A stretch of DNA of 64,000 nucleotides. Source: Ascidia mentula. Its lineage: Eukaryota > Chordata > Ascidiacea > Phlebobranchia > Ascidiidae. Location of the stretch: positions 2,790,001-2,854,000 of the forward strand of contig OX387203.1 of NCBI GenBank assembly GCA_947561715.1, written 5' to 3'. How positions within the stretch are numbered: position 1 is the stretch's first letter; each line of letters opens with the position of its first letter. The notes below the pieces were generated by a model that had not been told where the DNA came from, made no database searches, and saw only the letters and a list, made by a program, of their open reading frames with translations. The translations under genes and the position numbers were made by a program. Positions 1 through 64,000 of the stretch are shown here, in pieces.

Positions 1-2193
1 ATCTTCGGTACGGCTCTGCACGTAATTCACCCGACCTTCTCGCGCAACTACGCTTTGCTGTCATGGCACATGGACGCAGCAGTCATGTGACGTCCCGCTG
101 TACGTCATCAGTTGTATTCTACCCACAGACAATGTCGCCAAGCGGACCAACGACAGCCATGCCGGTCGCCGTGCCAGTCACGTCCATGGAACATATTTTG
201 AGGACGGCCATGTGAATGCAACGCCTTTGTGAAGTACAATGAGATACCGCCGTGACTTGCATTTTTCTGTTGTTATGTGACACCTGATGTGAGGGATATG
301 AAAACTGACGTAGTTATTTCAGATACGAGTCTCGTTAAAAATCTAAGGGCAAATTAAGTATATCACCATTGCGTTGTTGATTAAATTAACTACGCGAGAG
401 TCGTGACATACCACAGTACTGCGGTAAGGTGCTATACATTTTTTGACCTTTAATCTATAACCGAAAATTTTATTATGTCGGTAATACCCAATGCAATGTG
501 TACAAAACGTGAGACCTGAAGTCGTGCGTGAGACCTTTCCTCGACGCCAGAAAATGAATGTGGAATAAACAGAAACGCAGGGCGGTGTTAAGTGAAATGG
601 GAATGAAAAGAAGGAGGAACGAAATATTTGCACGCCCTTCACCAGTTGTTTGAAAGCATAACACGTTAGCTGTCTCTGCTTCTGTTCATCAGAATCCAGC
701 GTATTGGGTTCAAATGGATCACGAAACTCTAAACGTTAAAGAATGTTATGCAACCTTGTGTTTGATTTGGATTCGAACTCATTTCCCAACCGTTGCCGAT
801 AAGACATTAAAATTTAAATACAAGTTTCCAGTCGGGAAATTTCTCCTTTTCGCCACGCGAACGCTCACTTAAAATTGAATGGGGATTGTTGATTTAGCAC
901 GGAATTTTCTCTCCTTTCAAACTATGGACTGTGGAAGCCAATGGCAACATAGCACTTTACGACTCGCTATCAGTGGAATAGAAGCAAAAGGGGGAATTTC
1001 CAAAGCGTTATCGGGCTTTCATGTTCCTAGACGTATTCATGTTTCCTTTATAGTTTTTTTCAAAGAAGCAAACACATGTTTTCGCACTGTTATAATTCTT
1101 TGGCTCTATTTGTACCAATTCGGCATAGTCTTACCAACAGGCGAAAAAACATGTTTCTGTTAAAAATAAAGATCAGCATATACTTAGACCGATTACTCCT
1201 ATTGAAGTGTATGCTGAATTGGTATTACGAATATAATGTGTCTTGCGTACAATTCATGATTAACTTTACATGTTTGTTGTGAGCGCCAATAACCTGGTAG
1301 CCTGAATGGACATACGAACTCTCCTAACAACCCATCGTTTCAAAGTTGTCATCACACTCGTATTAAAAACTAGTTTTTTTTGCAACAGCATTGGACCAAG
1401 TTACAGCTACCATGTTTGTGAGGCACCTGCACCTATGTGTCCAATTACGGCAAGTTCCTTCTTTAATCAGTAGCGACATCTTGCGTGGTTACTTTTATCA
1501 GCTTCCTATCACTAAAAATTCGCCTAGAAAAACACGAAGCTCGAAGTATAACTTTTAAATTAAATTTTAGAGGAACAATTTTTGGACTATTGATACGGTA
1601 ATACCATTTTAATCATTGTTGCGTTTATCGTGTCACTAAAATGTACCAAGGTATCGGTGCTGTACGGAAATTATCTGCGATATATTAAATGACATAGATT
1701 ACCACGTACGTTTTGTACATTCCTTGTATCCTCGAACGAGCCATGATCTGTTGCAAAATTACACAACAGAAACACAAAAAAAACAAAGAAAATTTTCAAA
1801 TTATTTGTTGCTGTAGGCCTACCTCATATAACAACAGATATCTTAATCATCATAAATCATATAATCAATGCAACAAAGCAATATATGAACTTGAAAATTC
1901 AGTTGTCTGAGGTAACAGTTTCCTGCTCCTGGTACCACTGTCAAACTGAGGATTCAGTTTACTCTTGCCCGCATCTCATTTGACGTAATTATATCGACAA
2001 AATTTGAACAATTTGACTGAAAAAACACAGTGCGGTAGCTTTTCCATCAGAAAATGTGTGCAGTTTTACAAATCATTTGTCAGTGTCACACCACAACGAA
2101 ACAATAAAGTGAACAGCGGCTCAAACAAACTGCACCACCTGATGCACTCTTTCTTGGGATTTTTTTTGAGAAACTTGAATCAATTTCCATTCC
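1..2193. other. Intergenic, no gene recognised
   Basis: AT-rich DNA with only short open frames that show no family resemblance, no conserved motif and no exon chain. It lies downstream of the minus-strand FUT8-like gene, so part of it should hold that gene's 3' untranslated region and polyadenylation site. I see no repeat or RNA gene here. Confidence 0.5.
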
Positions 2194-5082
2194 TCATACA
2201 TTCCTCATTCCGACGTAGGACACAGGGCGTGCAACTTTCTTCACCTTAGTCTCAGGATACCTGCCTGTACGACCTGTCCGCTTGTTTTTCCCAGTGCAAG
2301 TTTCTTTACACTTGGCCCCTGTAATAATATCCCCGGTACGAAACTGAAGTTGTCCTGGTTCTGTTGAATTGTGATCTTCAATAGCGTGGTTATCTATCCC
2401 CACTTGTCCGTAGAAGAACCAACCGAAATCCACCGACTTAGCTGTCGTATGTTTCTCGTTGCTCTTAGCCAGCAAAGTTTCGTGTGTCAATCGCCCGATC
2501 TGCGTTGGTTTTAGGAATAATACAATATGAAAGATAACGCAATAATGCAATGGCATGATTGGCAAGATCGTCCCCCTGCGCAGATCCTTACTTGGCGATC
2601 ACAACTATCGTATTGAGATCATTAGTTTACAAGCTTCGCAGCTCAGGCATTGCAGCCTAGCTGGATCAGCCAATATGAAACATACGGCATATCTCGTGGA
2701 GAACCTAACTATAACATCGTGGCCCTACAGTCGTATTGTTTTTGCCAGATCATTTAACTTGCTTATTGATAATGTAAAAAGACTTACAAGTGATACGAAA
2801 AACTTTGCATTACATTAAGGAGGAACAGTGAAAAAACCTTTGAAAGTGAGAGCCTCTTATTAGCAAGTTGTTAATATTAACAAATGTAACATGCTTTCTA
2901 CGGAGAAAATAGCAAAATGAAACCTGTTATTTATATTGTTTTGTTGTTTTGTTTATCAGTAGGTGGCGCCCGGGTAGCACTACTATAAAAGTGCTATTAC
3001 ACCATATAGAAACTATTTACGTCTGGAATTTGCTGTAAAGTTTTGCAGTACATATAACAGTGCCTAGTTGCGAGTCGAACGCTGCCTTAACATTGCTCAC
3101 AGTACTTACGTTTGACGAGAATGTGCACACGACAAAGTCGCATTTTCCAAGCAGAGCAATGTCCTTCACAATTCCCCAGAAACCCTCATCGTACTTTCGA
3201 TGGTCCATCTGAGCATTTACTGAATTGTTATCGTTAGTGATGAAGCTGTACGACGGGTACCTGTATAGGCGTTCCGTATGAACTAAGTTGTCAAAATCAG
3301 ACGCCATGACAAAACACCACCACAGTCATGCACTATATACTTGTTTCTCGCTTCCTCGTGTACGCTGGGGTCATCTGTAGCAATAAACACGCGCCTTTCC
3401 GTAATTTTTCGTTCTTCGAACCATCTTGCAACATGAACCATGTACTCTTCAATCTCATGGCGACCGGCCTCTTCAAGTAACTTGTCCGTTCGTCTGACAT
3501 GAATCCTGCATATGTCAAAAAGCCGCTGTCTATAATGGGGCTTTTCTTAAAAAAATTGTAAATCGGCCTTTAGCTGTGGACATACGCTGTCGGTAGTTTT
3601 GTGAAGTGCAAATGAAGGCTTTTTAGTAGGATCTTCATGTTATAACGAAATAAATGGGATTTAACAAGCCTTATTACATCATTTTAATGGTAGTACAATA
3701 TCTGAAAAAGTACCGGTTAATATTCCAAACACTGCAAACACTGGAACTCTCCAACTTCTAAGCCTCACCCGACTATAGGATGAATAAATCCAAGTTGATT
3801 TTGAATTTTATTCAGTTCTTCAACAAAATTCGGTTGCATCCGTGTAATATAGAGATCAAGTTGTCCGATCCACCAAATATGGGGATCGTCGCAATTTGGT
3901 TCGAGTTTGTTTTTCAAGCTTTCAGGATAAGTGTTCGGGGCAAAGTCAGATATAGCTTTCACCCAACCTGTTATACGTTTTTTAACCACTCGTTTTTCGG
4001 AGGTTGTCTCGGAAACTCCATCTCCTAAGACAACATAGTTTAATGCAAATGCGCAAACCTTCTAAAAATACATCACCCACGTTGAAAATTCAACATGTGT
4101 TTCGTATATCTCAAGTCTATCAACTTGTCAGTTATGTTGTTAATCCACCATAAATTCACCTTTAATTGTAGCTGCTTCTTTGTATTCCGTTTCTGACCAT
4201 TGGCACGTTTCAGTGAGTGGCAAATAGGCGTCTGTTATTTTAGCAGAGCGAAACCTACCCAGCTCCATACTAACTATTAGTGTTCTATTGGTTCCGGTAG
4301 CCAGAAGAAAGCATGTTGAGATATGATGGAGTTTGCAACCAATTCCACAACCGTGTTCAATTTTGCACAGCAGTTTTCGAGTTGTCGAACAGTTGCTTGG
4401 GTTCTGGTAAATTAATTATAAACAGTAATTATTTTGTGGCATTCACTGAACGAGTATCGAACAAAGGCTTATTTAATTGACCATGCGGATTTATTTTCCT
4501 TCGCAACATCTTTCAAAAGCGAAACAATTGTCTTCACAATATAAAAGATTGCAATCTGCAGCTATACGAAAACAAGACATTGTAACAGATATAGTTCTGT
4601 ATAGGAAAAGTGTGTTGAAACACTCATATCGACAGGTGCACACTCATATTTGGATAGGTATAATCAATTTGGCCATAACGTGCCATATTTATTACAAAAA
4701 GACGTTATAGCACAGTATATAACACGCGCTAGCTTTTGCGGCATATCGCTGAAACACCTGCGTTTATGTTTAAATTATGTGGCATGTTAACTTTGTTTGA
4801 CTGGCTTTCCGTCGATACGCTTGACAGGTAACACGCTACGGTTTGGAAATCCGAAATAACTCTTGACCAATCTTGCAAAGAAAATCACCACTGTCTGTAT
4901 GGCGCTAGATTTTCAATTATTGAACAAACGACACCCACATTTATACCTGCAGTCGATCAAGTTGGCGTTGAACAGCACGACGCAATTGTGTAAGCTGTGA
5001 TATATCGCCTGTTGTGCTAACGCGGTTCAGCTTTGTTTTTTCCAAATGTATCCCCTGAGCCCATTTTTCTTCCTTATGCATC
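2194..5082 (-). CDS. FUT8-like alpha-1,6-fucosyltransferase (3' exons, 5' end unresolved)
   Basis: Six minus-strand exons chain in frame: 5082-4947, 4403-4160, 4024-3769, 3505-3341, 3260-3110 and 2499-2194 (stop), about 419 codons. FUT8 enzymes move fucose from GDP-fucose to the innermost GlcNAc of N-glycans in the Golgi. Visible landmarks, in order, are NPSNCSTTRKLLC and GCGIGCKLHH, then PHIWWIGQ, the donor-binding IHVRRTDK (its codons split across the 3769/3505 junction), FIATDDPS, CDFVVCTFSSN and a C-terminal SH3-like domain with TGDII and GRTGRYPETKV. This is the order found in animal FUT8. Every junction has GT-AG signals and matching phase. The SH3-like part lacks the tryptophan usual after GDII and is shorter than the vertebrate form, so this may be a diverged paralogue. 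The N-terminal membrane anchor (about 150 residues in vertebrates) was not found. A possible further exon ends at 5481 or 5474, but two frames compete. It is divergent from the P450 gene. Confidence 0.85.
2548..2690 (-). repeat. Dispersed repeat copy 1, in a FUT8-like intron
   Basis: This intronic segment is alignable, inverted, to 5160-5385. Shared blocks include GGCGATCACA, CTGCGCAG, GCTTCGCAG and AGCTGGATCAGCCA. It carries only one of the two hairpin arms seen at the second copy. No coding capacity is visible. It is probably a non-autonomous element (MITE- or SINE-like); the class is not established. Confidence 0.6.
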
Positions 5083-6167
5083 CTGAAAGATTATTAGCCG
5101 GCAAGTAATTTCTGATCAAAGTGAGTTGAACCAAATTCAAAAATTTCATCAATACATTATATATATATAAGGTTCACAGGCTTCGCAGCCAAGGCATTGC
5201 AGCCATCAAGCTGGATCAGCCACTTTTCCCGACAAGTCGGAGCGAGATCAATGCCTTGGCTGCGAAGCCTGTGAACCTTGTGATCAGAATACGAGAGCTG
5301 TGATCGCCAAATATAAAGGGCCTGCGCAGTGGGGCGATCCTGCCTTGCTATGCGAAAGCATGGCATTACTTCTACATTATATATATTACCCACCATACAC
5401 CTACCGGGCATATAATCCCAAGATGGTAACTGTGGCCAATCCAAGAAGAATAAAGTAAGATTTCAGCAGATACCTTTCACTTCGTACCGCCATCAAGTAC
5501 TAGTGTAATTTCGTCCTTCAGACAACACAAAAGCCCGGGCTTTACGGTAACACAAAAGCTTAAATACACAGCCTTTGCAACATAAGTTTTACAATTTTTT
5601 GAATCTAGCGTTATTCAATTGATTTAATGCAACAATTATCAAGTATGATTAAGCACATTTACCTACAGGAAACAAGATGACACTGTTCAAGGGCTTTTGA
5701 AATTTCCGAGAATTTTCTTGAAGTGAAAGTAACAGATAGGGAAATGATACATGGTGCGCTCTGGACTGTTCTCGCTAAGACTGTACATAATGCCAGCTTC
5801 ACTATCACAAACTATACATAGCCAGAAAAGCTAAAATACTCGTGCTGTTGGTTGCAAAGTTTTAGATGACTCAACTTAGAACTGGCAAACATCGGCGCCT
5901 AGCAACGCGTTTTAGGTTAATTACTTATATGCAAGTACACAAACAAAGCCAAAGCCTTGGCATATGATTATGCTTGTATTACATTATCAACATTAAAATC
6001 TTTGCCCTTATAACATCTACATCACATTTCATATTGTACTGAAATTTTCCAAACTGGCGCGTCTAGCACAATGCTGAATTAATACTTCGGCGTGATCCGT
6101 CATTTTACGATGACTTCCCTTTTTTCCTTCGTCTCGCATTACCGCATCCTGTTTAGCCTCGAGTCCA
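5083..6167. other. Divergent upstream region between FUT8-like and P450 genes
   Basis: It holds the still unidentified 5' exon or exons of the FUT8-like gene, the hairpin repeat at 5160-5385, and the P450 promoter. A candidate FUT8-like exon ends near 5481: its frame reads LKDEITLVLDGGTK and would join in phase to the exon at 5082. An alternative short initiating exon starting MAVRSE and ending near 5474 fits equally well. I see nothing else in the remaining sequence. Confidence 0.4.
5160..5385. repeat. Dispersed repeat copy 2 with a 31-bp perfect hairpin
   Basis: The arms 5169-5199 and 5249-5279 are exact reverse complements over 31 bp around a 49-nt loop. Their core is GGCTTCGCAGCCAAGGCATT. 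The flanking part to 5385 contains GTGATCGCCA and GGCGATCC and matches 2548-2690 (inverted) and about 52495-52555 (same orientation). Perfect arms in otherwise diverged copies suggest a recent inversion-duplication or a structural role. It may interrupt the FUT8-like 5' region. Confidence 0.75.
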
Positions 6168-9100
6168 ATGTCCCCTTACGTTTTGCTCCTATACGCTATG
6201 CTGCCTATTGCTTTTCTCAGCTGCAATGCGGCGTGTAGTCTGTTAGTCGCTACCTTTTGCCTCCTATTTGTGTATTGGTGGAAAAGACCAAGTGCTTCCT
6301 TTCCTCCTGGACCAAGAGGCGTGCCATTTTTAGGCATTACGCCTTTTTTGGGCGCGAATCCTGCGGAAACTTTGAAAAAATGGAGTCTACAGCATTATGG
6401 CCCAGTCATGTCAGTTAGAATGGGTTCAAACGACGTCGTCGTATTGAATACGATTGATGCAGTCAATCAGGTGGGTTTCAGGTGCAACTTGGTTTACTTT
6501 ACATGAATAATGTTTTGGTGTAACACCAAGGATGTTGGTATCAAGCGGTGATTTGCAATAAGAAACTTGTACTAGAATGTATAGCGGATGGTAATGTAAT
6601 ATTGTAGGTATTTTAACTAGGGCCAGGTATAAGTCAAGTAGTTTGATATTACACCAATGTACATTTCGAAATCTAAGTGATACAGGCGTGCAGCAACCTC
6701 AAAGTATGTTGTATGACGTGCGCCCCTGTACACCATACAACGTCAACGTTTCCTCCATGTTTACATTCATTACACTTCAACAGGCGTTCGTCAAACAAAG
6801 TTCTTCTTATTCTGATCGGCCGTGGATGGAATTGTTCCGCTCCACTGGCTACGACGGTATAGCCACGAAGAAATATGACGACGATTTTAAAGCTCAAAAG
6901 CACTTCGGTCTAAAGTTTTTAAGAGGGTGAGAGTGTTATTAAGCTTTCAAACTTATTTTTTTTAAATCGTTAGAAATATGTAGCAATGATACAATTGGAC
7001 TAAAATAAGGAGAAGTCATGTATTTGGATCGAACATTTAAGCATCGTAAGTATACATACGGCAATACTGTTTAAAGCACATGTGCATGTTAATCTAATAC
7101 TAAAGCCACTCTGATTTACCGCCCAAATGTTCAATTATTGTCTAAATACGATTGATATTTGCGATTTAAAGAAAGGGTGTGGGGAAACGATCCATGGATG
7201 ATTTACTGAACACAGAGGCAGACCAGTTTCTTGAATATCTAAAATCTTTCGAAGGAGAACCTATTGACTTGAAGGTGTGTAAAAGAATATCAAACTGACA
7301 ACTTATACTTTAATTGCACCTGCAAATAGAAATACTCTTATTGGCTGACTTCGAACATCATATCTCAAGTTGCCCTTGGGAAACGATACGAATACGGCGA
7401 TCCGGATTATGACGAACTGCTAGGCGCAGTAAGGAACCTGTACGTATCTGTTCTATTTACTAATAGCAAATAGACTTGTTGTAACTTAATCTCTTTAAAA
7501 CGCCGGGTCAGTCTCAGGCCTATAACCTTAGTGATGGCTGGTGCACTGTTTTGGACAGACTGCTTAGGATTGAGAAAAAAATGAAGTTTTTTAAAGGCCA
7601 GAATGCCAAAACAGTGCACCAGCAATTACTGATGTAGCAACTTTGGCTTAACTGGTTGGTGTACCAAAACATTTGAGTAACATCGATTCCTTTAAACACA
7701 GAGTTTCACAACCTGAAGATGCTACCAAACTTGCGTTGATAAGTTTGTACGGATGTTTGGGGAAAATTCCACCATTTTCTGGAGCATTGAGAAGATTTGA
7801 CAACCATCAAAAAACGATTTTAAGTAAACCTCTCATTAAAATTTCGTAAAAGAGCACGTATTGGCTGAGAAATTGTACATATCTTTAATACCAGACAAAA
7901 GTTACCAACTGCTAAGATAATGCGGGCATAAAATATTAACCATATGTTCCAAGAACAGACCGCATATTCAACGTATTTATTATAGGTTACATGCAAAAGT
8001 TTATTGATGAACACAAAAGGAACTTCAATCCAAACAATATTGACGACTTTATTGACGCGTTTCTCTATGAAAAGAAATATGGACGTGATATTGGCCAGTC
8101 ATTTACGGTGAGTCCATTTACACAGTAAATTCTATGTTCATCAATATTCTCAACTCGCCTGTGATGCTAAACGGACATACGTGCAAGTATGCAGGATATT
8201 TCTAAATATTCCGACTTATAAAGTTGTGGTGGTATCACAAGCTGTAAAAAACATTCTCAAAAAAATTTAAAGTCTTGTACTCATTGAGTCACTACTCCGA
8301 TTCAGCTATATTGGGAGCTGTGGGCATAGTCAAGTTGCACTCCAAGCGCCCAACTTGTCAGACGGGAAGCGCACATCTTAACGACCTTCACGTTTATATC
8401 GGACCTCTTATCACACAGTAATATGCAAATTTGGACACTTGAAAAGAATTTAATGTGAAAGGCATGTCACACAAAGTATACTGCTGACCCAACAAATGTA
8501 TGAATTATATATTATTGTGCCAGAAGAGCAGACTATAAATTACAATATGCCTGGCAGCAACAGAAACATTATAAATGTACGAACGTTTCGTTAAATTAAT
8601 TCTGTGTGGTAGCAAAAGCAGGGTTTTGTACTTCGCTTAAATATCGTTAAGGCAGTTATTTTTAAACTAAAGTTCATGGATTTAAATGGCGAATATCACT
8701 TTATTGGTTTTTGCATATATAAAAGCGACCATTACGTCCATTTACAGGATCAGCAGCTTCGAGCTTGCTGTCGAGATATGTTTGCGGCCGGAACCGAGAC
8801 GTCAAGTTCATCCATCACTTGGTGTGTTGCTCTGCTTCTAAACTATCCACAATATTACAAGATCATCCAGTCGGAAATTGACGAAGCAATCGGTCTGTGT
8901 TAATGCGTTTTCTGTTCTGCTTTTAATTTATTTTTTGATTTATTTTTTTTTCTATTTTTTGATTTGAATTTCGCAATACCAGAAGCGTTTTTTTTCTATT
9001 TGAAGTAAAAATTCACATTCTGTAGCCAGTATAGTATAAATGACAGAATTTCCGAAATTTCGTTTTGAACTTTAAATTATTGCAAAGCAGTGTACTTCTG

Positions 9101-10115
9101 CATTTAAACGGTATACCTTAATCGCCACACGGCTTGTATGCATCGTAATGCCATATTTTAGATATTCCTAATATTCAAACCGATTACAGGCACCGCCGGA
9201 AGGCCAACCATGTCCTTGCGCAACAAAACACCTGTGACTTGCGCCTTTATTCAAGAAATGATGAGATACAAAACCCTTGGTCCTCTCGGTCTGCCCCACA
9301 TGACTACAAACGAAACACAACTGATGGGATATGAAATTCCGAAGGGTACAGAGGTAAAACGTTTCTCTGGACAAAGACCCAGTTATAACGCGTTTCACAT
9401 TTTGGAGTAACAGAAGCTTTCACCTTTTTATACTCAAGCATTTGGACATAAAAAATGACTCCTTATTTTGTAGCACCGGTTCAGGCAAAAACATGTCGCG
9501 AGGTCGTATGCATGTGGCAACTTACAATGTACAAAGCAATGATATCAACACAACGCCTATTTAAACTATGCTACCATAGATAGTGCTACCAAAGATAGTC
9601 GGAAGCTGTGTTGCATGAGCAGTTTCTGCAAGATCTTGCTCTTGCAACATCCAAAGATCATGCATGTAGACGTTATTACAGTGCTAAAATTTACATAAGT
9701 TTTCCAAAAATTACTCGGTAATATAGCATGTTTGGTCGGCACATTCATAGGCTACTATAATTTAAAACCATGCCCCTTGTTTCCCTCATTCTAGGTAATC
9801 CCAAACCTCTTGGGTGTTCACATGGACCCTGCAACATGGCCAGATCCCGAAGTGTTCAACCCTCATAGGCATATCGACGGGGACGGAAGGTTCGTTCCTT
9901 CCTCAAAGATTATTCCTTTTTCCGTCGGCGCCCGGTTTTGCCTCGGAGAGAGTTTAGCGAGGAACGAAGTTTACATATTCCTTGTGCGACTCCTGCAGAG
10001 TTTTTCCATTAGTTCGGCCAACAACCGTCCACCAAATATTGATGAATGCCATCTGTCAGCCAGTGTGAGCATTAAAGAGTGCGAAATTGTGTTGACTTGC
10101 AGGAGTTCTGCATGA
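6168..10115 (+). CDS. Cytochrome P450, CYP2 clan, complete (9 exons, 510 aa)
   Basis: Exons are 6168-6470, 6784-6926, 7172-7274, 7330-7439, 7702-7823, 7986-8107, 8748-8892, 9190-9353 and 9795-10115. They sum to 1533 nt, an exact 511 codons, with GT-AG introns and consistent phases. The protein is an ER-anchored mono-oxygenase. It has a hydrophobic N-terminal anchor (about residues 5-37), the hinge FPPGPRG, the I-helix oxygen-activation motif AGTET (315-319), the K-helix ExxR as EMMR (372-375), the meander FNPHRH (425-430) and the heme-thiolate loop FSVGARFCLG (446-455) with Cys453. DFIDAF before the I-helix is typical of the CYP2 clan. Length is normal for the family. Helix C has FKAQK where most P450s have WxxxR, so two heme-propionate contacts are substituted. 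The substrate cannot be read from sequence. Its last exon and 3' flank are copied at 38533-39395. Confidence 0.93.
7530..7630. repeat. Inverted repeat in P450 intron 4
   Basis: GCTGGTGCACTGTTTTGG near 7537-7554 is exactly complemented by CCAAAACAGTGCACCAGC near 7606-7623. Partial pairing extends beyond, and the loop is about 50 nt. The arms could fold in the pre-mRNA. It may be a tiny MITE or a local inverted duplication; no target duplication is obvious. Confidence 0.6.
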
Positions 10116-11094
10116 CTGTTGTCAGAGCATGGTTTGTTGCTTGATTTTGCGCAGTAAAGTCATAATTAAACCTTTATCAGCATAATTAGCGCCCATATGC
10201 ATAGAACGACTTGCAAAATTTCTTGGGTCAATTACGGTTTAGGATTTCTCTTAAAACATTAAAAGTAATTTTCCATTGTGTGTAATACCCACAAAAGGGA
10301 TATTTTGATATAATTATCTCCGATACAAGCATGCATTTACGGGTCATTACCTAATTGTCAAAACACGACTGCGGTTTCGCTTTATGACTATAAAATATTC
10401 CAAGCTTTTTTCGATTGTGTATCAAGTAGTACAAGGAAGCGGTTTGTTTTAGACATATCCACAACATTTGTATTTATTTCTTAGGAAGATAACTGACGGT
10501 TTTATATATCTTTAATACGAACAAGATAGCCAATACAATGGCAGAGAACTTCATGCTGCATACGTTTCGATTGTTTTCTACAATCATTTTTGGTGTAAAA
10601 TGAAGGCGAAAGTGGTACGGTGAAGCGATCAGTATAAAAAGGCGGGGAGTTGAAAAAACGCAATTGTTAAGATTAGAAACCGAACAGAGTTGCTTGTGGT
10701 AGTGACAAAAAACAAAGTGTAAAAAACAAATTTAATGCACTTTGCACGATAAAAAACTAAAAATATTATAAAATATACGGCGCCCAAGGGAGGTTTATAC
10801 GTTAAAAAGTCGTAGTGGCAAAAAGGATGTATCGGCATTGAAGGACGCATGTTGGTATTTCTATGAAAATTAGTTCTGGTGCTGGGAAATACCCACCGTG
10901 TAGACTTGTGTCACAATGCAAAGTCATGCATCACCAAGCAAAGCAGTGACGCAATTAAGTTAAATTTACGGTTGAATGAGCGCACATGTGCGTGCTGTTG
11001 TCATGGCGAATTTTAGGGTGTTTGGGACAGTTTTAGTGGGGTTTTGGGCTATTCCAATTAGGTAGTAACTTGCTGGTGGGTGCTGCTGAAAATT
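10116..11094. other. P450 3' flank and intergenic DNA
   Basis: No gene is seen. The first 370 bases are the source side of the segment copied near 39395. The rest is AT-rich with homopolymer runs and no recognisable coding signal. Confidence 0.5.
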
Positions 11095-11460
11095 ATGTTG
11101 AAAATGGAGCAAAAAAATCAGGCTGTATTTGTGGAAAAATTAATCGTTTAAGTGCCCAATCATTTGTGATTTTATGAAAGATCCATTTCATATCTACAAA
11201 GTTTGATCGAAATTAGTCTCCGAAAAAATGGTTTAGCCACTCCCCTAGGGCCATTTGCCCCCCTGGTTACTCAGTATTTTGGTTAAAAGAGCAACAAAAA
11301 ATGGAACTGGATTTTGCAGAAAAATGAATCGTTCAACTACCCACTCATTTGCATTTTTTCGTAAGTTCCAACTCTTCTCTATGCGATGGCATCAAATTTA
11401 GTTGCTGAAAAAGTGTCAAAGCCCTCCCCCAAGGGCTGGGTATACCCCCCTGTTGGTCAT
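11095..11460. repeat. Diverged two-copy tandem repeat, about 180 bp
   Basis: Two consecutive segments (about 11095-11275 and 11285-11455) share the same order of motifs: AAAATGGA, a GAAAAAT-AATCGTT block, CCCA-TCATTTG, an AAATTAGT or AAATTTAGT block with GAAAAA, and a CCTCCCC/CACTCCCC-AGGGC end. They are diverged copies of one unit and show no coding potential. Confidence 0.5.
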
Positions 11461-11639
11461 ATGATCTTCCAGGAGGCCCAACAAGTCCTTGCTCTGTACA
11501 GTCTTATCCAGGAGCAAATTATTTTCAACTTTGTAGAATTTTAGGTCCCTATGTAAGTCACAAGACCCATCAACGGTCATTGGGAAACAAGCGGAACAGT
11601 CGCTAGATGCATTACAGCCGAGGGCCTTGAACACAGGAT

Positions 11640-12166
11640 TTCTCCAATCTAATACCCATATAGGTCCTTAACAGCGGCTGAAAATTTTGGATGTAAATTG
11701 TTTCCAAAAAAGAGACGCGCCGCTTTCCTTCCATCTGTCCAAGGATGGTTGGGATCTTAAAGTCGACCTTGTGTGTTGGATTGGCCACAAGACGTTAACA
11801 AACTTCCGAAGAAAGGCTCGTCATGTGCTCTTTGAGTCTCGTGACAAGGTTCCGTCTTGTCTGGCCAATACATGATAAACCACAAGAACACGTGACACGG
11901 TAAAAAAACGTTGGTTCCCGGTCCCAAAGAGGAAATAAAGTGCCAAGCTTGTTGTTGTCAAAGAAGAGACGTAGGAGTGTGTTGCCTTGTGTGAGGTGGG
12001 CGACACAACTGCGAATTTCCTTTGATAAATGTTTTGAAGCAAGGCCGAGATAAAAAAGTCGCATAAGCAGGTGTTGCTGGGCTTGCTTTGTCGTCACTTT
12101 AAACTGGGTTTGGGTGTAACGCTTTTGCAGGAATGTAAAAACACAACGATCCAGAAAAGCCATCAA
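11640..12166 (-). pseudogene. Penelope-like retroelement relic: GIY-YIG endonuclease end
   Basis: The minus frame 12166-11795 reads through FYRVTCSCGLSCIGQTRR and LKEHMTSL, the C-CG-x-YIGQT-R-L-xR-xEH pattern of the GIY-YIG endonuclease of Penelope-like elements (YIG appears as CIG). After a stop at about 11795 the homology continues in another frame as HKVDFKIPTILGQ, then RRVSFLETIYI and NFQPLLRTY, the usual Hx...E-YI--xQPLL tail. At least one frameshift therefore splits the domain. The upstream reverse-transcriptase part is missing: homology stops at the edge of the tRNA-like array. It is a dead copy with no sign of a promoter. The GIY-YIG family call is firm; assignment to Penelope rests on the spacing of the C, H and E motifs. 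Confidence 0.72.
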
Positions 12167-12169
12167 CGG

Positions 12170-14071
12170 AGGGGGGCGTTACCCTCTACACCACGGCAGG
12201 TAAAGATAGTTTGATAACCTAATTGCTCTTTTAGCCTTCTTAGTAGAAGATTTTGCCTAAAAATAATCTGGACAATACCTACTTGACCTGGATGCGAAAT
12301 GTGGTGCAGAGCAATATGAGACGTGAGCTGTACCCCACGGCTGGTGACGATAGTGCGATGAAAGAAGAGCAGGTTAAGCTTGCATATTGCAGAGGTTTTA
12401 CAGCAAAATGATTGGGGTCAGCCCACCTTCGCGGGGGTTCGAACTGTGGTGCAGAACATTATGATATGAGAATTGTAACCTCTACACCACGCGCGGTGAC
12501 GGTGGTTCGATGAACTAATTGCCTTTTTAGCTTTCTTATTGCAGAATTTTTTACTGAAAACGATTTGAAACATAAGGACAATTTGAAGACGACAAACCGT
12601 CGCCAGTTGTGGTGTAGAGGTTAAAGTCTCATTCTTGCAATGCTCTGCAACCGAGTTCGAACCCCGGTAAAGGTAACATTCCCCATAACCGATAAGTCAC
12701 ATCGGGTTCGAACTATTCCCATTCACCGATAAACACTTACTGGCGACCGTCCTTAATATGGATGTCTGTCCCGACAAATATCTTAACGCACCCTCCAAAA
12801 AAGTCATTACAATAAATCTTGTAATAATAATGTGAGTCCTTGTAATTAATTGGTACATATCAGTGTAAGAACTGTTAAAGATAACTACTAACATGTCCAG
12901 TCCCGGTATTAAACCAAGAGCGATATATATGTACATACTTGATACATAGTAGTCACAATTAAGTCTCTCTTCCTGTAAATTCCGGTCAGTATCTATATTA
13001 GATCCTTGTCTATCCCCTGTAAGTCCCGGGAATAACCCAGAAGCGTTATAGCTTGATCTCACTAACCGTAAGTCCCGGTAATAAACATCGCGCTCAGTAT
13101 GTGTAATGGCCTGCTTAATAATAATCACAACCAGGAGACTTCCGCTGTAGATCAAGGTCAATAGTTATCATAACATAGTCTAACCACCAGGAGGTCCCGG
13201 CATAACCCAATAGCGTTAATTGGTAAATACAATATCTCCATTGTGTGAAAACCGCGGTAAGAAACCAGAAGAGCAGTAGGTCCTGCCTCGTAGTAGTAAT
13301 CAGAACTCACTCTCACCTTCACTAAGTCCCGCTCCAGTATCGTTAATAGTAACCTAAAACCCTAACCCGACCTAAACAGAATATCCAGAAAAAACAAGGG
13401 AACATACACAAATTTTTCTTAAATTTTGAAAAATCATTAGCTGACTAATCTCCTCGTGCGCCCGCTTCTGAGTTGGCCACCTGCCTATGCCCCCTGATGG
13501 GACACTTGCCCCCTGGTGGGGCGCTCCCTGATGGAGCATAAAGTGTGTTTTCGGACCTCGGTAGCCAACTCAGAAGCGGGGACTTCTTAGCCTGACTAAA
13601 CGCAGGGCTACCTGGCCGTGGTCCTTAGCCTGATTTCAGTGAGTTTAACGGGGGTGAGAGAGATAATTACCGAATTACTTTTACCTATCCGTGACAGGCA
13701 CACACACACGGAGAGGTGACACCAGCGTGAATTTAGATAGAGTGGGATAAGTCCGAACCCGAAGTGAATTAACGGTTACCGGGAAAGAAGTATTAACTTT
13801 ACCGGGGTTCGAACTGTGGTGCAGAGCATCAATAGAGGGGGGCGTTAACCTCTACACCACGGCTGGTGACGAATGTTTGCGAACCCAATTGCCCTTTTAG
13901 CTTTCTTATTGTAGAAGTTTTTGCCTCAAAATAATTGGGACAAGCCCTACTTCACCGGGGTTCGAACAGGGTTGGAGAGCATAACCAGAATGTGTCTTTA
14001 ACCGCTACACCACAATTACCGACGGTTTGCCGTCTTCAAATTGTCGTTGTATTTCAAATCGTCTTCAGGTA
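12170..14071 (-). repeat. Inverted array unit (left palindrome arm)
   Basis: From here to about 13970 the sequence is the reverse complement of 14170-15960. Paired landmarks are CCCTAACCCGACC at 13350-13371 with the TTAGGG-like motif at about 14770, and the module ending at 13803 with the module ending at 14340. Both pairs put the symmetry centre near 14071. The inner 200 bp or so are diverged modules rather than exact complements. Three diverged left-facing modules (about 12170, 12310 and 12435) occupy the outer end. Confidence 0.88.
13461..13580 (-). repeat. Hairpin element, inverted copy
   Basis: Reverse-complement copy of the hairpin found once in every direct unit. Its arms differ slightly here: the right arm reads GTAGCCAACTCAGAAGCGGG where the direct units have GTGGCC. 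Confidence 0.8.
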
Positions 14072-14272
14072 AAATACTGGAATAAGAAAGCTAAAAAAGC
14101 AATTAGTTCATCAAAACACCGTCACCAGTCGTGGTATAGAGGTTACAGATTCCTTCTCATTGTGCTCTGCACCACGGTTCGAACCCCAGTCAAGTAGGTA
14201 TTGTCAAGATTATTATTAGGCAAAAATTCTACAATGAGAAGGCTAAAAGGGCAATTAGGTTATCAAACATTC

Positions 14273-14345
14273 GTCACCAGCCGTGGTGTAGAGGTTAACG
14301 CCCCCCTCTATTGATGCTCTGCACCACAGTTCGAACCCCGGTAAA
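14273..14345 (+). repeat. Representative right-facing tRNA-like module
   Basis: An A box TGGTGTAGAGG at 14284-14294 fits TRGYNNARNNG exactly, and a B box GTTCGAACC at 14329-14337 fits GWTCRANNC, with 34 nt between them. This is normal spacing for a tRNA-type pol III promoter. The T stem does not pair, so the cloverleaf is lost: a tRNA-derived (SINE-type) sequence and not a working tRNA. About 60 similar modules face right across the array, with variable centres (CTCTATTGATGCTC, ATCTCATAATGCTCAG, CTACCCCGTAATGCTC). Confidence 0.8.
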
Positions 14346-14560
14346 GTTAATACTTCTTTCCCGGTAACCGTTAATTCACTTCGGGTTCGGACTTATCCCA
14401 CTCTAACTAAATTCACGCTGGTGTCACCAATCCGTGTGTGTGCCTGTCACGGATGGGTAAAAGTAATTCGGTAATTATCTCTCTCACCCCCGTTAAACTC
14501 ACTGAAATCAGGCTAAGGACCGCGGCCAGGTAGCCCTGCGTTTAGTCAGGCTAAGAAGTC

Positions 14561-14680
14561 CCCGCTTCTGAGTTGGCCACCGAGGTCCGAAAACACACTT
14601 TATGCTCCATCAGGGAGCGCCCCACCAGGGGGCAAGTGTCCCATCAGGGGGCATAGGCAGGTGGCCAACTCAGAAGCGGG
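14561..14680. repeat. Hairpin element of the array unit (type example)
   Basis: CCCGCTTCTGAGTTGGCCAC is repeated as its exact reverse complement at 14661-14680. The 80-nt loop holds short echoes: CCATCAGGG, CCCACCAGGG and CCCATCAGGG. It occurs once per unit. In units 3 and 4 the left arm is damaged (TTGACCTCCAAAACACTC), and unit 5 has lost part of the loop. It is MITE-like in shape, but no target-site duplication is visible. Confidence 0.85.
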
Positions 14681-14767
14681 CGCACAAGGAGATTAGTCAG
14701 CTAATGATTTTTCAAAATTTAAGAAAAATTTGTGTATGTCCCCTTGTTTTTTCTCGATATTCTGTTT

Positions 14768-14792
14768 AGGTCGGGTTAGGGTTTTAGGTTAC
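14768..14792 (+). repeat. Telomere-like motif in the unit linker
   Basis: GGGTTAGGGTTTTAGG occurs at the same place in every unit (near 14770, 16909, 19144, 21404, 23684, 25977, 28270, 30560 and 32877) and inverted near 13350. It holds one exact TTAGGG and one degenerate repeat, too few for a true telomere tract. Confidence 0.7.
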
Positions 14793-15475
14793 TATTACCG
14801 ATAGTGGAACGATATTTAGTGAAGGTGAGATTGAGTTCTGTTTACTACTGGGGAGGCATGACCTACTTCTCTTATGGTTTCGTACCGCAAGTTACTACGA
14901 AGGAAACATTGTATTTACCATTTAACGCTATTGGGTTATGCCGGGACCTCCTGGTGGTTGGACTATGTTATGATAACTATTGACCGTGATCTACAGCGGA
15001 AGTATCCGGGTTGTGATTATTATTAAGCAGGCCATTACTCATACTGAGCTCGATGTTTATTACCGGGACTTACGGTTAGTGAGATCAAGCTTTAACGCTT
15101 CTGGGTTATTCCCGGGACTTACAGGGGGATAGACAAGGATCTAATATAGATACTGACCGGAATTTACAGGAAGAGAGACTTAACTGTGACTAGTATTTAT
15201 TAGGTGTGAACATATTTATATCGCTCTTGGTTTAATACCGGGACTGGACACGTTAGTAGTTATCTTTAACAGTTCTTAGACTGTGATATACCAATTATTT
15301 ACAAGGATTCACATTACTATTACAGGATTTATTATGATGACTTTTTTGGAGGGTGCGTTAAGATATTTGTCGGGACAGACATCCATATTAAGGACGGTCG
15401 CCAGTAAGTGTTTATCGGTGAATGGGAATAGTTCGAACCCGACGTGACTTATCGGTTATGGGGAAAGTTACCTTT

Positions 15476-15545
15476 ACCGGGGTTCGAACTCGGGTGCAGA
15501 GCATTACAAGAATGTGCCTCTAACCTCTACACCACAACTGGCGAC
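15476..15545 (-). repeat. Representative left-facing tRNA-like module
   Basis: Read on the minus strand it has the A box TGGTGTAGAGG and a B box in CCCGAGTTCGAACCCCGG. Four of the five T-stem pairs are kept (CCGAG against CCCGG), so it is closer to a tRNA than the right-facing modules. One such module sits at the linker-side end of each unit (about 17625, 19855, 22115, 24395, 26690, 28980, 31262 and 33573), facing away from the others. Confidence 0.78.
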
Positions 15546-16699
15546 GGTTTGTCGTCTTCAAATTATAAATATTTTTCAAAACGTTTTCAGTCAAAAATTC
15601 GGCAATAAGACAGCTAAGAAGGCAATTAGTTCATCAAACAACCGTCACCACTCGTGGTGTGGAGGTTAAAATTCCTACCCCGTAATGCTCTGTACCTCAG
15701 TTCGAACCCCGGTGAGGTAGGGCTAGGCTAAATTATATTTAGGCAAAAAACTTCTACAATAAGAAGACCAAAAGGGCTATTAGGTTATCAAACATTCGTT
15801 ACCAGCCGTGGTGTAGAGGTTAACGCCCCCCTCTATTGATGCTAAGCACCACAGTTCGAACCCCGGTGAGTTAGGGCTTGGCCAAAATGTATTTAGGCAA
15901 AAAACTTCTACAATAAGAAAGCTAAAAGGGCAATTAGGTTGTCAAATATTCGTCACCAGCCGTGGTGTAGAGGTTAAAGCTCCGATCTCATAATGCTCAG
16001 CACCACAGTTCGAACCCCGGTGAGGTAGGGCTTGGCCAAATTATATTTAGGCAAAAAACTTCTGCAATAAGAAAGCTAAAAAGGCAATTAGGTTACTAAA
16101 CAAACGTCACCAGCCGTGGTGTAGAGGTTAACGCCCCCCTTTATTGATGGTCTCCACCGCTGTTCGAATCCCGGTCAAGTAGTGATTGCCCAAACTATTT
16201 TTAGGCAAACAACTTCGACAATAAGAAAGCTAAAAGGATAATTAGGTTATCAAACATTCGTCACCAGCCGTGGTGTAGAGGTTAACGTCCCCCTCTATTG
16301 ATGCTCTCCCCCGCTGTTCGAATCCCGGTCAAGTAGTGCTTGTCCAAATTTTTTTTAAGCAAAAGATCTACAATAAGAAAACTAAAAGGTTAGTTAGGTT
16401 ATCAAACATTCGTCACCAGCCGTGGTGTAGAGGTTAACGCCCCACTCTATTGATGCTCTACACCACAGTTCGAACCCCGGTAATGTTAATACTTCTTTCC
16501 CGGTAACCGTTAATTCACTTCGGGTTCGGACTTATCCCTCTCTAACTAAATTAACGCTGGTGTCACCTCTCCGTGTGTGTGCCTGTCACGGATGGGTAAA
16601 AGTAATTCGGTAATTATCTCTCTCATCCCCGTTAAACTCACTGAAATCAGGCTAAGGACCACGGCCAGGTAGCCCTGCGTTTAGTCAGGCTAAGAAGTC

Positions 16700-18968
16700 C
16701 CCGCTTCTGAGTTGGCCACCGAGGTCCGAAAACACACTTTATGCTCCATCAGGGAGCGCCCCACCAGGGGGCAAGTGTCCCATCAGGGGGCATAGGCAGG
16801 TGGCCAACTCAGAAGCGGGCGCACGAGGAGATTAGTCAGCCAATGATTTTTTAAAATTGAAGAAAAATTTGTGTATGTCCCCTTGTTTTTTCTGGATATT
16901 CCGTTTAGGTCGGGTTAGGGTTTTAGGTTACCATTAACAATAGTGGAACGGGACTTAGTTAATGTGAGATTGAGTTCTGTTTACTAGTGGGGAGGCCGGA
17001 CCTACTTCTCTTATGGTTTCTTACCGCGAGTTACTACGATGGAAACATTGTATTTACCATTTAACGCTATTGGGTTATGTCGGGACCTCTTGGTGGTTAG
17101 ACTAGGTTATGATAACTATTGACCGTGATCTACAGCGGAAGTCTCCTGGTTGTGATTATTATTAAGCAGGACATTACACATACTGAGCGCGATGTTTATT
17201 ACCGGGACTTACGGTTAGTGAGATCAAGCTTTAACGCTTCTGGGTTATTCCCGGGACTTACAGGGGGATAGACAAGGATTTAATATAGATACTGACCGGA
17301 ATTTACAGGAAGAGAGACTTAACTGTGACTAGTATTTATTAGGTGTGAACATATTTATATCGCTCTTGGTTTAATACCGGGACCTCACACGTTAGTAGTT
17401 ATCTTTAACAGTTCTTAGACTGTGATATACCAATTATTTACAAGGATTCACATTACTATTTCAGGATTTATTATGATGACTTTTTTGGAGGGTGCGTTAA
17501 GATATTTGTCGGGACAGACATCCATATTAAGGACGGTCGCCAGTAAGAGTTTATCGGTGAATGGGAATAGTTCGAACCCGACGTGACTTATCGGTTATGG
17601 GGAAAGTTATCTTTACCGGGGTTCGAACTCGGGTGCAGAGCATTACAAGAATGTGCCTCTAACCTCTACACCACAACTGGCGACGGTTTGTCGTCTTCAA
17701 ATTATAAATATTTTTCAAAACGTTTTCAGTCAAAAATTCTGCAATAAGACAGCTAAGAAGGCAATTAGTTCATCAAACAACCGTCACCACTCGTGGTGTA
17801 GAGGTTAAAATTCCTACCCCGTAATGCTCTGTACCTCAGTTCGAACCCCGGTGAGGTAGGGCTAGGCTAAATTATATTTAGGCAAAAAACTTCCACAATA
17901 AGAAGACCAAAAGGGCTATTAGGTTATCAAACATTCGTTACCAGCCGTAGTGTAGAGGTTAACGCCCCCCTCTATTGATGCTAAGCACCACAGTTCGAAC
18001 CCCGGTGAGGTAGGGCTTGGCCAAAATACATTTAGGCAAAAAACTTCTACAATAAGAAAGCTTAAAGGGCAATTAGGTTGTCAAATATTCGTCACCAGCC
18101 GTGGTGTTGAGGTTAAAGCTCCCATCTCATAATGCTCAGCACCACAGTTCGAACCCTGGTGAGGTAGGGCTTGGCCAAATTATATTTTGGCAAAAAACTT
18201 CTACAATAAGAAAGCTAAAGAGGCAATTAGTTTATCAAATGTTCGTCACCAGCCGTGGTGTAGAGGTAAAAGCTCCCATCTCATAATGCTCAGCACCACA
18301 GTTCGAACCCCGGTGAGGTAGGGCTTGGCCAAATTATATTTAGGCAAAAAACTTCTACAATAAGAAAGCTAAAAGGGCAATTAGGTTACTAAACAAACGT
18401 CACCAGCCGTGGTGTAGAGGTTAACGCCCCCCTCTATAGATGGTCTCCACCGCTGTTCGAATCCCGGTCAAGTAGTGATTGCCCAAACTATTTTTAGGCA
18501 AACAACTTCGACAACAAGAAAGCTAAAAGGATAAATATGTTATCAAACATTCGTCACCAGCCGTGGTGTAGAGGTTAACGTCCCCCTCTATTGATGCTCT
18601 CCACCGCTGTTCGAATCCCGGTCAAGTAGTGTTTGTCCAAATTATTTTTAAGCAAAAGATCTACAATACGAAAGCTAAAAGGTTAGTTAGGTTATCAAAC
18701 ATTCGTCACCAGCCGTGGTGTAGAGGTTAACGTCCCCCTCTATTGATGCTCTACACCACAGTTCGAACCCCCGGTAAAGTTAATACTTCTTTCCCGGTAA
18801 TTATCCCTCTCTAACTAAATTAACGCTGGTGTCACCTCTCCGTGTGTGTGCCTGTCACGGATGGGTAAAAGTAATTCGGTAATTATCTCTCTCATCCCCG
18901 TTAAACTCACTGAAATCAGGCTAAGGACCACGGCCAGGTAGCCCTGCGTTTAGTCAGGCTAAGAAGTC
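16700..18968 (+). repeat. Array unit 2
   Basis: Unit of 2269 bp with seven right-facing modules. About 29 bp are missing from the tail near 18800, where the CCGTTAATTCACTTCGGG block of other units is absent. Confidence 0.85.
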
Positions 18969-21228
18969 CCCGCTTCTGAGTTGACCTCCAAAACACTCAT
19001 TATGCTCCATCAGGGAGCGCCCCACCAGGGGGCAAGTGTCCCATCAGGGGGCATAGGCAGGTGGCCAACTCAGAAGCGGGCGCACGAGGAGATGAAGAAA
19101 AATTTGTGTATGTCCCCTTCTTTTTTCTGGATATTCCGTTTAGGTCGGGTTAGGGTTTTAGGTTACCATTAACGATAGTGGAACGGGACTTAGTTAATGT
19201 GAGATTGAGTTCTGTTTACTAGTGGGGAGGCCGGACCTACTTCTCTTATGGTTTCTTACCGCGAGTTACTACGATGGAAACATTGTATTTACCATTTAAC
19301 GCTATTGGGTTATGCCGGGACCTCTTGGTGGTTAGACTAGGTTATGATAACTATTGACCTTGATCTACAGCGGAAGTCTCCTGGTTGTGATTATTATTAA
19401 GCAGGACATTACACATACTGAGCTCGATGTTTATTACCGGGACTTACGGTTAGTGAGATCAAGCTTTAACGCTTCTGGGTTATTCCCGGGACTTACAGGG
19501 GGATAAACAAGGATTTAATATAGATACTGACCGGAATTTACAGGAAGAGAGACTTAACTGTGACTAGTATTTATTAGGTGTGAACATATTTATATCGCTC
19601 TTGGTTTAATACCGGGACCTCACACGTTAGTAGTTATCTTTAACAGTTCTTAGACTGTGATATACCAATTATTTACAAGGATTCACATTACTATTACAGG
19701 ATTTATTAAGATGACTTTTTTGGAGGGTGCGTTAAGATATTTGTCGGGACAGACATCCATATTAAGGACGGTCGCCAGTAAGAGTTTATCGGTGAATGGG
19801 AATAGTTCGAACCCGACGTGACTTATCGGTTATGGGGAAAGTTATCTTTACCGGGGTTCGAACTCGGGTGCAGAGCATTACAAGAATGTGCCTCTAACCT
19901 CTACACCACAACTGGCGACGGTTTGTCGTCTTCAAATTATAAATATTTTTCAAAACGTTTTCAGTCAAAAATTCTGCAATAAGACAGCTAAGAAGGCAAT
20001 TAGTTCATCAAACAACCGTCACCACTCGTGGTGTAGAGGTTAAAATTCCTACCCCGTAATGCTCTGTACCTCAGTTCGAACCCCGGTGAGGTAGGGCTAG
20101 GCTAAATTATATTTAGGCAAAAAACTTCCACAATAAGAAGACCAAAAGGGCTATTAGGTTATCAAACATTCGTTACCAGCCGTAGTGTAGAGGTTAACGC
20201 CCCCCTCTATTGATGCTAAGCACCACAGTTCGAACCCCGGTGAGGTAGGGCTTGGCCAAAATACATTTAGGCAAAAAACTTCTACAATAAGAAAGCTTAA
20301 AGGGCAATTAGGTTGTCAAATATTCGTCACCAGCCTTGGTGTTGAGGTTAAAGCTCCCATCTCATAATGCTCAGCACCACAGTTCGAACCCTGGTGAGGT
20401 AGGGCTTGGCCAAATTATATTTTGGCAAAAAACTTCTACAATAAGAAAGCTAAAGAGGCAATTAGTTTATCAAATGTTCGTCACCAGCCGTGGTGTAGAG
20501 GTAAAAGCTCCCATCTCATAATGCTCAGCACCACAGTTCGAACCCCGGTGAGGTAGGGCTTGGCCAAATTATATTTAGGCAAAAAACTTCTACAATAAGA
20601 AAGCTAAAAGGGCAATTAGGTTACTAAACAAACGTCACCAGCCGTGGTGTAGAGGTTAACGCCCCCCTCTATAGATGGTCTCCACCGCTGTTCGAATCCC
20701 GGTCAAGTAGTGATTGCCCAAACTATTTTTAGGCAAACAACTTCGACAATAAGAAAGCTAAAAGGATAAATATGTTATCAAACATTCGTCACCAGCCGTG
20801 GTGTAGAGGTTAACGTCCCCCTCTATTGATGCTCTCCACCGCTGTTCGAATCCCGGTCAAGTAGTGTTTGTCCAAATTATTTTTAAGCAAAAGATCTACA
20901 ATAAGAAAGCTAAAAGGTTAGTTAGGTTATCAAACATTCGTCACCAGCCGTGGTGTAGAGGTTAACGCCCCCCTCTATTGATGCTCTACACCACAGTTCG
21001 AACCCCCGGTAAAGTTAATACTTCTTTCCCGGTAACCGTTAATTCACTTCGGGTTCGGACTTATCCCTCTCTAACTAAATTAACGCTGGTGTCACCTCTC
21101 CGTGTGTGTGCCTGTCACGGATGGGTAAAAGTAATTCGGTAATTATCTCTCTCATCCCCGTTAAACTCACTGAAATCAGGCTAAGGACCACGGCCAGGTA
21201 GCCCTGCGTTTAGTCAGGCTAAGAAGTC
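18969..21228 (+). repeat. Array unit 3
   Basis: Unit of 2260 bp. It shares with unit 4 the damaged hairpin arm and a shortened segment after the hairpin (GAGGAGATGAAGAAAAATTT). The two units look almost identical throughout. Confidence 0.85.
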
Positions 21229-23494
21229 CCCGCTTCTGAGTTGACCTCCAAAACACTCATTATGCTCCATCAGGGAGCGCCCCACCAGGGGGCAAGTGTC
21301 CCATCAGGGGGCATAGGCAGGTGGCCAACTCAGAAGCGGGCGCACGAGGAGATGAAGAAAAATTTGTGTATGTCCCCTTCTTTTTTCTGGATATTCCGTT
21401 TAGGTCGGGTTAGGGTTTTAGGTTACCATTAACGATAGTGGAACGGGACTTAGTTAATGTGAGATTGAGTTCTGTTTACTAGTGGGGAGGCCGGACCTAC
21501 TTCTCTTATGGTTTCTTACCGCGAGTTACTACGATGGAAACATTGTATTTACCATTTAACGCTATTGGGTTATGCCGGGACCTCTTGGTGGTTAGACTAG
21601 GTTATGATAACTATTGACCTTGATCTACAGCGGAAGTCTCCTGGTTGTGATTATTATTAAGCAGGACATTACACATACTGAGCTCGATGTTTATTACCGG
21701 GACTTACGGTTAGTGAGATCAAGCTTTAACGCTTCTGGGTTATTCCCGGGACTTACAGGGGGATAAACAAGGATTTAATATAGATACTGATCGGAATTTA
21801 CAGGAAGAGAGACTTAACTGTGACTAGTATTTATTAGGTGTGAACATATTTATATCGCTCTTGGTTTAATACCGGGACCTCACACGTTAGTAGTTATCTT
21901 TAACAGTTCTTAGACTGTGATATACCAATTATTTACAAGGATTCACATTACTATTACAGGATTTATTATGATGACTTTTTTGGAGGGTGCGTTAAGATAT
22001 TTGTCGGGACAGACATCCATATTAAGGACGGTCGCCAGTAAGAGTTTATCGGTGAATGGGAATAGTTCGAACCCGACGTGACTTATCGGTTATGGGGAAA
22101 GTTATCTTTACCGGGGTTCGAACTCGGGTGCAGAGCATTACAAGAATGTGCCTCTAACCTCTACACCACAACTGGCGACGGTTTGTCGTCTTCAAATTAT
22201 AAATATTTTTCAAAACGTTTTCAGTCAAAAATTCTGCAATAAGACAGCTAAGAAGGCAATTAGTTCATCAAACAACCGTCACCACTCGTGGTGTAGAGGT
22301 TAAAATTCCTACCCCGTAATGCTCTGTACCTCAGTTCGAACCCCGGTGAGGTAGGGCTAGGCTAAATTATATTTAGGCAAAAAACTTCCACAATAAGAAG
22401 ACCAAAAGGGCTATTAGGTTATCAAACATTCGTTACCAGCCGTAGTGTAGAGGTTAACGCCCCCCTCTATTGATGCTAAGCACCACAGTTCGAACCCCGG
22501 TGAGGTAGGGCTTGGCCAAAATACATTTAGGCAAAAAACTTCTACAATAAGAAAGCTTAAAGGGCAATTAGGTTGTCAAATATTCGTCACCAGCCTTGGT
22601 GTTGAGGTTAAAGCTCCCATCTCATAATGCTCAGCACCACAGTTCGAACCCTGGTGAGGTAGGGCTTGGCCAAATTATATTTTGGCAAAAAACTTCTACA
22701 ATAAGAAAGCTAAAGAGGCAATTAGTTTATCAAATGTTCGTCACCAGCCGTGGTGTAGAGGCAAAAGCTCCCATCTCATAATGCTCAGCACCACAGTTCG
22801 AACCCCGGTGAGGTAGGGCTTGGCCAAATTATATTTAGGCAAAAAACTTCTACAATAAGAAAGCTAAAAGGGCAATTAGGTTACTAAACAAACGTCACCA
22901 GCCGTGGTGTAGAGGTTAACGCCCCCCTCTATAGATGGTCTCCACCGCTGTTCGAATCCCGGTCAAGTAGTGATTGCCCAAACTATTTTTAGGCAAACAA
23001 CTTCGACAATAAGAAAGCTAAAAGGATAAATATGTTATCAAACATTCGTCACCAGCCGTGGTGTAGAGGTTAACGTCCCCCTCTATTGATGCTCTCCACC
23101 GCTGTTCGAATCCCGGTCAAGTAGTGTTTGTCCAAATTATTTTTAAGCAAAAGATCTACAATAAGAAAGCTAAAAGGTTAGTTAGGTTATCAAACATTCG
23201 TCACCAGCCGTGGTGTAGAGGTTAACGCCCCCCTCTATTGATGCTCTACACCACAGTTCGAACCCCCGGTAAAGTTAATACTTCTTTCCCGGTAACCGTT
23301 AATTCACTTCGGGTTCGGACTTATCCCTCTCTAACTAAATTAACGCTGGTGTCACCTCTCCGTGTGTGTGCCTGTCACGGATGGGTAAAAGTAATTCGAT
23401 AATTATCTCTCTCATCCCCGTTAAACTCACTGAAATCAGGCTAAGGACCACGACCACGGCCAGGTAGCCCTGCGTTTAGTCAGGCTAAGAAGTC
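21229..23494 (+). repeat. Array unit 4
   Basis: Near-identical to unit 3 except for scattered single bases and a short duplication CCACGACCACGG near the right end. Seven right-facing modules and one left-facing module. Confidence 0.85.
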
Positions 23495-25768
23495 CCCGCT
23501 TCTGAGTTGGCCACCGAGGTCCGAAAACACACTTTATGCTCCATCATGGAGCGCCCCACCAGGGGGCATAGGCAGGTGGCCAACTCAGAAGCGGGCGCAC
23601 GAGGAGATTAGTCAGCCAATGATTTTTCAAAATTGAAGAAACATTTGTGTATGTTCCCTTGTTTTTTCTGGATATTCCGTTTAGGTCGGGTTAGGGTTTT
23701 AGGTTACCATTAACAATAGTGGAACGGGACTTAGTTAATGTGAGATTGAGTTCTGTTTACTAGTGGGGAGGCCGGACCTACTTCTCTTATGCTTTCTTAC
23801 CGCGAGTTACTACGATGGAAACATTGTATTTACCATTTAACGCTATTGGGTTATGTCGGGACCTCTTGGTGGTTAGACTAGGTTATGATAACTATTGACC
23901 GTGATCTACAGCGGAAGTCTCCTGGTTGTGATTATTATTAAGCAGGACATTACACATACTGAGCTCGATGTTTATTACCGGGACTTACGGTTAGTGAGAT
24001 CAAGCTTTAACGCTTCTGGGTTATTCCCGGGACTTACAGGGGGATAAACAAGGATTTAATATAGATACTGATCGGAATTTACAGGAAGAGAGACTTAACT
24101 GTGACTAGTATTTATTAGGTGTGAACATATTTATATCGCTCTTGGTTTAATACCGGGACCTCACACGTTAGTAGTTATCTTTAACAGTTCTTAGACTGTG
24201 ATATACCAATTATTTACAAGGATTCACATTACTATTACAGGATTTATTATGATGACTTTTTTGGAGGGTGCGTTAAGATATTTGTCGGGACAGACATCCA
24301 TATTAAGGACGGTCGCCAGTAAGAGTTTATCGGTGAATGGGAATAGTTCGAACCCGACGTGACTTATCGGTTATGGGGAAAGTTATCTTTACCGGGGTTC
24401 GAACTCGGGTGCAGAGCATTACAAGAATGTGCCTCTAACCTCTACACCACAACTGGCGACGGTTTGTCGTCTTCAAATTATAAATATTTTTCAAAACGTT
24501 TTCAGTCAAAAATTCTGCAATAAGACAGCTAAGAAGGCAATTAGTTCATCAAACAACCGTCACCACTCTTGGTGTAGAGGTTAAAATTCCTACCCCGTAA
24601 TGCTCTGTACCTCAGTTCGAACCCCGGTGAGGTAGGGCTAGGCTAAATTATATTTAGGCAAAAAACTTCCACAATAAGAAGACCAAAAGGGCTATTAGGT
24701 TATCAAACATTCGTTACCAGCCGTAGTGTAGAGGTTAACGCCCCCCTCTGTTGATGCTAAGCACCACAGTTCGAACCCCGGTGAGGTAGGGCTTGGCCAA
24801 AATACATTTAGGCAAAAAACTTCTACAATAAGAAAGCTTAAAGGGCAATTAGGTTGTCAAACATTCGTCACCAGCCGTGGTGTTGAGGTTAAAGCTTCCA
24901 TCTCATAATGCTCAGCACCACAGTTCGAACCCTGGTGAGGTAGGGCTTGGCCAAATTATATTTTGGCAAAAAACTTCCACAATAAGAAAGCTAAAGAGGC
25001 AATTAGTTTATCAAATGTTCGTCACCAGCCGTGGTGTAGAGGTAAAAGCTCCCATCTCATAATGCTCAGCACCACAGTTCGAACCCCGGTGAGGTAGGGC
25101 TTGGCCAAATTATATTTAGGCAAAAAACTTCTACAATAAGAAAGCTAAAAGGGCAATTAGGTTACTAAACAAACGTCACCAGCCGTGGTGTAGAGGTTAA
25201 CGCCCCCCTCTATTGATGGTCTCCACCGCTGTTCGAATCCCGGTCAAGTAGTGATTGCCCAAACTATTTTTAGGCAAACAACTTCGACAATAAGAAAGCT
25301 AAAAGGATAAATATGTTGTCAAACATTCGTCACCAGCCGTGGTGTAGAGGTTAAGGTCCCCCTCTATTGATGCTCTCCACCGCTGTTCGAATCCCGGTCA
25401 AGTAGTGTTTGTCCAAATTATTTTTAAGCAAAAGATCTACAATAAGAAAGCTAAAAGGTTAGTTAGGTTATCAAACATTCGTCACCAGCCGTGGTGTAGA
25501 GGTTAACGCCCCCCTCTATTGATGCTCTACACCACAGTTCGAACCCCGGTAAAGTTAATACTTCCTTCCCGGTAACCGTTAATTCACTTCGGGTTCGGAC
25601 TTATCCCTCTCTAACTAAATTAACGCTGGTGTCACCTCTCCGTGTGTGTGCCTGTCACGGATGGGTAAAAGTAATTCGGTAATTATCTCTCTCATCCCCG
25701 TTAAACTCACTGAAATCAGGCTAAGGACCACGGCCAGGTAGCCCTGCGTTTAGTCAGGCTAAGAAGTC
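23495..25768 (+). repeat. Array unit 5
   Basis: Unit of 2274 bp. Its hairpin loop is shorter because one CAGGG echo is deleted. Its module variants (CTCTTGGTG, CTCTGTTGATG) are shared with unit 6. Confidence 0.85.
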
Positions 25769-28061
25769 CCCGCTTCTGAGTTGGCCACCGAGGTCCGAAA
25801 ACACACTTTATGCTCCATCAGGGAGCGCCCCACCAGGGGGCAAGTGTCCCATCAGGGGGCATAGGCAGGTGGCCAACTCAGAAGCGGGCGCACGAGGAGA
25901 TTAGTCAGCCAATGACTTTTCAAAATTTAAGAAAAATTTGTGTATGTCCCCTTGTTTTTTCTGGATATTCTGTTTAGGTCGGGTTAGGGTTTTAGGTTAC
26001 AATTAACGATAGTGGAACGGGACTTAGTTAATGTGAGATTGAGTTCTGTTTACTAGTGGGGAGGCCGGACCTACTTCTCTTATGGTTTCTTACCGCGAGT
26101 TACTACGATGGAAACATTGTATTTACCATTTAACGCTATTGGGTTATGTCGGGACCTCTTGGTGGTTAGACTAGGTTATGATAACTATTGACCGTGATCT
26201 ACAGCGGAAGTCTCCTGGTTGTGATTATTATTAAGCAGGACATTACACATACTGAGCGCGATGTTTATTACCGGGACTTACGGTTAGTGAGATCAAGCTT
26301 TAACGCTTCTGGGTTATTCCCGGGACTTACAGGGGGATAGACAAGGATTTAATATAGATACTGACCGGAATTTACAGGAAGAGAGACTTAACTGTGACTA
26401 GTATTTATTAGGTGTGAACATATTTATATCGCTCTTGGTTTAATACCGGGACCTCACACGTTAGTAGTTATCTTTAACAGTTCTTAGACTGTGATATACC
26501 AATTATTTACAAGGATTCACATTACTATTACAGGATTTATTATGATGACTTTTTTGGAGGGTGCGTTAAGATATTTGTCGGGACAGACATCCATATTAAG
26601 GACGGTCGCCAGTAAGAGTTTATCGGTGAATGGGAATAGTTCGAACCCGACGTGACTTATCGGTTATGGGGAAAGTTATCTTTACCGGGGTTCGAACTCG
26701 GGTGCAGAGCATTACAAGAATGTGCCTCTAACCTCTACACCACAACTGGCGACGGTTTGTCGTCTTCAAATTATAAATATTTTTCAAAACGTTTTCAGTC
26801 AAAAATTCTGCAATAAGACAGCTAAGAAGGCAATTAGTTCATCAAACAACCGTCACCACTCTTGGTGTAGAGGTTAAAATTCCTACCCCGTAATGCTCTG
26901 TACCTCAGTTCGAACCCCGGTGAGGTAGGGCTAGGCTAAATTATATTTAGGCAAAAAACTTCCACAATAAGAAGACCAAAAGGGCTATTAGGTTATCAAA
27001 CATTCGTTACCAGCCGTAGTGTAGAGGTTAACGCCCCCCTCTGTTGATGCTAAGCACCACAGTTCGAACCCCGGTGAGGTAGGGCTTGGCCAAAATACAT
27101 TTAGGCAAAAAACTTCTACAATAAGAAAGCTTAAAGGGCAATTAGGTTGTCAAACATTCGTCACCAGCCGTGGTGTTGAGGTTAAAGCTTCCATCTCATA
27201 ATGCTCAGCACCACAGTTCGAACCCTGGTGAGGTAGGGCTTGGCCAAATTATATTTTGGCAAAAAACTTCCACAATAAGAAAGCTAAAGAGGCAATTAGT
27301 TTATCAAATGTTCGTCACCAGCCGTGGTGTAGAGGTAAAAGCTCCCATCTCATAATGCTCAGCACCACAGTTCGAACCCCGGTGAGGTAGGGCTTGGCCA
27401 AATTATATTTAGGCAAAAAACTTCTACAATAAGAAAGCTAAAAGGGCAATTAGGTTACTAAACAAACGTCACCAGCCGTGGTGTAGAGGTTAACGCCCCC
27501 CTCTATTGATGGTCTCCACCGCTGTTCGAATCCCGGTCAAGTAGTGATTGCCCAAACTATTTTTAGGCAAACAACTTCGACAATAAGAAAGCTAAAAGGA
27601 TAAATATGTTGTCAAACATTCGTCACCAGCCGTGGTGTAGAGGTTAAGGTCCCCCTCTATTGATGCTCTCCACCGCTGTTCGAATCCCGGTCAAGTAGTG
27701 TTTGTCCAAATTATTTTTAAGCAAAAGATCTACAATAAGAAAGCTAAAAGGTTAGTTAGGTTATCAAACATTCGTCACCAGCCGTGGTGTAGAGGTTAAC
27801 GCCCCCCTCTATTGATGCTCTACACCACAGTTCGAACCCCGGTAAAGTTAATACTTCCTTCCCGGTAACCGTTAATTCACTTCGGGTTCGGACTTATCCC
27901 TCTCTAACTAAATTAACGCTGGTGTCACCTCTCCGTGTGTGTGCCTGTCACGGATGGGTAAAAGTAATTCGGTAATTATCTCTCTCATCCCCGTTAAACT
28001 CACTGAAATCAGGCTAAGGACCACGGCCAGGTAGCCCTGCGTTTAGTCAGGCTAAGAAGTC
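25769..28061 (+). repeat. Array unit 6
   Basis: Unit of 2293 bp with an intact hairpin and seven right-facing modules. Its variants are shared with units 5 and 7, and it looks like a recent copy from the same source. Confidence 0.85.
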
Positions 28062-30350
28062 CCCGCTTCTGAGTTGGCCACCGAGGTCCGAAAACACACT
28101 TTATGCTCCATCAGGGAGCGCCCCACCAGGGGGCAAGTGTCCCATCAGGGGGCATAGGCAGGTGGCCAACTCAGAAGCGGGCGCACGAGGAGATTAGTCA
28201 GCCAATGACTTTTCAAAATTTAAGAAAAATTTGTGTATGTCCCCTTGTTTTTTCTGGATATTCTGTTTAGGTCGGGTTAGGGTTTTAGGTTACAATTAAC
28301 GATAGTGGAACGGGACTTAGTTAATGTGAGATTGAGTTCTGTTTACTAGTGGGGAGGCCGGACCTACTTCTCTTATGGTTTCTTACCGCGAGTTACTACG
28401 ATGGAAACATTGTATTTACCATTTAACGCTATTGGGTTATGTCGGGACCTCTTGGTGGTTAGACTAGGTTATGATAACTATTGACCGTGATCTACAGCGG
28501 AAGTCTCCTGGTTGTGATTATTATTAAGCAGGACATTACACATACTGAGCGCGATGTTTATTACCGGGACTTACGGTTAGTGAGATCAAGCTTTAACGCT
28601 TCTGGGTTATTCCCGGGACTTACAGGGGGATAGACAAGGATTTAATATAGATACTGACCGGAATTTACAGGAAGAGAGACTTAACTGTGACTAGTATTTA
28701 TTAGGTGTGAACATATTTATATCGCTCTTGGTTTAATACCGGGACCTCACACGTTAGTAGTTATCTTTAACAGTTCTTAGACTGTGATATACCAATTATT
28801 TACAAGGATTAACATTACTATTTCAGGATTTATTATGATGACTTTTTTGGAGGGTGCGTTAAGATATTTGTCGGGACAGACATCCATATTAAGGACGGTC
28901 GCCAGTAAGAGTTTATCGGTGAATGGGAATAGTTCGAACCCGACGAGACTTATCGGTTATGGGGAAAGTTATCTTTACCGGGGTTCGAACTCGGGTGCAG
29001 AGCATTACAAGAATGTGCCTCTAACCTCTACACCACAACTGGCGACGGTTTGTCGTCTTCAAATTATAAATATTTTTCAAAACGTTTTCAGTCAAAAATT
29101 CTGCAATAAGACAGCTAAGAAGGCAATTAGTTCATCAAACAACCGTCACCACTCGTGGTGTAGAGGTTAAAATTCCTACCCCGTAATGCTCTGTACCTCA
29201 GTTCGAACCCCGGTGAGGTAGGGTAGGCTAAATTATATTTAGGCAAAAAACTTCCACAATAAGAAGACCAAAAGGGCTATTAGGTTATCAAACATTCGTT
29301 ACCAGCCGTAGTGTAGAGGTTAACGCCCCCCTCTATTGATGCTAAGCACCACAGTTCGAACCCCGGTGAGGTAGGGCTTGGCCAAAATACATTTAGGCAA
29401 AAAACTTCTACAATAAGAAAGCTTAAAGGGCAATTAGGTTGTCAAATATTCGTCAACAGCCGTGGTGTTGAGGTTAAAGCTTCCATCTCATAATGCTCAG
29501 CACCACAGTTCGAACCCCGGTAAGGTAGGGCTTGGCCAAATTATATTTAGGCAAAAAACTTCTACAATAAGAAAGCTAAAAGGGCAATTAGGTTACTAAA
29601 CAAACGTCACCAGCCGTGGTGTAGAGGTTAACGCCCCCCTCTATTGATGGTCTCCACCGCTGTTCGAATCCCGGTCAAGTAGTGACTGCCAAACTATTTT
29701 TAGGCAAACAACTTCGACAATAAGAAAGCTAAAAGGATAAATATGTTATCAAACATTCGTCACCAGCCGTGGTGTAGAGGTTAACGTCCCCCTCTATTGA
29801 TGCTCTCCACCGCTGTTCGAATCCCGGTCAAGTAGTGTTTGTCCAAATTATTTTTAAGCAAAAGATCTACAATAAGAAAGCTAAAAGGTTAGTTAGGTTA
29901 TCAAACATTCGTCACCAGCCGTGGTGTAGAGGTTAACGCCCCCCTCTATTGATGCTCTACACCACAGTTCGAACCCCGGTAAAGTAGTGTTTGTCCAAAT
30001 TATTTTTAAGCAAAAGATCTACAATAAGAAAGCTAAAAGGTTAGTTAGGTTATCAAACATTCGTCACCAGCCGTGGTGTAGAGGTTAACGCCCCCCTCTA
30101 TTGATGCTCTACACCACAGTTCGAACCCCGGTAAAGTTAATACTTCTTACCCGGTAACCGTTAATTCACTTCGGGTTCGGACTTATCCCTCTCTAACTAA
30201 ATTAACGCTGGTGTCACCTCTCCGTGTGTGTGCCTGTCACGGATGGGTAAAAGTAATTCGGTAATTATCTCTCTCATCCCCGTTAAACTCACTGAAATCA
30301 GGCTAAGGACCACGGCCAGGTAGCCCTGCGTTTAGTCAGGCTAAGAAGTC
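28062..30350 (+). repeat. Array unit 7
   Basis: Unit of 2289 bp. One module of the usual order is missing near 29500, and an extra copy of the last module has been added at about 29985-30135, so the module count stays at seven. Confidence 0.85.
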
Positions 30351-32509
30351 CCCGCTTCTGAGTTGGCCACCGAGGTTCGAAAACACACTTTATGCTCCAT
30401 CAGGGAGCGCCCCACCAGGGGGCAAGTGTCCCATCAGGGGGGCATAGGCAGGTGGCCAACTCAGAAGCGGGCGCACGAGGAGATTAGTCAGCCAATGATT
30501 TTTCAAAATTGAAGAAAAATTTGTGTATGTCCCCTTCTTTTTTCTGGATATTCCGTTTAGGTCGGGTTAGGGTTTTAGGTTACCATTAACGATAGTGGAA
30601 CGGGTCTTAGTTAATGTGAGATTGAGTTCTGTTTACTAGTTGGGAGGCCGGACTTACTTCTCTTATGGTTTCTTTCCGCGAGTAACAACGGTGGAAACAT
30701 TGTGTTTACCATTTAACGCTATTGGGTTATGCCGGGACCTCCTGGTGGTTAGACTACGTTATGCCAACTATTGACCGTGATCTACAGCGGAAGTCTCCCG
30801 GTTGTGATTATCATTAAGCAGGCCATTACACATACTGAGCGCGATGTTTTTTCCGGGACTTACGGTTAGTGAGATCAAGCTATAACGCTTCTTGGTTATT
30901 CCCGGGACTTACAGGGGGATAGATCTAATATAGACACTGACTGGAATTTACACGAAGAGAGACTTGATTGTGACTAGTATTTATTAGGTGTGAACATATT
31001 TATGTCGCTCTTGGTTTAATACCGGGGCTGGACACGTTAGTAATTATCTTTAACAGTTCTTACATTGATATGTACCAATTATTTACAAGGATTCACATTA
31101 TTATTACAGGATTTATTATAATGACTTTTTTAGAGGGTGCGTTAAGATATTTGTCGGGACAGACATCCATATTAAGGACGGTCGCCAGTAAGAGTTTATC
31201 GGTGAATGGGAATAGTTCGAACCCGATGTGACTTATCGGTTATGGGGAAAGTTACCTTTACCGGGGTTCGAACTCGGGTGCAGAGCATTACAAGAATGTG
31301 CCTCTAACCTCTACACCACAACTGGCGACGGATTGTCGTCTTCAAATTATCCTTATTTTTTAAATCGTTTTCAGTCAAAAATTCTGCAATAAGACAGCTA
31401 AGAAGGCAATTAGTTCATCAAACAACCGTCACCACTCGTGGTGTAGAAGTTAAAATTCCTACCCCGTAATGCTCTGTACCTCAGTTCGAGCCCCGGTGAG
31501 GAAGGGCTAGGCCAAATTATATTTTGGCAAAAAACTTCTACAATAAGAAGACCAAAAGGGCTATTAGGTTATCAAACATTCGTCACCAGCCGTGGTGTAG
31601 AGGTTAACGCCCCCATCTATTGATGCTCAGCACCACAGTTCGAACCCCGGTGAGGTAGGGCTTGGCCAAAATACATTTAGGCAAAAAACTTCTACAATAA
31701 GAAAGCTTAAAGGGCAATTAGGTTGTCAAATATTCGTCACCAGCCGTGGTGTTGAGGTTAAAGCTCCCATTTCATAATGCTCAGCACCACAGTTCGAACC
31801 CTGGTGAGGTAGGGCTTGGCCAAATTATATTTAGGCAAAAAACTTCTACAATAAGAAAGCTAAAAGGGCAATCAGGTTAGCAAATATTCGTCACCAGCCG
31901 TGGTGTAGAGGTAAAAGCTCCCATCTCATAATGCTCAGCACCACAGTTCGAACCCCGGTGAGGTAGGGCTTGGCCAAACTATATTTAGGCAAAAAACTTC
32001 TACAATAAGAAAGCTAAAAGGGCAATTAGGTTATAAGATATTCGCCACCAGCCGTGGTGTAGAGGTAAAAGCTCCCATCTCATAATGCTCAGCACCACAG
32101 TTCGAACCCCGGTGAGGTAGGGCTTGACCAAATTATATTTAGGCAAAAACTTCTACAATAAGAAAACTAAAAGGGCAATTAGGTTACTAGACAAATGTCA
32201 CCAGCCGTGGTGTAGAGGTTAACGTCCCCCTCTATTGATTCTCTCCACCGCTGTTCGAATCCCGGTCAAGTAGTGCTTGTCCAAATTAGTTTTAAGCAAA
32301 ATATCTACTATAAGAAAGCTAAAAGGTTAGTTAGGTTATCAAACATTCGTCACCAGCCGTGGTGTAGAGGTTAACGCCCCACTCTATTGATGCTCTACAC
32401 CACAGTTCGAACCCCGGTAAAGTTAATACTTCTTTCCCGGTAACTGTTAATTCACTTCGGGTTCGGACTTATCCCTCTGTAACTAAATTAACGCTGGTGT
32501 CACCTCTCC

Positions 32510-32551
<42 letters not shown>

Positions 32552-32668
32552 CTGTCACGGATGGGTAAAATTAATTCGGTAATTATCTCTCTCATCCCCG
32601 TTAAACTCACTGAAATCAGGCTAAGGACCACGGCCAGGTAGCCCTGCGTTTAGTCAGGCTAAGAAGTC
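30351..32668 (+). repeat. Array unit 8
   Basis: The longest unit, 2318 bp, and more diverged in the linker than units 2-7. Its tail holds the expanded (GT)n at 32511-32550. Seven right-facing modules. Confidence 0.85.
32511..32550. repeat. (GT)n microsatellite, 40 bp
   Basis: An expansion of the short CGTGTGTGTGCC tract that is present in the tail of every array unit. Only this unit has expanded it. Confidence 0.95.
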
Positions 32669-34217
32669 CCCGCTTCTGAGTTGGCCACCGAGGTTCGAAA
32701 ACACACTTTATGCTCCATCAGGGAGCGCCCCACCAGGGGGCAAGTGTCCCATCAGGGGGCATAGGCAGGTGGCCAACTCAGAAGCGGGCGCACGAGGAGA
32801 TTAGTCATCCAATGATTTTTCAAAATTTAAGAAAAATTTGTGTATGTCCCCTTGTTTTTTCTGGATATTCTGTTTAGGTCGGGTTAGGGTTTTAGGTTAC
32901 CATTAACGATAGTGGAACGGGACTTAGTTAATGTGAGTTTGAGTTCTGTTTACTAGTGGGGAGGCCGGACCCACTTCTCTTATGGTTTCTTAAAGCGGGT
33001 TACTACGATGGAAACATTGTATTTGCCATTTAACGCTATTGGGTTATGCCGGGACCTCCTGGTGGTTAGACTATGTTATGATAACTATTGACCGTGATCT
33101 ACAGCGGAAGTCTCCTGGTTGTGATTATTATTAAGCAGGCCATTACATGTACTGAGCGCGATGTTTATTACCGGGACTTACGGTCGGTGAGATCAAGCTA
33201 TAACGCTTCTGGGTTATTCCCGGGACTTACAAGGATCTAATATAGATACTGACTGGAATTTACACGAAGAGAGACTTAATTGCGACTAGTATTTATTAGG
33301 TGTGAACATATTTATATCGCTCTTGGTTTAATACCGGGACTGGACACGTTAGTAATTATCTTTAACAGTTTTTACACTGATATGTACCAATTAATTACAA
33401 GGATTCACATTATTATTACAGGATTTTTTATGATGACTTTTTTGGAGGGTGCGTTAAGATATTTGTCGGGATAGACATCCATATTAAGGACAGTCGCCAG
33501 TAAGTGTTTTTCGGTGAAAGGGAATAGTTCGAACCCGACGTGACTTTATCGGTTATGGGGAAAGTTACCTTTACCGGGGTTCGAACTCGGGTGCAGAGCA
33601 TTACAAGAATGTGACTTTAACCTCTACACCACAACTGGCGACGGTTTGTCGACTTCAAATTATCCTTATGTTTCAAATGGTTTTCAATCAAAAATTCTGC
33701 AATAAGGCAGCTAAGAAGGCAATTAGCTCATCAAACCACCGTCACCACTCGTGGTGTAGAGGTAACAATTCCCACCCCGTAATGCTCTGTACCTCAGTTC
33801 GAACCCCGGTGAGGTAGGTCTTGGCCAAATTATATTTAGGCAAAAAACTTCTACAATAAGAAAGCTAAAAGGGCAATCAGGTTAGCAAATATTCGTCACC
33901 AGCCGTGGTGTAGAGGTAAAAGCTCCCATCTCATAATGCTCAGCACCACAGTTCGAACCCCGGTGAGGTAGGGCTTGGCCAAATTATTTTTAGGCAAAAA
34001 ACTTCTACAATAAGAAAGCTAAAAGATTAGTTAGGTGATCAAACATTCGTCACCAGCCGTGGTGTAAATTCAACGTCCCCCTCTATTGATGCTCTGCACA
34101 ATAGTTCGAACCCCGGTAAAGTTAAAACTCCTTTCCCGGTAACCGTTAATTCACTTCGGGTTCGGACTTATCCCACTCTAACTATATTAACGCTGGTGTC
34201 ACCTCTCCGTGTGTGTT
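32669..34217 (+). repeat. Array unit 9, truncated
   Basis: About 1.55 kb with only three right-facing modules. It ends in CTCCGTGTGTGT at about 34217, directly before unique DNA upstream of GPCR A. It is diverged from the central units, as expected at an array edge. Confidence 0.85.
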
Positions 34218-34578
34218 CTTACCAGGTTTAAATCTATATAATAAATGTTGTCATGGACTGTAAGCAACGATAATGTTGTGTTTTTCTTCGTTCAAAAATT
34301 GATGTCTCACCAATGTAACGTCCAGAAAAAATCTAATAGTTTACAACGTGTTTAAGTAACGGCAACAGGATATTAAAGCGACATGTTAGCGGCGCGTCCA
34401 CCCAAAACCGTGCGCAATATTTAGATACGTGCTGCAAGACAGCGTGCGTGCATCGTGATGACGTCATCTGTTGATGTGATCAACAAAATGTTAAGTAAAT
34501 ACTGTTTTTGACATTGGTAATTTTTAACTTCCATTGATGCAAATAACACAAAGAATTCACTGATCTGTTGCTGCCGAT
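34218..34578 (+). promoter_or_regulatory. Upstream region of GPCR A with a CRE palindrome
   Basis: TGACGTCA, the full cAMP-response-element palindrome, is at 34459-34466, 113 bp before the start codon. The surrounding block (GCGCAATATTTAG, then CATCGTGATGACGTCATCTG, then TTGATGTGATCA) is conserved upstream of GPCR C at the same distance. Use by CREB/ATF-type factors is inference. Confidence 0.5.
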
Positions 34579-36805
34579 ATGAATATCTCGGAAACCAACA
34601 CGGGACTTGCTGCTTTTAACACGACGTTTGTGTGCGTTTACTTGTATTTTGCTTTTGTGTAAAGCACAGTTTTTCGACCTATAAGGCTATATCGGGTTGT
34701 AGGTGAGTCGTGTTGTCTTTCTATGGGAAAGTGCGGGAGCACGATAGAAGATGTGAATCTAAATAGTTCCATAGAAGTAATGGTGGCCTGTTTCGACCCA
34801 TGAGGTCTCATCAGTGCAGCTAACTCTTTTCCGATTAAGTTCTCAGCTAACTTAAATTGGCCACATACTTGAACTTGTTTTATGTAACATACCGTTTACA
34901 GTTCTAGCCCATAGAAAGGTTTCATACGAAATTAAGTAAGAGATGCAATGAAAAACAGGATTGTTTTGTGTTTCAGACCGTACCAAGTTCCATTCGATGA
35001 AGTCGGCATAATCGTGTCAGCGACAATTCTCATCGTTTTTCTGGTCATCGGTGTAGTTGCCAACGTCCTCACCATTGCAGTTATCCTCACATATACAACG
35101 CTCAAGTGAGAAGCCTAATGTTAAGTTTACAGCATCATCTCATTTAGCACTTAATATTACAGTACATAAAAAGAACACCACAAAACTTAATCACACTGAT
35201 GTTTCTTTGTGAGAGAGGTTGGTTTTGAATCGGGTATCAAAGAAATAATGAGTTGAAATTTATTGCAGTCAAAGCATCTTTATGAGGTTTATATTGTCTC
35301 TGTGTATTTCTGACTTGACTTCCGCATCAATAAGCTGGGTATTTCTCTACCGCCGCACGTGGGGATTTGACGTTTGGAAACTTCCCTCGTTCTTTTGCAA
35401 GGTTTGTAAAAGTAACAGCTTCGTTGCAAGGGCGTTCCTTATGGATTATCTTTTACTGTTTAGCTCTATTGGGCTGCTGATCTGATGACGTCATACGTAA
35501 CGGCGCTGCATATACTCTCCTTTGCCATCTTGCGGTGGGTTTCCATCAAGTTTCCAGTTTACTTTCACAAAATCAAGATAAAATACGGAAATGTAAGTGG
35601 TGTAATTCAGAACGAAACGGGACTATTATTAGTGTTGTTATTACTACATATATCCCTATATGCTGTATGTTGTATGTGATGTTTCAAACCAAATTGGAAA
35701 AACTCCCTTAATTTCGTTTTTTTTTTCAAACAATAACCGCACTGTACTGTTTAGATATGGATATCAATAATATGGGCGGTTTGCTTCCTGTGTGGTTTTG
35801 TACCGTTTTCGGTGATATTCGGAGCTAGAGTCAGAAATCGTCAAAGCAACGATCCAGATGCTGCGTGGCCCGCATGTACTGTGCTCCCAGAACGGTAAGT
35901 TAATGTTTTACGTTAATACGAGGGTCAGTAGGTGTCTTTCAACATGCAAATGCCCGAACGCGTTGTTTTATCAAAGTAATATTTCCAAATAATAAATGTT
36001 GTTTCCTTTGTTTGAAAATGAGAGCAATAATTAGTTTGTTTTTAGTACATGTTTGTAACTTCGCCGAAGTAAACCATTTTGGTGCAGATTGGATGACTAC
36101 GTCACGTACCAGCTAGCGGCATACCCGATATTTTTGTTGCTGCCGGCAGTGGGCGTCATGGTGTTTTGCGGTCTCACAATTCTCGTGGTCAGAGAGAAAT
36201 ACAATCCAGAGGTGGCACAGCAATCCAACATGCAAGCGAAACGAATGCGAAAGGAGAAACAGGCTGTTTTTCAGCTTATTCTCATTATCATATCGTTTCT
36301 CTTCGGTTACATACCCTTCATAGGCAAGTATTATTATATTTGCGATTACAAATTACGAAGGCTGGCAGCAGCGGACAAACAGAATGGACAGAAACCTGTA
36401 TTTATTGCAGCAACAAACCCAAAAAATCCAAGATTTTATGAAACAAAACGAGATGCATAACCCTTATACCAAGCTTTATTAACCCAAAGAGTAACACAAA
36501 TGTTACTTTATACAGCATACGAGTACTGGGCTGTGCATACAACCTCAAGCACTATGGAGCACAAACACAAGGATTACTGGTTCGGAATGGTCGAGTACTT
36601 CTGCCTGCGCTTTTCCGAGTGCCTCAATCCCTTCTTCTACAATCTGGGTTCAAGTAAAATGAGGAACCACACCTACACCTTTATCCGCAAGAAACTATGC
36701 CCGTGTATAAGTTGGAAACGAAGAAATATTATCGACATGGGAAGGACCCGGATTTCGGCTAGCAGCGACGGACTTAAGACTTCTGGCACAAATTTGGGAG
36801 TGTGA
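34579..36805 (+). CDS. Rhodopsin-like GPCR A (7 exons, 367 aa)
   Basis: Exons 34579-34625, 34977-35105, 35269-35401, 35464-35592, 35755-35894, 36088-36323 and 36516-36805 total 1104 nt. It is a plasma-membrane seven-helix receptor; the ligand is unknown. The short N-terminus has NIS and NTT glycosylation sites. TM1 has VVANVLT, TM2 has SLCISDL with the conserved Asp, and Cys102 before TM3 pairs by family rule with Cys187 in WPAC. The E/DRY site at the end of TM3 is LRW (126-128), so the acidic residue is missing. TM6 has FGYIP where CWxP is usual. TM7 has NPFFY (309-313), a normal NPxxY. The TM6 entry is basic (KRMRKEKQ). The tail ends TSGTNLGV. Intron 3 is only 62 bp, and intron 6 needs a GC donor (ATAG|GCAAGT) to keep frame. 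About 95% identical to GPCR C. Confidence 0.9.
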
Positions 36806-37487
36806 AGCTCATGCAAAATTCAGTTGGTGTTGGTTGCTTAAAAAATTTGACCCAAAGTGGAATGATAAAACTTACTTTCTTTGCATTGCAGCAAATTTAC
36901 GCAACTCAAATAACTTTCAGCACTTTTTCAAATTATTAAAATACAGAAGAAATAAGACCGTTATGTATGTTGCATATACCTTAAATAACACACGCATGAT
37001 GAACGGGGGCACCCCAAGCATTAGCACACAGATGAACAGTTTCACTTGCTACATTCCCTGTTTATCGTTTGTATCCTTACGTTTTATTACACTTTATGTA
37101 AAACTGACACCGCTATTGAGATGTCGTTTGACTATTAGATTCTTGCGTTCTCTGTGACCGTCTTCCCAAAGCTCACTTGTGCATTTACGACAATCGACCT
37201 GCACTTCATTTAAATATAATCGCATTTATTACCACCTTTAAAAAATGCATGTAGCTATATCAATCCACAACATGGGCAAGAAGAAACAAACTGTACCTCT
37301 GTGTTTCAGGACCATGTCAGCAACCATTTCATAGCACAGAAACACGTTGAGTGTTTATAAGTTAATACCAAGCATTAGTTCAATAGGTATTTTATTGTTA
37401 AAGAATTAAAGATCTGAATTTGTTACACATGTAATGCTGTATATTACAGATGTTAAACTGTAACACTGTTCCGTAATTGACAAAGTT
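36806..37487. other. Spacer between GPCR A and pseudogene B
   Basis: No gene is seen. The sequence aligns along most of its length to 43528-44235, the spacer between GPCR C and D, which places it inside the duplicated two-gene block. Confidence 0.6.
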
Positions 37488-38540
37488 ATGTCTTTAGCAA
37501 TGGAAACTTTTGTTCCTTATCTTTTAAATGTCGCCACGTCTCCAAGGTAATTTGTTTGTTTTTTCAATGTTTAAAAACACAGTTTTTTCACGTAAACAGA
37601 AAAAGAGAATATGTTGTAATGATGTACAAGAGACAACACCATAGCACTGACAGCGTCCGTATGTCATATGATTAATTGCTATGCAAGAAAAATTGATTTG
37701 CAGGGTGTTCCAGCTACCCTTTAACAATGCGGAGTTGATTATGTCTGCTTCTATACTTCCTTCCTTTATGGTGATCGGAGTCCTTGCCAACATAGCTGTT
37801 ATAGCGACCTACAAAACTTTCAAGTAAAGCCACGGCTATGCGAGGTTTTTCTGTATTCAGAGCTTGTTTTCGTGAATAAAGCATTTTCATTACAAAAACT
37901 GACAATTAAAAAATGGGAGTTAATCAAAATAAACGCTACCCTCATTAACCTGAGGAATATGGTTTTGGAACGCCTGGTCGCAATTTAGATAATTTTTGTA
38001 TTCTCGTCATATGGTGCTTGAAATATAATCTGCAAGGGGGCGATAAAGGGTCAATTTTAACATTTTTCTTTTAGTCAAAACGTGTTCATGAGGTTCATCA
38101 TTTCACTGTGCGTCTCTGATCTCATCTCTGTGTTGATCAGCTGGCTGTATCTCTACCGCCGCACGTGGGGATTTGAAGTTTGGGGAATACCCTTTTTCTT
38201 TTGCGAGATAACGGTCGAAGGCTAAATGTTTGTAGGTGACGCATGCTTTTTACAAACAACCGGCAAATATATGAAAACAAATCTTCCATGCGGGTACGCC
38301 ATAATGTTGCCAGCAGCTAATTCGTGTATTTGCCTTCTAGTTTTACTGGGCAACTGAACTCCTGACGTCATGGAAAGTACTCAAATCGTATTATTTTTCC
38401 TCGAAACGTTACATTATGTTACGCATTGGAATTTTACAGAAAAACTCTAAATAACAAGAGTCAGCTGGAGTTGTTTTTGCAGATTTGGATAGGGGTTATA
38501 TGGGTCGTAAGTTTTGGGATATGTGCCCTTTATCTTGTTC
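37488..38540 (+). pseudogene. GPCR B, truncated and disabled copy related to GPCR D
   Basis: Exon remnants are 37488-37546 (start at 37488 or 37500), 37704-37823, 38075-38207, 38341-38371 and 38483-38540. It matches GPCR D exon by exon but is broken at least four ways. Exon 2 lacks 9 nt in TM1 (in frame). The exon 3 donor is AT where D has GT (GAG|ATAACG). Exon 4 is cut after LLTS, with about 115 bp deleted so that it runs straight into intron 4. Exon 5 stops inside TM4, where P450-derived DNA begins at about 38533. Exons 6 and 7 are absent. A receptor cannot be made. Confidence 0.88.
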
Positions 38541-39395
38541 CTGCAACATTCAAAGAACATGCATGTCGCTTTTATTTGCAGTACTTAAAATTTACATCAG
38601 TTTTCAAAAAAATCACTCGGTAATAAAGCAACACATTTATTCCTTCAAGTTATGTGATTCATAGCCTACTATAATTTTAAAGCATGCCCCTTTCCCTCAT
38701 TCTAGGTAATCCCAAACCTCTTGGGTGTTCACATGGACCCTGCAACATGGCCAGATCCCGAAGTGTTCAACCCTCATAGGCATATCGACGGGGACGGAAG
38801 GTTCGTTCCTTCCTCAAAGATTATTCATTTTTCCGTCGGAGTCCGGTTTTGCCTCGGAGAGAGTTTAGCGAGGAACGAATTTTACATATTCCTTGTACGA
38901 CTTCTGCAGAGTTTTTCCATTAGACCAACAACCATCCACCTAATATTGATGAATGCCTTCTGTCAGCCAGTGTGAGCATTAAAGAGTGCGAGGTTGTGTT
39001 AACTTATGCAGGAGTTCTGCATGACTGTTGTCAGAGCATGGCTTGTTGCTTGATTTTGCGCGGTAAAGTCAAAATTAAACCTTTATCAGAGTACTAAATA
39101 TTAGCGCCCATATGCACAGAACGACTCGCAAAATTTCTTGGGTCAATTATAGTTTAGGGTCTTTCTTAAAACATTGAAAGTAATTTTCCATTGTGTGTAA
39201 TACACACAGAAGGGATATTTTGACATATTTATTTCCGATACAAGCATGCATTTACGGGTCATCACCTTATTGTCAAAACACGACTGCGGTTTCGCTTTAT
39301 GACTATAAGATATTCCAAGCTTTTTTCGATTGTGTATCAAGTAGTAAAAGGAAGCGGTTTATTTTGGATATATCTACACCATATGCATTTATTTC
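38533..39395 (+). pseudogene. Transposed 3' end of the P450 gene
   Basis: This segment is a copy of 9634-10481: the end of intron 8, the last exon and about 370 bp of 3' flank. The exon copy (38706-38998) keeps the heme loop as FSVGVRFCLG and the meander FNPHRH. A 4-bp deletion after SFSI shifts the frame, which ends in a premature stop at about 38975. The left junction lies in a short TTTATCTTG overlap with GPCR B exon 5. There are no introns in the copy to judge RNA origin, but retained intron and 3' flanking DNA argue for a DNA-level duplication. Confidence 0.92.
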
Positions 39396-41030
39396 TGTTT
39401 ATCTTGGAATTGTCAAAACACGACCACGGCGTTGACCAATCACAATGTTTTGATTATGCCAGTCATTACTAAGAGCACGATTGCGGCACGAACGTGGTTG
39501 GTGCAAGTGAGTAAACCCGCTTGCCCGTCTGCATGGTGAAAAAAACTACTTACTACGACAAAATTAGTCTGTTTTTCCCTGCGTTCGACGCCTACGTTCA
39601 AAGGTTAAAGATTGAAATAGCATCATTGGTTGTGAGAATTGGCACAAATAATTGCCCGGCGCGCGACGTCTCAAATTTTGGTGACGTGTTATGGAACGTT
39701 TTTACGCTTTTCTCAAATCTTTAAAATGCTTCTATTATTTTACTTTTGGCAACGTGAATTTCTTCCTGGATAATTCATGACCTACGCTTGTTTGATGCAT
39801 GCGGCTGGACAAAGCGAAATAGGGTAATTTGTAAAAAATTCCCAAATATATAAAAATCAGCACTTCTTGCTTTTTGTATCTTGTTTACACCACGTACTTC
39901 TAATCGTGAATATTTTTGCTTTCCGCTGATATAAATTCAAAATCCACCAATGAGATCAGGCGGGTTTACTTTTATTTTTGGTAAAATTTCGTACTCGGTG
40001 TCAAATACAACAGTGTTTTTGATTATATATTGGGCTTTGCTTTGTGGTTGTAAACGTTCATTTCAATTTGCATTGTGATTTGCGGAATTATAACATTGTT
40101 TTGTTCCAGCTAACTGAATACACGCGCTTAAATACCCTTATAGCTGTGTGCAAGTGTTTCACGATGCTGTCGAAAATCAATTCAAAATATGTGGTTGTGT
40201 AAGTTGTGGCAACTTCTACAAAAACCACCCATGTATACGTCACATATGCGTACCACCGACATAACGCAAAAGGTCACTCAGGTTTGCATTCCTTATACTT
40301 CCTATACCCCACTCCCCGGTCTTAAAACTCACGAAGCACGTGTGCCAACTCGGGTTTAATAATGCACATTTGTTCATCGATGAGTAAGCACAGGGAAACG
40401 AGCACCCCAACTCACCCGCGTCACGGAAGCTTCCTTTAAAAGTCGAGGAAATTCCCATCAATCTTCAAACGCTTAACGTTGTCTAAAAGTGGCGTATGAC
40501 CTGCTTCGGGTCCGCAAGATGTTTACGCTGCTGTTTTCTTGTTTATAGTTTAGTCAAGGTGTTTGTTAGGGTAACAGGGGTTGTTTAGCATCATAACGAT
40601 GTCAAGCCAGGTAACATTTACCAGGATAAAGATTATGTGATCAATGTTGCCTAATACTCTAAGCTGCAAATGCTTTGTGTTTTTCATGTAAAATTTCTAC
40701 ATCATCAAGGTAACGTCCATAAAAAATGTTATAGTTCACAACGCCCCGGCATGCGTCCAGCTATGCATTGTATAAAGCACTTTGAACGAAAAACATTTTA
40801 AATGTGCTTGAATCCAGTTTGCGGTTTCCGCCAATAATTTAAGTCTTTCTGGTTCAATAAAACTCTGCGTTGAAGCAAAGGCAAGACTTAGCATCTGTAT
40901 TTTAATCAGGATTTTAAAGCGCCTATACATGATAGCGGTACGTCCACCCGCAGAATTTTTTCCATCAAGTTTCCTACGTCAAACCCTGCGCAATATTTAG
41001 GTACGTGCTACAAGGCAGCGTGCATCGTGA
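39396..41030. other. Intergenic DNA
   Basis: No gene is recognised. From about 40680 onward it resembles the DNA upstream of GPCR A (TAACGTCCA-AAAAAAT, TACGTCCACCC), marking the left part of the second duplicated block. Confidence 0.5.
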
Positions 41031-41038
41031 TGACGTCA
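41031..41038 (+). promoter_or_regulatory. CRE palindrome upstream of GPCR C
   Basis: TGACGTCA in the same context as at 34459, about 136 bp before the GPCR C start codon. Conservation between the two copies could reflect recent duplication as well as function. Confidence 0.45.
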
Positions 41039-41173
41039 TCTGTTGATGTGATCATCAAAATCCGCTGTTGTGTAACGATGAAGTGTTAAGTGAATACTGT
41101 TTTTGGAATAGGTAATTTTTAACCTCCATTGATACAAATAACGCATAGATTTCATTGATCTGTTGCCGCTGAT

Positions 41174-43527
41174 ATGAATATCTCGGAAACCACCACGGGA
41201 GTTGCTGCTTTTAACACCACGTTTGTGTACGTTTACTTGTATTTTGCTTTTGTGTCAAGCACTTTTTTCTAGTTCATAATTAATATCGTTATAAGGCTTA
41301 ATCGAGTTATAGGTGAGTTGTGTTGTTTTTCTAATGAGAAGTATGTGCGGGTGATCAAAGATGTGAATCTTAATAGTTCCGTAGAAGTAATTAAGGCCTG
41401 TTTCGACCCATGATGTCTCATCAGTGCAGCTAATTCTTTTCCGGCTGAGCTCTTGTCAACCTATATCTACACCGTTGAGAACTGACTGTTCTAGACTAAC
41501 TTAAACGGTTTAAGATTGGCCAGAAACTTGAACTTGTTTTATGTAACATACCGTTTACAGTTCTAGCCTATAGAAAGGTTTCATACGAAATTAAGTAAGC
41601 GATGCAATTAAAAATGGAATTGTGTTGTGTTTCAGACCGTACCAAGTTCCATTCGATGAAGTCGGCATAATCGTGTCAGCGACAATTCTCATCGTTTTTC
41701 TGGTCATCGGTGTAGTTGCCAATGCCCTCACCATTGCAGTTATCCTCACATATACAACGCTCAAGTGAGAAAACCAGCAATATGTGTTCATTTGTTGCAT
41801 ATATTGAATCTAATTTAACACTTTTATTCACAACATATGAAAAAAATAACACAAAATTTAAAGTAATTACAGTGATGACTGTGTGAGGGAGGTTGGCATT
41901 TGATCGGGTATATTCGAACAAAAATAGCAATAAAGTGCAATATTTATACATTAAGGACCAAGAGATTTCTCGCAAAGACATAATGAGGTTAAATTTGTTG
42001 CAGTCAAAGCGTCTTTATGAGGTTTATATTGTCTTTGTGTATTTCTGACTTGACTTCCGCATCAATAAGCTGGCTGTTTCTCTATCGCCGCACGTGGGGA
42101 TTTGACGTTTGGGAAATTCCCCCGTTCTTTTGCAAGGTTTGTAAAAGTAACATCTCGGTTGAAAGGGCGTTCCGTATGGATTATCTTTTACTGTTTAGCT
42201 CTATTGGGCTGCTGATCTGATGACGTCATACGTAACGGCGCTGCATATACTCTCCTTTGCCATCTTGCGGTGGGTTTCCATCAAGTTTCCAGTTTACTTT
42301 CACAAAATCAAGATAAAATACGGGAATGTAAGTGGTGTGATTCAGAACGAAATGGGACTATTATCAGTGTTGTTATTAGTATATATATCCCAAAATTCTG
42401 TATGTTGCATGTAATGTTTCAAACCAAATTAGAAAAACTCCCTTACTTTTTTTTTTTTTTTTTCAAATAATTTAAATTATAACCGCACTTTACTGTTTAG
42501 ATATGGATATCAATAATATGGGCGATTTGCTTCCTGTGTGGCTTTATACCGTTTTCGGTGATATTCGGAGCTAGAGTAAGAAACCGTCAAAGCAACGATC
42601 CAGATGCTGCATGGCCCGCATGTACTGTGCTTCCAGAACGGTAAGTTAAATTTTAAAAACGCGTTTTTTTGTCGAAGTAATATTTCCAAATAATAAATGT
42701 TGTATCCTGTGTTTAAAAATTAGAGCAATAATTAGTTTGTTTTTAGTACATGTTTATAACTTTGTCGAAGTAAACTATTTTGGTGCAGATTGGATGACTA
42801 CGTCACGTACCAGCTAGCGGCATACCCGATATTTTTGTTGCTGCCGGCAGTGGGCGTCATGGTGTTTTGTGGTCTCACCATTCTCGTGGTCAGAGAGAAA
42901 TACAACCCAGAGGTGGCACAGCAATCCAACATGCAAGCGAAACGAATGCGAAAGGAGAAACAGGCTGTTTTTCAGCTTATTCTCATTATCATATCGTTTC
43001 TCATCGGTTACATACCCTTCATAGGCAAGTATTAATATATTTGCGATTACAAATTAGCGAGGCTGACAACAGGGGACAATAATAATGGACACAAACCTAA
43101 ATTTTTTTCAGCAAGAGACCCAAAAATTTGAAGGTTTTACGAAACAAAATGGAATAAACGTTATCTTGGACTGCATAACACTTATTCTAAGCTTTATTAA
43201 CCGTCCTAAACGGTAAGACAAATGTTACTTTATACAGCATACGAGTACTGGGCTGTGCATACAACCTCAAGCACTATGCAGCACAGACGCAGAGATTACT
43301 GGTTCGGAATGGTCGAGTACTTTTGCTTGCGCTTTTCCGAGTGCCTCAACCCCTTCTTCTACAATCTGGGTTCAAGCAAAATGAGGAACCACACCTACAC
43401 CTTTATCCGTAAGAAACTGTGCCCGTGTATAAGTTGGAAACGAAGAAAAATTATCGACATGCGAAAGACCCGGATTTCGGCTAGCAGCGACGGACTTAAG
43501 ACTTCTGGCACAAATTTGGGAGTGTGA
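41174..43527 (+). CDS. Rhodopsin-like GPCR C (7 exons, 367 aa)
   Basis: Exons 41174-41220, 41636-41764, 42004-42136, 42199-42327, 42501-42640, 42789-43024 and 43238-43527 total 1104 nt. It has the same length and phases as GPCR A and differs by few residues, such as VANALT in TM1, WEIPPFFC in the first extracellular loop and FLIGYIP in TM6. It keeps LRW in place of DRY, the WPAC cysteine, NPFFY and the tail TSGTNLGV. Intron 3 is 62 bp, and intron 6 again uses a GC donor (ATAG|GCAAGT). A and C are the first members of two copies of one block. It is intact by sequence. The ligand cannot be inferred. Confidence 0.9.
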
Positions 43528-44235
43528 AGCTCATGCAAAATTCAGTTGGTGTTGGTTGCTTAAAAAATTTGACCCAAAGTGGAATGATAAACTTACTTTC
43601 TTTGCCTTGCAACAAATTTACGAAACTCAAATAACTTTTCGCACGTTTGCACTTTATTGAAATACGGAAAAAATAAAACCGTAATGTGTGTTGCATATAC
43701 CTTAAATAACACACGCATGATGAACGGGGGTACCCCAAGTATTAGCACATAGATTATCAGTTTCACTTGCTACATTCACTGTTTATCGTTTGTATCCTTA
43801 CGTTTTATTACACTTTATGTAAAACTGACATCGCTATTGAGACGTCGTTTGACTATTAGATTTCTTGCGTTCTCTGTGACGGTCTTCCTTATGCTCGCAT
43901 TGTGCATTTACGGCAATCGACCTGCACTTCATTTAAATACAGTCGCTTTTATTAACACCTCCAAAAAATGCATGTAGCTATATCCATCTATTGCAGGGCA
44001 GCTACTGGGTAGCATTACGCTTAAGAGCAAGCAGAAACAGACTGTACGTCTGTGTTTCAGGACCATGTCAGCATCCATTTCAAAGCACAGAAACACGTTC
44101 AGTGTTATTAAGTTGAAACCAAGCATTAGTTCGAAATCTTTTTTGTTGTTGTACAGAAATAGAGATCTGAATGTGTTTTACCCGTATTGTTGTCGCAGAT
44201 GTTAAATGCTGTTCACTAAATTAGTGTCTTTAGCA
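43528..44235. other. Spacer between GPCR C and D
   Basis: Aligns with 36806-37487. No gene is seen. It holds the GPCR D promoter by position. Confidence 0.55.
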
Positions 44236-46624
44236 ATGGAAACTTCTGTTCCTTCTCTTTTAAATGCCACGTCTCCAAGGTAATTTGTTTGTTTTTTCAA
44301 TGTTTAAAAACACCGATTTTTTAAAGAAAAAGAAAAAGAAAATATGTTGTAATGATGTACAATACAATGGCACTTACAGTGTCCGCAAGTCCGAATATAA
44401 ATTGCTATGCAAGAACAATTGTATTGCAGGGTGTTCCAGCTACCCTTTAACAATGCGGAGTTGATTATGTCCGCTTCTATTCTTCTTTCCTTTATGGTAA
44501 TCGGAGTCCTTGCCAACACACTTACAATAGCTGTCATAGCGAGCTACAAAACTCTCAAGTAAGATTACGGGTACGTGGGGGTATTCCGTATTGCGGCTTT
44601 ATTCTCGAGATTAAACCATGTTCATTGCAAGAAACTGACCTTTGAAAATGGGAATTAATCAAAATAAACGCCAGTCTAATTTCCCTGAAGAACATGGTTT
44701 TGGAATGTCTGGTCGCAATTTAGATAATTTTCGTACTCCCGCCATGTGGTCGCTTTTAGATTACAATTTGCAAGGGGGCGGTAAAGAGTCGATTTTAACA
44801 TTTTTCTTTCAGTCAAAACGTGTTCATGAGGTTCATTATGTCACTATGCGTCTCTGATCTCATCTCTGCGTTGATCAGTTGGTTGTATCTCTACCGCCGC
44901 ACGTGGGGATTTGAAGTTTGGGGAATACCCTTTTTCTTTTGCGAGGTAACGGTCGAACGCTAAATGTCTGTGGGTAACGCATGCTTTTTTACAAACAATC
45001 GGCAATTATATGAAAACAAATCTTCCATGCGGGTACGCCATAATGTTGCCAGCAGCTAATTCGTGTATTTGCCTTCTAGTTTTACTGGGCAACTGATCTT
45101 CTGACGTCATACGTCACAGCCCTGCATATATTCTCCTTTGCTGTGTTGCGATACATCTCCATCAGGTGGCCTTTCTTCTACCAGCGAATTACTATTGCTC
45201 ACGGAAATGTAAGTTTTTCCAATTAATAGTTCATTTATAGAAAGTATACTAAAATCGTATCAGTTTCCACAAAACATTATATAATGAAAAATAGATAAAA
45301 AGAATTTGCTGGCGTTGTTTTTGCAGATTTGGATAGGGGTTATATGGGTCATATGTTTTGGGTGCGGATTCGTGCCCTTTATACTTTTCTTTGGAGCCAA
45401 AGTAAGAAACAGATTCAGTCAGGAAGTGGACGCTTCGTGGCCTGCTTGCTCCGTGCTGGTGGAAAGGCAAGTGCCAGTAAATGATAGAATGTGATGCAAT
45501 TAATACACAGTGAATTTGGCAAAGTTCGGAAACGCACATTGAAGAACAACACATTGTGCGTAAAGTTTTGTATATTAAGTGTAAGATTTGCTAGAACACT
45601 TTCTGGCATTGTCTACGATAACATAGCGTACTTAAGCTAAATTTTTGATTCCGACCTTTTCCATGGCAGATTACTGTTAAGTGTGAATTATGTTTTAGGC
45701 ATAGCCAGTACATGTTCTACCAAAACTTTGCCTACCCAATATTTTTGCTTGCCCCGGCAATTGGCGTTTTCGGGTTTTGCCTTCTCATCATCCTGGTGGT
45801 AAAGCAGAAGTCGAACGATGAAACAGTCTCGATAAGAGAAAAAAGAAACGACAGGCGCCTACGCAAGGAGAAGCAGGCTGTCGTGCAACTGTTGTTCATC
45901 ATAGCTTCCTTCGTCGTGGGCTACATTCCCTTTGTGGGTAAGTTGTGAAGGAACACAGACTTTTTCTGAAAAGTTATGACTCTTATCTCGTTACGGCCCT
46001 TCTCTGCATAAACACAGGTTACCATACTTGAATGGACAAATTACTCGGCTTTTAGTTAAAAACTTGTTTTGCGATTTAAAGGCCAAGAAACGCCCACACA
46101 GTATTTTTTTGCTTTTTCTGATAGTTAAATGTGTGTTTTTTTTAGTTCGTCTATAATCTTAGCAGATAGGATAAATTTAAGTATGTCGGGATGCACTTAC
46201 TTGCCAGAATATTACGTTTTGTGTTAAATTCTTAATAAAGGTTTGGTCCTATATTGAGTAATTTCAAATACTGCCCGTTTACATGCCTAACATATCCATC
46301 CATGGCAGTTTGCTCATATATCATATCATGAAAAATGCAGTGTACGAATTCTGGAGTCTCCGCTCCACCGGCAAAACCGTACAACACTGGAAAACTGACT
46401 ACTGGTTCGGGATGACGGAGTACTTCCTCCTCCGATTCTCCGAGTGTCTTAATCCACTCTTCTACAACCTCGGATCGAGCAAAATGAGGAGCCACACTTA
46501 TTCGTTTGTTAAGAAGAAACTCTTGCCTTGCGTGAGGTGGAAAACGAAGCTTGTGAAAAGCGCGACGAGACGCCAAGGAAGCAGCGACGGTTTAAGAACT
46601 TCTGGAACAGACTTAGGTGTCTGA
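44236..46624 (+). CDS. Rhodopsin-like GPCR D (7 exons, 365 aa)
   Basis: Exons 44236-44279, 44430-44558, 44813-44945, 45080-45208, 45327-45466, 45699-45937 and 46341-46624 total 1098 nt. The N-terminus METSVPSLLNATSP has one glycosylation site. TM1 has VLANTLTI, TM2 SLCVSDL, and the DRY site is LRY followed by ISIRWP. WPAC supplies the loop cysteine, TM6 has VVGYIP and TM7 NPLFY. The tail ends TSGTDLGV. Intron 5 has a GC donor (GAAAG|GCAAGT): the nearby GT would put a stop at the start of exon 6, so the GC site is needed. It is the intact counterpart of pseudogene B. Confidence 0.9.
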
Positions 46625-49600
46625 GATTGTAATTAAGTTGACGTGCCGAACCGTTTATGTGGTCGGAAGTGCATGGGCACGATATTTTCTTAGCTATTAA
46701 CCATCGTAATAGACAAACATGTATGTGAAAAGTATGCAAAGCTTAATGTAACCGAGCAGGAATTTTCTTCACCATAATATCGTCACATTTGAAGTATTTT
46801 TCATTCTGACTTCGGCATTCAACCTTTTGCTTTCAATTATCTTTCAAATGTTGGGTAACAAGAAGTTTTTTCCAGCGTATGTAAACACTGAACCATTTTC
46901 ACATTTACGTCAGTACGACTTTGCGTGCATAAATTAAAAGCGATGCTGTATTTGTACGAAAATTGGGAAATTTTCATTGACGTGGTAGGAAGCTCAGGTA
47001 CTCATTGCAAATAAAGTAAAGGCGATATGTCGGCCTGTTTTGATACGCCCAAAAGGAGGATAATTACAGTAGCAATGAATAGAGCAAATAAACCTACGCA
47101 AGGTGAATGTGTCGCATCGCCACGTGTTACAAATGCCAACGGACGGGTAAAATAGTTCAACAGACCAAATTGGACTCCTTAGTTGCTACAGTGGCAATTT
47201 CGTCTGACATCAAAACAAACAAACGCATCCTACGGTCGGAACTTGTGCTACGTGAGTTCAAAAACCTGCGTAGCATTTATGTTGAGGTGCGCAGTGCAAG
47301 GAGGCTTACAACGCACACAAAACATCACGAAGGTGAAAATGTTTTCACGGCCGTTAAACGTCAGATGGATTGTGGGAGTGAAACAATAAACAGGTGTCAC
47401 TTGGCCTGTGGTAAACACGTCTCACAAAAGGCCACTACGAACGAAAGAACTTCTTGCAATTGCGCATCCTTGGAGGTGACATAAAATCAATTTCAAAATT
47501 AAACTGTAAAATAGAAAGAATACATTTGATCAAAAATGCAAATTCATCGTTTTTTTTCTCACAAACATAACCTAATTTCATATGGTCTTCATACAAATAC
47601 ACGAATCAAGCTTAAACCATGTCATATTAGCCTAATACAAACACACACATAGCAAGAAATAGTAATACCGTTATAAAGGAGGTTGAGTAATTGCCCAAAT
47701 GCTTCCTACTCACAGACCAAGAAGTAACTCTCTTCAAGCTATGTAGAAAATATCTCTTGCCGTGTATGTGAATTATTGGGAGCGGAAAAGGTCGTTGCAA
47801 TCAAATCTTATGCAAAGCAAGGGTCCAATTACAATGCTTACCAACGGAACTGGCGTGGCATATTAACATACAAATTACATGAGTTCGGGACCGACGTCAA
47901 ATTAAATCTTCGGGGCATCATTTTATTTGTGACACACCTCGCAGATTGGAAAGTGAAACCAAAACTATCCCTTTTTGTGGTTTCCAGTTCGCGTGACAGA
48001 TTTGTAAAACGCGAAACGTTGTAACATTTCTGTGCTGTAATAACCGTTTCTGCAATTTGATTTAACTTAAAGTTGTCTACAACGAATTGGTGGAGTGCTG
48101 TGTTGTCTGGTGTGTCATGGCACTCATACAGTTAGGAGAAATGGACGAATACAAATCAATTGCGGTGACGTCATAAACTCAAACCATGGTTTCCTTGGGA
48201 TGGGTGAAGTGAATCTCGTCCTTATCCATATATGCCTTGCAAATGTATCCTATTACTTATGTTGAAATGGCGCAACGTAAACCACGGTTAAGACGTTTCT
48301 AGTTATTTTTTTAATATGATTAAATGAAAGAGATGACATTTACGCGTCACCTTTGCGGTTTCTACCTAAACGGAGGTGGAAGAAGCGTGGAACATTACAT
48401 TACAGATGATTTACTACAATTAGGTGGCATTGCTTGGACTAACGGTTGGGCTTCAAATCATTTATCGTCTAAAGTTGACGTTAAGTCTGTTCGATTACGG
48501 GGTTCCGATGGGTGTTTCCACATCTAACCACGCTGAGTTAACTTCTTTGCAGTGTTTAGAGTGTTATATAAGCATGGTATATTATAAAGACAAGTGCCCG
48601 TTGATTAGCTGTTGGAATATTTGTCAGGATTGAAACAGTTTCAAAGATTTTTGGGATACTGTAATCGCTCAGCTTTAACAAAGCTCGGTTGAAACGGTGG
48701 ATATTTAAAGAAAATATTGCTAGAAATAAATCGATGGCGAAAATCGTCTTTGGTGACATTCGCAATTTCAACCTTTGAAGCTAAGGCGTGGTGTTCCTGA
48801 GATGGGAGCGCCGTTATTCCTCATTAGCAAAATACAATACTCGCAAATAATTTCATGATACGATTTCAACCTTATTCAGGACATGTCGTGTATGACATAT
48901 TTTATATCCGAGCAAGTGATATTTTTCTTAAGTAACCATTCAAATTCTTTCAGAAAGTTCTCGGTATTCTGGATTTTTTGGCCATCTAAAAAGTTTTAGA
49001 GTACTGATACCACTTTAAATCTGATTGCAGCATTGTTAGCACCGTAATACCATTAATTAACAGAAGTTATTAGTTTTGACCCAAGTACAGGTAATTGTTG
49101 GGTGCTTAGCAGTAACTGAAGAACCAGATTAACATGAAGTTGAACTTACTTGGGATATGAAGCAATTACATGTAAATTGCCAAGTAAACCAGCGCAATAA
49201 TCTTAAACATCCATATCTTACTACGTGGTATTTGCTGGTTTTGTCAATGTGATTGCGTTTGCAATTACACGTTACAAGACCACATCGCCTGTGGTAGAAT
49301 TTCGAATTCAGCCGGAACGTTCGCTCGATCGTAAAGCAATTTTACATTGAGGTTATTCGGTTTAGAAACGGTTAAGTGGTTGAAAGGGGCTAGTGTGTGA
49401 TATGCGTGCTGGCCGCAAAACTGGATTATGTTACACTCTTCCGTGACTTCTCTGGCGTTTGCAAACCCTCGGTGCATAGCAGTTCAAAAACCGTCTCATT
49501 TGCAGAAGAGTGTTAGTCAGTAGATGCAGCATTGATAATATTGATCAGTTTTGTGGAAAACATATTCCTCATATGAAAATGAAATCGCTTTATATTTGGC

Positions 49601-50193
49601 ATGGTTGTTCATATGACGTATATTGTGCATTAAAATTTGTGAATTTGTAGGCAAAAATTGGAGATTTTATAAGGTTATAATTAATATGGTCCCTCCTAAA
49701 CCTCAAATTATTGAGACCAATACTTATTGAAACCGAAACCAATAATTAGCAAATATGCAACAATTAGCAAATGTGAGATTAGCATTTAAATTTGTGATAA
49801 GCGAAAGGTTCTTGCATATAGTTAATATTTAATGCTGATAGCGAACTGCCCTTTGCGATTGAACAAAGCAACTACATCTGTATTTCGTGATTATGCAATC
49901 GGTCGTTGCTCTATTCAGGTCGCGAATTGGGTTGAGTTCGATTCTGGTAATGGAATTTCGTAACAAGTTGTTTGTGAGACGGCAAAGTGGGGATCACCAG
50001 TGGCAGGCGGGAGAAAAAGGCCCGTGCACTCCAAGCTACGCATACATTCCTCTAGTCAGTTTTTTTTCTCGCAAAGTTCCAATATAACGATGGCACGTCG
50101 TAACTTCTTGCTTTATTGTAGTAGTGCGTTCCTGAAAGACTGTCTGACTTTATAGTCAATACATTGATAAGATAAAGGTCTCTATAGGTTGCA
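46625..50193. other. Intergenic DNA, 3.6 kb
   Basis: No exon of the receptor family and no other recognisable gene. The longest frame (47107-47484, plus, 125 codons) has no motif, no partner exon and ordinary base composition. I treat it as chance. Confidence 0.5.
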
Positions 50194-52451
50194 ATGAACG
50201 TCACGGTTCCTTTGGGTTTGGCCACCGCGACTGAAAGCTCGTCTTTCATTATGACGAAGAGCAACGTCAGTGTGACCATGAGCAAAGGAGTAACAACGCC
50301 TTTGAACGTCTTGTCAACAATGGATGTTACGTCATCAGCTTTCAACGTGACGTCACTAACAACAAGTGTTATCAACGTCACGCGGGAGTAAGTTTGTGAT
50401 AACCAACGAATGTAAATGCGTTCAGGATATCAAAACTGTTTAGAACAACAAACGAATGTGTAGGGAAAAGTTTTTGCATAACTGAATTTGTAGGTTTTTA
50501 TGATTGAATAGTTTCTAATTTCCAAAACATTCATTTTAGGCCATACGTTCGTCCTTTCGACGAAACTGGCATTGTCGTATCCGCCGTGATCATCTTCGCT
50601 TTCATGGTGATCGGTTTGATTCTCAACATTCTCACGATCATCGTGATTACCACAAACTCAAAGCTCAAGTAAGAGTCACCAAAATGACACGAAATTGTTT
50701 CCAGCCTTTACTACATACGTATTTCTTCAACAGGAATATTTTCATGCATTTTATCATCTCGTTGTGCGTGTCAGACCTCACATCGGCGATGATCAGTTGG
50801 CTCTTTCTCTATAGGAGAACGTGGGGTTTTGACGAGTGGTCGCCGTTGCCAGCTATTTTCTGCCGGGTAAGCCTTTGAAAGCCAAAGTGACAATAATTTA
50901 CAGTTTTGTTCATCACGATGCTAAGTTTAAAACACTAATTGACGTACGGGGTTACAAAATTTCGGCTCGGTTTATTTTAAAAAAAAGTTTGTATACTTTG
51001 AATCCCCTGATTTCTTTATGGCCAACAAAGTCTCAGTAACAGATTTTATAACAATTCCTGCAAGTAATCGTAAGTCGTCCTAAGTAATAAAATGTGCTTT
51101 TCAGTTCTACTGGGCCGCCGATCTCATGACCAACTACGTCACTGCCATGCACATACTCTCGTTCGCAATCCTGCGATACATTTCCATCCAGTTCCCAATG
51201 AAGTTCTCCAAGCTCACACTGAAGCATGGACGGGTATGCTGGATTTTATACACCATGCAACAAGTTTGGCGGACAAAACATGAGTTTCGTTCAACAACAA
51301 TGTAACTAATTTTTCGCAGTAACAAAGCGTTTAAGAATCCCACATTGCAAATCATAGAAACTGCATTTTTACATATCGTGGTTTGCAGATATGGATAGTG
51401 TGCATTTGGGCTGCATGTTTTGTGTGCGGCTTCATCCCATATTTCATACTCTTCGATGCAAGATATCGAGACCGACAAAGTGAATCCCCAGATTCTCGGT
51501 GGCCATCCTGTACAGTTATAATGGAAACGTAAGTGGGACCAAATGTCTACTTTTGTCACATTTCTCACACATCTGTACCAGGTTTATCAGTGTATGTAGT
51601 TTTTAATAAAATAGAGCGTAAGAATTGGTAACACAACATCATTTAATTTGAATATGTGCACACGTATACACGTAATACTTGAACTATAACCCAAAATTGG
51701 CGTCGACTTACACCTGTTTTATTCACCTCCTTATTAGGTACGACGCGTACATCACATACGCACAAGTCGGATACTCCATGTTTTTGTACGCCCCCACAGT
51801 GGGCGTGGTACTGACGTCAGTGCTCATTAGCGTCACCGTGCGGTCGCGATCTAGTGCGATTGCTTCGTCACAAAACACGGAAAAGCAGAGAAAGAAGGAA
51901 CGACAAGCGGTTCTCCAGCTGATGCTCATTGTATTGTCCTTTCTAATTGGATACATACCCTTCACCGGTAAATGTAATGTAATATAGTGTTTGTTCATCC
52001 CATGCGAGTTTACTTTCTGTTTTAAAGCTATTTGCAGCTAATCAGAATTATGTTGTCCAATCAAAAATAGCAAACAAAGGTTACAAAAATGCAAAGTCAA
52101 CAATGCAATACATTCCCTGTTGTTTTTTAACGTTGAAATCGTTTTGCTTACTCAACAAAGTACCATTGTAACGCAGCGTACGAATTCTGGTCCGTGCAGC
52201 CTCGACCAAACACCATGTACTACCGTCGTTTCGACTACTGGTTTGGAATGAGTGAATATTTCCTCTTGAGATTCTCGGAGTGTCTCAACCCCGTGTTCTA
52301 TAATCTCGGTTCGGCCAAAATGCGACGCTGCACGATCCAGTTTCTCAAAGACCACTTTCACTGCCTGCAGTGTGGACGAAACCAAAAGGATCGTGGTATT
52401 TCTCCGCCGTCGAGCTCTCAAGGGCAAAATACCAAGGACTATGGTGTTTGA
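50194..52451 (+). CDS. Rhodopsin-like GPCR E (7 exons, 409 aa)
   Basis: Exons 50194-50387, 50540-50668, 50734-50866, 51105-51233, 51389-51528, 51738-51967 and 52177-52451 total 1230 nt. It is the longest family member because exon 1 encodes a 64-residue Ser/Thr-rich N-terminus with several N-glycosylation sites (NVT and NVS repeats), resembling a small mucin-like stalk. TM1 reads LILNILTI, without the usual Gly before Asn. TM2 is SLCVSDL, the DRY site is LRY, the loop cysteine is in WPSC, TM6 is LIGYIP and TM7 NPVFY. ICL3 is KQRKKERQ. The tail ends NTKDYGV. All introns are GT-AG. It belongs to a lineage distinct from A/C and B/D, closer to F/G by NPVFYNLGSAKMR and the ECL3 stretch QPRPNTMYY. 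Confidence 0.9.
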
Positions 52452-52494
52452 AGCTTTATCCGGTATAACAACAATACATTACACTCGATAAGGT

Positions 52495-52555
52495 AGCCGT
52501 GATCGCCAAGCAAGAACCATCGCGGATCCTTTCAATCATGCCATTGCATAAAACA
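52495..52555 (+). repeat. Dispersed repeat copy 3 (fragment)
   Basis: GTGATCGCCAAGCAAG, then GCGGATCC, then CATGCCATTGC matches the outer part of the repeat at 5160-5385 in the same orientation. It lies just after the GPCR E stop codon, in the probable 3' untranslated region. The hairpin arm is not included. Confidence 0.55.
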
Positions 52556-55500
52556 TTACTTGAAGATTTGTTACATTTTCTTGCTTGGGTGTATAGTGTT
52601 GTTATTCTTTGTTTGTATGAGAAAATACTGCAGTTACGCTGAAAACCTCAAACACTCTTTTGTTACGTTTTCATCAATTACACTTGAACGACTCTAATTG
52701 TGTTCGAGTGGTTTACCCAGAAAACAATGCTTTTCAACACCTATAATCACTGATAAGATTAACTTGATAGCGCAAGTCCTGCGATGTCGCCCACTGGTGT
52801 TATAGTATGGATGTAAAACCTATATGACACAGTCACGATCGTGTACATGAAACTTTTTGCGATTCTCTTTTTGTGGTGATGTTTGGATACAAATAAAAAA
52901 ATGCGTTACCAGATTGACAAAAGATGCTGACAGTGGAGAGATGGGTATTGCATGGAAATGAGGAATCCAGGCTGTCAGTCTGATTGTCACTTAGTGTTGA
53001 AACTTTTCAACAACATCCGGCTGTGATATCACGCTTGTTGCGGTAGAGCTTTGTTGTCATACATGACTGATAGCACATCCGCTCAAAACGCTTCCTTGCA
53101 GATTGTCCTGCACCGCGTGACCTGAAAGTGTTAGTTCACCACAAAGATGTTGCAAATGTCGTGCTCGTTTGCAATTTTGCATACTATACATTATAAATAA
53201 ATTTTACGGGACAATAGTGGGTATCAATGTTGCTGTGTTGAGATCGCACAAACACTTGACCTCTTTTCCGGGCAAAGCAGGCGTATTTCACGAAAAAAGG
53301 ATTAACGTAGGTTTTGCGAAAAGTATCAATTACCGCATTGATTGCTACCTTCAAAATGCAGCTGATTATTTCCCACTAATACTAACGGCAAACTTTACCA
53401 CGGAACAATTACACAGTAAAAGTTATTTTTACCCGTTGTATTGTTATATTTCAATATAATTCACACGTACAGTATTTCGAAACACAAGTGGTTCCTACTA
53501 GATTGCGTGTTTTAGGTGTTTTGAATGCCTCTGTTTTCATACTTAGACGAGAAATGTAGATCTGGTTTAACAATTGTTCAGTTTGGGCACAACATGCAGC
53601 ATGCTGGCAAGTTTGACAAAAGGGCAACGCATACATTTTGCCTGAGGTCTACTTAGGATTTTTTAAATGACGGAGTTATAAAACAAAGACGTTTGTTTAA
53701 TCATTTATGCCTAACCCCACGTAATGCTCTTTTTTAAATTATAAATGTCTAAAGGGGCATATTATGCAACGTACAACCGCATGCCTAGACAAAGCGTGAT
53801 ATGACCTTCGTCCATTTTTAAACAGCACACCGATTAAACCAGGACCCTTTAAACGATTTATGGCCTTCAGGAGAAAACAACGACGTAACGGCCTTAATAA
53901 CGTTCATATCTAATAGCGATTAGCAATTCGGCGAATAAAGCTTTCCTGTTGCGTGCAAAGAGTAGGCGTACTGCCCGTAAGTGGAATACCGACATTTAAT
54001 ACACGCGACAACACCATGAAAACCGCACTCATTTGGTGGAAATTCTCTGCGTAATTATGGTGGTCGATACCTAATTGCCTTAAACAGACAGGTAACGGCA
54101 CTGTGATCAGCCTGGGGTCAAACCGCCACCGCACGCTAGTGTAAGGTCACGGTGACCTTGAAACCTCGTGTTTAAGTTTTCGTCTTATTGTAGTTGCTTT
54201 CCCATTTTCACGTTGATAAAACTTAATGGCCAAAGGCGATTGGAATGCGATTTAATCCCCGTTTTGAAAAAGTCTCGTTTGCGTTAGTGCGCTGAGATTG
54301 TGTATAGCAGGTTTCATCTTGTTAACGTTCAAAACCGTTTATCTGTAAAATGTTAAGAAATAAAAAATAAACGTAAAGAAATAAAATTTAAAGAGAATGT
54401 TCGAAGCTGATCAAAATAAAATTTCGGAGGTTACGAACATCATTATTTGCGACATACCGGCTAAAAGTTCAAATGGTGAAAGCGGCGAAGCATGCTGTAA
54501 AGGACTTACGGACAGATTAGTGTCAAATTTGGGTGTGATAGCTATCATGACATGAAAAACAAGCGTTAGACTTTCAAGTTGCAAAAGCTACAGGTCACAA
54601 ACACGTGGGCCAAAAGCGTGGGCTTATTGAACACAGTCTGTAAGCAATTCAAATAGCTTCGGTTAAACTATGTAGCTGTGCGTGGGAAGCATAAATTATA
54701 GCAGCGCAAAGTGAAAACAGTAGCAAATGTTGTGTTAGCATGGCAGACAAAGGTAATGCAAATGTGTTAAGTTAAGGGCCTGTAAGACAAGGATAGTTGA
54801 TGCTACCATTGTATATGTTGCAGATATTGCACCATTTGGTTGGTAAAATGTGTTCACAATAAAATTAATTTCACTATACCATTTTTCCCGAGAAATGACT
54901 GGCGTTTGCAATGTGATGCGTTTTTGTCAATACAATTATGTAACCAATCTATTCTTGTGCAAACCTTTAATAATAGTTGCATGTTAATTTGTAACAATTT
55001 TTGTGCGTTTCGAACCAAACTCTTCTGCTTGCGATCGTTAAAATAAAGTAAATTGCGAATAGGGTCATTATATAGCATCCTACACCTATGACAGGTGAAC
55101 GGGCAAGAAAATGCAATCATATAACGTCGACCCTACAGGAAGAAATCCCGCTTTAGTTCTTCATTGCATTGGCAAAAAGTTTCACGCGGTATATAGCTCG
55201 CAGATTTGGTAGAGGGCTCGTGGTTCACAACACCTCCGGCTAAATTGCCTTTACCTTCTCGGCAATTCATTACGCGTGGGCAACAGACGTCATATGCAGG
55301 ATGTCAATCCGGTTTATTATAAAATAACCGGCTCGTTTCAATAGTTAATAACTGCATAAAAACTAAAAAAGTTGGTGGTCAACGAGCGTCGTACACAGCC
55401 TCGGTTTATTTGCTTAGGTCAAAGGTTTGTTTGTCTAGGACGAGTCAATGGCCGGCATTTGCGACACGCGTTGTTACACCTTGGGCAGTGCCGACCGGTA

Positions 55501-57678
55501 TATAAGTGAAAATGCTAACAATACGACTGTAACGTTGCCATTTGGTTAGCACTGTTGGCAGTGCTTCCACAAACACTTTGGTTGCAAAAGTCTAATCAAT
55601 CTACGCATAGGATGAGGTAAACATGAATGAATGATTCGTTGTTGTGCTTGGGAAGGTTGCGCATGAAATGTTAACAAAATTGTTGCTTCGCTATGCATTA
55701 GAAGCAATCTTCGGAACGAAGACGTTAACCCTAATTTTGCTGTTTCGATTAACAGGAAATTGCATTGTTGTCGTGAAAGTTGTTTTGGTACAAAAATCGT
55801 GCGAGTCTGTTCTCAAAAGTCTTGGAAGGACTCCAGAAAAGTGACAAAATCGACCAATTCCGCGAAAGCATCTTATTGCAATTCTAGTCTATACCTAAAC
55901 ACAGAGCGACAGAACGCACGTATAAATGAGATCACAAGCTTTTCCATGTCACGCAATCATGCCTTCTCCCCTGGTGAAAATCAGAAGAAGGGGGCTGAGT
56001 TTATAATTGAGGTGACAGAAGACGTTGCTATCTGTCGTGAAGCTTGTTGATTGTTTCTACCTCGGTACGGGAATATGCATATGTGTGTGATTCACACTCG
56101 GAGATGTGTCAAACCAACGTATGTCCGTCATATAGCGGACGCAGTGACGCAAATTAACTGGATTAATGCGCGCAAACATAAGCACAAACCGACGATACTT
56201 GCGTCAGTCGATATTATGCTCATTGTGCAGTCAGAGCTAAGATTTAGCAATAAAAAGTAATTGACATTAAACATAGTTCGCGTTTGTTTTTTTATTTAAA
56301 TGCAAAGTACTTTTTAGATGTGTGCAATTGTCTGAGAATATTCGTTATTAAACTTTACCCACTACTGGCGCGCGTTAACGTGATAAACGACATGCAAAAA
56401 ATGTAAATTAAAAAAAAATTATATATATCTCTTGCAGCCGCTTTGTCATTTCCTCATCCAAACATGTGCAACAATTACTGCAGACAAATAGTGTCATTAT
56501 TGAATAGGTATGCGGAATCGAAAGCAATGGATGTACAAGAACAATTACATAATCTGACTGTAATATGTTAAAAAAATGGTTACCAGCAGAAGGTTTGTGC
56601 AGCTTTGACTTGTCTTGTATTGCTGCATTTTCAGAGTATACAACCGTAGTAGAAGAATAGATCATTTGTGAGTCACACGAAGCAAAACCACGGTGTTAAA
56701 TTATCAACACTTGCGAAATAAGATGCAAATTGCGTCTGACCATAACATAAATAGATCAAAGCCACCACGATTAACGCGTTTGTACTATATTTGCGTTCAT
56801 CGAAGTATAAAAAAGCATGCGCACACAATTTTCGGACATTTGAAAAACAGGGCCAAGAACAGGAAACAGAGCGTTGTAACAATGCCACAAAACAATTGAT
56901 AATTGGTAGGTTTTAGCCGTATCGCTTTAAGGCGAACATGTCGACATTGGACTCAACGCCCTGATAAACGCTTCGCTCTGTTTGATACGCCGTCGAACGG
57001 GAACGGCAACAATAGTGAAACGGGATTATATGAGGAGATCAGCCCGAACATTCTTGTAAACTGGTGGATTTTGTCAGGACAGAAAGCAGTTAAAGCGACG
57101 AGAATTTTGTTGCACGAAATTCTTGATTCTTACGTTTGCGCATCAGATTCATTCAGTAAAGCGCATGTTTTGTAGGTAACAAGTTTACATTTAGCAAAAA
57201 AAGTTTCCTGGTTAGGCTTTTTAGACCAATTTATCTTATTTCCTTGTGGAAAACAAGCATTGCAAATGCACTTCTCTCACGAATCGGGTTTCATTTTGAC
57301 AAAAATCACGAAATTAATTAACGTTTGGCTTTAATTTTCGAATTCGAGTGCAAAAAATGTGTGCAATGCGTAACAATGAAGGCACAGGAAGATGTGCCAG
57401 AACAGACTTGGCGACTTCCTGTCCAATCATTCATGACTTTCCTGCAAGCTGGTGGGTTTTGCAGAACAGAAAGCAGGACACTTTTGCTATAAGAATTCTT
57501 AATTTTTGCATCTGCGCCTCAGGTTTATTCAGATTAAAGCGCATGTTTTATGGGTAGCAAGTTTATTTTAGCAACGTCGCCAGGAAGTGAAACATAAAAA
57601 TGTATAATAAAAAATATATATTCAGCAGAAAAGGAATCTTTTAGAAGGATTTTGGTTCTATTTAGAGAAAAAATAACA
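52556..57678. other. Intergenic DNA, 5.1 kb, with a local duplication
   Basis: No gene is recognised. Two segments, about 57000-57200 and 57380-57580, are diverged copies (shared GGTGG-TTTTG-CAG, ACAGAAAGCAG, AAGCGCATGTTTT and GGTA-CAAGTTTA blocks). The second lies just before exon 1 of GPCR F. A related block recurs upstream of GPCR G. Confidence 0.5.
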
Positions 57679-60662
57679 ATGACTTCAGCTACTGTTACAT
57701 CAGCACAGTTGCTCATCAATGCTACTTCGACAATGCAAGATGGCATGCTCAACATAACAAGAGTGTACGTTGATTTGTCAAATACTGAAGTTCAAAATCA
57801 TGGTCGATTTACCTCCAGAACCAATCATCAACATAGATTGCTTGTTGCTTAGAAAATTCAAAATAACACAGTCAAACATTATTATACCACAAAACATTGC
57901 TTTAGTTGCATCTATAAATGAAAGCGTAAGTGGGCGGTTTATTTGATGTCACAGTCTTATTTTTCAGGCCCTACGTTCGTCCATTTGAAGACTGGGGAAT
58001 CATCATTTCGGCAGCAATTATCTTCACTTTCTTGCTGTTTGGACTGATCGGAAACATACTCACTATCATGGTTGTAGCGACCAATCCAAAACTACAGTAA
58101 GTACTTTTATACATTAAAGACTATTTAACTGGTTGTTTAAAATATTACGTAGTGATTTCGTAACACGTATTTCTGTCTGTGGAATAAAATAAATGACAAA
58201 ATTCGGACATGATACAAGCATAAAATACGGACATGAGAAGGCAAATTGAATTAAAAGCAAATTCACATTATCATGATAGCGGAAATTAGCACGCGTATCA
58301 AACCAAAAGAACACAAAAATCCCACTGTTGTAGCAATTGCATTAAGGTTGTGTTCATTTTAACGCCATTTAACGTGGATGGTTTTATCATTTTCAGCAAC
58401 CTGTTCATGCATTTCATCATGTCCCTATGCTTCTCGGATCTCATTTCGGCCTTGATCAGTTGGCTCTTCTTATACAGAAGGACTTGGGGATTCGATGTGT
58501 GGCCACCTTTGCCTGAAGTATTTTGCCGGGTTAGTTCGACATTTTCAATCTTTGCGCTAAGTGCCACAAAAATAGTGATTTGTACATTTAATTTGTGACT
58601 CAGACACTACCTGTTTCGATTGACGTAATACCTTTAATATGGTAAATCTATAAAGCATGTGTCACCACCCACCGTAAGTACTACATGCAAATGCCTAACA
58701 GCAAACATGACGTTTTCCAAAACATTTTGATTAATAAGGGATGGGTATGTTGCAACAATTATTTGTTCAGTTTGTTAAACTTGTATAAGGGGGATGTGGT
58801 TTGAAATGTGTAACCATAACTACACTTCTCTATTATTTCTAATAACAAGCCCCATGCGAATGAACTATAGGATGTCGAAATATTCAAGCCGCAATATGAT
58901 ATGATCTGCACCTGGGAAAACTTAAATTATCGCCATAAAATGCCACGCAAAAAAGCAATACCAATATAAGCGCATGCCATTCAGTTTAAATATAGCTTCT
59001 ACCACATAACCACACACAACGTGTTTTGTATGAAAACAAACACTTTCACATTCACAGTTCTACTGGGCTGCCGATCTGATGACTAATTATGTCACGGCAC
59101 TGCACATACTCTCGTTCGCCACCTTGCGGTACATTTCCATCCAATTTCCAATTGAGTTCTCAAAGATTAAGCTCAAGCATGGAAAGGTATGGTGTTGAAC
59201 ATTTGAACTTTGGCATAGTGACATTATTGAACTTAATTTTTGTGTATTTCGTAGATATGGATTGGATGTATTTGGTTGTTCTGCTTTTTGGTGGGATTTA
59301 TTCCCTTCTTTATATTCTTTGGCGCCCGCACGCGGGACCGTTACAGTTCATCACCGGACGCTAGGTGGCCCGCGTGCACCATAAATATGGAGTGGTGAGT
59401 CACCTGAAAGCCATATTACGCATTACACATCTCATTTACATATTTGCGATCACCTGTGATCGAAACATGTAAATAAGGTGCTGTCAATAATGAATATGTT
59501 AAACGAAGTGTGCAAAGAACCAACACAATAACAAAGAGAGGTCACATGACAATGTACCTCTGTTTGTTCGAAATTCCTTGCATTTAAATATTGTTGAGCA
59601 TTTAAATATTTTTGTTTAGTTTTCTGATAACAACTCAATCACACTAAGCACTGTGCATGATTTTCAGGTACGATACATACACACTTTATCAGAAGATAGC
59701 CTATCCCATCTGTCTCTATGCACCCACGCTTGGGGTTGTGTTCATGTGCTTGCTGATAGGAATAACTGTACGTTCCCGTTCGGCTCGTCGTCCTGGTGAA
59801 AAACAAAGAGATAAGAAACAAGAAACGAAGGAGAAGCAGGCAGTGTTGCAACTTTGCCTCATTGTCTTCTCCTTTCTGATTGGCTACGTTCCCTTCACTG
59901 GTAATTGCTAAACTTAAGATTACATGAATGACATTTTGGGGACAATTTTGTGATTGTTTTGAATGATTTCAAATAACCCGCATGAACCTGGGAGATGTCA
60001 AACCTTTTGATGTCCTCGTAGATTTCGATTATTTTCAACCAAAGTTACAAATTTGTTCAGTTTGTTGCTGATGCTGCCAGGCATATTGCTTGGTAATGTA
60101 ATGCTTACAAATTTGTTGTTTGAGAGTGTCAAATTAAGCATTTCATTTCACACAAGTAAATACAGATTTGGCCGAAATTTATAAAAGTAAATTAATACGT
60201 GTAGCCTATAAGGGTTTTTTTTTCCGGCGGGTTACACCTAGTTTAGTATCCAATGGTTAATGGCGGCTGTAAAGCCACCCCAAAGTGGAAGTCTTGATGG
60301 CTAATTAGCTGACAAGATCATTGTAAGTCACACCATGGCTGCACTGATAAAATATTTGGACCCTGTTTACGCACCTTACTAAATTATTACGTTTGTTCTT
60401 TTCAGCATACGAATTCTGGTCTGTTCAGCCACGACCCAACACAATGTACTACAAACGTCTCGACTATTGGTTTGGAATGAGTGAATATTTTTTCTTGAGA
60501 TTCTCCGAATGCCTCAACCCCGTGTTCTACAACCTTGGATCGGCTAAGATGCGAAAATGCACACGAAAATTCTTGCTGAAACACTTCAAATGTTGTCGAA
60601 CAGAAATGAATCAGGACAACATGGCATCTTCCAGCTCAAGGCAAACTGACTTTGGCATATGA
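57679..60662 (+). CDS. Rhodopsin-like GPCR F (7 exons, 368 aa)
   Basis: Exons 57679-57764, 57968-58096, 58397-58529, 59058-59186, 59255-59394, 59668-59900 and 60406-60662 total 1107 nt. The N-terminus MTSATVTSAQLLINATS is Ser/Thr-rich with NAT and NIT sites; an in-frame upstream ATG at 57652 is possible, but the GPCR G copy favours 57679. TM1 has GLIGNILTI, TM2 SLCFSDL, the DRY site is LRY, the loop cysteine is in WPAC, TM6 is LIGYVP and TM7 NPVFY. ICL3 is long and charged (GEKQRDKKQETKEKQ). The tail has CC and ends RQTDFGI. All introns are GT-AG. Closest relative is GPCR G. Confidence 0.9.
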
Positions 60663-62601
60663 AGAAAAATTCAGCCCTGGATGATGGGCATTTTTTGTGC
60701 TGCATCACACGTTGATTTGCTGGACCGACTTTTAATGACATTTTAACACGGCATGCGACTGAGCCTGTCAGATACGGCAAATTTCATAAGTATGATTTGA
60801 AGTTGAAAGTTTTAATATTGTGCTCGAAAAGGGTAAAAGGTTCTCCCTTCTGTTCCGAATAGGTGTAGGTTATATGTTCGCAGTTTGTCTAGTATAGGTT
60901 TTCTATATGAAACAGAGCCAACAAAAAACTACTTTTTACTGGTTGTACATAACATATGAACTTCGCACGCTGTTTGCTGCGAGACAGGAAGTTTACGAAA
61001 GTAAAAGATTACTGCACAGTGCGAGCATCTAATTCATTTGTTTTTTAATTTGTCGTTGAGTTGGTGGATGTTGTGAAAATTTATTCTCGTTTTACAGAAA
61101 GTTTCTTCGAAAACAAAACCTGTGAAAACAATGATTTGAAACGAATGTTTGTAAAAACATATAGTATTACTATTTTCATTATATTTTTTACGCCTCTTTT
61201 GTAATATTGCGTAATTGTCATATTGCTTACAAACCGCACAAAGTTAACCAGATGACCTGAAATATCCCCATGCTCTGAACAGCGAAAGTTTCAAAGTTTC
61301 CTGGTGTTCGGTATTTACGACCATAAATTTAACATATTTCCCTGTGTGTTATTAACCAAGCATTGCCAATCCACTTCTGTCACGAATCGGGTTTCATCTG
61401 TTAAACAAAAAGTGTTGTTCCGGGTATGAAGTCGACAAAATCACGAAATTAATTAACGTTTGGCTTTCATTTCCGAAATCGACTGCGAAACTGTGTGCGA
61501 TGCGTAACAATGATTGGACAGGAAGGGATGCCAGAACAGACAGAAAAAAGGCGATGTGAATTTCGGTGAATTTGCATGCTTTAAAAGTGTACTGCGGTTT
61601 ATTACAGCGTGTTTAAGTAACATTCTGATTTACAATCACCACTTGCTTATCGGCATTGTTTTCTTCAGCATTGTAACATAGTCATCATTCAACTGACTAA
61701 TCACACCGCATTTGACGCAACATCCAGTTGTCATGTTTACAATCCAATGTTTACTGGCTAATCAATTAGCATGAATGAGGTTAGGAACATGAGATACAAC
61801 GCTTTTTGGAATTGTGAGTTAATAAGAAGTCTTTGCTGTGGTCAATTAAGGCGAATTAAGCAAAACCCGGATCAGCCAATTACCCAAAAATATTTCGTTA
61901 GAAAGAGAATCCAAATCACTTCGCAAAAATCCGAATTAACTGAGTTCTACTGTATTTTAAATATATGTTCAGTGCTGTAAACAGCAAAAGCTTTAAAAGT
62001 GTCTTGTTGCGGTATTTTTACCCAAATTTAACCTACTACTACTATCACGAATTGTGTCGGTTTTGTAACGGTAAATCTTGCTTCCGTGTGCGACCACAAA
62101 AAGTCACGAAATTAATTAATTTTAGCTTTCGGTTTCGAAATCGGCTTTGATGATAAAGTTTGAAAACCGCAGCATTTGTGGGATTAGGTAAAAACGCGTG
62201 AGAACAGACAGCAGCAAACGCGACGGTTGTTTAATTTTACCCGTTAGATGCTTGGTTCCCAACCGTTATAGCACGCAAGATCTTATACCAAAATGCTTGG
62301 TACATACAATTTAACGTCTGTATTTGAAAGTAATTAAAAATTAATTTTACAGTTTCGCCTATTTCTAATTATTTTAAATTCCGTTCTCTCGAGCTTAATT
62401 GTCGGACTTTTTCTAAAATTTGATGGTTTTCGAAACACTTTTTAGAACTTTAAAGCGGCAGAATTAAAGTTGAGAACCACCGCATTAACTTTATCCAGTG
62501 AACCGCATGTTTGTGAGTTCCAAAATTATCTTTGGCTCGTGGAAAACAAAAATTATAACATATATTCGCAGAAAAAGAATAATTTTGGTTTAAAAAAAAC
62601 A
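60663..62601. other. Intergenic DNA with blocks repeated upstream of GPCR F and G
   Basis: No gene is seen. About 61380-61550 matches 57280-57410 (GAATCGGGTTTCAT, ACGAAATTAATTAACGTTTG, GCGTAACAATGA, GCCAGAACAGAC), and a weaker copy follows at about 61970-62150. The repeats precede exon 1 of both F and G, so the duplicated unit included upstream DNA. Confidence 0.5.
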
Positions 62602-64000
62602 ATGACGTCAGCTACTGTTACGTCAGCACAGTTGCTCCTCAATGCTACTTCAACAATCCAAGATGACATGCTCAACATAACAAGAGAGTAAGTTGAGTTG
62701 ACGAATATTAAGATTCAACGTCCTGGTTAATTTTTCTAACGGTTATGTTTATTTCGGTTATTGATAATGGTCCCAACGATCACCGACATAAACCATGTGT
62801 TCACTTACATTATTCGTATACCGGTTTGCGTTCGCAAGTTTAACAAAAGTTGATGCTAATAATGTACAGTTAAACCTATGTCAAGCAGGTATAAGACTGC
62901 CTTCGAGTTCAAATGATATCACAGTATTCTATTTCAGGCCCTACGTTCGTCCATTCGAAGACTGGGGAATCATCATTTCGGCATCACTCATCTTCACGTT
63001 CTTGTTGATTGGACTGGTTGGTAACATACTCACTATCCTGGTCATAGAGACAAATTCAAAACTAAAGTAAGATTTTGATATGCTTCGGACTATTTTGGCG
63101 GTTCGTGTTGGTGTCACTGCTTAACTTCAAGAATTGTCTCCGGTTTCTGTCATGAGTGGTTGTACTTTAAAGTTTACGGTTAAAGTTTATAGTTTCCGTA
63201 GCAACGAAATGCTGACCTTACATGGACATAAAAAAGACATAAAACGTATCGAATTAAAGCAACATAAGCAAGCATAGTCGAGAATGCTTTATTCAGCACG
63301 AATGTTTGACCAATTGTAAGCAGACAACCAAAAGCAACTCTGCCTGTCACCATGCAATACGATATATACTATGTATGGCAAATACATTTAGGATGATTTT
63401 ATCATTTTCAGCAACCTGTTCATGCATTTCATCATGTCCTTATGCTTCTCGGATCTCATTTCGGCCTTGATCAGTTGGGTCTTCTTATACAGAAGGACTT
63501 GGGGATTCGATGTGTGGCCACCTTTGCCTGAAGTGTTTTGCCGGGTTAGTTTGTTCTGTCACTGCATTAAGTCCCACAACACCTTGTAACTTTTGTGAGA
63601 TATATATTCGGTGGGTGCGTCAGATTTACCTGCATCTGATTGTTTTTAAAATGCATACAGAATTGGGCCCCGTACTTTTACTTGCATAGGAAGAAAAAGA
63701 AGTACGAAATTACAAAGTGCATTTGAGGTATTGTCTCCAGTTCGTGAAATGTGTGTTTGAGGAATGTCGTGTTCACGTAAACCGCAATGAATTGACCAAA
63801 TTTTCACATCTTGCTTCTCACAAGTTATATGCAAATAGATACGACACATAGAAAAAATACAAGCCGCAATGTTATGGGGTCTGCACAAAACCATATAGTC
63901 AACTCAAAATAAATATAAAAAAACAAGTCAAACTTTTCTACCCATCAATCTTCAAAACAATAATGCTAGGAACGCTCGTTGCACAGGTTAAATGCGTCAA
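62602..64000 (+). CDS. Rhodopsin-like GPCR G (partial, runs off the window)
   Basis: Exons 62602-62687, 62938-63066 and 63412-63544 are visible and correspond to the N-terminus, TM1 and TM2. Exon 4 is not in the window; judging by GPCR F it should start shortly after base 64000. The N-terminus MTSATVTSAQLLLNATS and TM1 GLVGNILTI are nearly those of GPCR F, and exon 3 differs by few residues (ISWVFLYRRTWGFDVW). Phases (2, 2, 0) and exon lengths (86, 129, 133) equal those of F. Nothing seen is broken. Confidence 0.85.

Follow-up and report, generated by a model that had tools for sequence, protein, structure and literature searches.

The window analysed here, a stretch of 64,000 nucleotides, sits within chromosome 7 of Ascidia mentula and contains a tandem array in which tRNA-like promoter boxes recur many times over. 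What kind of object is this array, and what has kept its boxes alike? The earlier note described a higher-order array of about 2.27 kb per unit, built of modules of about 153 bp. We confirm the array, but its units are not made of modules alone. The boxes, their spacing, the T-runs, the pattern of conservation, the copy number and the location are read directly from the DNA. The reading that we favour, with a probability of about 0.7, is that they belong to a multi-copy family of Pol III non-coding RNA genes, arranged in facing pairs with promoter-only modules piled alongside. The array would then be a locally amplified block of this family, which lies on one chromosome as far as searched.

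Layout of the array and of its repeat unit

The array and its module runs were delimited as follows.

12170..34217, no strand: whole array (TRF, A/B boxes, module HMM, junctions)
15603..16410, plus strand: internal promoter module run (TRF, module HMM, column conservation)
17732..18703, plus strand: internal promoter module run (TRF, module HMM)
19967..20938, plus strand: internal promoter module run (TRF, module HMM)
22227..23198, plus strand: internal promoter module run (TRF, module HMM)
24508..25479, plus strand: internal promoter module run (TRF, module HMM)
26801..27772, plus strand: internal promoter module run (TRF, module HMM)
29094..30061, plus strand: internal promoter module run (TRF, module HMM)
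31377..32347, plus strand: internal promoter module run (TRF, module HMM)
33690..34117, plus strand: last, shorter module run (TRF, junction analysis)

The period-154 repeat falls into nine TRF runs from 15,603 to 34,117, and the array segment holds 75 HMM matches to the module of about 154 bp, counting partial and reversed ones. A and B boxes (up to 2 mismatches) span positions 12,183-34,157, with 10 matches elsewhere in the window. Measured between terminal junctions from 14,347 to 32,423, the units are 2,139-2,294 bp long, the last one being shortened. Each combines a single reversed module with as many as seven direct ones and with about 1.1 kb of non-module DNA, and the leftmost unit is inverted relative to the rest of the array. 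A 28-nt core motif comes next at 8 of the 11 terminal junctions of the window and a copy carrying one shared set of lesions at 2, and one junction is truncated by the array end. Within the window's array the units are 92-99% alike in their core, compared with 79-91% between arrays; units are thus closer within than between arrays, as in a higher-order satellite. The description of each unit as the same ordered set of modules had missed the 1.1 kb between the module runs, which turned out to be the main object: it holds two putative terminator-bounded units per repeat, overlooked in the earlier note, which by alignment are the most constrained sequence present.

An open frame with CSCGLSCIGQTRRNLVTRLKEH abuts the left edge of the array on the minus strand (11795-12178). 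We take it to resemble the GIY-YIG end of a Penelope-like retroelement; the frame matched no Pfam family.

Promoter boxes of the modules

Strict pairs of A and B boxes at tRNA-like spacing number 48 in positions 12,001-34,300 and 0 in the other 41.7 kb of the window, while order-1 Markov simulations gave a mean of 0.00 (20 simulations per stretch). The two boxes lie 45 columns apart, start to start, as in type 2 Pol III promoters, which bears out the earlier statement that they fit the Pol III consensus at normal spacing. Taken alone, the A-box 11-mer is unspecific (424 genome matches, against 127 for the reversed control). Column by column, the boxes are indeed the best-conserved parts of the internal modules, as had been supposed. 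Among 143 windows of eleven columns, locus-weighted over 230 of these modules, the B box ranks first with 1.83 bits per column and the A box third with 1.75, against 1.07-1.15 bits outside the boxes, with the caveat that the module HMM was seeded with window copies having an exact A box. Nearly all columns are conserved in the terminal modules (50) and the reversed ones (39), and the boxes are less outstanding there: of 124 windows in the former the A box ranks 25th and the B box 5th, of 109 in the latter 18th and 4th. The A and B boxes of the modules look to be under selection. The cloverleaf, described earlier as decayed, is absent: over the whole window, ARAGORN found 0 tRNA genes and no Rfam family reached its gathering score. 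The one internal module whose fold was predicted did no better than its shuffles (z 0.59).

Two further signals accompany the boxes. The first TTTT lies 20-29 nt past the B box in 150 of 230 internal modules; since AAAA is even commoner than TTTT within 60 nt of internal B boxes (196/230 and 163/230), only the fixed position of this T-run counts. Over the same distance, TTTT occurs in 0/50 terminal and 0/39 reversed modules, and AAAA in 1 and 0. A TA-rich box lies 40-41 nt upstream of the A box in 156 of the 204 internal and 39 of the 47 terminal modules that could be scored, compared with 4 and 0 at a control position.

We propose that the internal modules are promoter-only copies that accumulated beside the left gene of each pair; they probably load TFIIIC and TFIIIB and keep the locus open. 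One could also regard the whole as TFIIIC-binding architectural arrays, similar to extra-TFIIIC sites or tDNA insulators, in which the boxes organise chromatin and any RNA is a by-product. The internal modules suit this account, as they keep their boxes and the single one folded has no unusual structure, and a human tRNA tandem repeat has been proposed as a boundary (PMC4041453). However, it leaves the TA-rich box unexplained and, for this and the further reasons given below, we consider it unlikely.

Two putative facing genes in each unit

The basic unit would consist of two Pol III genes that face each other and resemble one another in their 5′ parts, named here the left and the right gene. 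The candidate left genes of the window are the following.

16411..16850, plus strand: left RNA gene, representative (conservation block, T-run, fold z -6.65, alignment A1)
16690..16840, plus strand: most constrained part of the left RNA (fold z -7.34, copy number of the 28-nt motif)
13430..13871, minus strand: left RNA gene copy in the inverted unit (in A1)
14272..14711, plus strand: left RNA gene copy (in A1)
23199..23626, plus strand: shorter left RNA gene copy, 428 bp (left out of A1)
25480..25919, plus strand: left RNA gene copy (in A1)
27773..28212, plus strand: left RNA gene copy (ends placed relative to the core motif at 28,058)
30062..30502, plus strand: left RNA gene copy (in A1)
32348..32819, plus strand: longer left RNA gene copy, 472 bp (left out of A1)
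18704..19085, plus strand: damaged left gene, approximate ends (stem arm altered, main terminator lost)
20939..21345, plus strand: damaged left gene, approximate ends (lesions identical to those of the copy at 18704..19085)

In the representative copy, the inferred start is 12 bp upstream of the A box and a T-run stands at the 3′ end. We aligned 25 of the 46 motif copies, drawn from all 20 loci of the family. The 25-bp means of the commonest letter are 0.89-1.00 over the left block (16,416-16,840); they are 0.36-0.80 for the 200 bp upstream and 0.00-0.68 for the spacer at 16,916-17,515. This block is about 430 bp long and has sharp borders: some 12 bases ahead of the A box the share of the commonest letter jumps from at most 0.80 to 0.98, and it drops to 0.5-0.7 shortly past the T-run. 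Left blocks of 12 loci share 95-99% pairwise identity, and the flanks of six of these 69-92%. When locus 5.058 was compared with loci 8.19, 4.36, 6.84, 5.90 and 4.77, the flank 2-4 kb off was 72, 70, 69, 83 and 92% alike and the left blocks 98.0, 97.3, 98.2, 99.1 and 98.9%, respectively. In a pair of loci compared over 9 kb, the two windows within the block ranked highest of 42 (0.982 and 0.991; the next reached 0.977). The left block appears to have been under strong constraint while the flanking DNA drifted, and we infer that Pol III transcribes the gene pairs and that the RNA itself is what is selected.

A block could also be conserved without selection, in a satellite kept alike by gene conversion or by recent spread. 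The greater likeness of units within than between arrays does imply local homogenisation, and every known copy is on one chromosome, as recent spread would have it. We nevertheless give this account little credence: conversion tracts would need to end at the inferred start and at the T-run at scattered loci, near which the spacer hardly aligns, and conversion cannot favour 11-bp boxes within 154-bp modules. An architectural role, for its part, leaves about 370 bp past the B box, as constrained as the boxes, unexplained.

Two of the 11 left-gene copies of the window are damaged; these neighbours share their lesions, which indicates that the damaged unit was itself duplicated. The first TTTT is found at the end of the block, at the same place, in 40 of 41 copies examined, a count to be read knowing that copies were chosen by the 28-nt motif, so that decayed ones are under-counted. 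Copy 4775802 lacks the main T-run, and in copy 2490293 no A box was recognised at up to 2 mismatches. Alignment A1 omits 5 of the 43 distinct left blocks, three of which have an odd length. A coding function of the block was rejected, with stops in all six frames; its 82 variable columns divide into 29, 28 and 25 by codon place and show no bias.

The RNA of the left gene would be about 436 nt long and strongly folded (z -6.65 and -6.07 against shuffles, for two copies). Its most constrained part is predicted to form a stem of 21 bp that ends in three hairpins with AUCA and ACCA loops. Compensatory pairs were seen at 0 of the 122 predicted pairs across 38 copies because the sequence hardly varies, and the antisense strand folds nearly as strongly (z -5.69). 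The 5′ parts shared by left and right genes would be a tRNA-like promoter region that is predicted as two hairpins, and in the predicted folds both RNAs start with two similar hairpins. A permissive Rfam scan of 15,400-18,000 returned four matches, every one below its cut-off, and SRP RNA, the match by which a 7SL derivation would be recognised, was absent from the Rfam scans. Two other identities were rejected: telomerase RNA, as the GGGTTAGGG stretch that the window's spacer contains is not kept from locus to locus, and a viral origin, as 0 viral contigs carried the exact 22-nt core motif.

The candidate right gene starts in the reversed module and runs towards the left gene.

16866..17675, minus strand: right RNA gene, representative (from the reversed module leftwards to the facing terminator)
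17516..17690, minus strand: conserved 5′ part of the right gene (25-bp means 0.76-1.00)
16916..17515, minus strand: spacer, taken to belong to the right RNA (divergent, TTTT-free on the minus strand, with a repeated GTAAGTCCCGGKAATAACCCA-like motif)
16845..16870, no strand: facing terminators (plus-strand T-run for the left RNA, minus-strand T-run for the right RNA)

The conserved 5′ part contains the reversed module and a second B-box-like stretch, and is less strictly conserved than the left block. The right RNA would be longer and variable, about 480-900 nt with degenerate repeats in its 3′ part, and the two genes would stop at terminators that face each other. The right-gene spacers are 376-799 bp long and hardly alignable between loci. 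On their transcribed strand TTTT occurs in 0 of 43, AAAA 1-11 times in each. From shuffled spacers 0.1-1.7 TTTT would be expected in each, 26.5 summed over the 43 units and 14.2 with one unit per locus (20 loci). Only the sum is telling, as 0.17-0.88 of a spacer's own shuffles are TTTT-free and no spacer is individually significant, and the units of one array are not independent within it. In the right gene, 42 of 43 units have their first TTTT in the conserved T-run that faces the left terminator; in unit 2813491 it lies in the T-run after that. Left and right genes alike have a T-run at their end and none within, as do type 2 Pol III genes, and such TTTT-free spacers with facing T-runs are also left unexplained by the architectural account. 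Counted as CCCGG, the GTAAGTCCCGGKAATAACCCA-like motif occurs 115 times in the 43 spacers, against 11 in base shuffles, and 3 of the 43 have no copy. Over its full length, the right RNA shows no excess of structure relative to shuffles (z 0.35). Aligned in inverted orientation, the reversed and the terminal module are 79-83% alike over about 85 bp. At loci 4.776 (L070) and 5.896 (L073), further sequence with a GGTTCGAACC box was seen past the reversed module.

Placing on one chromosome and relation to known systems

Our genome searches covered 195.84 Mb in 79 contigs; the published Ascidia mentula assembly is given as 197.0 Mb in 95 scaffolds (PMC11109543). With up to 3 mismatches allowed, the 28-nt core motif was found 67 times, in 66 cases exactly and in one with a single mismatch, against 0 for the control. 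All 67 are on a single contig (C71, chromosome 7), at 20 separate loci between 1.487 and 8.405 Mb. The 17-nt module motif (1 mismatch) gave 279 matches (control 1) and the composite A-to-B pattern 158 (control 0); the first 100 of the 279 and the first 100 of the 158 are all on this contig. The genome search thus provided copy number and location, with 20 loci on one chromosome and no unique site. With the 67 core motifs and the first 100 of 158 composites on one contig, the genome-wide dispersal of a SINE was not seen. Among the matches listed none is on another contig, and the SINE-to-satellite conversion suggested earlier finds no support.

This placing also tells against a non-autonomous mobile element, SINE-like or foldback-like with tRNA-like inverted ends, that was turned into a satellite. 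The inverted match of reversed and terminal modules is what such ends might leave. At the two solo loci 4.775 and 5.058, where target-site duplications were sought, similarity runs on in pieces over about 9 kb, far past the unit, and no element ends are visible; we regard this origin as very unlikely. The flank of locus 5.058 has 24 matches, all on C71 and including five other loci. The solo loci are, judging from these comparisons, larger duplicated stretches, and the array of the window seems to have amplified such a centre. Intrachromosomal duplication and rearrangement could be the cause of the one-chromosome placing.

Other repeats were seen during these searches. A 420-450-bp element occurs in several copies and both orientations around the C71 solo loci (L083 7843-8264 and its inverted partners), and a tandem repeat of about 190 bp (L083 2643-3752) adjoins the gene pair at each of the two loci aligned over 9 kb. 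Scoring 63 of 19,702 tRNA candidates also showed a tandem array of true tRNA genes, mostly spaced 303 bp, on contig C70 at about 14.199-14.223 Mb.

The proposal of a special boundary between the P450 gene and the receptor cluster is not supported, as the family is found at 20 loci. The argument from position is itself weak: the last exon of P450 flanks the array on both sides (window 9795-10115 and 38706-38975), its two copies being 92.5% alike over the first 240 bp and diverging towards the end. P450 sequence on both sides likewise speaks against the architectural account. Over 7 Mb of chromosome 7 there is one of the 20 loci about every 0.36 Mb, and the RNAs might act in cis, the loci marking this part of the chromosome for pairing, folding or expression. 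We hold this to be improbable; it would differ from Xist and roX, long Pol II RNAs, in relying on an abundant Pol III RNA. On contig C79 (19,461 bp) lies a COX1 gene with AGA and AGG codons at glycine positions, and the ascidian mitochondrial code translates it well. Ascidians are hermaphrodite, which weakens the sex-chromosome or dosage-compensation role that the one-chromosome placing had prompted. It is weakened as well by the assembly, which lists no sex chromosomes (PMC11109543).

For RNA, the genome paper names polyA RNA-seq data (PMC11109543), in which the predicted Pol III RNAs would probably be missed. If transcribed, the favoured gene family would represent a structured RNA without an Rfam match, strongly constrained and present in at least 67 copies on one chordate chromosome. 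It would offer a test of why Pol III genes collect promoter-only neighbours, and of whether confinement to one chromosome arose by chance through local duplication or reflects a function. A literature search (titles, abstract openings, best matches) returned no description of this RNA family of Ascidia mentula.

At extra-TFIIIC sites and tDNA insulators, B boxes are conserved without a tRNA. The array resembles them in this respect and differs in that an A box, a TA-rich box, T-runs and a long conserved body are also kept. The human 1q23.3 tRNA tandem repeat is similarly large, carries Pol III genes and is conserved only in small parts, and unlike the array it has tRNA genes and a CTCF site (PMC4041453). 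The Drosophila 1.688X satellites are also a family enriched in the euchromatin of one chromosome, but they are AT-rich and tied to a sex chromosome (PMC11228850). In rodents, 4.5SH genes derive from 7SL RNA; there are hundreds of them, with one copy to each tandem repeat of 4-5 kb, and both 4.5SH and 4.5SI genes need a TATA-like box at -31/-24 (PMC10137851). The RNA of Ascidia mentula differs from 4.5SH in being without an Rfam match, in its facing pairs and in the promoter-only modules piled alongside. The two would have in common a Pol III RNA restricted to one lineage, A and B boxes and a tandem repeat (PMC10137851), together with a TATA-like box, to which we liken the TA-rich box of the Ascidia mentula modules.
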